A model generated the notes under the pieces. That model was not told the origin of the DNA and searched no databases. It worked only from the letters and a program-made list of their open reading frames with translations. Below, one piece after another: positions 1 to 64,000 of a stretch of DNA of 64,000 bases (the first letter of the stretch is position 1; the number at the start of each line of letters is the position of its first letter). Source of the DNA: Boswellia sacra (lineage: Eukaryota; Streptophyta; Magnoliopsida; Sapindales; Burseraceae); contig SNVD02013981.1 of assembly GCA_013180625.2 (NCBI GenBank), positions 1-64,000 on the forward strand, in the 5' to 3' direction. Made by a program: the position numbers and the translations under genes.

Positions 1-1261
1 AAACAGCATATCAACTTGCCTGATTGAAGTACTAAAAGTTTCCCTCCAGTACTCTTCAATGCCAAGAAAGACGCCTGAAATTGAAGAAAAAGCTTAAGCA
101 TCTATATATGCACTATAACTACTTTGAATGTAGCACTTCTATATAAATGTGCTACTTAGGACTTTCAAATTTCTCAACTGATAAACACATCAAAGTACAA
201 GAGAATATGATAGATAGACTTTGCCTGTCGTCATAAAAAAATGATGACAGCAGCAGCAGCAAAATCCCAAACATAGCAACAGGAAGCACATTTCTTATCA
301 CAATCATTTGTTATGTTTCTCATAATAAAGCCTGAAAAGCCTAGATTTGATTCCTCATTCTTAGACGGGTTTGCATTGTCTAATGCCCCAAATCAGTTTT
401 CTGTTCTCAAAGACATCTAAAGGGAAAAAAAAAAAGAAATCCCTCGGTTGTTTTGATATATTTTTCTTTCTTACAGGTTCAAAGCAGCGTTTAAATCCCT
501 CATTTGTTTGTTTTGATATTTCAAATCAATTGGCATATTTCGAAGATTCGAGCTCATCGAAGTTTAGGGTTTGCTTACTTACACCCAGGTGATTACCATC
601 CACGTTTCTTGCTTTATGTTCAATGCAAATGATTTAAAAACTCTTAATAAACTGCACCTGTCTTTGATGTTTATATCTGATTTTATGGTTGAATTTTGTA
701 TGAATGGTTGATTTTACATTATATATTATGATTGCTTTCCTAGTTTATTCCTGACTTTATATCATGCACAATGAAATGGGTGTACACGAATATGTCGTTT
801 CACAATAATGGTGACCCATTTTCATATACATGGACTATCTACATGCATGCTTCATTGTGATGCTTGTCTACTATTTGTCACTTGCTTGTTTCATAATAAT
901 TAATATCACATTTTTTTTTACATATTTTAAGGCTAAATCCTCTTATTAGATATTAACTTTTAGTACCTTTTATAGAAATTAGACCACGTACATATTGCAC
1001 ATTTCCAAAAAATGGGGAAAAACATTCAGGTTATTCTCCCAAAGTATATCGGCTCGAAACCTCGACATATATTCCAGTGGTGAACCTGAATAGGCACTAT
1101 ACTGGTCTGTACTGAGGTGTAAACAATGCCACGTACTTTGAAGATAATAAATAACCTATTCTAATATTTTAAAGCTAAATCCTCCGATTAAATATTAACT
1201 TGAACGTTGTATTAGATTACTAAAGTGAATCTTATATGAACAGGTTTTTTCTTTATTTCAC
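1..1261. other. 5' region ahead of CACTA transposase, no gene seen
   Basis: I see no convincing gene here. The open frame at 371-592 is low-complexity and matches nothing I recognise. Two things stand out. A 38-bp direct repeat (922-959 and 1164-1201, about 34 of 38 matching) lies just ahead of the transposase. The stretch at about 1038-1132 resembles part of the 3' non-coding region of the Athila element at about 46238-46332; both contain a GAAACCT motif and end in a block reading GCCACGTAC. The left CACTA terminus of the element encoded downstream was not found and probably lies outside the window. Confidence 0.5.
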
Positions 1262-4200
1262 TTGATGGATAAATCTTGGATTTGGAAAGATAGATTGTCT
1301 AAGGAGTATTCGAATGGGGTGGATAAATTCTTACAGTTTGCAACTACACACTGTAACAACTCAAACCTTATGAAATGCCTTTGCAAATCCTGTCAATGTT
1401 TTGCCTTTCACACCCAAGAGGAAATTAGAGCCCATTTATTTAGGAAAGGGTTTGACACTAAGTACGACACTTGGATTTGGCATGGGGAGCCAACTTCGGT
1501 TAATCCACCCAAAACCGTAAACTCATCATTTGCTGAATGTTCTGAAGACAATCATCCATATGCTACATTTGATATGGTCAATGATGCTTTCAAATATAAT
1601 GAGGATGGCCTTAAATGTTTTGATAAGTTACTTGAAGATGCTGAGAAGCCCTTATACCCAGGATGCACATCACACACAAAACTTTCTGCCTTAATGAAAC
1701 TATACAAGATTAAAGGAAAATATGGTTGGTTTGACAAAAGTTTCTCTGAGTTACTTGACCTCCTATCCGATATGTTACCACCCAATAATGAGATTCCTAC
1801 ATCCATGTACGAAGCTAAGAAAACCATGGTTTCTTTAGGTTTGTCTTACGAAAAAATACATGCATGCCCTAATGATTGCATTTTATATAGAAATGAGTAT
1901 GCATCCGAATCAAGTTGTCCTACATGTGGCTTGTCGAGATGGAAAGTGACGCGTAAAACATCTAAACCTAAGAAAGGCATTCCAGCAAAAGTTGTGTGGT
2001 ACTTTCCTCCCATTCCAAGATTTATGAGGTTATTTCAATCTTCTGAAATTGCCCAAAAGCTTACATGGCATGCCAAGGGTAGAGTTAATGATGGTAAACT
2101 TAGACACCCAGCAGACACCCCTGCTTGGAAACTGGTTGACCGTATGTGGCCTGATTTTAGTGCTGAACATAGAAATCTGCGATTAGCTATATCAGCTGAT
2201 GGGTTTAATCCACATAGTAGCCTAAGTAGTACTTATAGTTGTTGGCCTGTGGTAATGGTTACGTATAATCTTCCTCCATGGTTATGCATGCACAAGCGAT
2301 TCATGATGTTGTCTCTCTTGATATCGGGTCCGTGACAACCAGGAAATGACATTCATGTTTATTTGGCTTCTTTAATTGATGACTTGAACATGCTTTGGGA
2401 AGAGGGTGTTCAAGTTTATGATGCCTATAAGCAAGAAATGTTTAACCTTCGAGCAGTATTGTTGTGGACAATTAATGACTTTCCTTCTTATGGCAATCTC
2501 TCTGGTTACTCTGTAAAAGGTTATTATGCTTGTCCAATATGTAAGGAAGGAACATCGTCATGTAGATTGAAACATGGGAAGAAAAATGTGTACATGGGTC
2601 ATAGGCGATTTCTCCCAAAAAACCATCCTTTCAGAAAATTGAAAAAGGCTTTCAATGGGCATCAAGAGTTTGATCTTGCCCCAAGACCACTAACGGGAGA
2701 GCAAATACTACAAAAACAAGATAGGGTAGAACACACTTGGGGGAAGAATAAGGATAAAAAAAGAAAAAAGGTTGAACTCAATGACAATGTGTGTTGGAAG
2801 AAAAAATCCCTTTTCTTTACTCTCCCGTATTGGAAACATTTATATGTTCGTCACAATCTAGATGTCATGCTCATTGAAAAGAATGTATGTGAGAGCATTT
2901 ATGGCATATTGTTAAACATTCTTGGGAAAACAAAAGATAGTCTAAACACTAGAATGGATCTTGTGCACATGGGTTTACGAAAGGAGTTACAACTGAAGGT
3001 TGTAAACAACCGAGCGTACTTGCCTCCTGCTTGCTACTCCTTAAGTAAGAAAGAAAAGCAGATTTTTTGCCAAACTTTGTATGACCTTCGAGTCCCATTC
3101 GGATATTGTTCAAACTTTAAGAATCTTGTGTCATTAGATGATCTAAAGCTTGTTGGTTTGAAGTCCCATGATTGTCACGCCCTTATGCAACAACTTTTAC
3201 CCTTGGCCATTAGATCAATTTTGCCTAAGCATGTTCGATGTGCTATTACAAGGTTTTGTATGTTCTTTAATGATATTTGTAGCAAAGTTGTTGATGTGCC
3301 TAAATTAAACCAAATCGAAAGTGATCTAGTGGTTACCTTGTGCTTGCTTGAAAAATACTTCCCACCTTCTTTTTTTGACATAATGGTCCATCTAACGGTC
3401 CATTTGGTTAGAGAAGTCAGGTTGTGTGGTCCAGTTTACTTAAGATGGATGTACCCTTTTGAACGCTTCATGAAAATTCTAAAAGGGTTTGTCAGAAATA
3501 GAAATCGTCCTGAAGGTTGTATTGCAGAGTGTTATATTGCAACAGAAGCTATTGAATTTAGTGGGAAGTATTTAATTGAAGTTAATGTAGATGAAGTTGA
3601 TAGTCCCCTGGTTGGGGGTAGAGTGATCTCCATCACTGCTGAAGAGTGGGAGCAAGCTCATCTATATGTGTTGGAAAACACAGAGGAAGTGCAACCTTAC
3701 ATTGAGTTAGTCTTTCCCTCTCTCTCTCTTTTACTTTGTTCCATCGTTGGGCTTTTCGTGAGGTTCAAATTATCACTAATGATAATTTATCTCTTTTGTT
3801 TTGGCAACTTAGCGAGCATATGCAAGTGTTAAAGAATCATTTCCCAAGGCAAGCCAAAAATGCTAAGTTGTTGCAAACCCAACATAATCGTAGCTTTATC
3901 CAATGGTTTAAAGATAAGGTAACTTGTATTCTTTATTTGCATTGTCTTGTGTATATAGCTTCATTAACATATTAGCATTTCATTTAACATAATATTTATT
4001 TCTTACTAGGTTTCGAATTCAATAAATAATGATGAGCCTGTGTCTTCTACGTTGAAATGGTTAGCTCCAGGGCCTCATTCATATGTCACAAGATATTCAG
4101 GCTATATCATCAACAACTGCCACTTCCATACAAGAGATCATGGAGATGATAAAGTCCATCAAAATAGTGGAGTTAGTGTCAAGGCAACAACAATGCAGGT

Positions 4201-4651
4201 TGCAAGTTCAAAAGACAAAAACCCAATTACGGGAGACTTGCTTTTCTATGGGGTTATAAGAGAGATTTGGGTTCTTGATTATCGTATACTACCTGTGCCA
4301 ATTTTTAAGTGTGATTGGGTGGACAGCAACGGGGGCGTGAGAGTGGATGACTTGGGTGTGACATTGGTGGATCTTACTCGTATTGGCCACAAGTCAAATC
4401 CCTTCATCCTTGCTACACAAGCAAAGCAAGTGTTTTATGTTACATACCCAAGTGATGGTAGATGGTCGGTGGTACAATTTACCAATGACAAATCATACAA
4501 AATCGATAGAATTCATGACCAAATACCTAGTTTGGTTGATCATCATCCATTCGTAAATGTTTTACCTAATATTGAATCATTTGATACAGTTGATAATGAT
4601 GATATCAACTACGTTCGTGATAATTGCGAGGGTGTTTGGGTTGATAATTGA
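1262..4651 (+). pseudogene. CACTA (En/Spm) TNP2-type transposase, one premature stop
   Basis: This encodes the transposase that binds and cuts CACTA element ends in the nucleus. Three exons fit well: 1262-3705, 3813-3918 and 4010-4651, with GT-AG introns and phases summing to 1063 codons plus stop. Domain order is that of plant TNP2 proteins. An N-terminal transposase-associated domain opens with MDKSWIW and has Cys pairs (CLCKSCQC). The TNP2 core includes ADGFNP and LPPWLC. A DUF4218 block carries FPPSFFDI and LRWMYPFERF, and a C-terminal DUF4216 block carries FKCDWVD. The only disruption I see in the coding frame is a TGA at 2333-2335, where related proteins have a basic residue, so it may be a CGA-to-TGA change. 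Downstream genes on the same strand belong to the same element. Length is normal for the family. Confidence 0.88.
3706..3812 (+). other. Intron 1 of the first TNP2 gene
   Basis: A GT-AG intron. Splicing joins frame-compatible exons and reads through to the conserved block beginning EHMQVLKNHFPR. Without it the frame runs into an unrelated tail ending at 3832. The second intron, 3919-4009, likewise restores the frame into the DUF4216 exon. Confidence 0.7.
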
Positions 4652-4831
4652 ACCATGGAGGAAATACAATTGAGATTGTGATAGTGCTGATTAATGTTTC
4701 AGTTATTTTGCTTAGTCATAATACATCACCATATATTTGTGTTTCTCTTATATTCCATGCTATGTTGTATAACTTGGAAGTATTTAAGTGGCTGTTTGAC
4801 AGTTTTTTTTTTTTTTGTGCAGGTTGTAACA

Positions 4832-6780
4832 ATGAGTGGAGGAAAACAGTCCAGTAATGATCAAACTGATGGTGGTTCAACAACTTCTCGTAGAACAAGA
4901 GGAATTTGCAAGAATGTCAAGAGAAATAGAGCTCCTAATGAAGAAAGAATTACAATTCAATTTAATGAGTACAATACGCCAGAAGAAGGGCCTATTTCAG
5001 ACAACTTTATTTCAACCATCGGTCTCGAAGCACGCAATGCAACCTCAATACTAGTAAATGATTGGAGACTCGTGGATCAAAGGGCAAAAGATAGAATATG
5101 GGAATCGGTTTTGGTATGAAAATTATCTTTATTTTTTGTTATATAAGTGTTGTTTTTTTATATAATAGTTATGCTGGAATCCATAATTCGTTTTTTTTTT
5201 TCCATTTTAAATTCCAGAACCACTACGATGTTGATCCAGTCCATAAGATTATGTCATGAAACAAGCTTCAAGGGCGTGGAGGTAGTTTAAGACTATTTTA
5301 ACTTCAGAACATGTGTTGAAATGTAGGAGTATTAAAGATGCCCTAGCAAATAAGCCAGATGAATACAATTTTATTAGCGATGAAGTTTGGGAGAAATTCG
5401 TTCGAAGCCGGTTCGCAAATGAATGGAAGGTGTTAACCGTATAAGTCTTGTTAGGTTATTTCCATTTATAGTTGATGCAATTATGACTTTTTAAATTCCT
5501 ACATTTTATGCTTCATTGTTAGTTTGAATAATGAATTAATATTATAGAAGAGATAGAGTATACCAGCCTTGTCTTCAGTTTACCTGTTTTTATTTAATCC
5601 AAATGTTGATGTTATTTAATATAATTAGATGTTTGTGCTTGAAGGAATTGAGAGGCAGACAATAGGCCAGGAGACGAGAAAATAAATATGCTCATACGAC
5701 AAGAAGGAAAGGCTACCTTCACGTGGAGAAGGAAATGGTAATTTATTTAGGCTTAAATTTTTCATTAATCAAATCTGATTTTATGGTTTCCATGGTAACT
5801 GTTTCATATTTTTTTTGGCTGTAGCGCAAAGAAACGGGGAATTATGATACAGCAATTGACCGTTCAGAGTTGTGGAAAAGAGGTAGGAAAAGGAAGACTG
5901 GTGATTACCATCCAAATGTTCTTCCTATGATTGAGAAAATTGTAAGTAAACAAATTGAACCAAAAAATTTACATTATACAAATGCTTGTTATTAGCATAT
6001 AAGTTGTGTATATAGTGACTAACTTATAATTGTTGTAGGAGGAGATCCAAAAGCAAGCAGAATCGAAAGTCGTCGACCCTACTAATAGACAAGACATTCT
6101 AGCTAGGGCATTGGGAACTGAGGAGCATAGTGGTCGAGTTAGGGGGGTGGGGAAATATGTGACACCAACTACATATTTCAGAGGTGGTTACAAAGAAAAG
6201 AGATGTATTAAGGATGTTATGAGACAGTTGGCAGAGAAAGATGACATCATAGCCCAGCTAAGAGCACAATTGAATGAAATGAAGTATGGAAACTCCAGTA
6301 ATACTATTCCAGTGCCCCAAAATAAGGGTGAGCAAGGGCCAGTGGAAGCCAAAGATGAATATGATGCAGTGGCTGAAAAACCATCAACTGCCAACACGAA
6401 TGTTAAGAAAAAATTGAAGTTAAAGGATATGGAAACTTCTTGCCCTGAAGAGGTTGAGGAGGACTTCTCATCAGCGGTAAGTAAATTATATTAAATTCAT
6501 CAGGTTTTGATTATTCAACTATTTACATGTATTATAACCTATTCTATTTACAATATTATGTTGATCAGGTAGCGTGTAATTTAGCCATTATGAGGGTTCA
6601 GATACTGTAGTTGTTGCATCTGGTTCTGCTTACGAAAAAGATGACAATAATAAGCCAACCAAGCGTGTGTCAGTTGAAGTGATTATGGATGGTGAAGCCA
6701 TTGTCCCCTGGTGTGGAGCAGATGAGCAGGGGGCTGTTATCACCGTACTTGATGTTGTAGGACAACATGTGAATTAGCCA
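4832..6780 (+). pseudogene. CACTA second ORF, transposase-24 (Ptta/En/Spm) type, decayed
   Basis: This is the accessory transposase found next to TNP2 in many plant CACTA elements. The start is set at 4832 (MSGGKQSS), just after a T-rich tract and CAG that could be an acceptor. A first exon runs to about 5113. Further exon-like blocks contain FISDEVWEKFVRSRFANEW (about 5370-5430), RRRENKYAHTTRRKGY (about 5660-5720), RKETGNYDTAIDRSELW (about 5824-5875) and ILARALGTEEHSGRVRG (about 6100-6150). A coiled-coil-like stretch, QLAEKDDIIAQLRAQLNEM, follows near 6225-6283. Stops and frame changes occur near 5255, 5308 and 5662, and TAG replaces a likely Trp codon near 6777. The block at 6570-6777 resembles a DUF8039-type segment. 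It may once have been a single gene with the protease that follows. Confidence 0.72.
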
Positions 6781-6892
6781 AGAGAGCTTGTCTTTGAAGA
6801 GGGAGGATAAAAACTTAGCATGCAATTTTTGATGTTTTGCCATTTACTAATATGTTTTGCTGAACAATTTGTTGCACCTTTTGTTTTTATGC

Positions 6893-8217
6893 AGTCCCTA
6901 TCTGATGAACAAAAAAGTTGTAATAAGAAAGGCGCGAAGAGGGAGTTGAAAGCGCTACAAACTAAGAAGCATCAAATTGATAATCCTGATTCTGTTGACA
7001 TGTTTGAGGTTCTAGTAGAATCTTTGATGGTAGATGATACTGACTATGTCAAGGTCCAGTTCGATGAAGGTTTGTTTGGGTACGCTGTGTCTACATATCT
7101 GAATCGTGAAGATTGTAGACATGTTGTCAACTTTGAGGAACTGTCACAAAATTGCATATCTTTGTATAGCAGGTGTCTATTTCATTTGTTTCATTATTAA
7201 AGCTAAGTTGTCTTTAACAACATTAAATCTTGTTTATCATTTTTAGCATTTAACACTGCCAGTTCATTTGTCTTTTTCTACTTGTAGTTATCTCTTTCAA
7301 AAATTTCAACTTGACTCTGGTCCATGAAAGTTTGGGTTTGTAAACCCCACAACCATAGTAGGAGGTGCAATAGCAAAAGCCAAAATGCGTCTTGCGACAT
7401 CTCAATCATTGGCTGAAAAGCTCAAATGGTTGGAGGATAGGAACTACGTGTTCATTCCTTACAACCCAGGGTATGTTTTCTGGATTAAACAAAACTTATC
7501 ACATTTTTTTTTACGTTGCTTATTCTTCAAAGTTAGTTACTTTGTTGTTGAAAACCTGGTTGTTAGATACCATTGGACTTTGATTATCATTAATATGGCC
7601 TCATGTGAAGTCTTCTACCTTGATTCCATGCATAAAAAAGCCAAAGAAGACATAATGGAGGTCGTGAAACAGTAAGTTGTGTCAATTCTTATATGGTATT
7701 TGGTGCCGACTTTAATCACTACATACGTAACATATATTATGTATTTTCTGCCTATTTTGCTAGAGGGGTAATACTATGGAAGTCAGCTACTGAATTGAAA
7801 AGGAAAAGGAGCAACTGGTGGATAAACGTCAAGGTAAGTTTGAATTTTAATTTCAAAATTGAGCAACGATTATTTAAATATGATAATGAAGTTGTACTAT
7901 ATCAAATATGTCTATTTTATAAGTGCAGCCACCGAGACAGCCAGAACATAAGGAATGTGGGTATTATGTGCTCAAATATATGAAGGAAATTATTGAAGAG
8001 CCCAATGTCCTTTGTGAGAAGGTAAGATATTCATAATTATAAATCCCTTCGTCCTTATATGCTGATTTTATTGGTGTACTTAACTTAAATTTTATTGTAA
8101 TCTCAGTTCAACAACAAGGAAAGTTATACTATAGAGGAGATGAATGAGGTGAGATCAGAATGGGCTGTTTTTGTATCCAAGATTGTAAGAGACTGGTATA
8201 AGGAGAAAGGAAGATAA
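6893..8217 (+). pseudogene. Ulp1/SENP-like cysteine protease (C48) domain of the CACTA element
   Basis: CACTA and MULE elements of plants often carry a Ulp1-like protease domain, related to enzymes that cleave SUMO from proteins. At least five exon blocks can be read: about 6893-7171, 7290-7470, 7566-7671, 7766-7833, 7929-8021 and 8107-8217. The catalytic set is visible: His in YHWTL (codon at 7571), Asp in YLDSM (7622) and Cys in KECGYYVLKYM (7956). The reading frame ends at TAA 8215-8217 after VRDWYKEKGR. An in-frame TGA near 7324 breaks the block that starts YLFQKFQLDSG, so the copy is probably not functional as it stands. Its role in transposition is not settled. Confidence 0.75.
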
Positions 8218-9166
8218 AGAAATCAGGTTGGAAAATGTTTTAAGATTTGTGCTTAGCAGTGTAGATTGAATATTCAATGTGTTCTAACTTGATTGAATCA
8301 AAATATTTGCAATATGAAAAAGTTGTACAGGAATAGACAAGTAACACTAACAATTTTTTGGGATGAATTTATGTAGCTTGTTGACTACAGTCAATAGAGG
8401 GAAAGAGAGTAGGAATTCACTCATTTTGTTATATAGCAGATTTGGAATTGTTAAAACAATATTTGATCAGAATGTTTATAGAGGTTTTGTGAATATTTGA
8501 AGTTTTTTTTTTTGGGAGATGACAACTTGTTTGATTAATCTAATGATTGACGTAACTAATGGAGTTATTTTTATTTACAATTCATTCAAAAACTTTAAGG
8601 TTACTTCATTGTTTTTTCTGCTTCCTTCTATTCTTTTGAAGGTTGAATTATTGTGAATAAGTACAGAACGGACACAGTAAGAAATACAGAAAATGGAAAA
8701 GCAAGTGTCAAGCTTGACCGCTGAAAAGGAAGCCAGCATGGGTGGGGAAGTAAAAACTTTATCTGCGAGAGTTGACGCACTCTCAGGAGTGAAAAAGAGA
8801 ATGCTGTAAAGGTGCTTATATTCTCAAACTCTTACTTCTTGTCATGTACTTTTGAGTGTTAAGTTACTAGCTGCACTATTTATTGAAGTCTTCTATTCTC
8901 TTTGCATCTTCTCTCTCTTTTTTGCCATTTGCTGAATCCACATTTGACTATGGAGAAATGCCTTAAAGACCAGCCAGGTGATACCAAGGTTGCTGTTGGT
9001 AGTGCTAAAACAGAACATTGATTCTTGCCTACTGGCATTTGTGGGGTTTTTGATGAGGAAAGATTAATAGTGAAGCTTATTCGACATAGATGGTATGCTT
9101 TGCTTGGAATGACAAAAATATAGTGAGTTGAAGCTTGTGGATCATAAGAATACTTTCTTATTTCAG
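8218..9166 (+). other. CACTA interior, no gene assigned
   Basis: Mostly AT-rich non-coding sequence after the protease. A short open stretch near 8692-8808 (begins MEKQVSSLTAEKEAS) has heptad-like spacing and could be a fragment of a coiled-coil gene, but I cannot name it. Nothing else is supported. Confidence 0.4.
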
Positions 9167-10516
9167 GAACTTATTGATGTTGAAGGTGATGGAATGGCTG
9201 ATATGGTTTTTCGCTACATTCAGGAAATGGATATTGACAACCGCATGATGGTACTATGACTGTTTGTAAAATTTCGTGCTTTTATTTGCATTTTGTACTG
9301 TATCTTGAAACATGGATTATGGTAAGGATGTATATAATTTGTTTTCTTTGTGCAAATAATGCTGCCGGTTTGCTATAATATCTGTATCGTTATATAGATA
9401 TTTTTCTCTTTTTCTGTATGATTTGGAAGTTTGCCAATACTGGCAGTGTTTCACCTTTTTCTTTAAGCTTTAACCTATTGACAGAGGCTATCAGATCAAG
9501 TAGATTACTTAACAAATTGAATTAAATTATTCTTTAGCTACAGATGTTAGAAATTGTTGTGATTAATCAAATGGTTTTTTATTATTTTACTTATCAAATT
9601 AAGCATTTAGGCCTGGTGGTTATTTATTAACTTTAATGAACTTATTCTTTGACTAATATGATGAACAGAATAGATGGTCTTGATGAATGATATGAGATTG
9701 AGATGTTTGTTCATCAATAATGTGATTGACTAGCAAACTCTTACGGTTCTTTTCTTTTCCTTTTTTCCAGAAATTATAAACTTTGTATTAACATAATAAT
9801 AACTTTTTGAGCTTTTTGGAGGATTGGATAAATATGGATCCAATACCTTATTGTAGTTTCTGTCTATTTTGTATGCATATAAACTCTAATCTATTGGAAT
9901 TTTGATTTTATCTTTGCAGCTATACCAGCACATAGTTTTAAGTGGAGGGAGTACCATGTATCCTGGCCTACCTAGTCGGTACTATGTTGAACTCTTTTAT
10001 CTTGAATATTCTTTCTTATCAAAGTAGTTTGGCTAATGTCATTTAGATTTTATGTTCTTGTTTCTATTTTATTTGACATCATAGAATTATTGAATTTAAT
10101 TTTCAGACTCCTGTTTCAGAACTTGGATAAATATGACTGAAATTTCAACTTATGCATTAGCTCAGAACATTAAAATTAATAGGTCTATGGCCGGTTTAGA
10201 TTTTCCCTCTCAGCAGTAGGCAGGAGATGATTGCTAAGAGAGATTGTTTAATTCTGGTTGTGTGAAATACTAGTCCAGCTGCTTCTCGTGTGCTTTCTAC
10301 TGGTTGTATTATGTTACTTGCACTTGCTATAGTTGATGTAAAATTGGATATCAAGAGCTTCATCCTTAAACATTACCGAACTAAAACTACTCTGTTTCTT
10401 GAGGGCACATCTTTTAGCATGATTGTGCATTTCATGTGTAGTTATTGATGGACTTTATTTATTTTTTGCTTCAGCCTAGAGAAAGAAATCCTGGATCGGT
10501 ATCTTGAAGTGGTCCT
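9167..10516 (+). pseudogene. Captured fragment of actin-related protein 2 (ARP2) gene
   Basis: ARP2 is a core subunit of the ARP2/3 complex that nucleates branched actin. Three exons survive with exact splice junctions. 9167-9250 encodes 28 residues including LIDVEGDGMADMVF and MDIDNRMM. 9920-9978 encodes LYQHIVLSGGSTMYPGLPS. 10475-10516 encodes LEKEILDRYLEVVL. Phases match across both introns, and the split Arg codon between exons two and three is restored. The residues follow the plant ARP2 C-terminal region, with Cys replaced by Tyr in FRYIQ. The rest of the gene is missing on both sides. The fragment lies between transposase genes and a CACTA subterminal array, in the transposase's orientation. 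This fits DNA-level gene capture by the element rather than retroposition. Confidence 0.85.
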
Positions 10517-11286
10517 GCATTTTCATCATCCACAAACGGACATCTCGGTTGCTTTGTCTTCAACAATTGTTGGAGAATCCAGAAATGAAAGATTTTTATA
10601 AAAATTTCATTTTACATAGAGATCACAAACGCCACGAAAGATGTGTAGAGATCTCTTCTTCTCTTCGTTGTCATCTTCATCTTCCTCATTTTGTGAAATC
10701 TCATTTTAATTGCTCTCGTTCCTTCGGATCTAATCGTGGATTTTGGATGCGAATTTTGATATGGGTTGTGAATGTTGTCAATTAGGTTTGATGGTTTTGC
10801 TTTGTTGTTCGTTCTTCTGATCAGAGTGGCAAGCATTCAATTGTTTGATTGTGAATTATTTCGATGTGGGATCATTGTTTAGGTTTGGCAGTGAAATGTA
10901 GTTGTAGTTAGGCTTCATTTGTTATGCCATTGTTAGGGTGGTGTAAGATTACTGCTTGATCTGCTTTTAACCTTAATTTGGCTTTGCCCAGAACCTGTTT
11001 GAATCAATGAAGTGTTGTCATCGAAGAACACTTGTTTGCTTGTTTCGGAAATGCATGTTTGTTTGCTACAGGCATGAATAAATTGGAAAAGGGGTTGGAT
11101 AAAGTACTAGCCATTGTTGCGGTAGAAAAGTTTGTCTTGTAGTTTTGATGAGTGTTTGCTGTATACATTTTTTGCCGGTATTACAACTTGTAGAATGGAT
11201 AGTTAGGTAATTCAATAGCTTGTTCATTGGAAAGTTTGTTTTATACCAACCAAAGTATTAATTTATTCCTTGTAAATTGATGCTTA
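10517..11286 (+). other. CACTA interior, no gene assigned
   Basis: Short open frames on both strands (10504-10785 +, 10612-10836 -) have no recognisable domain and overlap each other. The T-rich and CTTC-rich text near 10650-10700 looks like untranslated or 5' leader sequence. Confidence 0.35.
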
Positions 11287-11372
11287 GGAGGAAGAGAAGG
11301 ATAAGATGGAAGAGGTGTTTGAAATTACCCACAAAGTATACTTGGATGTCGTTATTGATGAACAATGCTGAG
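11287..11372 (+). pseudogene. Possible captured cyclophilin-type exon
   Basis: An AG precedes and a GT follows a short frame containing EITHKVYLDVVIDE. This resembles the start of the fold in secretory-type plant cyclophilins (peptidyl-prolyl isomerases), where a THKVYFDV-like block begins the domain. A stop (TGA) falls just before the donor site. No further cyclophilin exons were found downstream. The match is short, so this is a weak call. Confidence 0.3.
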
Positions 11373-13138
11373 GTATGGCTTTCTCACTTATAGTTTTGCG
11401 TGACAATGATATTATTGCAAACAATTTATTCTTTAATTAAAGAGAAAGAGTAACTAGGAAAGTTGCCATATTGATATCAACTATAACTTAGCTTCAAAGT
11501 AGATTATGTTTTATGACAGTTATTTAGTACTTATATGTTTCTTTCTTTTCACTTGTTTCTTATTTCTCATTAAGTACCAGATTCATTATCGGATTTGTTG
11601 GTAGAATTGTTATTAGATTGTATGACCAGGTTGTACCAAAAACTATTGCTGTGTTATCAAATTTTTTGTGTCAATACTTTTTTAGCATGATCTTGGAAGC
11701 TAAATTTGTCTAAATCAGTTGCAGTGCCTCAGATTGCAAAATGTGTCTGTTAAGTGCAATCTACCCTGTCTGGTTTGAAATTTAAAGATTTTTCAGGAAC
11801 TCTGAAAATCAGTTGTCTTACTTTTCTGGCATGTGTATGGTTGAAGAAATTCAAGCTTCTAAATTTATAAGTGAGCTAACAACTAGTGTGCACTTGCTTT
11901 CTCAATAATTTTTGGCTTTAGCTTAATGTGTTGAAATATCAATTGCTGAAGTGCGTCTTGAGAGTGACTGGTTCATGTGAATTTGCTTAGCGGTAATACC
12001 ATATCCAGACGACCCCTGCCATGACCCTGCTTTGTGGCAATCTGTCTTGGCTGTCTATATTTATTGATATATTTTTTTATTATCTGTAGACATTTCTTGC
12101 AACGCAAAGTGGTGCCAGCCTATGTGGAGGTGTATTACAGGCCCTCTTCATTTGTGAATACATTTTGCATGGTAATGAAAATTAGAATAAAGGATGTATA
12201 AATATGATGTCATTTTGTTAATGTAATTATAATGATAAAGTTTATTTCATATGAATAACTTTGAGTATTATGTGAATCACTTAACTAAATAGACGGAATC
12301 TAAATGAAAAATAAGTTAAGAACCTAAATTTAATTTCCATTTGATTGTACAGAAAATTATGTTTAGTTGCCTGATGAAAAACCTTAACCATAGTCGAGGT
12401 TTAAATGCATTGCAGTTATGATTAGCTGTCAAGTATCATAGTGTGGATAATGTTTTGATGTTTTGCCATCTAAATGCTTTCCTGGACTTAGTTTTACAAT
12501 TTAACAGTTTAGCTAGGAATTTCTATCAGAGTTACAAAAGCATCATATAGCAAGGAATTTTTTTGGTCGTCATGATTCACTCAATACTTGATTCTCATTG
12601 AGCTATATTCTTGGATAATGTAGAAAACTGGGAAAACAGTCGAGGTATTGAAACAGTAGGCAAGAATCAATGTTAATATATGTAGGTTTAATGTTACTGT
12701 AGACACTAAAAAAATTGGAAAACTTGAAATGTCCGAGTGCAGCTACTTGGTTGCTATATTTTGTATGAAGTTGCTAGCTTTGCACAGATTTTTGTTGACT
12801 TGTATAAACTGTATGAAGACATGCATAAACTGCACTACTCTGTTAATGCAATATTTTTGGTGACTTGAACATGTGGCCCTATCTCTCCTACATAAAATAG
12901 TTTTATTGGTATGGGAAGATATATGTTAAAATGTTGATTAATGATGTAGATCCTCAAGTTAGTGCTATTTTTCTCTTTTTGTTCTGGTTAATGAGTTGCA
13001 CATATAAATGCATTGTCACATATGCCATTTTATATACTTTGACTCTCGTTCCTAGTTGCTCTGTTGAGTTTTATGTATTATTGCTAATTTGGTTTCTCGT
13101 ATGCTTATTTATGAGTTTAATATACTTTTTAAAATAAA
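11373..13138 (+). other. CACTA interior, no gene assigned
   Basis: AT-rich sequence with no open frame of note except a hydrophobic one at 12931-13137 that I do not trust. Text near 12016-12175 (GACCCCTGCC to CATTTTGCATGG) might be exon-like, but I cannot match it to a family. Confidence 0.35.
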
Positions 13139-13145
13139 AAAATAC

Positions 13146-13185
13146 ATAATACGTGTCAGGATCATCAGATCCTGACACGTATTAT
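13146..13185. repeat. Perfect 18-bp palindrome at the head of the CACTA subterminal array
   Basis: The arms ATAATACGTGTCAGGATC (13146-13163) and their exact reverse complement (13168-13185) flank a 4-base loop, ATCA. The same CGTGTC/GACACG core recurs through the array that follows, so this is two array units facing each other. Confidence 0.9.
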
Positions 13186-13923
13186 ATATTTTAATCAGTT
13201 ACGTGTCGGCCAAAAACCGACACATATAGGAAGCATTATATATGTCACTTAGTAATGAGATATATGTCGGTCAGAAACCGACACGTATTACATTTTTGTA
13301 AAATAAGTGTCGGTCGAAAACCGACACATAATGATCACTAAATTGCAGTATATGTGTCACTTAATTTTTGAAATATATGTCGGTCAGAGAATGACACGTA
13401 TTAAATATTTTAAAAATGAGTGTCGGCCAAAGTGTCGACCGAAAACTGACACATAATGATCACGAAATTGCAGTATATGTGTCACTTAATTTTTGAAATA
13501 TATGTCGATCAGAGAATGACACGTATTAAATATTTTAAAAATGAGTGCCGGCCAAAAACTGACACATAATGTTTACAAAAATATGGAATATGTGTCACTT
13601 AGTTTGAATTATATGTCGATTTTCGACCGATATAACGTATGGACAGACACATATTTTGTTTTTTCGAATATTTGTGTCGTTTTTTGACCGACACAACATA
13701 TGTGTCACTTAATGACTGACACATATTTGATAAAATCCGTTACTATGTGACACATATTTGTTGATACATGTCTGTTTTTTGACCGACACGTATTCTTGTG
13801 TCGGTTTGACCAAGTGACACATATAGAATACGTGTCAGGGCCATATATGTCGTGCAAAAACCGACATGTATGGTCATATGTGTCAGTTTTCGGTCGACAC
13901 AAAAAACCTTTTTTGTTGTAGTA
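13186..13923. repeat. CACTA subterminal repeat array and degenerate right terminus
   Basis: A dense run of short direct and inverted copies of a GTGTCGGT...ACCGACAC motif with TGTGTCACTTA spacers, typical of the subterminal transposase-binding regions of CACTA elements. It ends in TTTTTTGTTGTAGTA at 13923, which resembles a right terminus (consensus ending TGTAGTG) with the last base changed. A 125-bp segment is duplicated in tandem (13316-13440 and 13441 onward) with only a handful of differences. Confidence 0.75.
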
Positions 13924-16590
<2,667 letters not shown>

Positions 16591-17018
16591 CTAAGAGACA
16601 CCCGAATACCAAAAGTTGCATCTTATGTGGTGCAGAATTTCTAGTTAGCATGGCAGCATTCAAAATCTATTACAATGAAACATTACTAGTAATTTATAAG
16701 AGCAAATTTTAATATATATCAATATGTGTATGTGTCTCAAACAGCAAGCAGCTATTTCTAACCATTGATGAACCATCTGATGTAAAATATAATATTATAA
16801 GAGCAACAAACTGTGTCCCTATATATTATATATAATCAAGAAAAATAGCAGCTATCTCCTACCATAGAATGCTCGTCAACAAACCTACTAATAGTAACAA
16901 ACAAGTATTAAGATGCAGAGGTAAAAACAAAATTTAAAGAAACTAGATAGATGCCCCCAAGGCATCTCAATAGAGCGCAGACAAAATAACAGCCTCTGCA
17001 AACTCAGTGACCAGGACC
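16591..17018. other. Spacer between SCPL and DnaJ fragments
   Basis: Non-coding, AT-rich sequence with no recognised gene. It includes a short 3'-flank of the DnaJ fragment. Confidence 0.4.
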
Positions 17019-18360
17019 TCATTGCTGGGCACACTGAACCCGTGGTATTGATGGCTTGTAGTCTTCATCATATGCCTACTGCTATTGTTGATGTTGTTTC
17101 TGCCTCATCTCCTCGTCAATTTTAACATCATGCAAGGTGGTCTCTTCACAATCATTAAGCTCCATGTCTGACAAGTGCTTGCCTGCTCTCGGGGGTAGTA
17201 TAGTCTCCAAAGTCCGGCACTGATCAGGAGAAAGAATCCCAGACTCTGGAAATTCCACATTGAAATCGATGTAAAGCTTGCCCTTGATAAAAGGCCTATG
17301 ATGATGTGGCATTCCCTCGTCATTAATTGCTTTGTATTGACGTGAATTAATGATAAATAATGAACATGAAGGGAACATGAACTCTTGAAAATTAGAAACA
17401 AAAATCATCAACGTGTCAAATAATTCTAGGCTTAACGATCTCGCTAGGATTTGATTTGATAAGTAGCTGTCTGCCATCAAGATGGGTTAGGGCGAACTAA
17501 AACCCACAGAGCGCCTCAATTAAACTAAGAGTATGTTCAATATAGAGATCATCAAACTTCCTCTTGAATTTGGGATGCTCTTTCAATTGCAATACAAAGA
17601 CTATGTCTCCTGTAATGGTATCAGGCTATAAAAAAATAAAACAAAAACAAGGAATGTATTTTAGCATACGTCATTGCTCTAATAGAACTTTGAAATCCAA
17701 TAAATACAGTCAACATCTTAAAATGCTACTGATCACTTGAGAGTTGAAACAAGAAAATTGCCTACAAGATATTTAGAAAGACCTAGCCACCAAAAGAATA
17801 ATACCTAAATACTGTATTCCACGATGCACAACAGATTTATATATTTTAACTAATCTAAAGGCCAGGATAGTGTTTCATTTCTTCTTCCATATAAAAGATA
17901 CAATCTACTAATTTAGTTGAGTTATAACATACATGATTCCTAACATATATGGTAAGAAAATAATCCAGAACAGATCTTGTGAATTTAAATAAGCCCAATA
18001 TTTATTGTGTAGATTTTTCCCTTCTTGAAAAATGAAGATACAGTTTTAACTTTTGAACTTAATGACAGATTTTAATGTTTAACTTACAGCCTCATCAGCT
18101 TGACCTTCAAACACAATTTTTTGTCCATGCGTCATCCCTTTGTCAACATGCACCTCCAGAACCTTCTTTTCCTGAGTAACCTTGTTTCCTTTGCAATGTG
18201 GGCATCTATCTCTTTCACTGATAACCTCACCTGCATCAAATAGAGAACAAGGTAAAGTTTCAGTATAATACATTATTAAGCCAAAAGAACATATGACAAT
18301 AGCGAAACAGATGTTGAAGTTAAGTACCTGAGCCTCTGCATTCAGGACATACATGTTGCA
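17019..18360 (-). pseudogene. Captured DnaJ/HSP40 type I (DNAJA-like) gene, C-terminal part
   Basis: Type I J-proteins are co-chaperones that deliver clients to Hsp70. Minus-strand exons are readable. 18360-18327 holds the end of the zinc-finger region ([12 protein letters not shown]). 18230-18088 holds [17 protein letters not shown] and [17 protein letters not shown]. 17625-17019 holds ITGDIVFVLQLKEHPKFKRK, LTHLDGRQLLIKSNP, AINDEGMPHHHRPF and GKLYIDFNVEFPESGILSP. It ends RVQCAQQ, keeping a CaaX-like tail (CAQQ) typical of plant DNAJA proteins. The stop is at 17021-17019. An in-frame TAG near 17504 sits where the family has Gln. Extra sequence of about 90 bases interrupts the frame before AINDEG, and TGA/TAG codons occur near the C-terminus. 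The J domain is missing. Confidence 0.85.
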
Positions 18361-18400
18361 TCTATTGAATCATGCCTAGCCAAAGAGGAACAGGAACAGG

Positions 18401-18790
18401 AACTTTATATAAGTAGACTAAACTATGCTCAAACCTTATCTACTTAAAATTAAAGAGAGAATCTTAATACATATTAACTTAAATGTTTAGCACACACAAA
18501 ACAGGAACAAGAAGCATGAAACTTTTGATATTCTACCTCTGTTCCAGCTATAATTATTTTTGACCAATATGTCTCCACTTGGCTTAAAAGGACCATGTTG
18601 CAGAAATCTCCAGCCCCAATGGATGAACAACCAGGCCCTACGCCCAAAAAAGAAAAAACATTGTTTGATTCATCCAATCAAACCAACACAACCCAGATAT
18701 AGTTTTCATTTTCTGAATTAAAATCATTGACTAAAATTTACCTCCATTCAACCAAAGAATAAGTGGCTTTGAAGCCGATTCTGTTTATGC
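18401..18790 (-). pseudogene. Second copy of the SCPL fragment
   Basis: A partial duplicate of 16110-16510. The exon again reads GPGCSSIGAG, here with the family-typical PGCSS that the other copy has lost. It then loses frame (a small deletion in the CATGGTCC area near 18597). No other SCPL exons accompany it. It lies on the opposite side of the DnaJ fragment from the longer SCPL copy. Confidence 0.8.
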
Positions 18791-18873
18791 TTCTGCAAAA
18801 TAGCAAAACAGTTCAGTCAGTAGGAGAGAAATCATCTATTTGTTCAACCTAGACGTAAAACAGACGACCAAGT

Positions 18874-19063
18874 AAATGTCTCGAGTGACAAATTTTCCAG
18901 TTGTCACAAGATAGAGTGCACGAGTTGTCAGGATTCCTAAAAAGTGCATTGCTTCACTATAAAGGAATTCCCTGATGCTACTAAGCAACACAGCAAGGCC
19001 ATCTACAAACCAGCTATATGCGGTCTTCCCAGCACCTTTAAGCTGCAATTCCCATCTTTCAGA
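18874..19063 (-). pseudogene. Captured exon of a SelO-like (YdiU/UPF0061) pseudokinase gene
   Basis: SelO proteins are mitochondrial or bacterial pseudokinases that transfer AMP to proteins. The minus strand reads [19 protein letters not shown], then [20 protein letters not shown] and [17 protein letters not shown]. The order and spacing match the conserved N-terminal half of the family. Several conserved residues are altered (for example Trp where an Arg is usual after YS). An AG lies just before the exon start at 19063. Only this exon is recognisable; sequence after VTRD diverges. It continues the run of minus-strand host fragments and was probably captured with them. Confidence 0.78.
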
Positions 19064-20519
19064 CTTTGAATTCAGACGAATAAGATGAACAAGGACCAAA
19101 ATAATTATCATTAACATTATCAGAGTTCAAGAAACAAGAACAACAACACTTATAATAGCTTTGAATCCAAGAAACAGATTTGAGGGCGATATACTAAAAC
19201 CGTGAACCTCGTGTTTTACTGCTTTGGATAAATGACCATTTTTATAATAGCTTTAGCTAGCTAAAAAACCAAATACCTTTGCTCCTCTCTTCTCCTACTC
19301 AAATTCAAGAAGTAAACTTTCCTATTTCTTTTAAATCAAAAAAGAACATTTAATTTTATTCATTGGCTAATATGCGTCTACTCTACATATCACAAAACAG
19401 AGAACTCTGCTTCTTATGAGCATTTTATCAAACATATGATGTATTTATAATGGAGACCATTAAAATAAATAAGCAAGTTTCCAAATTCAGATGGCTCGTG
19501 AGCTATTGAAATATGCAAGGAGGTCGATTTGGATATGAGATAAATCTCAAGTGCTTCACGTTTACTTCCTTGTACATTTAAAAAAAAAAAAAGCAAATAA
19601 CTCCATAGCAAACAATAGAAATCCACCATATATTCTAATAAACAAAATGGGAAAACTATGAATATGTGAAGAACCAAATGATAGCTAAAAATGATCATCA
19701 AACAAGCTCAAAGCCTTAATTTTTCTCTACTCTGAGAAGTAAAAGTTGATTTTTTTCCAAGTAAAAGGAAAAAGAAAAAAAAAGGAACTTTGAAGTATAC
19801 TTGAAAGAGAGAGAAACTAACAATGAGAGTTGTAGAAAGCAAAGATTGTGTGATGGGGGGTTTTGAAGGAAAAAACATACAAGGCATTCAAAGTTGAAAA
19901 CCTCGAGACTCGTGAGTTGAGATGGAGACTATTTTGGTTTCTTTTCTGCTTCTGGGTGTGTATTGGCTGAAACTCTGAAACTGCAACAACAAAAAAAGTG
20001 GTGAAGCACAGAATAACAGAGGTTAATTCCAGCAGATTGCCATATCCTTAACTTTAATTGAACTTTAAAAGAAAAAGTGGGGAGACCGGAAGTGTGAGAA
20101 ATAAAAAATACGTAGTGCTTCAGTGTGCGAGTTCCATACATAGAAGTCACACAGAATAATAAAGCCAGAAAAAAAGTCAAAAATAAAAGGAAAGGGGTCA
20201 GGTTTCCTACTTACTTCCTTCCCTAAGCTGGCAAGCGGATGGATTGAATAGCACTAGCTTCTTCCCACTAAAATCTGAAATAAATCACTCAGAAACTATG
20301 ATGCGCCAGAAATTTGAGACGTGCATGAGTGAAGGAGGGACTGAGTAAGTGAGGAAGGGATCGGCGAGTAAGGAAGTGATGTACTGAGGGACAAAAGGAG
20401 AAAGCGACCGAAACACTGGATGGACTCCACAAGGGCTGCAATGGAGATGGATAGTTAGAGAGGAAAAAATTAGGGCCGACTAAGTATTGTAGACCTTTCC
20501 TTTCATTTGTTTGATTATT
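19064..20519. other. Non-coding interior of the capture region
   Basis: No gene assigned. Minus-strand frames at 19414-19701, 19929-20180 and 20289-20522 are short, hydrophobic or low-complexity and have no family match that I recognise. The last resembles a 5' leader. Confidence 0.35.
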
Positions 20520-20682
20520 CAATTGTTATATATGTCAGTCATTAAAATTGTGACATAAACTTATGTATAAATTCTTAAAAGAGTGACACATAATTTTATT
20601 TAGGTTTGATTGAAGTATATATGCCACTTCCTTAAAGATCGACACAAATAGAGTGACACATAAACTCAATTTTCTTGTAGTG
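20520..20682. mobile_element. CACTA terminus with GTGACACATA subterminal repeats
   Basis: The sequence ends TTTTCTTGTAGTG at 20682, the reverse complement of a canonical CACTACAAGAAAA terminus. The preceding 160 bases contain several GTGACACATA/TGTGTCAC-like copies, the same theme as the array at 13.2-13.9 kb. Flanking DNA to the right is a copia LTR remnant. The matching left end with CACTA on the + strand was not located. Confidence 0.75.
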
Positions 20683-20870
20683 AGGATTAGGATTGAGTCT
20701 ATTACATATGTCTTTGTAATTTGTCAATTTCATTAATAAGAAATAAGAAGTAATAAAGAGTTGAATAGAGCTCAAGAGTCATATCTACTTGATCATTATA
20801 TTCTTGTGTTGCTTGATTTGTTTTAATTGAAGTATTAGTTCTCTAACAAAGTGGTATCATAGTAAGATAA
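20683..20870 (+). mobile_element. Ty1/copia LTR end and primer-binding-site remnant
   Basis: The text ends in TTCTCTAACA at 20848, a usual copia LTR end. Two bases later comes TGGTATCATAG, one base off the initiator-Met tRNA site TGGTATCAGAG. The LTR's left part is cut off by the CACTA terminus at 20682. No gag was recognised downstream. Confidence 0.65.
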
Positions 20871-22299
20871 ATTCCAACACTAAGTCACTATTCTAAGCAG
20901 AAAAGCCTAAAATAGCAAATCTGTTATAGGTATCTCATAAAGTGTACGACGAAAAACAAACCAAAGTTGCATGCTAGAAGTGAAGCAAAATCTTTCAAAA
21001 GATATTTTCGTTAAACTTAAGAAAACCAACCAAAAAACTTATAATAGAGTTTGATTCAAAAAAAAAAGATCAACTATAACACATATGAAACAAAACACAT
21101 TAATATTACATTTTGTTACCTCCTTCTAATAACCAACTAAAATGCCATAGCAAATAATTAAACCCTAATTATGACATTAGACTCCGCTTTCAAACTCCAA
21201 TTTAACACAAGACAAAATAGTGAATACATACGAGCCATATGTTTTCTTCAAAAAATAAAGCAGTGTTTTATTGAGTATATGCATTTGTATATGTACCTTG
21301 CCAGAGCCAAACTAATGAGGAGACACATCCTTCAAATTCCTAGCAGAAGTCATGGTTGTAGAAGCAAAAAAGAGCAGTAGAGGTTTCTACCGGTAGATGG
21401 GTTTTGAGTTTCTACCAAGGGAAAAAAAAGATATATAATAATAAACGAAATGATCAGAAACAGACGAACCACTTAGTGATAGCTCTCGGCTCTATCATGA
21501 GATAACAAATTATACCAGTATAAATAGGAAATGCTACACAAAGCAAATAAAATAAAGCAAAAAATTGGTAAATTATCAAACAAGTTATCATTGAAACAAC
21601 AATCAACTAAAAAAAAAAAATTCAGCATTTGCCATGTATACTGAAAGTGGGATGGGTAATTAAGGGAAAGGAACATATTGAGACTGCAAGTGCTCTAGCT
21701 CCCAAATTTAGCTAACCTAGTTGTCCAGGCAGGTTTTAATTACCTAAATCCCTACACAAAATACTTTATAATTATTTAGTTAATATTTTAGTTGTAAAAG
21801 TGATTAAAACTTTCAACTAGTATTAAAATAATGAATAATAAAACTTTATATAACAGTTCAAAACGATAAAAAAACCAATTGTAGTAATAAAAAAATAAAA
21901 AGCCTTTCTCTTAAATGACATTTGTTGAGATTATTTCCGTAAAACGTGAAAATTAGCACATATCCAGATAAGAAAGCACTTCAAGCCTGGAAATCACAAA
22001 TCTCTAACCGAATTTTGTACCTCCATAAAACTCCAAGAAGCACCCTACTCAATCAAAATATGTTTAAAGAACTTGAAAATCTGCTTGAGTACTGAGTAAA
22101 CAAAGTGATAATCAGTACTTTAGAAGTTAGAATGGTTATAACAGGATCACAATGTTACGAGGATGGGACCAAGAAGGCTTTACATATAGCAAACAAAATG
22201 ATGAAATCGTAATTTTCAAAATGAATTACATACCTTGGTTGCTTATACTATTAATATATATAAATATATATATATAGATATTGCTTATACTATTAATAT

Positions 22300-22345
<46 letters not shown>

Positions 22346-22720
22346 TTGGTGCCTTTCTTTTTGCTTTATACCTAAACTTCTTTAATTTCTCCTCCAATAT
22401 ATACATTCTTCTTGTTTTTATATGCTTTTCTTTCTCTTATAATATACACTATGACTTTAATAGTCATTCGTTATATTAGAAAGATGAAAAACTTTATTCT
22501 AAACACATTTAAACAAAATAAGATAATTTTGGAAGAAAATACAGAAACAACAACAATAATAATAAAAGGATGAGACTATAGTACCTTCATTTTTTTACTT
22601 CAAATATTGATACAAAATAAGAACCTTCTACTCATTATAATATTAGCCTAAGAGATTGTGAGAGAAAAATTAGGATAGATACCAAACTCATGAATATTAT
22701 GACTATAGGAAAAATTTTTA
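20871..22720. other. AT-rich non-coding sequence
   Basis: No gene seen. It includes a TA-rich microsatellite (about 22245-22345). Frames at 21171-21380 and 21473-21676 have no recognisable content. Confidence 0.45.
22245..22345. repeat. (TA)n microsatellite
   Basis: Interrupted TA/ATATAA runs, ending in an uninterrupted TA tract. Confidence 0.9.
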
Positions 22721-22739
22721 AGTGTTAGGATAAATTTTG

Positions 22740-24230
22740 TGGTTTGACAAACAAAAGGCTTGATTAGGCTCAATGGGGCGTACTGGGAGTTATGACGTAT
22801 GTATAGGTTGGCGTATCGATTCAAAGAAGTCCTAAATCATTTCCTTATGTTGTGTCACCTAGGATTTCACCTTGAATAGTGATCAAACAAGTTCTAGAGT
22901 CTTATGAGATCTCAACACCAAGCTTTATGCATATAAAGTTTTTCTAAGTGATATAAAGTTTCACGGTCATGGCTGTTGTGCTCAAATGTTTGAAAAAATC
23001 AAGAATGAAACTCATCTAGCAAAAAGAGTCAAGCATGCAAACAACATAATCTTACGTATTACCAAAAATCTATTTCTAGTGAGTATCATGATTTCATCAT
23101 TAATTATCAAAAGAACATACAACTCATAAATAAGATTCTAAAGCAAAGGATTTCAAAACATCGCACATCATAAGGATGCAATCCATGCATTAGAAGGACA
23201 AGAATGACGTAGAAGTTACAAGTGCTCAATTAGTTCTTAGACTTGTAACTGGGGGGACTAGTGTAGAGGGAACATCTTCTTCATTCTCCAACCAGAAGAA
23301 CAATCTATTCACAAGTCCTCAATTACTTCTTAGACTTGTAACTAGGGGGACTAGTGTGAGTAGAGAATATTATAGACTAGAAAAAGACCAAATAGCCTTT
23401 AATAAGCTTTCATGAGAGCCACACACTTTATATCAATTAAAGGGCTTGGATCTCTCACATGTGTGAAAGAGATTATAAAAGAAAGAGTTTAGTGTTGGAA
23501 AAGGAGGATCTAATCTTGATCTCATCTAAATCATCTTATGAAAGTCAGAGCCTTGGGAGAAACCCTAGGTAGCCACCAAGAGAGAAAATAGGACAAGAAT
23601 GGATTTTGGAAGAGAAAGTCTGGGTCGGTGATTACTGTTCACATCACTGCTCACAGTGACTGTTCACTGCCACTATCAATGGTACTATTCATCCCCACTA
23701 TTCACTACAAATGTTCATCGTCACTATTCATCAGACATTATGTTGACATCACTGCTAACATGATACTATTCATGGCTCCTAGCCGTCGTTAGTTGCTCTC
23801 CTTTTATATTTTGCTATTTTATTATCATTCTCGATCTAACTTAAGAGTCAGAGGGTGCATGTCGGGGAGATCGGAATCCTCTGATGTGCTTGGATGGTTT
23901 TATAACAGTAGCTACCAAACCCATTGGAGGCATCTGACTTGGACCTCTGATTGAAAGATAGTGTGTGCTTGTCCAAGCATGCTCCCAAGGAAGAGTGTGT
24001 TCGAGGAGAAACTCCTGATGAACGCTCTCGGAGATCTTAACCAGGACAGATTTGACAAGGACATACCTTTCAGAGTAGGATGACCCTTCTCTGAGCATAT
24101 CAATTCTAAGGTCAAGAAGTGGACTACTGGGCTTCAAGAGATATTGTAGTATTCTCCTCTTATTACATGACATGTGGATCGGTTTCGGTAAACTGGTCCA
24201 CGTGTCGTTTGATGTATGCATCAACAACAA
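22740..24230 (+). mobile_element. Probable LTR-retrotransposon 3' region and LTR
   Basis: No coding domain remains. A polypurine-tract-like block, CTTGTAACTGGGGGGACTAG (ends 23271), is followed by TGTAGAGGG. About 90 bases later a near-copy, CTTGTAACTAGGGGGACTAG, is followed by TGTGAGTAGAG. Downstream the sequence is rich in ACTGTTCAC/ACTATTCA motifs (about 23632-23775) and ends near GCATCAACA, as LTRs do. No clean target duplication was found, so the borders are approximate. Confidence 0.4.
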
Positions 24231-24393
24231 GATACAATTAATTCACTAAAGAAATAGAATAATTATTTATAAGGGTGCTGTCGGCATGCAGTAATGATTT
24301 AGTAATTAAGTAGGAAGCTAGGTAGGTGGCAAAACGTTTCAACAAAGTTAATTAACAAAAGACTTCTAGAAAAATTAGTGCATATAAGTGCGT

Positions 24394-24395
24394 AT

Positions 24396-24440
<45 letters not shown>
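24394..24440. repeat. (TA)n(TG)n microsatellite
   Basis: A TA run passes directly into an uninterrupted GT run. Confidence 0.9.
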
Positions 24441-24441
<1 letters not shown>

Positions 24442-25008
24442 TAAAGGTATTAATACTATGGACTCACAAAGATGCTTCTATAGAATTTGTGACCTTTGGG
24501 GCTTCTCATAAATAGAGTGTTTTCAACAAGTAATGGCTTAAAGCCAATTTTGCAACCTAATCTGACTCATCTTTCACATTATTAAATTATATACTCCATG
24601 GATGAAATTATATAGAATTAACATAATATATGTACACCTCGATCGACAAAGTTGAATTTTTCCACACTATATATGTATATAATTTCTTTAGAACCCTTCT
24701 GTATATATAGGAATATATGGACTGGTTCTCTAAATCATAAATGAAGTCAAACGAGTAATAACACTATATATGCTTCCCGAATAATATTGTATTGATAAGT
24801 GAGAAATTCATATTATTTATAATATTAATTCAATTGTAAGTCAAGTTAAGCACATCACTTAAAGATTCAAAATTTCGAATATATATAAATTAACTTGGTT
24901 GTTCATAGTATTATTGTTGGAATTAAAATTTGTATTAATTTTATGCCAAATGATGGATTTGTCAACACCCAAACTCACTAATATCGTTCACTAGCAACAC
25001 ATAATTCA
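24441..25008. other. AT-rich non-coding sequence
   Basis: No gene or repeat recognised up to the target-site duplication of the hAT-type element. Confidence 0.45.
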
Positions 25009-25016
25009 CTTATTAA

Positions 25017-27072
25017 TAGGCTTGGCAATTTGCCCCATCGAGTCCGGGGCCTCGGTGTGCCCCGCAAAATCGAGTCTGGTCTGGGGTAAACTAATTTTGC
25101 CCCGGTTGGGGCGGGTTTGGGTTTGGGGCAAAGCTCTTGGACCTGTTGACCCGCCCCACCCCGCAAGATATAGGGGTGTATTTGTAAAATTTTAAATTAT
25201 TAGGACTGTCAAATTTTTTGGGTTATATTTGTTAAATTTTTCGTATATATAAATTCTTAAAATTTTACAAAAAATGTAAATACTTTAATAAAAGTTACAT
25301 TTTAATTAATAATTAACATCTTTTAGTATTTTAACATCAATTTAGTCATGTTATAATGACTAAATAAAATATTTATATTTTATGGTAATTAAATTTGTAT
25401 AATATATACAATCTTGATATAGATTATTAAATACTAATAAATTATTACAATATTAACAATATTATTTTCAAAATGTATACATTTAATATAATCAATATAT
25501 TATTTTCTAAATATGTAACTAAAAATATAATAAAATTAATCATATAATCTTAAATATATGATTTATCGTAATTTAAATTAATTAATTAAATTATTAATGT
25601 TTCATAAATATATATAATATTAATTAATTGGTATATGCCAATCATATTATTACTATTATTAGATTGAAATTAAATCAACACGCTATTGAAAAATTATTTA
25701 ATTGTATTATCAACTATTTAAAAAATTGTCAATTAACTAATTGATAAGCAATTATACACTTTTAATATTATTTCTAATAGAGTATGTAACATTATTAGTA
25801 ATAAAATCAAATGGTAATTAATAGTAATTAAATATTTGTATTTTATAGTAACTAAATTTGTATTATATATACAATCTTGATATAGATTACTAAGTACTAA
25901 TTAAATTATTGCAATATTAACAATATTATTTTCAAAATGTACACCTTTAATATAATCAATATATTATTTTCTATATATGTAAATAGAAATATGATAAAAA
26001 TAATTTTATGACCTTAAATGTATGATTTATCGTAATTTAAATTAATTAACTAAATTATTAATATTTTATAAAAATATATAATGTTAATTAATTGGTATAT
26101 GTCAATCATATTATTACTATTATTATATTGAAATTAAATTAACATGCTATTGAAAAATTATTTAATTGTATTATCAACTATTCGAAAAATTGTCAATTAA
26201 CTAGTTTACAATCAATAATACACTTTTAACATTATTACTAATAGAGTATGTAACATTATTACTAATAAAATCAAATGGTAATTAAATATTTTTATTTTAT
26301 AGTAATTAAATTTTTATAATATATACAATATTACAATCTTGATATAGATTTCTAAATACTAATTAAATTATTACAATATTAACAAGATTATTTTCAAAAT
26401 GTATACCTTTAATATAATCAATATATTATTTTCTAAATATGTAAATAGAAAAATAATAAAAATGATCTTATAACATTAAATATATGATTTATCGTAATTT
26501 AAATTAATTAATTAAATTATTAATGTTTCATAAATATTTATAATGTTAACTTATTTGTATATGAATATGCCAATCATATTATTACTATTATTATATTGAA
26601 ATTAAATAAACATGCTATTGAAAATTATTTAATTGAATGATCAACTATTTGAAAATTTGTCAATTAATTAGTTTACAAGCAATAATACACTTTTAACATT
26701 ATTTCTAATAGAGTATGTAACATTATTACTAATAAAATCAAATGATAATACACAACCATTTTGATTTTAGTTTGAAGATATATTGTTTTTATGATTATTA
26801 AAAAATGATCATAATTATAAATAATTTGATAAAAAATTGAGAATGAAGTAATTTGCAAATATGTAAATATTATAGGAGGCGAGATTGCAAAAAAATAAAT
26901 ATTACAGGGTGTAATTGTAAAAGTATAAATATTTAGGGGCGGGCAGGGCGGGTTTGGATCCGCTCAAATTTCTTTTGCCCTGCCCCGCCCCGTCCCAAAA
27001 AATAGTTGAGTGAGACGAGGCTGGGTACCTATCACCCCGGACCCGTCTCGCCTCGCCCCATTGCCAACCCTA
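25017..27072. mobile_element. Non-autonomous hAT-type DNA transposon (2056 bp)
   Basis: The ends are inverted: TAGGCTTGGCAAT at the left, and the right end reads TAGGGTTGGCAAT on the other strand. Flanking 8-bp direct repeats CTTATTAA (25009-25016) and CTCATTAA (27073-27080) differ at one base, as expected for an old hAT insertion. About 140 bases at each end are GC-rich (runs of GGGGCGGG and CCCCGCCCC) while the interior is extremely AT-rich. There is no transposase ORF, so movement would have needed an enzyme from elsewhere. Confidence 0.82.
25367..26750. repeat. Three tandem ~460-bp AT-rich repeats inside the hAT element
   Basis: Units begin at 25367, 25830 and 26284 with an AAATATTT...TTTTATRGTAA block followed by ACAATCTTGATATAGATT. 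Spacings are 463 and 454. Each unit also holds TATGATTTATCGTAATTTAA and a final ATAAAATCAAATG. The third copy fades near 26750. Confidence 0.82.
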
Positions 27073-27080
27073 CTCATTAA

Positions 27081-28830
27081 TGCTTGTATTAGTGCCATTA
27101 GAAAGTCAAAACTTGAGACAATTTCTCAGGCTAAGACACCGTCAACATATTTAATAGCTAGTGCCCCTTAAAACTATGTCCAAGTGTGTCAAGCCAGGTA
27201 ATCAAAAACATTGTTTGACATTTTCAAAACCTAATTAGTTAACCAATAAATACTTAATAAATTTTCATTAAACAATTAATTAAAGGTGCAACGAAGTATA
27301 CTTAAAAGACTAACCGACTCAGAGAGGAAAACTAGCAAGCTGCTCAAGGAAGAGACTGGAATAAATGTTATCTGTGACAGGTTGTGCATATTTTGGTTAT
27401 TCTTTTGATTGCTGAATGGTCAAATTTAACGTTGGACCAAGTTGCCCATTATTTATGCATTACAATTTACATGACGATTTCAACACACCTGTTATTTGAT
27501 GAAATTTTCTATTTTGAAAATCAATGTCTTAAACTTGGGTCCCATTAGGTATAGTTGTTGTACCATACAACAACTTTGAAATTGAAATTAATATGTAAAA
27601 AACAGTAAATATAAAAAAATTGTGAAGCAATAAATAAAATTGTATTTACGACTTTTATATAAACATTTACTATTTTTGAAAGTTGTACGGTCTAAATCCT
27701 TTAATCTTAAACAAATTTACTTGAAGGGTAGCATTATTATTAAATGATGATCAAATTTAAATTAGACTTAGTATCTGGCTATTTAATATATATATATATA
27801 TATACCTTTAATCTCTTATAAACCCAAAGTTTTCCCCTCCTGATCCATTGTATTAGTGTTATACTTAAATGTTAATAAAGAAATATAAACACTATAACTC
27901 CTACCTTTGGTACCCTACCTTGATCTTTTACTCCACCAATTACGAGTTTTGAATAAATTTTGTTATCCAATAATTGATGAAAGTTAACATGGGGTGCGTG
28001 ATTTAGGATTAATATATATATTTAGGCTATGATTATTGGATATACTTAAAAATTCATTATGCAGTGGGGCCCAACGGACGAAAGCATCACTTTTTCGCGG
28101 AGATATGTATGCATGGGACGATAAACACTAATTAATTAATTAGGAGCTGAATTAATTAAATAAATGATTAAACAATAAACTAATTAACTGTGGTTAACGT
28201 ACAAATTTTGAGACCAGCTAGATTGACCATAAATCTTAACAACTCTCTTAATTAATTAATTCAGAAACAATATCAACGTGTACATGAAACTCGAATAATG
28301 CATATATCACTGTTAACCCTTAACATTAATGCTGTAACTTCTAGAATTCCTTTTGTAAGATCATCAAAGATTTAATTACAAATTATATTTTTTCTTTAAA
28401 AAAATTTGAAAAATAAATGTTGACTGATCAAAATAACATTTTGTATCAAGCTTTTTTTTTTTTTTTTATGAGGAACATGATTCCTCAATCGATTATAAAA
28501 TATAGTAAGGGGGACCAAGTAGTTTTCTTATTCAATTTTCAATCTTTCATTAAGCGGATTAAGTTTTGATATGCCATATACTTTGTCTTCGTTCCAAAAA
28601 TAACATTTCAACCATAAAATTCTTGAAAACAAAGTGAACGACAAGGTTGTTAATAGGCAAATGTTGTGATGCATGTATCAGGGTAGGCTTCATCCACAAG
28701 TTAGTTAAGGGTTTAAAAAAAAAAAATGCACGTTTTGACGTAAGTAATTTAGAAACACTAATTACTTTTAAGTGGCAATTTTATCTGGTACTAAGTAATA
28801 ACTCACAAGGGAATATCGAAAAGGAATTGG
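27081..28830. other. AT-rich intergenic sequence upstream of GLP1
   Basis: No gene seen. It contains a short TA microsatellite (about 27786-27805), repeated TTAATTAATTAA stretches (about 28128-28262) and a poly-T run (about 28451-28467). The frame 28647-28865 overlaps the GLP1 promoter block and is not believed. Confidence 0.45.
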
Positions 28831-28993
28831 CAAGTCTTCATCATCTGCTTCGGCCGGGTAGCTAGCTAGGTAAGACAATCAAGACTAGTTCAATTGATTT
28901 CATCTATAGATACAGCAGCTTCCCTTGCAGCATTTCTCGCCCCTCAGAAAGCAAATACTACTTGTATACTAGAAAGAGCTAGCCTAATCAACA
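28829..28993 (+). promoter_or_regulatory. GLP1 promoter block
   Basis: About 160 bases ahead of the ATG match the blocks ahead of GLP2 and GLP3. They share AAGTCTTC, CATCTGCTT, AAGACTAGTT and GCAGCATTTCTC. The TATA position (28905-28913) reads TATAGATAC here, weaker than TATAAATAG in GLP3. Confidence 0.55.
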
Positions 28994-30167
28994 ATGAAAA
29001 GTTTCCTTTCGGCTTTTGCCCTCCTGGCTTTCGCTTTCACGTTTGCTGCTGCCTATGATCCCAGTCCTCTTCAGGACTTCTGTGTAGCCGTGAATGACAC
29101 CTTGAACGGTGGTATGTAACTTTGTTCTCTTCCTGTGAATTTTTTAAAGCTACCTCCACTCTGTAGCTAGGCAATTTCTTACTATTTAGCATGCCATGTT
29201 ACGATACGTACTTACAGTCAACATTAATTTGATCTTACTTTGATGCATGCATGCAGTGTTTGTGAATGGAAAGTTCTGCAAGGACCCCGAGCTTGTCAAA
29301 GCTGAGGATTTCTTCTCCTCAGTTAACTGTTGAAAAATCTTCCTCCCATATGAACAATGTCAAAGTTAGGCACCTCCCATATGGTAAGTCAAAGTTAGGT
29401 GTGTTAGGTGGCCAAATTCTTACCTAACACCATTGAAAATTCATGCAGACTCCTCCTATAAATTGAGGAAGTTCTGTAGAGTCATTTGTACGAATCCAGA
29501 GAGAGATTCAAGCATAACAGAGAAACTCCAGAGAGAGTTAGGATTCAGAACCAGAGAGTTCTGAGAGTGTGAGAGAGCTAGAAGAGCTCTAGGATTAATT
29601 TAGGGGAGTTTTTGTGTAAATCTTGTATATGAATTTATTCTGTTAATATAAGTTAATTCTCTCCCAAATTCTGTTCTGAGTTTGCATCGCATCCCTAACA
29701 TTAACATGATGGGAAACACAACAAATCAAGTTGGTTCAAATGTCCCTGCTGTGAATGTAGAGAGAATAGCAGGACTTAACACTCTTGGCATATCCGCAGC
29801 CCGCATTGACTTTGCACCGTATGGCCAAAACCCGCCTCACACTCACCCCTGTGCCATTGAGATACTAGTTGTTATCTAGGGGACTCTATTGGTCGATTTT
29901 TTTTACGTCCAAGCCTTATCATAAGCTTTCACTAAAGTTCTATATAAGGGTGGTGTGTTCGTTTTCCCCATTGGTCTCATTCACTTCCAATACAATATTG
30001 GAGAAACAAATGCGATTGCCTTTTCGGTTTTGAGCAGCCAAAACCCTGGTGTGATTACAATAGCAAACATAGTATTTGGATCTGACCCTGCGATTAATCT
30101 TGATTTCCTTGCCAGGGCCTTCCAGCTGGACGTAAATGTGGTCAAATCTCTTCAGGCAAAATTCTAA
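28994..30167 (+). pseudogene. Germin-like protein gene GLP1, split by a solo LTR
   Basis: Germin-like proteins are secreted cupins of the cell wall; some have oxalate oxidase or superoxide dismutase activity. Exon 1 is 28994-29111 (signal peptide MKSFLSAFALLAF, then DPSPLQDFCVAVND). A GT-AG intron leads to exon 2 at 29257 ([11 protein letters not shown]). Exon 2 is interrupted at 29328-29700 by an LTR, then resumes with [15 protein letters not shown]. Cupin box 1 keeps HTH and Glu in [10 protein letters not shown], but Cys replaces the usual Arg. A TAG follows at about 29876, and the segment to about 29950 has a further stop. Box 2 ([13 protein letters not shown]) and the end SLQAKF are intact. 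TAA lies at 30165-30167. One intron is normal for the family. Confidence 0.9.
29328..29700 (+). mobile_element. Copia-type solo LTR in GLP1 exon 2
   Basis: 373 bases beginning TGTTGAAAAA and ending CCCTAACA are flanked by a perfect 5-bp duplication TTAAC (29323-29327 and 29701-29705). Removing the insert restores the GLP reading frame. A TATA-like CCTATAAATTG is present. There is no internal region, so it is a solo LTR left by recombination between two LTRs. Confidence 0.85.
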
Positions 30168-30611
30168 ATTGATGGCTAGCTATTATAGAATTAATGCTGT
30201 GAAATGCAGTCAATAAATTATTACTTATTTGAATAATTGTTGTCGTCATAATCCTTGTAAAATTAATGATGTAATAAAGAGGTTGCATAAATATATATGT
30301 ACCTCACCTGTTCTATATATTTGTTTTCGATTTTTGCTTCTTCTTCGTTTAAATGATGTCAAGGACTTAGATACTTCTCTCAATTTTTTTTTAGGCATCT
30401 CAAAATCTAATTGCACATGGTAGTTAAACTATTTTATGGTTAAGACTTAGAGAGCATTTGTTTCAATCACTTAACATTTTTTATATCTGAACACTTTTTA
30501 TAACGTAATCTACACCACTTTTTATATCTGAATACTTTTTATAACGTAATTTACACCACTGAATATCATGTTTGTTTACTCTTTTGCATACTTCTTAAAA
30601 AAAGTGATAAG
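30168..30611. other. GLP1 3' flank and first copy of a dispersed repeat
   Basis: After the GLP1 stop there is ordinary AT-rich 3' sequence. From about 30465 a repeat begins (CACTTAAC, then ATCTGAACACTTTTTATA, itself duplicated at 30518-30560). It is paralogous to sequence from about 33655. The copy is interrupted at 30612 by the SIRE-like element and resumes at 32738. Confidence 0.5.
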
Positions 30612-32732
30612 TGTTGGTGTCAACGTGCATGTGCCATGCACATGATGAATTTTGTCCAACTTGTGATAAAACTAGAATATGATTTTGTTTCTTATTTTAC
30701 TGTTTTTAGAAGTATATTTTAGGAAATATTTAATTTATAATAAGTATCTTCTTAGATTAAGATATTGTTCCTTGTATCTTAATTAAAATAGGAGAATATT
30801 TGGTTGTGTCCTAATTCCTTTAGGAGTTTAATTATAATACTTCCTATTATATTTCTCCTAATCCTAATGAAATTTTTATTTAGATTTTTTCAGGATTTTT
30901 AGGAGATTTTGTCTAGACCTCCCACTATATATATTAAGTTATTTTTACATAACTTGACCGGCTAAATTCATTAGTTGGTAGGGAGTGTTCTTTGTTTTAG
31001 CATTCCAGGATTTGAGAGAAAAGCTTCAACGCAAATTGGAATGTCTTTATTGATTTGATTTTTTGAGTCTTTGATTCATGTATAAGAGGTAGAAATCATA
31101 CATGAGTTATTAATTAAGTCTGTAAGAGTTAGTAGACACTTGTGATAACTTGCAGATTAAGTGTTTATGTAATTCAACGTCGCTGAAGTAACTGTCACTT
31201 CCTCTGAGATAGTTGAAGAATAATCTGCTCCTAATTAAGGCTTCTAAGCAGCCAACTCCTACCACAACAAGGAAGAGATGTAAAGAGAAGGCTGGCAAAT
31301 TCAAGAAGCATCCTGGCAGTTCCTCTTCCCCACTAGTTCACAAGTCTCCAGGACTTCGTTAAATGCTTTTGGCTTTTGTGCTGAAATCAAGGGGGAGAAG
31401 GAGTTGATTTTTTTTTCATTTATAACTGTTTTTTCTGTTACCTCTGTCCTATCTGTTTGATGTTTTTGTTACTACTGATGAGAATTATGTCAGTAAGAAG
31501 TAAGGGGGAGTAAGACTAGTAAGACTATTTTGATGCTTTGTGTTTTTACTGTGTTTGTGTGTTTGTGTTATTACTTATTTTGTGATATCTTGCTTTGATG
31601 AATGGATTGCTCTGATCGTGATCTGATTATTGTCTGACAAGTTTGTCAAACTTCATTTTGTTTGCATAATATACATATTCTGACAGTGTTCTGTTACAAG
31701 ATTTGTAACAGCACACTGGTTATTTCTTTACACATGATATTTTCTGTTTGTTATTTCATGATAGCTTATAGTTATGTTTAACTTATCATTTGTGATTTTA
31801 TTTGATCAGAAACAGTTTGGTGTTTTCATCACAAGTTGCAAAAAAGGGGGAGATTATTGATGTCAACGTGCATGTGCCATGCACATGATGAATTTTGTCC
31901 AACTTGTGATAAAACTAGAATATGATTTTGTTTCTTATTTTACTATTTTTAGAAGTACATCTTAGGAAATATTTAATTTATAATAAATATCTTCTTAGAT
32001 TAAGATATTATTCCTTGTATCTTAATTAAAATAGGAGAATATTTATTTGTGTCCTAATTCCTTTAGGAGTTTAATTATAACACTTCCTATTATATTTTTC
32101 CTAATCCTAACGAAATTTTGATTTAGATTTTTTTAGGATTTCTAGGAGATTTCGTCGAGACCTTCCACTATATATATTAAGTTCTTTTTACCTAACTTGA
32201 CCGGGGAAATTCATTAGTTGGTGGGGAGTGTTCTTTTTTTCGGCATTCCAAGATTTGAGAGAAAAGCTTCAATGCAAATTGGAATGACTTAATTAATTTG
32301 ATTCTTTGAGACTTTGATTCATTTATGAGAGGTAGAAATCGTGCATGAGTTATTGATTAAGTCTGTAAGAGTTAGTAGACACTTGGGATAACTTTCGGGT
32401 TAAGTGTTTATGTAATTCAACGTCAGACGTCGTTTGTTATGTATAAGTTAACAGTGTATTGTTAAGTTATCTGCGACAGAGAGTGGGCAATGTCACTAGA
32501 GTTTAAGATCTTGGTGGAATTTTGTTTTATAAAGATTAGGTTTGTGTTTGAGAGTGAGTCAGCACTGTAAAAGGTCAAAAAAATTATTCAAACAAGAACT
32601 TAGTGAATTGCAGCTCTATAACTGTCTGTGGATGTAGGTTTTATAACCGAACCACGTAAAAATCCTCCTGTACCGATTTACATTACAGTTTACTATTATA
32701 TGTTTTATAACTGCATACTTCCAGAACTTTCA
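30612..32732 (+). mobile_element. Deletion derivative of a SIRE-like copia element
   Basis: It is flanked by a perfect 5-bp duplication ATAAG (30607-30611 and 32733-32737). A truncated left LTR (30612 to about 31183) and a full right LTR (31855-32732) share the text from GTCAACGTGCATGTGCCATG through GTAATTCAACGTC. Between them 31184-31854 retains only the end of the element, with A/G-rich blocks such as AAATCAAGGGGGAGAAGG and the polypurine tract AAAAAAGGGGGAGAT before the right LTR. The rest of the left LTR, the primer site and all pol domains are deleted. Confidence 0.78.
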
Positions 32733-32737
32733 ATAAG

Positions 32738-35573
32738 GGAATATCACATTTTAAATGTGACTTTTTTACCATTGTAATAGGAAATTTAAAATATTTATAT
32801 TATATTTGTTACAATCCTTCAAAAATTAAATAGTTAATAAAATTAAACTATTTTTTTATGTCAAATAGATAATATTATAGTTGTTACCATCCTTAAAATT
32901 AAATATTTATAAAACTAAATCAAAATTATCAATAACTATACATTTAATATTTATTAATAAATTTATTTTTAATTTCTAATTAATTATATTTTATTTAAAT
33001 TTATTATTTTTTAATTATTAACCGAGTTTTCTTTACATTAGTTATTTGAACTGAAATATATTAATAAAAAATAACAAAAATATATGTGGTTGATAAACCA
33101 AAAGTTAAGAACTTCATCTCGTTGACCATCTTGCTTTTGCACTGCCATCTCCTATAGAGACAGAAAAGACCGTGGTGACATCGTTTCTGACACCACGAAG
33201 GGGTATTTTTCATCTCCTTTCTTCCTTTTATACACCCCAAAGCTAGTGGTTTTCTTTTCCAAGAAGTCTCTAGTGACGAAGGAAGCCAACTCGACTCTGC
33301 TCTGCTTCATACGAAGGCTGTTTTAGCCACGTTGTCTATGAATCACATTCTAGCAGTGTGGAGGAGGCGGTAGGCAAAGAAGACAGCGACGATCCCGGAG
33401 GAGGTGGTGGAGCTGAAGTGGCGGCTAGGTTTCACAAGTCTCGTGTGTTTTCATAATATAAGGAGGGGTATTAGAGACATTTTTCACTTTTCAGATGTTT
33501 TGAGAGAAAAAAGTGATAATTTTTCACTTTTTCTATTAAGACAATAATATCTGAAATAAGTTATTAGACACTGAAACAAAGAAAAATCAAATCACTTATT
33601 CCCATTGAAATTCAAATTTCAGTGGAAAAAAAGAATGAGCTCAGGAGTGTTTGTGTCTACCACTTAACTTTTTTAAATCTAAACACTTTTTAGGACTTAA
33701 TTTACTCCACTTAAAAGTATGTTTGTTTATTCTTTTATATACCTCTTAAAAAAATGGTAAGGGAATATCTTATTTTTAATATGACAATTTTACCCTTATA
33801 TTTGGAAATGCAAGATATTTATATTATATTTGTTACAATCCTTTAAAATAAAAAATTTAATAAAATTAAACAAATATTAGATTATAGATAAGCTGACTTA
33901 AATTATCAATAATTATGCATTTAAGATTTATTAATTATATTTATTTAAATTATTAAATCTATTTTAAATTTCTAATAAACTTTAGTTTACTAATTAGAAT
34001 TCATAATTATGTCATAAAATAAATAAATAATTAAATAAAATACTTAGCATGTTTCTTTCACCTCCTCAGCCCCACCAGTACTGCCACACCCCTCCACCAC
34101 CAATTTGTCCTCCCTCTCTTTCTCCAGTTTTTTCGCTTCCTCCATCTACAAACTATACAGTCTTCTCTAACAACAGTCTTGCAACGAAAAGAAGAAAAAG
34201 AAAACCTAACCACAAGCCAATTGATTGGAGAGCAGAGAAGGATGGTTGAGGTTATGGTGGGTTGAGACAAGAGGTAAGAGGGATGGGTTGTCAGTTGCCA
34301 GAGAATGGCCTATTCGCCGAAAAATGTCAGTTGCCACAGCGAATTAAGTTAAAAACCATGAAATTAAAATTGTAAGATTGACAAGTTTTCAATGATTGGT
34401 GCCCTTGTTTTTTGACTACATGAAGAGAAAATTTTGACCAAGGAATTTCCTAAGCTTGTGCAATACAAGGCATAGTGTTTTCTCGTGTTTTGATCGCTTC
34501 CTCCTTGACCAACTTGCCATGAGTTGATTATTGAGGACATGTTATAATTGTTCTCCCTCAATTGCTATTATTTCTTTGCCTAATTTCTTCTCTTTTTTTT
34601 CCTCACTGCTTGTTTAAATTGGTAACAATTCGCATCAATAGATGCAACTCTTGCTTGAGTAGGAAGGCATAAGGTTTTGAAACACCGGCGGATCATTAGA
34701 ATTATAACAATATCTATACCATCAGAAAATGTAAAAGACATATATAAGGTTTAAAAGGATAATTAATTAATTCCTTTATTCTCTCTTAATTTGCCGTCTC
34801 ATATATAAATACTAATAACAAATAAAATGTGACCAATAACCATCAGAAAATGAAATAATTAATTAATAACAGTATCTACCATGAATAAACCTTTGTATAT
34901 TATATCAACTATATAATGCAATATAAGAGACTGCAGCTTCTCTGTATACCTCACAGTTGAAATTGAACAGATATCGTAATCAATAATTATCAAATTACCA
35001 TGATAGATAGTAAATAAAAAATTGGAGTGTATTGGACTATATATAAAGAGTAAAATCTGCTGGTCTCCTCTTGGGTCACCTAGATACTTAATGAACATTA
35101 GAAAAATTAACTATGTCCTCTGGGGTAAATTAATCGATCATATTAATTGGTTTTCTTCTCATAAAATATATAACTATCCTATAAAGTTATAAAGCACATA
35201 TCTCTCATTATTTTATCATGAATAAATTATCACAAAATTGTTTCCGACATTAAAACTAAAAGAGATAACTCAAGAAAGTTTACCATGACAAATTTTGATG
35301 ACGTGCTTCAAACATTGAAATTTTATTTGATTTTGGCTTTTAGATATTAATCAGTGATAGAGAGAGGAAGAAAGGAGAGATCGAAATAAACAAACTGCAA
35401 TATTATTTCATTTGCCGAAAACAAACATAGAGAGGTCCATACATATATATATATGCTACCTCATTCTATTACATTATTTTAATTACTTGGGATTATGACA
35501 AGAAGATAGGCAATTAGTTATTACACAAATCAGATGCTGCTTTCACGACAGGTTACAACTTATTTTTTATTCT
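32738..35573. other. Non-coding sequence with dispersed repeats between GLP1 and GLP2
   Basis: No gene is supported. 32738 to about 33000 continues the repeat broken by the SIRE-like element. A second, diverged copy runs from about 33655 to 34020 (shared TATTTATATTATATTTGTTA). Overlapping frames near 34049-34270 on both strands are proline-rich or basic low-complexity text. 33100-33450 is GC-richer but lacks a recognisable domain. Confidence 0.45.
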
Positions 35574-36352
35574 CTAACTGCTATCTGTCCAGAACTTGGC
35601 CTGAAGAGATTTCACCAAATCCACGTCCAACTAGAAGGCCCTGGCAAGGAAATCTGGGTTAATTCCAAATACTGCGTTTGCAATAGTAATGACACCGCTG
35701 CTCAAACCAGCAAAGGCAACAGCATTTGTTTTTTCAATATTGAATTGGAAGTGAATGAGACCAATGGGGAATACGAACATATCACCCTTGTTTATTACTT
35801 TGGTGAAAAGCTTGTTTTCAGGATTCGAGGTGACAAAACCAACCAATAGACTTCCCTCAAGAGCAAGGGTATCTCAGTGGCACGAGGGTGAGTGTGATGT
35901 GCGTTTTGGCCATATGGTGCTTAATCAATACGGACTGCGGATATGCCAAGAGTGTTAAGTCCTGGTGTTTGCAGTACATTAACGGCAGTTACGTTTGAAC
36001 CGACTTGATTGGCTGTGTTTCCAGGGTTTGTCACTGAAAAGAAGAAGTCCTCAGCTTTAGCAAGCTTGGGGTCCTTGCAGAACTTCCCATTCACAAACAC
36101 TTCATGCATCAAACTGAATATTAACAATCAAATTAATGATCATTGATTGTAAGTCATAACGTGACTTGCATGCGCTAGTAATACGAACTCTTATCAACAG
36201 AGGAGAAGTAGCTTCAAAAGAATACACGTGAACAGCACTGAGTGAATACCACCGTGCAAGTGGTCGTTCACGGCTACACAGAAATCCTGAAGAGGACTGG
36301 GGTCAAAAGCAGAGGCAAATGTGGGAGCCAAAGCCAAAAGAAAATCTTTCAT
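35574..36352 (-). pseudogene. Germin-like protein gene GLP2, inactivated by point changes
   Basis: This is the same two-exon cupin gene on the minus strand. Exon 1 is 36352-36250 (MKDFLLALAPTFASAFDPSP, then LQDFCVAVND), 15 nt shorter than in GLP1. Exon 2 is 36099-35574. It reads [20 protein letters not shown] and [21 protein letters not shown] stands where Tyr is usual before [15 protein letters not shown] (metal-binding box 1) is kept, then an extra base shifts the frame near 35865. Box 2 is [13 protein letters not shown]. Small in-frame deletions follow in GLSSGVIT and FGINPDFL, and TAG replaces the Gln codon that GLP1 keeps in RAFQLDV. The normal end after QAKF has become a Trp codon, so the frame runs on six residues. 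Confidence 0.9.
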
Positions 36353-36525
36353 CTTGAATAGGCTCCCTCACTATTCTTAAAGTATTATTACTTGGTGAGG
36401 GGTGAGAAATGCTGCAAGGCAAGCTACTCTATTAATAGATACAAACCATTGAATTAGTCTTGACTGTTTTCCCGCTCCAAGCAGATGTCGAAGACTTGGC
36501 ATGTCTTCGATGGTAATTTATTTGT
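36353..36525 (-). promoter_or_regulatory. GLP2 promoter block
   Basis: The reverse complement shares AAGTCTTCGACATCTGCTT, a CTATTAATAG TATA-like site (36428-36437) and GCAGCATTTCTCACCCCTCA with the GLP1 and GLP3 upstream regions. Confidence 0.55.
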
Positions 36526-39500
36526 TTTTTTAAATTTTCACCACAAAGTCTTTTAACAACTGTATAAAATTTTTGAGCTAAGCAATATTTTCATGTACTG
36601 AAGTGGTCCTGTTTTCATATCTTTTATCGCTAGTGCCGGCTCAAGCATTCTTGGGGCCTCAGGCGAAAATGAGAAAATAGTTTTTTTGATATTTAATATA
36701 AATAATTAAATAAATTTCACTAAAATGATAACTTTTTTTTAAAAATTATCAAAATTTTATTATTATTGTTTTACTCAACTACAAAATTTTTGTTAGTATA
36801 AATTTATTATTTTATTCACATATTTATCAAGAGGCTTTGTTTTAAGGTTGAACTAATTTTCTAAATATATATTTTCATAATTTCTCTTATTTAGGGTCAT
36901 ATTTTCTAATAGACATGTCTAAAACTAAACAGGAAATGAATAAATAAAATTACATTGATAAAAAAATAATAATAAGAGTAATTATGGAAATTGAAATTTT
37001 ACAGAGATAACATATTATTGTTGTTAGTAATATTAGGAGAATAAGAAACTTTGAATATTTAATAGAGTTATAACAATAAGTTTATAATATAAATAAATAA
37101 TGCATATAAAGTTAAGAGCTTTAATTCATATATTAATGTTTGATTATTTTTAATACTATGTATCAATTGTAATATTGGTTTTTCTTTATGAAATTTTAAG
37201 ATACATTTTATATACATTCATTATAGATATTTGAGGAAACCATTTAACTTTGTATTTTAGTTAAAATTAAATTCTTGCAATAATTTCTTTTGAAAAAAAT
37301 TAGATAATATATAAAAAATTTTGAAAAACAAATATTTCGTAATTCATTGTAGGCTTACATTAAATATAGGTCTTAAGAATTTAAATAAAAATTCAGGATC
37401 TTATCTGAATCTGAGGTTTGGGACCTTAATTAATGATATAGCAAAAACTTTTGGGGCCTTGTTGACTTTAAGATTTGGAACCTTGACGATGCATCATCAA
37501 CATTTGGGGCCCTTGGTGATTGCCTCACTCCCTAAGTTATAGGAATACTTTATTGCACATGTTAATTATCTAAAATAGCATTGACTGTTTCACCATAATA
37601 TAGTGTGAGTGTATTGTATTCACATCGATATTGTTCATGACTCTAATTCTTGAATATTACTAAGTCGTGATGTATATACTTGATGATAATAATAATAAAT
37701 AAATGAATGAATAAACCATATTATGTGTATTTATTTTCATTTGCTAAATTCGTTACCGTTGAATTCTAAATGATGTTGTTCATTTGCCAATGGTAAAGTT
37801 TCAATAACCAAAAATCGTTGTGTTTAGTTAATATATATATCGTTTTGATCATTATGAAAGAGATATAAATCAGACAGACAAAAGTGGTTAACGTCTGGGA
37901 GAAAAGTAGTTGGATATTGCTTTGCAGATAAAGACATCAAATAGTTAACAATTTGCGTTTGGTGACTGATTTTTAATCAGTAAATAAATCAAGCTCGCTG
38001 AAAAATAGTAGATAAAAATAAACCCCTTTATGGATTAATTAATAATATATGTATTCTGAACAAAGCATGTATAAAATTCTGCCATTGCTGACTCTAAAAC
38101 CTCCGTTCATTTCCGTGCGTGTGGCTATTCCTTTTTCCATACATAACAGCATTTCAAAATCTTTGACACCCAGCTCGTAGTATATATATCGACAAAATTT
38201 TTAATGGTCTTATATATTGAAGATTTTATTAATAAAATGAATTTGGTAATTAAGAAGTCCGTTACAAAGGACTCATGGAAAAATGTAAATTTAAATATAT
38301 ATTTTAATTAGGTAAGCTTAACACTTATTAGTTTATGAGGCGGCTACATATGACCTTTTTTCATTAATTAATTCAAATGGAGTGTACGACTTATGTCTCC
38401 ATTTGTCCACCTCAGAGATATTGTCGTCTAAAGAATATAACTTTTTCAACGGTGAGTTGACTTGTCAGTAAAGTTAATTGCATATCAAGAAGATCAAGAG
38501 AGGCGTCAATTATATTAAAAAGTTGATAGATATAAAAACAACATCAAATCTTACTAATCGATAGAAGTCTGAGTAAAGTGTACATATAGTTATATATATC
38601 TATTAATTGTGTCTGCCTTCATTGTATATAACAAAAATCTAACCGAGAAAAAGGTACGATACCATATACATCTAGAAGATAGCTTCATTTACAATGAACA
38701 TTGACATGCAATCTACTGATAAAAGTAATAAATTAATTCCCAGTTAATGAATGTGTGAAACAAATTAATCACAACCACTCCATGCATTAATTTCTCGACA
38801 TGCATATGTACCAAAAAAATTAGGATTGAAGGCTTTGGTTCCTCGCTCCAAAAAAGTCTAATAATCTTTTATAGTTAATTGATTGATTAAGTTTTCAATT
38901 GTAAGAGATCAAGGATGTGCTTTGGTTAATTGCAACATATATCTAGTCATTACGCTTTCACGTTAATGTGCATATTCTTTGTGAATATACACCGTAACAG
39001 AACTATATATTTGATTTCTCTTTTACCAAAAAACATGCACTTCAACTGGCTTTTATTTTCTCCCAAAGTACCAATTCATTCATATTCATATATCTTCAAT
39101 AACGTGTTTGAGAGTTTCTAAATAGAACGTTTTCATTAATAACAGTATATCATACTATGTGGGAAAGTATAGTTTAAAATTATGGTCGGAACAGCTTAGA
39201 GTGAGCACTCAATTTGGATTCAATACCTCACATGGATACCACACTTTTGGGCAGTTAATTTGCATTGCCTGTGGTATAACCTCATTGTTTGGTTACAGAA
39301 GAAGAGTAAGGTCCCAACTAACCTCTGATACACTCACGGATACAAGTCAGCTCTAGGCTAATTGAAAATGAAATGAATCATAGATTACATCTGAAAAACC
39401 ATTAATTATGAGCAATATTTCATTCTATTCTCGATCATATTATTGAATTATTCAAGACATTTTAGACAATTAATTATATGTTCACTAGCATCCAATAGTG

Positions 39501-39600
39501 ATGACTTTGAGATATGAACCAGGACCGCTTCAATATATCATTATTTTACCTAGTTGAGAATTTGTATTTGGTTGCCAAAGATAGCTCATGATGAAAATTA
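36526..39600. other. Non-coding sequence between GLP2 and GLP3
   Basis: No gene seen. 36630-37540 looks like an old non-autonomous DNA element: GTGCCGGCTCAAGCATTCTT and GGGGCCTCAGGCG at its left, and several spaced TTTGGGGCC copies near 37400-37520 at its right. No clear inverted ends or target duplication were found. The remainder is AT-rich; frames such as 38930-39121 and 39159-39356 are not convincing. Confidence 0.4.
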
Positions 39601-39615
39601 AAAACAAATAGCCAT

Positions 39616-39782
39616 CGAAGACTTGCCAAGTCTTTGACATCTGCTTCGAGCGAGAAACAATGAAGACTAGTTTAATGGTTCATATCTATAAATAGAATAG
39701 CTTACTTTACAGCATATCTCATCCCTCACCAAGCAATACTACATGAATATCATAGAGAGAACCTAGCTAGTTAACAATCAAA
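39616..39782 (+). promoter_or_regulatory. GLP3 promoter block with TATA box
   Basis: It contains a short inverted repeat AAGACTT-GCC-AAGTCTT (about 39619-39635), a TTGAC core, and TATAAATAG at 39687-39695, about 90 bases before the ATG. The same order of motifs occurs ahead of GLP1 and GLP2, so this is a conserved family promoter. Confidence 0.6.
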
Positions 39783-39896
39783 ATGAAAGGTTCCCTTTTG
39801 GCTTTTGCTTTCCTAGATTTGGCTTCCTCTTTTGCCTCTGCTGAAGACCCAAGCCCTCTTCAGGACTTCTGTGTAGCTCTGAATGACCCCGTGTAT

Positions 39897-41322
39897 TGAT
39901 AGGTGTCTATTTATGTATTACTTTCATATCAATTTGTCCATGTTTCTTTGCTATATTCCTTGGTATTTTTATGGTTTTGTGTGGTTTTGATGTTTGTAGG
40001 AGTTTTGGAGCAACTTGCACAAAAATGGAGTAAAACCCTTCATTTTCACCTCTGCTAGTCAGTGATCTTCTCGGATTTAATTGTATTGATATACAATGAC
40101 CCGATGACATATTATATATCGTTGGAAAGCTCTCAAAGTCTATTTTCTAGAGAAATTTACGGTTTATAAATCCATTCAGTGTACCAAAAGTTGTAATCAA
40201 AACAGTATGAGAAGTATAGAAATGTAATTCTACAAATCACTGTAGCATGTATAATACGGAACACTGTAGCAGATTACTGTAGCAGAGTATTTAAACACAT
40301 TTTAGGGTTTTATTTTGACAACTTGAAGAGGGAAAAACGTGGGAGGAGGCTGCATTTCTGGATTTCTCTCATCCCTTGGAGTTCTTGAAGAGAAAGAAGA
40401 TTTTGAAAGAGGAGGAACTACAATTCCAAGAAGATTCATCTACAAAGAAGATTTTCAAAGAATTTGCTAAGTTCTTTCTTTCCTTTTCATTTCTGGAATT
40501 TCTCTGTATTGTATTTGTTATTCTGATTGAATATGTGTAACTAAATCTGAATTGGTTGAGGGTGATTTCAAAGCCCTTGATATGGATTTTGTGAGTTTAT
40601 TGTATAAGAAATTGTTATCCAATTCTCTAATTGAAGTTGCTTGTATTTTCCCATATCTAATGCTTATGATTCCTTGCTGATTGTATTTGGAATGGCCAAC
40701 TGAATATAATCTGGTTGTTGTCTATTGCTAGAGTAGAAATCTTGATCCGTAATTGTCTTGAATTTCTAATCCTTCGTAGCAAAATTGTGATCAGAGATTG
40801 CAATTGGAGAATACAACCTAAGTTAAATAATCCGAGCTTGTGTGTTTATTGCTTAGATCATCCTTTCTTTCTTATCGTAATGCATCCATTGAATTAAATT
40901 TAGAGAGCTTGTTCTAGGTTGTTTAATGGATAGAGATTAAATAAAGAGCCTGTTTTATTTAACAACAAAGTAAGGAAAGATTAGGATAACAGAGCTTGTT
41001 GTTATCTACGGTTGATAATTTCACTGGTGTAATTGGATGACAATTCTATAATTAATTCGCAAATCCATATCTTGTGGTAGAGAATAATCCCTTAACCAGA
41101 TTTCTTTCATTGTGTATCTCTCAATTGATTTAACTTTGTATTGTATTATTCTTCATTTGCTTTCGTATTGAGTTTAGTTAATCAATCAACAAAACCCCCC
41201 ATTTATTCTGTTTTCGCTTTCGAATAACAAATTTAATTAGAATTAATCCTCGTGGGAACGATATCTTACTCATCACTTTATTACTTGTGCGACTAGTATA
41301 CTTGCTAGTTTCAAGCGCATCA
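39897..41322 (+). repeat. Athila 5' LTR (1426 bp)
   Basis: It begins TGATAGGTGTC and ends GAGCGCATCA-like (AAGCGCATCA here). It aligns end to end with 47699-49124, which has the same length. I count four differences in the first 90 bases and fewer in most later stretches I compared. Confidence 0.92.
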
Positions 41323-41328
41323 AGTTTT

Positions 41329-41346
41329 TGGTGCCGTTGCCGGGGA
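41329..41346 (+). other. Athila primer binding site (tRNA-Asp type)
   Basis: TGGTGCCGTTGCCGGGGA lies six bases after the LTR. It differs by one base from the Athila/Tat consensus TGGCGCCGTTGCCGGGGA, which is complementary to tRNA-Asp. Confidence 0.85.
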
Positions 41347-41434
41347 TTGATTTTCTAATCGATTTGTTATTTTGTTTTCATTGTTGATTCGTATTTTTTT
41401 GTTTTTCTTTTTTGATTGCTTGTGTTTAGACGAC

Positions 41435-43453
41435 ATGGCAGTAAACTTTCATCAATTCAGTGGCGGTTTTGAGCCACAACTACCATGGAGAGTAAATGAG
41501 GTAAGCACTCCGAACGTTGAACAACAACTTTTTGAGTTAACTTCTCTTGTGGAAAACATGGCTGTAGGACATATGCAGAAATCTTATGCATGTGAGGTAT
41601 ATTCTACCATGGAGCAACCAATCGACATGTATCCAACTTTTCAAGGAGATATGGAACAAGCTAATGCCATGGATGGATTTCCAGGACAAACAAGGCAATG
41701 GTATGATCCCTTCTCTAACACTTACAATGCTGGATGGGAAGATCACCCTAATTTCAGTTACTGGAATCATCAACCAATTGTCCCAAATGCCATACCAAAT
41801 CAACTACAAGGTTTTAATCAACCTAGAGTGCAGCAACCATTTCAAATGCAACCACCACCAATGCCACAACCAGCACCACAACCAACTCTAGAAAACTCAA
41901 GTGTGTCACTCCAGGATATTGTTAATGAACTTGCCACTAACACAATGCAATTCCAGCAGGAAACTGGGGCAAGTATCCAAAACCTGGCAAATCAAATGGG
42001 ACAATTGGCCACTAGCATAAGCAAATTCGAGGGCCAAGGCTCAGAAGAATTATCTTGTCAAACGGTGATCAATCCAAGAGAGAATTCTTGTGCGATAACT
42101 TTGCAAAATGGAGAACAATTAGATGTCCTGCCAAAGAAATCACAAACTGATGAAGGAGATGACACCACTTCCACCATGAACAAAACACTGACTTCTCAGG
42201 TAAATCCTATAACTCCCATTCCTTCATATGTTTCTCCTCCACTTTTTCCCAGTAGATTTGCAAAATCGAAAAAGGAGGAACAAGAACAAGAAATCCTGGA
42301 AACTTCTCACAAAATCGAGGTAAATATACCACTTCTAGATGCTACCGAGCAAGTACCTTGTTATACAAAATGTCTCAAGGAGTTATGCACCAGCAAGAGA
42401 AAGTTAAAAGGGAATGAGAAAGTAAGTGTGGGGGAAAATGTTTCAGCTGTACTACAAAGAAAAAATCCTCCGAAATGCAATAATCCAGGTACGGTCACCA
42501 TTCCATGAACCATTGGTAAAACCAAGTTTGAAAGAGCTATGTTAGATTTAGGAGCATCTATTAATGTCATGCCATATTCTATTTATGCTTTTTTAAATCT
42601 TGGACCTTTTGCGAAAACTGGTATTACCATTCAACTTGCTGATCATTTTAATGCATATCCCAAAAGAGTCGTGGAAGATGTGCTTGTGCAGGTGAATCAA
42701 TTGGTTTTCCCAGCAAACTTCTATGTCCATGAAATAGAGAATGAGACATCTCCTAATCCAACTCCGATTCTTTTAGGGAGACCATTCTCGAAAACTGTTA
42801 GAACCAAGATTTATGTTCATGATGGCACTCTTATCATAGAGTTTGATGGCAAGGTGATATGTTTCAATATTTTTGAGGCAATGAGGTACTCTAGTGACTT
42901 ACATTCGGTTTTTGCAGTTGACGTTGTTGATTCTTTGCCACAACAATACTTTGAGTTAACTCGCAAGAATGGATTGGATGTAGCTATTAGTGAGCACATA
43001 GGGACAGAAAATTCTAAGGAATCAAGAATTTTGATACAAGTGTCTAAAAAAGTGAAGGAAGCTCTGGCAAGCTTAGATGAGACTATAGCCATAACCATAA
43101 GCAGGTATGATGTTTCGTATATTGAATTATCTTTATCTAATGAGAAACTTTTTCATTCTGTGATGAAGGCCAATACCGTAGAGCTTAAGTCACTTCGAGA
43201 TCATTTGAATCATGGATTCTTGGGTGAGAATGGTACTTTGCCAATTATAATAGAAATGGGCCTTGCACCAATACAAGAAGTGAAACTCGTCCAAGTACTT
43301 AGAGATCACAAAACGGCTATTGGGTTGACAAGTGCTCACATTCAAGGCCCAGCCATATGCGTGCACCATTTCTTGTGGAAAGAAGGATCCAAGCCCACTA
43401 GTGAAGCACATCGAATATTGGATCCTCCCATGATGGAACCAACGTCGGGCTGA
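41435..43453 (+). pseudogene. Athila gag-protease remnant
   Basis: Two blocks in different frames relative to an ordinary gag-pol. The first (41435-42508) starts MAVNFHQFSGGFE, is rich in Gln and Pro, and ends with the linker KRKLKGNEKVSVGENVSAVL. A TGA at 42506-42508 stands where Athila proteins usually have Cys (IP-stop-TIG). The second block continues through KFERAMLDLGASINVMPYSI, the aspartic protease active site (DLGAS in Athila). It then has PILLGRPF and goes on to the region just before reverse transcriptase (LRDHKTAIG), ending at 43451-43453. The N-terminal capsid part and zinc knuckle of a normal gag are absent. An upstream ATG at 41372 gives only a hydrophobic leader and was not chosen. 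Confidence 0.83.
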
Positions 43454-43897
43454 GGACGTTAAACCAAGCGCTTATTGGGAGGCAACCCAATGTTTCTGAA
43501 AAATAAATAAAAAAAAGAAAAGAAAAATAAAATAAGGTAATAATGATCAATTTTTGTGTCTCAAGGAGATTCCTTTCGTAGACCATCAAATTGCCCAGGT
43601 TTTATCTCTCTTTGCCATCTGTCTTATTTGTTTTTATATTTTTTTACTTGTTTTTGACTTTTGTTTGTTATTGTGTTGTTATCTCTTTTATGTGTCTTTA
43701 GTTTCTTTTCTGCTCTTTTCTTTTCGTTTCTTTTGTTTAATTTGATTATTTCGTACTTTGTGCTCATTTGTGCAACAGCTTGAGGAAACACCGAAACAAG
43801 AATTGAAGCCATTGCTTGAAAGTTTGAAGCGTGCATATCTTGGAGAAGAATAGACTCAAACGAATTACTGGTAATATCTTTCCTTTTCTCCTCTTCA
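43454..43897 (+). other. Athila post-pol leader
   Basis: The conserved Athila text GACGTTAAACCAAGCGC and GGGAGGCAACCC is followed by a long T-rich stretch. Frames here are low-complexity. It marks the join between the truncated pol and the accessory genes. Confidence 0.6.
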
Positions 43898-44386
43898 ATG
43901 GATGCCGATATCTTTCTGTCGAACCTTCGTAAATATTTTCCTTCACTTTCTGAAAATGTTGTGTTTAAAATTTATAAAGTACAGATGACTAGGCTTTGGG
44001 TATTGATGCTCTTAAATCTGCCTGTGGATATCCGATGGTTTATCGAAGCCAAGGTGAGATTGTCCGGTGAGCCTGACATTAATCTTGCAAAATACATACC
44101 TGGTCTAGGAAAGAGCTACTACGCCAAGAGGCGAAGAGCGAAAAGGTTACAAGTATGTTATAAATGTGCTAGATGGAATTGTAACCAGACTTGTCGTTCA
44201 TTAGGTTTTGCGTCCAGGAATAGAGAAGATAAACTTTCATTTATTAAGAATGGGTTGAGTAATGAGTCTCTGGATAATGTTTTGTTAACTCTCGAGTCAC
44301 ATTCTTGTGGACTTGTTCAGCGTGAATTGCTTAATCTATGGACACAATTTCGTGATGAATTGCAGTGTTATAGTCAGGGAATCTGA
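43898..44386 (+). CDS. Athila accessory ORF with carlavirus-like cysteine-rich nucleic-acid-binding motif
   Basis: This 162-codon frame is intact, starting MDADIFLSNLRKYF. Its middle has a hydrophobic turn LNLPVDIRWFIEAK (about residues 39-52), then GLGKSYYAKRRRAKRLQ (about 69-85), an Arg/Lys-rich patch. A Cys cluster CYKCARWNCNQTC (about 87-99) follows, with Cys spacing of 2, 4 and 3 residues. The order LPVDI, then a GxS-Y-A-RRRRA-like basic patch, then CxxC is the plan I know from the small cysteine-rich proteins of carlaviruses and relatives, which bind RNA and can affect silencing. The tail, residues 100-162, matches nothing I know. It lies inside the retroelement, between the truncated pol and the LOG copy. 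The similarity rests on a short core. A host zinc-finger fragment or an Athila-specific protein are alternatives. Confidence 0.5.
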   Translation: MDADIFLSNLRKYFPSLSENVVFKIYKVQMTRLWVLMLLNLPVDIRWFIEAKVRLSGEPDINLAKYIPGLGKSYYAKRRRAKRLQVCYKCARWNCNQTCRSLGFASRNREDKLSFIKNGLSNESLDNVLLTLESHSCGLVQRELLNLWTQFRDELQCYSQGI

Positions 44387-44682
44387 CTAAAAACGACCCT
44401 GTTTGCCAGTTTATAAGAAAACTGGATGGGAAGCAAATCCTCGACTCATAGAAGGCATTTTAGCTGTTACTAGACGTAAAACCAGAGGAAGATGTGAGCC
44501 ACAATCACAACTACTTGTATATTTGAATGTGTGTTATTGTTGTCGAATTTTATTTTTTTTTCTTGTTTCGTTTGATCTGATTATCAATGTTGTTTTTGTG
44601 TTGTTGTTATTTGTTGATTTTGTTTTTTTTAATTTCAAGTTTTCTTTTTGACAAACCATATGACTACCCTAGGGCATAAGTA
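44387..44682 (+). other. Spacer between accessory ORF and repeat array
   Basis: A short frame from 44403 (PVYKKTGWEANPRLIEGIL) gives a basic peptide and then a hydrophobic, T-rich run. It could be a second piece of accessory coding sequence, but nothing identifies it. Confidence 0.3.
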
Positions 44683-44880
44683 CACGTGGGAGACAAGTGT
44701 GGAGGTTTTGTCAACCTCCACCGAAAGTATATCTCTACTTTTCATGCTTCACGTGGGAGACAATTATAGCGGTTTTGTCAAACCCCGCCGAAAGTATATG
44801 TCCATTTTCTATGCTTCACGTGGAAGACAAGTGTGTAGGTTTTGTCAAACCCCGCCGAAAGCATATCTAATTTTTTCAAA
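44683..44880 (+). repeat. Three 67-bp tandem repeats with hairpin potential
   Basis: Units start with CACGTGG at 44683, 44750 and 44817. In the first, GTGGAGGTT and AACCTCCAC form a perfect 9-bp stem around TTGTC. In the next two the stem is imperfect (GGTTTTGTCAAACC within GC-rich ends). The 67-bp period is not a multiple of three, which argues against a coding role for the overlapping frame 44648-45001. A fourth, weaker CACCGAAA block follows at about 44921. Confidence 0.82.
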
Positions 44881-45074
44881 TCTTGGGGCGATAAATCTGC
44901 ATCGAGCAACCCCCACCGAAATTATGTCCCCATGTGTTAAATTTGAGAGTTTTATGTGTGTATATATCTATTCTCCATATTTTCAAATGTCATTATTATA
45001 ACCTGTCTTGCACTTGAAAAGCATATTACCTAACTTGCATCATTGTCTTACACAAAGTTAGAGTATTTTTAGAA

Positions 45075-45682
45075 ATGGAGAAAACACCAATTCGACGATC
45101 CCAAAATATATGTGTATTTTGTGGATCACAATTTGATAAAGATGGAGAGTTTACAACAGCAGCTCTTGATCTTGGTAGGACATTAGCTGCGAGGGGTATT
45201 CATTTGATTTATGGAGGGGATAGTCTTGGGTTAATGGGGTGTGTGTCGACAGCTGCATCCCTAGGAGGGAGCAAAGTTCTCGGCATTATTCCTAAACCAT
45301 TAGCTGTATGAGATATCGTAGGCAATACAATCGGGGAAGAGTTACAAATCTCTAGCATGCATGAGCGTGTTGCACATATGGTTGTTAAGTCTGATACATT
45401 TATAGCTTTGCCTAGTGGTTATGGTACATTAGAGGAGATATTTCAAATCACCTCTTGGGCACAGCTAAACATCCATCGGAAACCCATTGGTTTGTTAAAT
45501 GACAATAATTTTTTTGATGGTTTGTTGTCCTTTCTTGATCAAGCTGTAGAAAAAAACTTCATCTCACCGTCGGCAAGGCAAATCCTGGTTACGGCTTCAA
45601 CTGAGGGGAGTTAATTGATAAACTCCAAGAATTCGTCTATTCGCCTGATCCAACAACGGCTCGGATAGATTGGTTTGGATAA
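45075..45682 (+). pseudogene. Intronless LOG (cytokinin riboside 5'-monophosphate phosphoribohydrolase) copy
   Basis: LOG enzymes release the active cytokinin base from its nucleotide in the cytosol. The frame starts MEKTPIRRSQNICVFCGSQF and keeps the order of LOG blocks: CVFCGS, IHLIYGGDSLGLMG, VLGIIPK, MHERVAHM, FIALPSGYGTLEE, TSWAQLNIHRKPIGLLN and FISPSARQILV. The signature PGGxGTxxE reads PSGYGTLEE, and GGGS reads GGDS. Lys after MHER is Val. There is no intron in about 600 bases, whereas plant LOG genes usually have several, so this looks like a cDNA-derived copy. An in-frame TGA (45309-45311) breaks it where a basic residue is usual. A small indel near 45606 shifts the last part (LIDKLQEF, ending IDWFG, TAA 45680-45682). 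Length is about 200 codons, close to the family norm. Confidence 0.88.
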
Positions 45683-47680
45683 GGCAATAAAAGGCGTAGA
45701 CTAGATTTAACGCTCCATCTGTAATCTCTATCTATTGGTTTGCTTCGTTTTTGTTTACTTTCTTTTTAGTGTGTTTATTTGAGATTTTTCATATCATTTC
45801 TTTTGAGTTTTTTTTCAGGTTGTTTCTTTCGTCCCAGGTAATATTTTCTAATCTCGGTTTTTAGAGTGGTGGCTTAAAAAGTTCAAGTTCTCTTGAAACG
45901 CATTCTGGATCTCTTCAATCCATAATTGCTGAATAAGGAGGCAAACTTCTAAACTTTTTAGACCCATTCTAACTGACTTGTTTGTGTTTGCTGATTTGTT
46001 GGACTTTATTATTTTCTGAGTAAGTTTAGTTTTATGTAATTTCGAGTTGTTGTGTGTTTTTGTCTTTATCAGTTTCGATTTGAAAAAAAAAAAAACCATT
46101 GTGGAAAAACCTGAGAATGGCAGAATATGGGGTTTCCTTAACTCTTGAAACACATTCTCTCTAAATAAATCTGTATTTTGTTTATTTCATGTTGTTTGAA
46201 GTGTCTTGTTTCTTGTTTTATTCTTCATAATAAAGGTATATAGGCTGGAAACCTTAAGTCTGCGGGCTACTGGTCCTAAGGATTGTTGAAATATACAATC
46301 TTGACTCAGGTGTAACAACGCCACGTACCTCTTTTCTTGCATTTTGTGGGTCGATGATAAGATAATGATTGAATTAAGAATAACTCTTGGAAATGATAAA
46401 TGATGCATGGATCTGTGTGCTTGAAATGTTTATTGGTTTTCGCTTTGCTTTTGATTCCTTGCGCAACATTGATCACTGAGCTATTATCACTGAGTTATTT
46501 GTTCACTTAGAGAAAGTTTATGTAATTTAAATGTTTCTTCAGATTTCAATGAATTCTAGAACTTGTTTGATGGTCACTCGAGGCGAAATCCTAGACTGTG
46601 CAACATTGGGTAAATGATTTAGGCCATCTTTGGACCGTTTGAGCCTTAATAGCCAACCTTGACTGAAATTGATCCCTAGTTACCCCTTTGAGCCTCTGTA
46701 AGCCTTTTCTTTGTTAACTCACTAAAAGATTTCCTAACCTCAAATGAAGTTGTTCCAAACAGTTTATCCCTTACCTACGAGCATGTAGATCATTCACAAT
46801 TAAATTCTGAGCTATGTTCTGGTTTTGGGAAGTGAGAGGAGGTTGGGATGTGTTATGAGCAATGCAAGTGAGTTCTATTATGTTTGTAAAAAAAAAAAGA
46901 AAAAAAAGTCAATCTGTACTTATCGTCCACGTACTTACACATTGAGGACAATGTGTTGTTTAAGTGTGGGGGAGGGGAATTGTAATAAAAAAAAGAAAAA
47001 AAAGAAAAAAAAGAACAAAAGAAGAAGAATAAGAGATCTATACCCTTAAGTGTTCTTAAAAAGAATGAAACAACAAAGTGTGGGGGTGTAGTTTTCTTTT
47101 GTTTTTTGCAAAAAAAAAAAAAAAGATTAAGTGTTCCAAATAAGTTTGGGGGAGTAACCTGGTGAATTGAAATGAAGTTGTGTTATAGGGTTGAGCTCTA
47201 CATAGTCTTGAATGATTTATGTGTTTGTGGGTGATTTGAGCCAAATTATTATCCTTTATCATACCTTCCCCAAGCCAAACGTTAGAAGCTTAATAAAGTC
47301 CTACTTGATCCTTGGTGTTGTGCATGTCTACATTAGTGGAGAGTGACTTGAAAAGTAGGCCTATTGAGTTCATTTATACACACATCTTCAATATTAAATA
47401 TGATTCATTTTTATGCATAAACTCATCTGGGTTACAAGTGATTAGGTGAGAATTGCTCTACACACACACACTTGAGGAATTGAAGTGAAGCGAAACTAAT
47501 CTTTGAGATGAAATTCTTGATCAAGTGCATTATTTTGAAGTTTTCCTTGGGTTATAATTAAGTACAATCTTTGAGGCCTATTTGCAAGTTGAAGCATTTG
47601 TGTGTGTTTTAATTTTTCTTTGATTCTGTTTCGGTTTAGTTTTGTTTCGTATCATTTTAGTTGCTCGAGGACTAGCAAAG
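45683..47680 (+). other. Athila 3' non-coding region
   Basis: No coding domain seen. It includes the block GTATATAGGCTGGAAACCTT (about 46237) with AACAACGCCACGTACC about 80 bases on. From about 46960 come several AAGTGTGGGGG or AAGTTTGGGGG blocks (46959, 47078, 47143, 47682) between A-rich runs. Only the last, just before the LTR, sits where a polypurine tract should prime plus-strand synthesis; the others may be reserve tracts. Confidence 0.55.
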
Positions 47681-47698
47681 TCTAAGTGTGGGGGAATT

Positions 47699-49124
47699 TG
47701 ATAGGTGTCTTTTTATGTATTACTTTTATATCAATTCGTCCATGTTTCTTTGCTATATTCCTTGGTATTTTTATGTTTTTGTGTGGTTTTGATGTTTGTA
47801 GGAGTTTTGGAGCAACTTGCACAAAAATGGAGTAAAACCCTTCATTTTCACCTCTGCTAGTCAACCATCTTCTCGGATTTAATTGTATTGATATACAATG
47901 AACCCGATGACATATCATATACCGTTGAAAAGCTCTCGAAGTCTACTTTTTGGAGAAATTTACGGTTTATAAATCCATTCAGTGTACCAAAAGTTGTAAT
48001 CAAAACAGTATGAGAAGTATAGAAATGTAATTCTACAAATCACTGTAGCATGTATAATACGGAACACTGTAGCAGATTACTGTAGCAGAGTATTTAAACA
48101 CATTTTAGGGTTTTATTTTGACAACTTGAAGAGGGAAAAACGTGGGAGGAGGCTGCATTTCTGGATTTCTCTCATCCCTTGGAGTTCTTGAAGGAGAATG
48201 AAGATTTTGAAAGAGGAGGAACTACAATTCCAAGAAGATTCATCTACAAAGAAGATTTTCAAAGAATTTGCTAAGTTCTTTCTTTCCTTTTCAATCTGGA
48301 ATTTCTCTGTATTGTATTTGTTATTCTGATTGAATATGTGTAACTAAATCTGAATTGGTTGAGGGTGATTTCAAAGCCCTTGATATGGATTTTGTGAGTT
48401 GATTTGTGTAAGAAATTGTTATCCAATTCTCTAATTGAAGTTGCTTGTATTTTCCCATATCTAATGCTTATGATTGCTTGCTGATTGTATTTGGAATGGC
48501 CAACTGAATATAATCTGGTTGTTGTCATTGCTAGAGTAGAAATCTTGATCCGTAATTGTCTTGAATTTTTAATCCTTAGTAGCAAAATTGTGATCAGAGA
48601 TTGCAATTGGAGAATACAACCTAAGTTAATAATCCGAGCTTGTGTGTTTATTGCTTAGATCAACCTATTTTTCTTATCGTAATGCATCCATTGAATTAAA
48701 TTTAGAGAGCTTGTTCTAGGTTGTTTAATGGATAGAGATTAAATAAAAAGCCTGTTTTATTTAACAACAAAGTAAGGAAAGATTGGGATAACAGAGCTTG
48801 TTGTTATCTACGGTTGATAACTTCAATGCTGTAATTGGATGACAATTCTGTGATTAATTCGCAAATCCATATCTTGTGGTATAGAATAATCCCTTAACCA
48901 GATTTCTTTCATTGTGTATCTCTCAATTGATTTAACTCTGCATTGTATTATTCTTCATTTTCTTTCGTATTGAGTTTAGTTAATCAATCAACAAAACCCC
49001 CCATTTATTCTGTTTTCGCTTTCGAATAACAAATTTAATTAGAATTAATCCTCGTGGGAACGATATCTTACTCATCACTTTATTACTTGTGCGACTAGTA
49101 TACTTGCTAGTTTCGAGCGCATCA
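47699..49124 (+). repeat. Athila 3' LTR (1426 bp)
   Basis: Directly preceded by the polypurine tract AAGTGTGGGGGAATT. It begins TGATAGGTGTC and ends GAGCGCATCA. It is equal in length to the 5' LTR with scattered differences, mostly near the start. Confidence 0.92.
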
Positions 49125-49169
49125 TGCATGGTGGTAGGCACTCGGTGCTTTTTGGCGCATTCTTCTAAG

Positions 49170-49182
49170 CTACTTCTTCTCT

Positions 49183-49237
<55 letters not shown>

Positions 49238-49250
49238 GTATATATTAGGT

Positions 49251-49292
<42 letters not shown>
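49170..49292. repeat. Compound (CT)n(AC)n(TA)n microsatellite in GLP3 intron
   Basis: Uninterrupted CT, then AC, then TA runs with short breaks near 49236-49260. Confidence 0.92.
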
Positions 49293-49295
<3 letters not shown>

Positions 49296-49634
49296 GAAGA
49301 GTTGTTACTAATATTGCATGCATGTCAATTTATGACTTACAATAAACCAATAATTTGATTGTTAATCAATTTGATGCAGTGTTTGTTAATGGAAAGTTCC
49401 TCAAGGACCTCAAGCTTGCCCAAGTCGAAGATTTCTTCTTTTCAGTCAAAAACCCCAGAAACACAAACAATCTAGTTGGATCAAATGTCATAGCTGCAAA
49501 TGTGCAACAAATACCAGGACTTAACACTTTTGGTATGTCTGCAATCGTTATTAACTATGCACCATATGGCCAAAACGCACCTTACACTCACCCCTATGTC
49601 ACTGAGATATTTATAGCCCTTGGTGGGACTCTAT

Positions 49635-50864
49635 GTTGCGCACAGAGGAAGTGATACCACAAAACAACCAAATACACAACCTCAAACAATGCCAAATAAT
49701 TGAATATAATAGCAATTAAAGAGATAACCAATCAATTAAAAATACAAAATAGAGAGAACACCAAGATTTAACGAAGTTCGGTGTTGTTACCTACGTCCTC
49801 GAATATCGCTAGAAAAACCTTTCACTATCTTTAAAGAGAATTACAAACTTTTGGGTCACAATACAAATATCACAATTATTGGGTTAAACAAAAAATAAGC
49901 AAATAGTTGGGTCAAATTATAATTACCCAAACAATTGGGTAATACTACAAATACCCAAAACTAAAAGGAAAAAAAATATTACAAACTTTAAGGTCCTTAA
50001 TGAGAGCCCATTATACTATGAGATCCTATATTTGAGACCTTACAAATGTGGGGGTTGAAGAGGATTTTCAATGGGAGACATAAATGAGAAGACTTGGCTT
50101 TAATATATAAGTCCAAGCCTCTCCTACACAATGACTCCCACTCAATGTGGGATCCTTGCACACACATACAAATAGCTAAAGAGCCAAAACTCCAACAATT
50201 TTCTGCCTTGGCGAATTAGTCGATCCACAACAAGACTCTTCTTTTTTCCATATTCTCTATCAACGAACTACAACGCCTCCAAATGCGACCAATGGCACGG
50301 TCAAATTCTCACAATGTTGATCAAGTCCAAACAATGACTGAACTTGATTGCAGTCATAATCTTAGTCAACATATCTATGAGATTCTCGGTAGTCTCAATC
50401 TTCTGAAGTAAGATTCTTCCTTCATCAATGATCTCTCGCACAAAATGATACCGAACATCAATATGCTTCGTACGAACATGGAACGTTAGATTCTTTGCTA
50501 AATGGATAGCACTCTGACTGTCAGAATAAAGAGTGGTTTTTTTCTGACCAATTTTCAATTAATTCAGCAATCCCTGTAACCAAATAGCTTTTTTCACAGC
50601 CTCTGTCATTGTCATATACTTTGCCTCTATTGTAGACAAAGCCACCGTAGACTATAAAATAGACTTCCAACTCATTGGTACTCTTGCAAGAGTAAACACA
50701 TAACCGGTTGTTGACCAACATTTCTCCAAATCAGCAACATAATCATAATCAATATAACCAATAGCACACTGATCACGCATATCATCCTTCTCAAAGACTA
50801 AGCTAACATCTACAGTTTTTAGCAAATACCGTAAAATCCATTTCACTGCTTGTCAATGTCCTTT
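49635..50864 (-). mobile_element. Truncated Ty1/copia element in GLP3 exon 2
   Basis: The + strand first shows one LTR in reverse (about 49635-50197; read on the minus strand it starts TGTTGGAGTTTTGG). Next comes the C-terminal part of pol on the minus strand, about 50290-50864. It contains the copia RNase H text AVKWILRYLLKTVDVSLVFE, MSWKSIL, TTLYSDSQSAIHLAKN and HIDVRYHFVREII. Stops occur where MSWKSIL should continue with Gln and in LLN-stop-LKIG, so it is dead. The element's remaining 5' part is absent because a CACTA terminus begins at 50865. Confidence 0.83.
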
Positions 50865-51105
50865 CACTAGTAGAAAAACAGGATATAGCAACAGGGCTTT
50901 CGCAACGTGCGCCTAGGGCACGTTGCCAAAACCCTTTTTTCGCAACGTGCGTTGAATGCATGTTGCGAAAATTAATTTTTAGCAACGTGCAACATAAGCA
51001 CGTTGTTGAAAGTCTCTATCGCAACGTGCAGGAAACGTGCATTTCCTGCACGTTGCGAAAAATTAAGCATTTAGCAACATGCACAAATTGCACGTTGCAA
51101 AGTTA
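50865..51105. mobile_element. CACTA left terminus with GCAACGTGC subterminal repeats
   Basis: CACTAGTAGAAAAA starts at 50865 inside the copia RNase H region. Within the next 240 bases about ten direct and inverted copies of CGCAACGTGC/GCACGTTGC occur in facing pairs, as in CACTA subterminal regions. The matching right end was not found. Confidence 0.8.
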
Positions 51106-52838
51106 TTTTTTCTTATGAATTTATTTTTATAATTAAAAAGAAAATATTAAATATCAAAATAAAGAAAATGCAATTTTATATTAAAAATAATTAAAATTAG
51201 TTTGAATTTAAATGTTATGAAAAATTACACTGATTTTATATTTTGAATTTAAATAAAATAAAGAAATAAAAAATATAAGCATATTAATTAAATAATATAA
51301 TTTCATGTTTAAATGTAAAATTAATCAATAATTTTTAACAATCTTTAAATAAAATATAATATTATTGTCTGTATAAAAGTAAAAAATTTTTAAACCTTGA
51401 AAATTGTATGAAATAAATAAAAATATTTTATGTTGAAATCACATTATATAATTTTTTGATAAAAATTAAAGACTTAAAAAACTCAAATTAAATTTTATTT
51501 TGAAATAATATAACCACTACAAGATAAAAAATGGAAATGGTTTTCATAAATTTTTTGTAAAAAAAAAAATGGACAACTATTTATGATACTAAAAACTTCT
51601 AACATAAGGGTGTATATGAAAAAAAAATAAAATATTTGAACTTATAATAATTTCTAGGGGTGTTGTGAGAAATTTTAATACAATAGGATATCCTGAAAAA
51701 TCACTAAGGTATATAAAGCAAATGATGGTTGCTAAGCCTAAATCCCTAAAATCCCTACCCTAACGTAGCCACCATCTCTTCAGGACTCCACTGTCTCCAC
51801 TATCATCACTCATCAACTCTCGCCTGAGCCGCCTCCACTCCACCATTGCCAGTCGCCGGCCTTCCTTACTCGTGGCCAACTCGCCTTCGCACTTCAGCGG
51901 GTAGCGGCCCAGCCTCTTCTCTTGCGTCGCGGCCAGCTCGCCTCCACGGCTGCAGAAGCCCAGCCTCTTCTCTCGTGGCTAGATGGCCTCCGCGGCTCTA
52001 GCGGCCCAGCCTCCACTTTGACGGTGTATATTTTCTGTGTCTTGGATCGAATGGGCATCTGAAGAGATGGTGGAGACAACTTGGAAGGTTGTGGAAAAAG
52101 TAGTTTGGTTGTCAAACTAGCCAACATCTTGCCTGAGGATTGATTTCAGGTATTCCATCCTCATACTAGATGCCTGTCTCTTTGCAGTTCTAGTCCAACA
52201 GTTTCCTTCTGCATGCACTGACTTTAATTATAAATGGACTAATAATCTAATCCATGTCGACTCTTAAGCAAGTAGTATTTATTCTTTATTTTGAATAACC
52301 TTAGTTGGTCAAGTTTGGGTCTCCTAGTTTTAGACCTTAAGCACCCTGACACTAAACAGGAAGTATTGCGACATCGAAATATCACTAAACAAATGCCATA
52401 ATCTTGTCTGGTTTTTCAGAATTTGATACTTATGAACAGCAATCATAAAATAAAGTACATATTACGTTTTAATTAATTTGTCTTTCAAACAAGATAAGAT
52501 AAGAGTCACATAGTAATTGGAAAAATATACGTACCTATGAAAATTCTCACAAAGATTGCAACATAGAGTAGCTTGAGAGAGTACTGCATATTTACACGAT
52601 GAATGCAACTTGTTTGAAAAATCCATTTATTTATATACTTAATTCTGTAGTAAGAGACTTAATTAAATTCTCTAACATATTTTAATTAGAAAAAGCATCA
52701 GAATAGATGCATATGCATGATTTTAGTTTGAATATATATTGTTTTTATGATTGTTAAAAAATGTTTATAGTTGTTTATGATATATAACCTTTTGTTTATC
52801 AGTTTGTTCTTTTTTGTGCATGCTTATGCAACTATTGC
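51106..52838. other. CACTA interior, non-coding
   Basis: 51106-51720 is very AT-rich. 51750-52030 is an abrupt C/G-rich island with three imperfect ~48-bp repeats starting at 51904, 51955 and 52001 (GCGGCCCAGCCTC...). The minus-strand frame 51894-52127 is a by-product of these repeats. 52140-52838 shows nothing I can assign. Confidence 0.4.
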
Positions 52839-52960
52839 CACTGGAAGAAAAAGACCTGTATACGGCGGCCTTTTATGGCGATTTTTAAAAACCGCCTCAG
52901 AAGCTTATACGCGAACCTATCTACGGGAGTTTTGAAACCGCCTTAGAAATGTCGAAATAT
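52839..52960. mobile_element. Second CACTA left terminus
   Basis: CACTGGAAGAAAAAG resembles CACTA-type ends with one change in the fifth position. It is followed by facing copies of GGCGATTTTT/AAAAACCGCC and AAACCGCC(T)TAGAA. It is probably the left end of the element encoding the second TNP2 gene downstream. Confidence 0.6.
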
Positions 52961-55900
52961 CCCAAATCAATTTTGCCCTAGTCCCACTTATTCTCTCAAT
53001 TTCCCTCTCACATTTTCTCTCAATCCTCCCCCATTACATGCCGCAATCAAGTCTGCCGATTATTCAAACATTTGCTTCCCTCATCTCGCATTTTGCCCTA
53101 CCGTGATGAACATCCGATGAAGCTTCTTGGGATTTGATGTACGATCGCTGAAGAAGCGATTCCAGGGGAAGGGTGGTAGAGGTGGTAGAGCTGATTTGAT
53201 TTTGGCGATGGTTCTCTGTTTTTCGGTGGCTAACGGTGAGTGAAGCTAGTTGGGTTTTGGTAGATGGAGGCCGATGAGAGTTTTGGAAGGGGTGGTGGCG
53301 ACTGACGCTCTGGCGGCGGCGGCGGTGGTGGTTGTGGGGTTGCGAGATCTGATTTTTGTAAATTTTCAGGCTTTCCAACAATTGTTTAGGGTGGTATTGA
53401 AGGGAAAGTTGTAGGGGAGGTCCCTAACTACGATTTTGTGCCAGAGGGTGGTGGCTGTGTGTGACTAGTGACCGTGACTACTACAAAGATATAATTGTTT
53501 GAATAATCTGGATTTTCTGGTTTTGCCGATGAGCAGTAGGTTACTCTTGCAGTGGAGTTTTTTGGTTTTTTTCCCTTTCTAATCGCTTACAAGATCTAAT
53601 CGCTTCTCCTTCCTTCGCAATCGAGTCTGGCGGTTCTCGTTGCTTCGCAAATGAATTTGGCTGCTCTCTTTGCTGTGCAATCGGTTCTGGCGATCGCAAT
53701 CGATTTTGTCGGTTGTCTCTTGTCTGCCTCGTAGCTGCAGCTATTCAGTGCTTGCTTGCGTCTACTTCTTCTGTACTCATCAATCCAGTGATAATAGAAG
53801 GTAAGGTTTACCTCTTACCCGCTAAAAATTTCTCTGCCGATTTTGTCTTCCCGCTTGTCAATTTCCCATTTGTCTTGTCTCATCCATCTCGATTTCCTGC
53901 TTTTATTTGCTCTGTAAATTGTTCAAGTCCGGCTAATTTTTTCTCTTATAAAAACCAAGCCTCTACTAGTTTTGGTTTTTGCATTATGTTCAGTTGTCCT
54001 AATTCAAAAAATTGGCTGTAGAATGCTTTGTGTTCTATGGATGTTTAACTGCATATGTGTTCAACGTTGTATCTTTCAAGCTGTAGAATGCTTTGGTTTT
54101 TGCACTATGGTCGCATATGTGTATCTTTCCAGCTTGTAGTATACTGATGTAACTTCTTCGTATTCCATTGTTTCGCTAAAGGTTTCCAAAACATCATAAT
54201 ATATTAACTCTGAAATCTTGCTTGCAACTTAAAATACTTTATCACATTTCTGTTGTTCTTTCATTCTTGACTTCAAATTCTAAAAATCTAAGTCTCTTAC
54301 TGCTTTGCATTTCTACAGTTTATATTGTTTGTGTTATTCTTTTGGATTTACCATCCAGCCTCAAGAGTTGATAACTTCGATACTCTTTTATTTTCTATGA
54401 ACATTTATAACAATTTTGTCATAAATCTTGATGGTTATTGTGACAGGCAAAGATCGTTGATATTGAGAATTGCTTGGATGTAGTAGCAACTTTATGAGCT
54501 AATAAGGGCACTGGTGAGGTTCGTTTTTGTAGTTTCTTTGATTTTGGATGATAAGAATCATGGTTTGAATTAGTGGTAGTTGGATATATTTCTTATTGTC
54601 ATGTTTGCTAATGATTCACACGATGACATGGTGATTCACTTGTCATATGGCAGAATGAATGTTATTTGTTTCTTTCTAAGCAGATATAGATAATCTGATG
54701 AATAGATTTTTTGGTTAGTTTGGCACATCAGAGAATGGGTGATTGTGCAAAAGTTCTACAGAATGGAACCACTGGTCTTGAACCATGCATTATCATGCTT
54801 AATTGGACTGGTATCTATTTTTTTGAGTTGCAACCTTACTTTAGCCGATGTAAGCTCTGTGTAATATCACAAATTATGTAATCTTGAACTTCTTAAAAAG
54901 TGCTTGATTCCTTAACAAGTACCATCAACTATTGTAGCTTGTTCACTAATAGAGCCCACTTTGGGTTTTACAAGTTTATGACTCCTTAAGTGTCCTTCCA
55001 AAATTTTTCTCTTTTCTAGTGCTTCTTCTCAGTCTTATTCTCATTGTCACCCATATTCTATAAATCTCGATTTTTTCAGAACCATTATTAATTATCAGCC
55101 CTTTATTGGGGCAGGTTATAACCTTGACAGAATGGGGGAAATTTATTGAAAAGTAAAAAGAGGATTAACACCTGGTGTATACATATAAGCCTTGGCCCTC
55201 AAAATAGATCTCATGGTAAAGTGAGATTAGAAAAAATTAATAATAACAAAAATACACCTATGCTTGCTGACAAATTAACCATAGTTGGTTATGTGCTTAT
55301 CTTCAAGAAAATTTTCCTTCATCTCTGATTGTTGTGTCAACCTCAACGGTGTGCTGCCTTCATAGTCAATCTAGCTGTTAAGGAGTGTGGAACCTTTCTC
55401 TTAGATGAAGTTTGAGCCTATATCATAACTGCCTACCCTCACAAGTCTTCATTCAACATAGACGCAACCAATGCATCCAATTAAATAGAGTCGCTTATTG
55501 GTTGTTTCCTTTAACCATATGCAAGTAGGGTTTCACACTTTTTTGTCATGCACATAATGAATAAATGGTCCCTTACATGGCTGCTCAAGCCAAACGTTAG
55601 TCCTGTGGACTCTTTCAATACTGACTTGGATTAAAGTTTCACCTAGTATATTTTCCGTGCATTTTACTTGTAGGATTCATCTGGTTTTCTGACTTCGTAA
55701 AGCGTGCATATTCTAAGATAGGATTCATAAGGTTTTTTGACTTCATCATATTCTTCTTATTCCACCACCTAAGGCTCCTTTTAAACTGAAAAGAATCCTT
55801 TACTGTTTGGTGTTCTGACTTCTGACCTTCCTGTGCTTATCTTGGCTGTCCATTGAGCATCCCAATTTGATGGTCTGTGCTAACTACATCTGTGTGGTTT

Positions 55901-57575
55901 AGAAAATTGAAACATTTTATAATATTCTAACACCTTTCAGGGGGCTTTTTTTTAATAATTAATTTACATTTTAGTTAAGCAGCAATGAATACCATCAACT
56001 TATACAACCTATTTCATATAATCCCATACAGTATAATATCGTTTAATAAGCGAAAAAAAAATTAATCTATAACACAACTCTTGGGGTTTATATAGCTTCT
56101 TATATTGCCAAACTTGCATGTCTTATTAATTACTCTACTCATTAAGTGACAACTTTCTTTTTTAAGGCATAGGATACCAAGTTGTCATGCTAGAATCACC
56201 ATTAAACTCATATCATGGTCAATTTATATAGGGAATTAGGGCTTTCTGTACCACTAACTATGAAAGCACTTGATAAATCAATCTCACAGTGATAATGTTG
56301 AATTTTGGTTATGGGCTCTTATCTAGTAGGGTCATCCATTAATTTGTCACTAGTTGGCTTCCCATGTGCCTCTTTTTGTTACCCATCTCAGCTTTATCTA
56401 GTTCACTAATACAGACAACAGCAAAGCCAATATTGATCATGGGTTAAATTCGGGAAAAAGAAATAGTTCATTGCATTTGGGTTGTATCTTTCAAAGTAAG
56501 ATAGTAAATGAATCATTCAACTCACTGTGATATATATCATGTGTTGTGTGGCTGGTGACTGCTATTAAGTATGAAGTAATTTTATATATTAATGTTTGCT
56601 GATATGGTTATAATGCCAAAGTTATAGAAAAATGATTTTAATGTTGTTGTTGCATTAAGATATTGGACAGCTACTTATTAGCAAATTTCGCGATTCATTT
56701 AAGGGCACTTGCTCACGGACGTATTCCATATTGATATTTGTGGTTCATGCAAGTAGAATAGAACCAAACCAGTAAATAAATTGGGTTTGATTTGCAACTT
56801 TATTATGTTTATTAGTTCATATCTTGATTTCATTTCTTTCCTTTAGATGTGATCAGATTGGTTTTGTTCTTGGTTGGAGGGGCGGACTTGACACAACCAA
56901 TCTAAATCTATCTCTTACGAACCACATTCCCTCTTTTAACTTTTGCAAATGAAATTATCAGTTGCATGCTTGGTTGCTAGCAATCTATTGTTATGAGTTT
57001 TTATTGGTAACCATGTCTGTATTTGACCATTTGATTCACTTTTTAAGGTTGGGTTTAGCTCTGTTGCTACAATCAAGGCAATTGATTCTCTCCTCAAACA
57101 GAATTCAAATTACTTTTGTGGGAAAGGTAAGTGAAAGTTCTTTGCTTTAATAATGACCTTGTGTTTTGTGGCTTCAAATGTTAGTTTATTTATTAGTTTG
57201 TTCATAAGTCTCGTATGATTTTAGAAGCTTATATATTCCAGAAGTTTGTGAAGCTTATATAATGACCATTTACCTGCTTAAATGATAGAAATTAGCAATA
57301 CATCACTGAAGAACGAATGGTTTCTCTACTATGTGCACTTCTTAATCAATTTTTTTTATTGAATCTAGCTATAACACATCTATATTATTCCATCAATGTT
57401 GATATCACTTTTTACAGATTTAATTAATCTAAAAACTATAAATCTAGCTTGCTAGCTGCAATGCTCATAGCGTTGGTCTCTCATGGCGATTAGAATAGAG
57501 ATTAAGGTAGTTTAAAGTAGATTCTGTAGTAGTAGTCAGTGAATAAAAGAGAGGCAGAAAAAGATCATTTAAACC
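52961..57575. other. CACTA interior, no gene assigned
   Basis: Long non-coding stretch. 53200-53350 is rich in GGCGGT text and its minus-strand frame (53064-53381) is low-complexity. 53560-53800 looks like leader sequence and the frame 53713-54021 has no domain. A possible exon at about 57036-57125 ends in a good donor (GGTAAGTG) but I cannot name it. Captured gene parts may be present but decayed. Confidence 0.35.
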
Positions 57576-58105
57576 CTCCCACACTTAAGGTTCAACAATG
57601 ACTTAACAGCCCATTTAAAACTTTCCCACACCTAGGTCAAACAGGTCAAAAGCAGCCCAACCATCCCACACTTTGCCAAGAAGGCCTACCAGCCCACACA
57701 TACTTAAACAATGACATAACAGCCCATTTAACCCATCCCACACCTACCCCAAACTAGTCAAAAGCAACCCAACTAGCCCATCATTTGCCAAGAAGGCCTA
57801 TCAGCCCACACTTACTCAAAGAATGACATAACAACCCATTTAAATCATCCCACACCTCCCAAATAGGTCAAAAGCAACTCAACCAGCCGACACTTTGCCA
57901 AGAAGGCCTACCAGCCCATACTTAAACAATGACATAACAACCCATTTAAACTGTCTCACACCTACCCCAAACTGGTCAAAAGCAACCCAACCAGCCCATC
58001 ATTTGCCAAGAAGGCCTATTAGCCCACACTTACTCAAAGAATGACATAACAACCCATTTAAACCATCCCACACTTACCCCAAACTGGTCAAAAGCAACCC
58101 ATTAA
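57576..58105. repeat. C-rich tandem array, ~112-bp unit with dimeric pattern
   Basis: Units start at AATGACWTAACARCCCATTT at 57597, 57710, 57822, 57928 and 58040 (spacings 113, 112, 106 and 112). Each contains GGTCAAAAGCAACC and TTTGCCAAGAAGGCCTA. Alternate units share variants (CATCATTTGCC with CACTTACTCAAAG, against CACACTTTGCC with TACTTAAACA), so the real period is a ~220-bp dimer. Confidence 0.88.
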
Positions 58106-58898
58106 CAATTGACAGTATATAGCAAACTAGCCCACTAAATAACAACATAAACCAACCCAACAACTTGTAAACTGATAGGGTTTTCATTATCCCAAATTAA
58201 TATGTTGCCTTCTAGGTGGGCATTGTAGTTACCACAAACCAATAGAGCCCAAACAAGAAGGTGCCACAAGTTATTTCACATAAAGTATGGGTCTCGATTC
58301 TATGCTTTGTTATAAATATTATGTTTTCTTATGTTCGTTGAAAAGTTTATTAACATGGTTATATTGTCATTCATGCATATAAGCTTAGATCCCGTTCAAG
58401 AATTATTATTTGACATATATTTTTCTTCATTTTCATCCAAAGATGACAACAAAGAGTGCATGTCTAGTAATGATTCTTGAATTGTCCAGACTCGGACAAT
58501 TCGAGCATGCATAAGTTTGTATTGTAAATTAGTTGGTCATGATTTTTTCCATCTTATCAGAAAATTTGGTTACATTTCCTCATGTTCTCTCAGTACATAA
58601 TAGATGATTGTCTATTTTGTGTGGATTTTCGAACATCGAAATGACACATGAATTCAATCATCTATATCTATGTGTACTTGGAGAACTATAGGGAAATGCT
58701 GCCGAATTTTCTTTAGAGATGGAGCAACTTGTGACTACTACTTTATAGTACAAACTTATGCATTCTTGAATGGGATAGGACCACCAACCTTTTAGATAAA
58801 TGTTTGCAACTAGGTTTCATATTATATTTAGTCACTTGTGCATGAATAAATTTGTATTGATGTAAATATTGTTGTTATTACTTTTAAGGAAAATTCTC
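58106..58898 (+). other. Leader region of the second TNP2 gene
   Basis: No gene seen. AT-rich sequence between the tandem array and the transposase start. Confidence 0.45.
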
Positions 58899-61800
58899 AT
58901 GGATAAGAGTTGGATTGATTTACCAAATCGATGTTGTCGAGCATATTTCATTGGGGTGGAGGGATTTCTAAATTTTGCCTTTGGCAATTTGGTGAATGAT
59001 AATAGAATATTATGTTCATGTAAGAAATGTCACAATCGATATCTTATGGATAGATACACAGCTAGGGAGCATTTAATATGTAATGGGTTTTTAAGAACAT
59101 ACAAGAGGTGGACCTTACATGGTGAACAATATACAACTATAGAGTTTGACCAACCTAACCAACATTTTGAGGTTGTTTGTGATTCTATAAGGGGTGATGA
59201 TATGGTTGGAATGATACATGAGGCCATGGGAATTCCGAATAATGATTTAGGTGAAGGTAGTAGTTGCCCGGTAGATAGTGAAACTGAAACATATCTTAAG
59301 CTACTTGAACAAGAAGAGTGTCCCTTGTATCCGAGTTGTGAATATTTTACCTCCCTATCATTTACTGTTCAACTTTTGCAACTGAAGATGTTACACGGAT
59401 GGACCGACAAATCAGTGACAAAGTTACTAGAACTTTTGAAGAAGGCCTTTCCTGATTAAGTCAAAATTCCTTCTTCATATTATGAAGCACAAAAGATAAC
59501 TACTGACTTAGGTTTTATGTACATAACTTGGGATGCTTGTCCTAACAATTGCATGTTGTTTAGAGACTAGTTAGCAAATTTGGATAGATGTTGCATATGC
59601 CAAATGTCTCGTTATAAAAACTTTGATGAGATGAATGATGCATCAAATTCCCATGGGAAGATAGCTGCAAAGCAAGTTAGGTATTTTCCATTAAGTTCTA
59701 GGTTAAAAAGATTATTCATGTCCTCAAAAACTGCTTCTCTTATGTGTTGGCATGCAGAACATCGCATTAAAGACGGTGTTCTTAGGCATCCGGCTGATAG
59801 TCTTTGTTGGAGAACTTTCGATGAAAGAAATCCGGAGTTTGCTGCTAATTGTCGTAACATGAGACTTGGCTTGGTGACACATCCGAAAAAGGATTGTCTC
59901 CCAAGTATAGGAGTGCCGAAGTAATAAACCCGGTGAGTCTGGCGTCGATCCACGAGGAAGAGAATTTTTAGCGCTACAAACTATAAGGAAGCAAATATGA
60001 TATGGATGATTCAAAGATATGACAAGATAATATCAACAATGGATGAGAATAATTAAAATGCGCAAGAAATTAACACAATAATAATGAGAGCTAAGGTTAG
60101 GGGATCCGCCCTTGATATTTCAAATAAGGATAAACAACCCGTTTTAGTTATATGAATTATATTTGCTTCGTTACCAATATTTATACCACTTCTTGTAAAT
60201 GGGTTCAAGCATCCAATGTGCCAATCACCATATGTCTACAACAAATCAAGGTTCCTAACTAGATTCGTGTCGGTAAGGAAGAACCATACATCATCTAGAA
60301 AGGATCCAAGCATTTGATGTGCCAAGGATTGTCGACAATGGATCAAGACCTCCACTTTACGAGTGGTGTCAAGATTGATTAAGAAAATAAATATAAATCA
60401 TATAAAATAAACAACACAATATTGTGACAATTAAGCACATATCAAAGGGTTAGAGAATCCTTACTCTCATATCAAAGGTTTCACCCTTTCACCTTAGCAA
60501 GAGAGAAATAAGAAAGACATTATAAGAGAAAGAAAAGAAATTGCAAGAAAAAGAAGATTTATTAATAGCATAAACATACAAGAGACAAACACAATACAAG
60601 ATCCCAGCAAGGCCAAGATGATCCAGCCAAGGCCAAGATACCCTAATGGGTCACAAGTCACCTCTATTTATAGATACATTTAGGGGCAAACTTGTCAAAT
60701 TACAAAGGAATAATTGTCAAATATTAGATGCACCAACTTTGACAATTGGGGTAATTAGGTGAACCGACTTTGACCACCAATTTTGACCTTGAATTATTAT
60801 GAATTTTAATCATATGTCTTCATGAAAGTCGTATATATTTCTCTCAGCTTTCTATAACATCTTGATTCATATGATTTGGATACGTATTCTGAGAGATATG
60901 ATCAAAATACTGAGGTATGGTCAGGCTAGGTCGAAACTACAGATGGGTTCACTTCAAGCCCATTTTTGGTCCACTAAGAGCCCGAATTTGATGATACTTG
61001 TGAAATGCAATCTTGTAGATAATTTAATCAGCTTTCCAAAACATTAATATTTGCACCATTCTAAGCTATAAATAGAAAGTTATGCCCATTTTACCAAACC
61101 TGTAACAAAACCAAAATTAAGAGAAACTTAATTCCAAAGATGCAAAGACTACAAACATGCTTAAGTTGAGGAATTTAATGACACTATTAATGTAATATGA
61201 TGAACTAAGCTCTTATTAAACATACATATTTAGGTGTTCATCACTTGGCAGTTGATGGATTTAATCCTTTTAGGACTATGTCTATAGCCCATAGTACATG
61301 GCCTATTATGTTAATGTCGTACAACTTGCCTCCTTGGCTATGTATGAAAGAAAGTTTTTTCATATTGTCAGTACTCATTGATGGTCCCAAAGGTCCTGGG
61401 AATAAAATAGATATCTATATGCAACCATTGATTGAGGAATTGAAAGAATTATGGAGTGAAGGTGTTCTAACCTATGATGCATCGTGTCAACAAATGTTCA
61501 AGCTACATGCGGCATTGTTGTGGACTATCAATGATTTCCGGCATATGCGAATCTATCGGGCTGGAGTACGAAAGGGGAGAAAGCATGTCTTTGTTGTTTA
61601 GGAAATACGGTCTCTAAATGGTTATCTCATAGTAAGAAATTTTGTTATATGGGTCATCGGCGATATTTACCTACTACTCATACATTTCGAAAGGATAGGA
61701 TATCCTTCAATGGTAGAGCCGATATGGGACCTGCTCCATCTCGGTTATCTGGTTTTGATATAAAACAACAAGTACAAGATACACTAACTGAAATATAAGA

Positions 61801-63847
61801 TAGAAGATCTTCAACGAAGAATGAATAATCCCCAAAATCATGCATACATTTGGAAGAAGAAAAGTATTTTCTTTAAACTACCATATTGGGAGCATAACTT
61901 GATTAGACATAACCTTGATGTCATGCATATTGAGAAGAATGTCTCTGATAATGTACTATGGACATTGTTCGGGGATTGTAGGAGATCAAAAGATAATTTG
62001 AAAGCTCGCTATGATTTAAGGGATATGAAAATTAGAAAAGCATTGCATCCTCAAGAATGGGGGGCTAACAAATTATATCTACCTCCTGCATGTTTCTCAA
62101 TGACCAAAGAAAATAAAGACGTCTTTCTTAGGGTGTTGAAAAAGGTGAAGTTACCATATGGTTATGTATCAAATATCTCTCGTCGTGTTCACATGAAAGA
62201 GCGAAGCATTTCAGGCTTGAAGAGTCATGACAATCATATACTGCTGCAGCAACTGCTTCCTCTTGCTGCTCGAAGGGCATTACCGAAAAATTTTGCTGCC
62301 ACTTTGATTGAGTTGGCTAACTTTTTTAAGCAATTATGCTCAAAAGTGAACACTAAAGAAGATTTAAATAATATTCAAGATAGAGTGGTGCTTACATTAT
62401 GTCATCTTGAGAAAATATTCCCACCTTCATTCTTTGATATTATAGAGCATTTGCCTGTTCATCTTGATGAGGAGGCATCATTAGCGGGACCAGTTCAATT
62501 TAGATGGATGTATCCAATTGAGAGGTACTATGAACTACCATGTTAATGTCTTTTAGTTTTCATAAATTCTAGATGAATTGATTGATAGTACTTATAAATT
62601 TCATGGGGTTATCTAGGTATTTACTAACTCTGAAGAGATATGTGCGTAATCGTGCACATCCTAAGGCTTCTATTGCTAAAGGATACCTAATGGATGAGTG
62701 CACAAACTTTTGTTCAAGATATCTTGATGAAGTGGAAACCAAACTCAATTGAGGACCTCGGAACAAAGATGGTACCTCTGATGAAGGAGAGCAATTCGAA
62801 CTTGATCATATCTCTTGGGTTCAAGCACATAGATATGTGCTAGTTAATACAACTTCTATTGATCCATTTCGAGAGTAAGATACGCATAATTTTCCTTCGT
62901 TGCCTTAGTTCCTTTTGCTATACAACTAAGTTAAGGTACTTTTTATCTCTTTTTGATATCTTCCAATGTCTTCTCGCATAGAAAGCATCTTAATGAAATT
63001 CGTAATGAAATGCCACGTTCTTCTATTCATGAAATTCAAAAAGAGCATAACAGAAAATTCCACGAGTGGTTTCAAAATCATGTAAGTGTCAGAAATTTAG
63101 TTAACATTTTGTTGTTATAGAGATTTTTGTTGCTAACTATATGTGTTTCCATAGGTTCACTCATTGCAAGAGACCTCAAATGTATCATTGTCTGAGGAAA
63201 TCATTCATTTAGCTAATGGCCCTAAATGGGGTGCACGTAGCTATAAATCTTATGTTGTTAACGGCTTCAAATTTCATACCAAGGATGCAGATAAACACAA
63301 AAGCACGTAACAATCTGGTGTTATTTTGAAGGCCATACCATGAGTTATGCTAGTGCACGAGATCAAAACCCTCTTTCCGGTAGTGTAACATTTCTTGGAG
63401 TGTTAACCGATATAATTCAAATTCGATATGTCAATGACATGACTTTTATCTTGTTCAAGTGTAATTGGGTTGATAATCGGACTGGAAAGAAGTGTGATGA
63501 GTTCGACTTCACAATGGTTAATTTTAATCATCTGTTGTACAAAGATAACAGTATTGATGATGAACCTTTCATTTTGGCGAAGCAAGTTTGCTACATCCAA
63601 GATCCGATAGATGAAGATTGGCATGTTGTCCTGAAAATGTCAACAAGAGACACATTTGATCTTACGTCCAAAAATTCATCTATTGTGAACATGGTGCCTC
63701 AAGTTGAGTTATATACACAGCAAGAACTAGATGAAAGGGGTTATTTTCGTGAGGAAGATGTTCAATGGGTTAGACAAGGAGTTGAGGGGAACAACAATGA
63801 TCATCAATCGAGAAGACAATGATGATGATATGGATGATGTTGATTGA
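58899..63847 (+). pseudogene. Second CACTA TNP2-type transposase, split by a solo LTR
   Basis: Same domain order as the first TNP2 gene but clearly a different lineage. ATG at 58899 (MDKSWIDLPNRC) opens the transposase-associated domain, with CKKCHNRY. The core continues with ECPLYPSCEYF and SSKTASLMCWHAEHR. It is interrupted at 59875-61243 by an LTR and resumes AVDGFNPF and YNLPPWLCM. DUF4218 contains FPPSFFDIIEHLPVHL and FRWMYPIERY. DUF4216 contains FKCNWVDNR. Stops lie at 59457-59459 and near 59568 and 61795, with more near 62750 and 63308. A base is missing near 61543 and an extra one sits near 63790. Introns are visible at about 62525-62617, 62876-62980 and 63081-63153. The last stop is at 63845-63847. 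No ORF2 or protease is seen before the window ends. Confidence 0.87.
59875..61243 (-). mobile_element. Gypsy-type solo LTR inside the second TNP2 gene (1369 bp)
   Basis: The insert begins TGACACATCC and ends GTTCATCA. It is flanked by a perfect 5-bp duplication CTTGG (59870-59874 and 61244-61248). Taking it out brings RNMRLGL next to AVDGFNPF in frame, the normal TNP2 order. Read on the minus strand it starts TGATGAACACC and near its end has CTTCCTCGTGGATCGACGCC, like the U5 part of Athila/Tat LTRs (the Athila LTRs here have CCTCGTGGGAACGATATC). No internal region or coding capacity remains. Confidence 0.83.
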
Positions 63848-64000
63848 CAGTACTTCATTCGACATGTTTTTTTGGATTCCATGATTTTTCATATGGCTTT
63901 TGTTTTAGGGGCATTCTTCTTTTGTCCAATTATGTGACTTCCCCTCGACTATGTGTAACCATTACTTTTTATGAATGAAATATATAATTTGTTCAATTAA

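Follow-up and report, generated by a model that had tools for sequence, protein, structure and literature searches.

Plant transposable elements are repressed by small-RNA silencing and need to enter the cells that form gametes, and at least one accessory protein encoded by a transposon, VANC of the VANDAL elements, acts against silencing. Extra open reading frames are also common in plant LTR elements, mostly without a known role. The account of additional domains in PMC9289625 lists, for Citrus sinensis, C. clementina and Populus trichocarpa, Gypsy elements that contain a YgdH (LONELY GUY, LOG) domain and credits this to Steinbauerova et al. 2011, and VANDAL aORFs are mentioned in a passage of PMC11728184. 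On the viral side, a section of PMC12172455 describes cysteine-rich proteins (CRPs) as RNA-silencing suppressors, and one of them, p12 of chrysanthemum virus B, as a transcription factor that induces hyperplasia.

Here, we analyzed a stretch of 64,000 nucleotides of Boswellia sacra DNA (the window), in which an earlier note had reported a LOG-like gene carried by an Athila retrotransposon. The copy in the window is almost certainly a dead, pol-deleted member of a high-copy LTR family that carries a CRP-LOG module between pol and the 3' LTR. The earlier note knew of no Athila family described with a LOG cargo; Citrus and Populus Gypsy elements with a LOG-domain cargo are already in print, as that part of PMC9289625 relates.

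Anatomy of the element and its insertion site

The element spans positions 39897 to 49124 on the plus strand. Its 5' LTR (TGATAGGTG...GCGCATCA, 39897..41322) and 3' LTR (47699..49124), both on the plus strand and 1,426 bp long, differ by 36 mismatches over 1,423 aligned columns (K2P 0.026), which at rates that we take to be 1.3e-8 and 7e-9 corresponds to about 1.0 and 1.8 million years. The left target site duplication, TGTAT (39892..39896, given without strand), and its right partner, TGCAT (49125-49129), are identical at 4 of 5 bases with one mismatch. A primer-binding site (PBS), TGGTGCCGTTGCCGGGGA, is located at 41329..41346 (+), and a polypurine tract, GTGGGGGAATT, at 47688..47698 (+), directly before the 3' LTR. 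The PBS, present as the variant TGGCGCCGTTGCCGGGGA in three other copies (L042, L044 and L045), is presumably of the tRNA-Asp type. With two LTRs, a target site duplication, a PBS and a polypurine tract, the window element has the defining parts of an LTR retrotransposon.

Between the LTRs, a gag remnant (41435..42508, +), the frame of which is open in the window copy, is followed by the protease (PR) and the start of the reverse transcriptase (RT), fused to the last pol codons by an internal deletion (42539..43453, +; junction at approximately 43438-43448). RT, RNase H and integrase (INT) are missing from the window copy, and neither its gag remnant nor its protease/RT-start piece had Pfam matches. 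The relative L049 gave Retrotrans_gag as well as Asp_protease_2, the latter at 2.1e-4 and 22.3 bits, slightly under the Pfam cut-off of 24.3. The Ty3/gypsy order gag-PR-RT-RNase H-INT was found in two relatives, L049 and L050. The INT frames of both matched rve in Pfam, with Integrase_H2C2 under its cut-off in L049, and neither gave a chromodomain match at E<=0.001. By its PBS and gag-pol motifs, the family looks like an Athila-type one, a name that we presume from the PBS and from gag and pol/PR motifs.

Downstream of the deletion lie the CRP gene, a 67-bp tandem repeat of 2.8 copies (44683..44868, +) and the LOG gene. The repeat stretch had overlapping repeat matches in all 16 ten-kb copies that were fetched. 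Pyrimidine-rich runs ending in AG, seen by eye at 43660-43780 and 44960-45074, precede CRP and LOG, respectively, and could be candidate splice acceptors of subgenomic messages. No gene was recognized on inspection in the approximately 2 kb of the element besides the LTRs, gag, protease, CRP, repeat and LOG, and an Rfam search of the whole window at gathering thresholds gave no matches.

The element interrupts a host gene, which we take to be germin-like. The gene start, 38 codons resembling a signal peptide (39783..39896, +), had no Pfam match as a piece alone, and a cupin exon beyond the element (49355..49654, +) matched Cupin_1 at 4.3e-14. A further Cupin_1 (germin-like) fragment lies nearby on the minus strand (35921-36127), so that a gene cluster is possible. 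Elsewhere in the window, Pfam identified Transposase_21, Transpos_assoc and DUF4218 at 1262-3832 and DUF4218 again at 61821-62546; the stretch at 58869-59459 resembles these transposase pieces by eye, and both regions (1262-3832 and 58869-62546) are presumably of the CACTA type.

The CRP and LOG genes in the host and in other plants

The first of the two cargo genes is a homolog of the carlavirus-type cysteine-rich nucleic-acid-binding proteins (43898..44451, +), identified by Pfam and tblastn. Its open reading frame runs from 43898 to 44386 and is followed by a 1-nt loss, after which tblastn placed the C-terminal 23 aligned residues in another frame. The open reading frame matched Viral_NABP (4e-10, 40.5 bits against a cut-off of 23) and Carla_C4 (1.8e-5, 25.1 bits against 20.9), carries a basic motif and a C4 finger, and shows 67% identity to the plant protein P0001. 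Among 44 aligned CRPs, Viral_NABP was matched by 38 and Carla_C4 by 33. A profile search retrieved 662 relatives at E<=0.01; the 120 listed include clusters from Populus x canadensis (36 sequences), Xanthoceras (47), Acer (15) and Orobanche gracilis (109). Of the 112 listed members that are 170 aa or longer, 70 measure exactly 182 aa and 95 keep the C4 spacing. The relatives P0022, P0233, P0236, P0237 and P0245 are hypothetical proteins on Orobanche contigs, where one cluster numbers 109 sequences. Going by these matches, CRP genes of the family extend to asterids. A PDB search with the CRP gave no matches, its structure model was poor (pLDDT 60), and two scans of viral contigs confirmed no CRP relatives.

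The second cargo gene is the intronless LOG-like gene (45075..45724, +). From the ATG at 45075, the frame aligns with the unbroken relative P0028 over 183 residues at 72% identity. Homology to unbroken relatives continues to 45721 with no intron, and the family stop is at 45722-45724. The earlier note had ended the frame at 45682, which proved to be the end of a premature TAA (45680-45682); a second LOG piece in another frame (45608-45721) holds the conserved C-terminus, and its top PDB sequence match is Arabidopsis At2g37210. Decay is also heavier than the single TGA and single indel that had been described: there are three lesions, the TGA at 45309-45311, a 1-nt loss near 45605 and the TAA, and two motif glycines are altered; at the PGGxGTxxE motif, the window copy reads PSG. 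The two pieces matched LDcluster4 (3.8e-8) and Lysine_decarbox (4.1e-27), and these broken pieces scored 40 and 55.9 bits against a cut-off of 300 for the NCBIfam equivalog CtkRMPhLog. A chance frame was rejected, given the Pfam and PDB matches and the tblastn alignment to relatives.

Of 53 family copies, 43 retain PGGYGTLEE and 49 retain MHER; we take these to represent the PGGxGTxxE motif and the active-site arginine of LOG. A model of the natural copy L004 reached a pLDDT of 84.9, with At2g37210 (2a33) as its top PDB match (E 7e-23), and its fold matches plant and bacterial LOGs. The element LOG shows both the Lysine_decarbox domain and the fold of the enzyme. With At2g37210 as the best match of the L004 model, and with the arginine and GTLEE retained by most of the 53 copies, the simplest prediction is that the element LOG would release cytokinin. 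Beside the active-site arginine, the host copies read MHERIAHM where Arabidopsis has MHQRKAEM; none of the 51 of 53 copies displayed has the lysine, which is kept in 13 of the 120 listed LOG matches, and its replacement in the host copies makes a changed substrate or activity possible.

An exon search in the host listed 150 places. Five places were native-type, with 75-94% identity to the Arabidopsis query in matches limited to residues 9-49 and a TAG within four of the five matches; the other 145 were element-type, with contiguous matches of 56-63% identity. At the one native-type place that was read (L055), the exon closes with ..TTGGG, and the next bases are GTATGT and then a stretch reaching CAG, an intron exactly where the element LOG continues. 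Because the native exon stops at an intron that the element LOG lacks, the LOG came through RNA, as the earlier note had surmised when it described the gene as intronless and captured as RNA. The element LOG has diverged far from native LOGs. In a tree built from 42 of the 120 listed matches, one host copy and two cellular LOGs (Arabidopsis LOG3 and LOG8), the element-type LOGs are separate from LOG3 and LOG8, and the listed Populus LOGs share a group of 34 rows with the host copy.

In the 638.6-Mb host assembly, words of 26 bases, with at most 2 mismatches allowed, were found at 4,934 places for CRP and 5,000 for LOG, with none for the reversed controls. Of 29 CRP-selected loci, 28 have LOG downstream of CRP and the other is truncated; CRP lies upstream of LOG in 22 of 23 LOG-selected loci. 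Among the exact LOG words listed up to contig C245, 48 of 83 are preceded on their own strand, at a distance of 0.9-1.6 kb, by an exact CRP word, a lower bound, as exact words only were counted and mismatched places lie outside the listed part. Three of the ten-kb copies (L039, L044 and L046) have an extra LOG copy or piece without an adjoining CRP. The pol-deletion junction of the window is common to 8 of the 16 ten-kb copies; two others, L049 and L050, have RT (RVT_1), RNase H and the integrase core between the protease and CRP, all broken by stops and shifts, and the remaining six are nested, truncated, deleted otherwise or not classed. L046 (G000:C3764) shows at 5440-6378 a different internal deletion that fuses gag straight to CRP, a shortened form that has CRP and LOG. 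LTR divergence was 0.016-0.029 in five other copies (352-800 bp compared) and 0.15 in a sixth, L039, which is a nested locus and probably holds no true pair. Of 53 aligned copies, 21 have an unbroken LOG and 30 a broken one; for CRP, the corresponding figures are 31 and 16 of 49, in sets picked partly by similarity in the very gene counted.

These results bear on several statements of the earlier note. Its LOG-like frame is real and does lie in a bounded LTR element, with two 1,426-bp LTRs, PBS, purine tract and a target site duplication identical at 4 of 5 bases. The layout that it gave, from protease remnant through LOG to 3' LTR, holds as to the place of LOG, and it missed both the CRP at 43898-44451 and the pol deletion. 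The note had proposed searching for other copies with LOG before the 3' LTR, and these abound, with the LOG word at 5,000 places and the CRP-LOG order in 28 of 29 loci. It had also named, as evidence against its reading, a LOG that had inserted separately and later; such an insertion was rejected, since LOG occupies the same place in other copies. The capture is not a fresh one private to this element, as had been implied, given related LOGs in Reevesia, Diplodiscus, Xanthoceras and Populus.

In each of these four genera, several loci with element-type LOGs were found among the matches listed. Orobanche, Acer and Rhamnella appear only among the 120 listed CRP matches, and Reevesia, Diplodiscus, Parasponia and Melia only among the 120 listed LOG matches. 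Thus, the CRP-LOG pair may not be universal, as Reevesia and Diplodiscus have LOG loci without CRP among the matches listed. A contig size of 8,723 nt is common to the CRP match P0001 and the LOG match P0028, and one of 4,511 nt to P0011 and P0104. Equal sizes and overlapping sources suggest that each pair shares one contig and that CRP-LOG pairs occur elsewhere. The chance of two such coincidences is 1.5e-4 at sizes of at least 4,000 nt, a cut-off picked after the matches had been seen, and about 9% above 1,500 nt; LOG/CRP size matches below 1,500 nt (905 and 1018) were left out of the evidence.

Selection on the two cargo genes

A comparison of the dN/dS type across element-borne copies, which the earlier note had suggested, was informative: shared variants of LOG gave an omega-like value of 0.18. 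Singletons were taken as mostly post-insertion variants and shared variants as inherited through active elements. As a guard against bias, LOG was tested in CRP-selected copies and CRP in LOG-selected copies. Codon types 2-3 bases from the commonest were dropped (in the two main sets, 24 LOG and 7 CRP types), as were gapped codons, matches covering less than 60% of a gene (less than 70% for gag and PR) and L001 and L009, which duplicate the window. The window copy was counted only in the set of all copies, the 11-copy set and its 9-copy subset.

For LOG (n=27), the singletons comprised 94 nonsynonymous (N) and 31 synonymous (S) changes (94.1 and 30.9 expected), whereas the shared variants comprised 21 N and 45 S (47.3 and 18.7 expected; p 2e-11). 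For CRP (n=19), singletons were 63 N and 28 S (68.0 and 23.0 expected), whereas shared variants were 5 N and 23 S (19.8 and 8.2 expected; p 1e-8). The omega-like value of LOG thus rises from 0.18 for shared variants (bootstrap 95% interval, 0.10-0.30) to 1.00 for private ones (0.68-1.49), and that of CRP from 0.09 (0.02-0.19) to 0.76 (0.48-1.19). Wrong-frame controls gave values of at least 0.93 and no deficit, and a noncoding stretch in 15 copies gave 0.75-1.13 for shared variants. CpG decay as the source of the shared-variant signal was rejected, the values without CpG being 0.20 and 0.09.

In the 11 copies with gag and PR, two of which have pol and for which the LOG side came from LOG-selected loci, the shared values were 0.12 for LOG and 0.13 for CRP against 0.59 for gag and 0.71 for PR (gag+PR versus CRP+LOG, Fisher p 1.2e-7). 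In the nine of these copies without pol, the shared value was 0.09 for CRP and for LOG. Weak constraint is also present in gag and PR. In the 11-copy set, the singletons of the two cargo genes fell under neutral (0.44 and 0.57), CRP singletons over all 49 copies showed mild constraint (0.67, p 0.026), and LOG variants present in just 2-3 copies were not significant. Overall, CRP and LOG are under strong purifying selection in the lineages that leave copies, with private variants near neutral, and passive cargo was rejected on the shared-variant deficit in both genes. We are highly confident that both cargo genes have a selected function.

A proposed role for the module, its rivals and the known systems

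Most likely, the element-borne module consists of a CRP like a silencing suppressor or transcription factor and a cytokinin-activating enzyme, a biochemistry that we infer. The element would express both proteins, and these would help it to leave copies. The CRP would work like its viral homologs, as a nucleic-acid-binding silencing suppressor, a transcription factor or both. The LOG would free active cytokinin from its nucleotide, moving the expressing cell toward division or a meristem fate and so giving the element better odds of entering the germ line. As both escape from silencing and entry into gamete-forming cells are needed, a suppressor or transcription factor together with a cytokinin enzyme would serve both. 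Finally, pol-deleted copies would depend on full copies for RT, integrase and probably gag, and would retain CRP and LOG because these act on the producing cell or RNA. We lean slightly toward this explanation as a whole, a pol-deleted Athila-type copy with a CRP-LOG accessory module that takes all these steps. The specific actions proposed for the CRP and the LOG, taken together, are tentative, and the borrowing by pol-deleted copies is somewhat doubtful. A bolder version, in which a flexivirus-type suppressor or transcription factor and a cytokinin enzyme form a virus-like module of host manipulation that renders the host lineage permissive and proliferative, the plant counterpart of an oncogene-bearing retrovirus, and in which a benefit local to the producing cell or RNA keeps both genes under strong selection in pol-deleted derivatives as gag and protease drift, seems unlikely.

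The two genes might serve the element in another way: the CRP would be an RNA chaperone of a packaging or nucleocapsid-like kind, and the LOG a nucleotide hydrolase with a non-cytokinin substrate, both needed for replication and without effect on host growth. The basic motif and C4 finger of the CRP would fit such a role, the residue next to the active-site arginine sets the LOG apart from its Arabidopsis counterparts, and selection reveals a need, not which need. We nevertheless consider this role quite unlikely, because PGGYGTLEE (43/53) and MHER (49/53) are kept on a fold like that of plant and bacterial LOGs, and viral CRPs are known, from that section of PMC12172455, as silencing suppressors and in one case as a transcription factor. 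The viral likeness of the CRP could also be read in reverse, with an old plant or retrotransposon protein acquired by flexiviruses and no viral origin implied. The 662 CRP members at E<=0.01 and the listed plant clusters of 36, 47, 15 and 109 sequences would agree with this direction, which we hold to be somewhat unlikely, as both of the matching Pfam models bear viral protein names.

Plant LTR elements with captured gene pieces are known, and LOG and CRP could be chance captures, copied merely by residing in a successful element. The breaks in LOG (30 of 53 copies) and in CRP (16 of 49) would suit such passengers; however, the shared values of 0.18 and 0.09 against private values of 1.00 and 0.76, wrong frames without a deficit and noncoding values of 0.75-1.13 make them very improbable. 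Just as improbable is domestication, in which the plant uses some LOG copies and selection acts on the host. Many of 150 listed LOG places in the host have long open frames (232-235 aa), as it would predict, but similar copies number in the thousands, the constraint extends over many insertions, and CRP is constrained too. Our preferred reading, an accessory module that serves the element, provides two recognizable selected proteins, a LOG with a biochemical prediction and a CRP with a viral precedent. Retrotransposon escape from silencing and entry into dividing cells thereby become testable, the LOG counts of plant annotations may be inflated by elements, and the question of gene traffic between RNA viruses and retrotransposons is raised.

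A LOG cargo in Gypsy elements is already published, and the CRP-LOG pair is undescribed as far as we searched. Among titles and abstracts, with most subscription papers outside this scope, no report of a flexivirus CRP or a CRP-LOG pair in a retrotransposon was found, and the passages of PMC11963269 and PMC7145672 examined made no mention of LOG or CRP. The Citrus and Populus elements are alike in having a LOG-type additional domain in plant Ty3/gypsy, and their account in that part of PMC9289625 is without a CRP, a pol-deleted derivative, a selection test or a gene order. The giant Gypsy of Phalaenopsis, as related in the same part, is alike in having kept an extra enzyme gene, an AlkB m6A demethylase, as a proposed counter to host control, and differs in the enzyme and in its single cargo gene. 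Extra open reading frames between pol and the 3' LTR also occur in Athila elements that have env-like or other 3' frames; the sections of PMC7264820 and PMC11728184 concerned describe them as env-like, as PF03078-type, as having a transposase or transmembrane domain, or as lacking known similarity, and leave LOG and viral CRPs unmentioned. VANC of VANDAL resembles the cargo as a transposon accessory protein, unlike it is an unrelated protein of a DNA transposon, and anti-silencing is only putative for the window element. As judged through the Pfam models and a section of PMC12172455, the element CRP shares Viral_NABP, Carla_C4, the basic motif and the C4 finger with the carlavirus and flexivirus CRPs (NABPs); unlike them, it is chromosomal, approximately 182-184 aa long and carried within an LTR element in thousands of copies.
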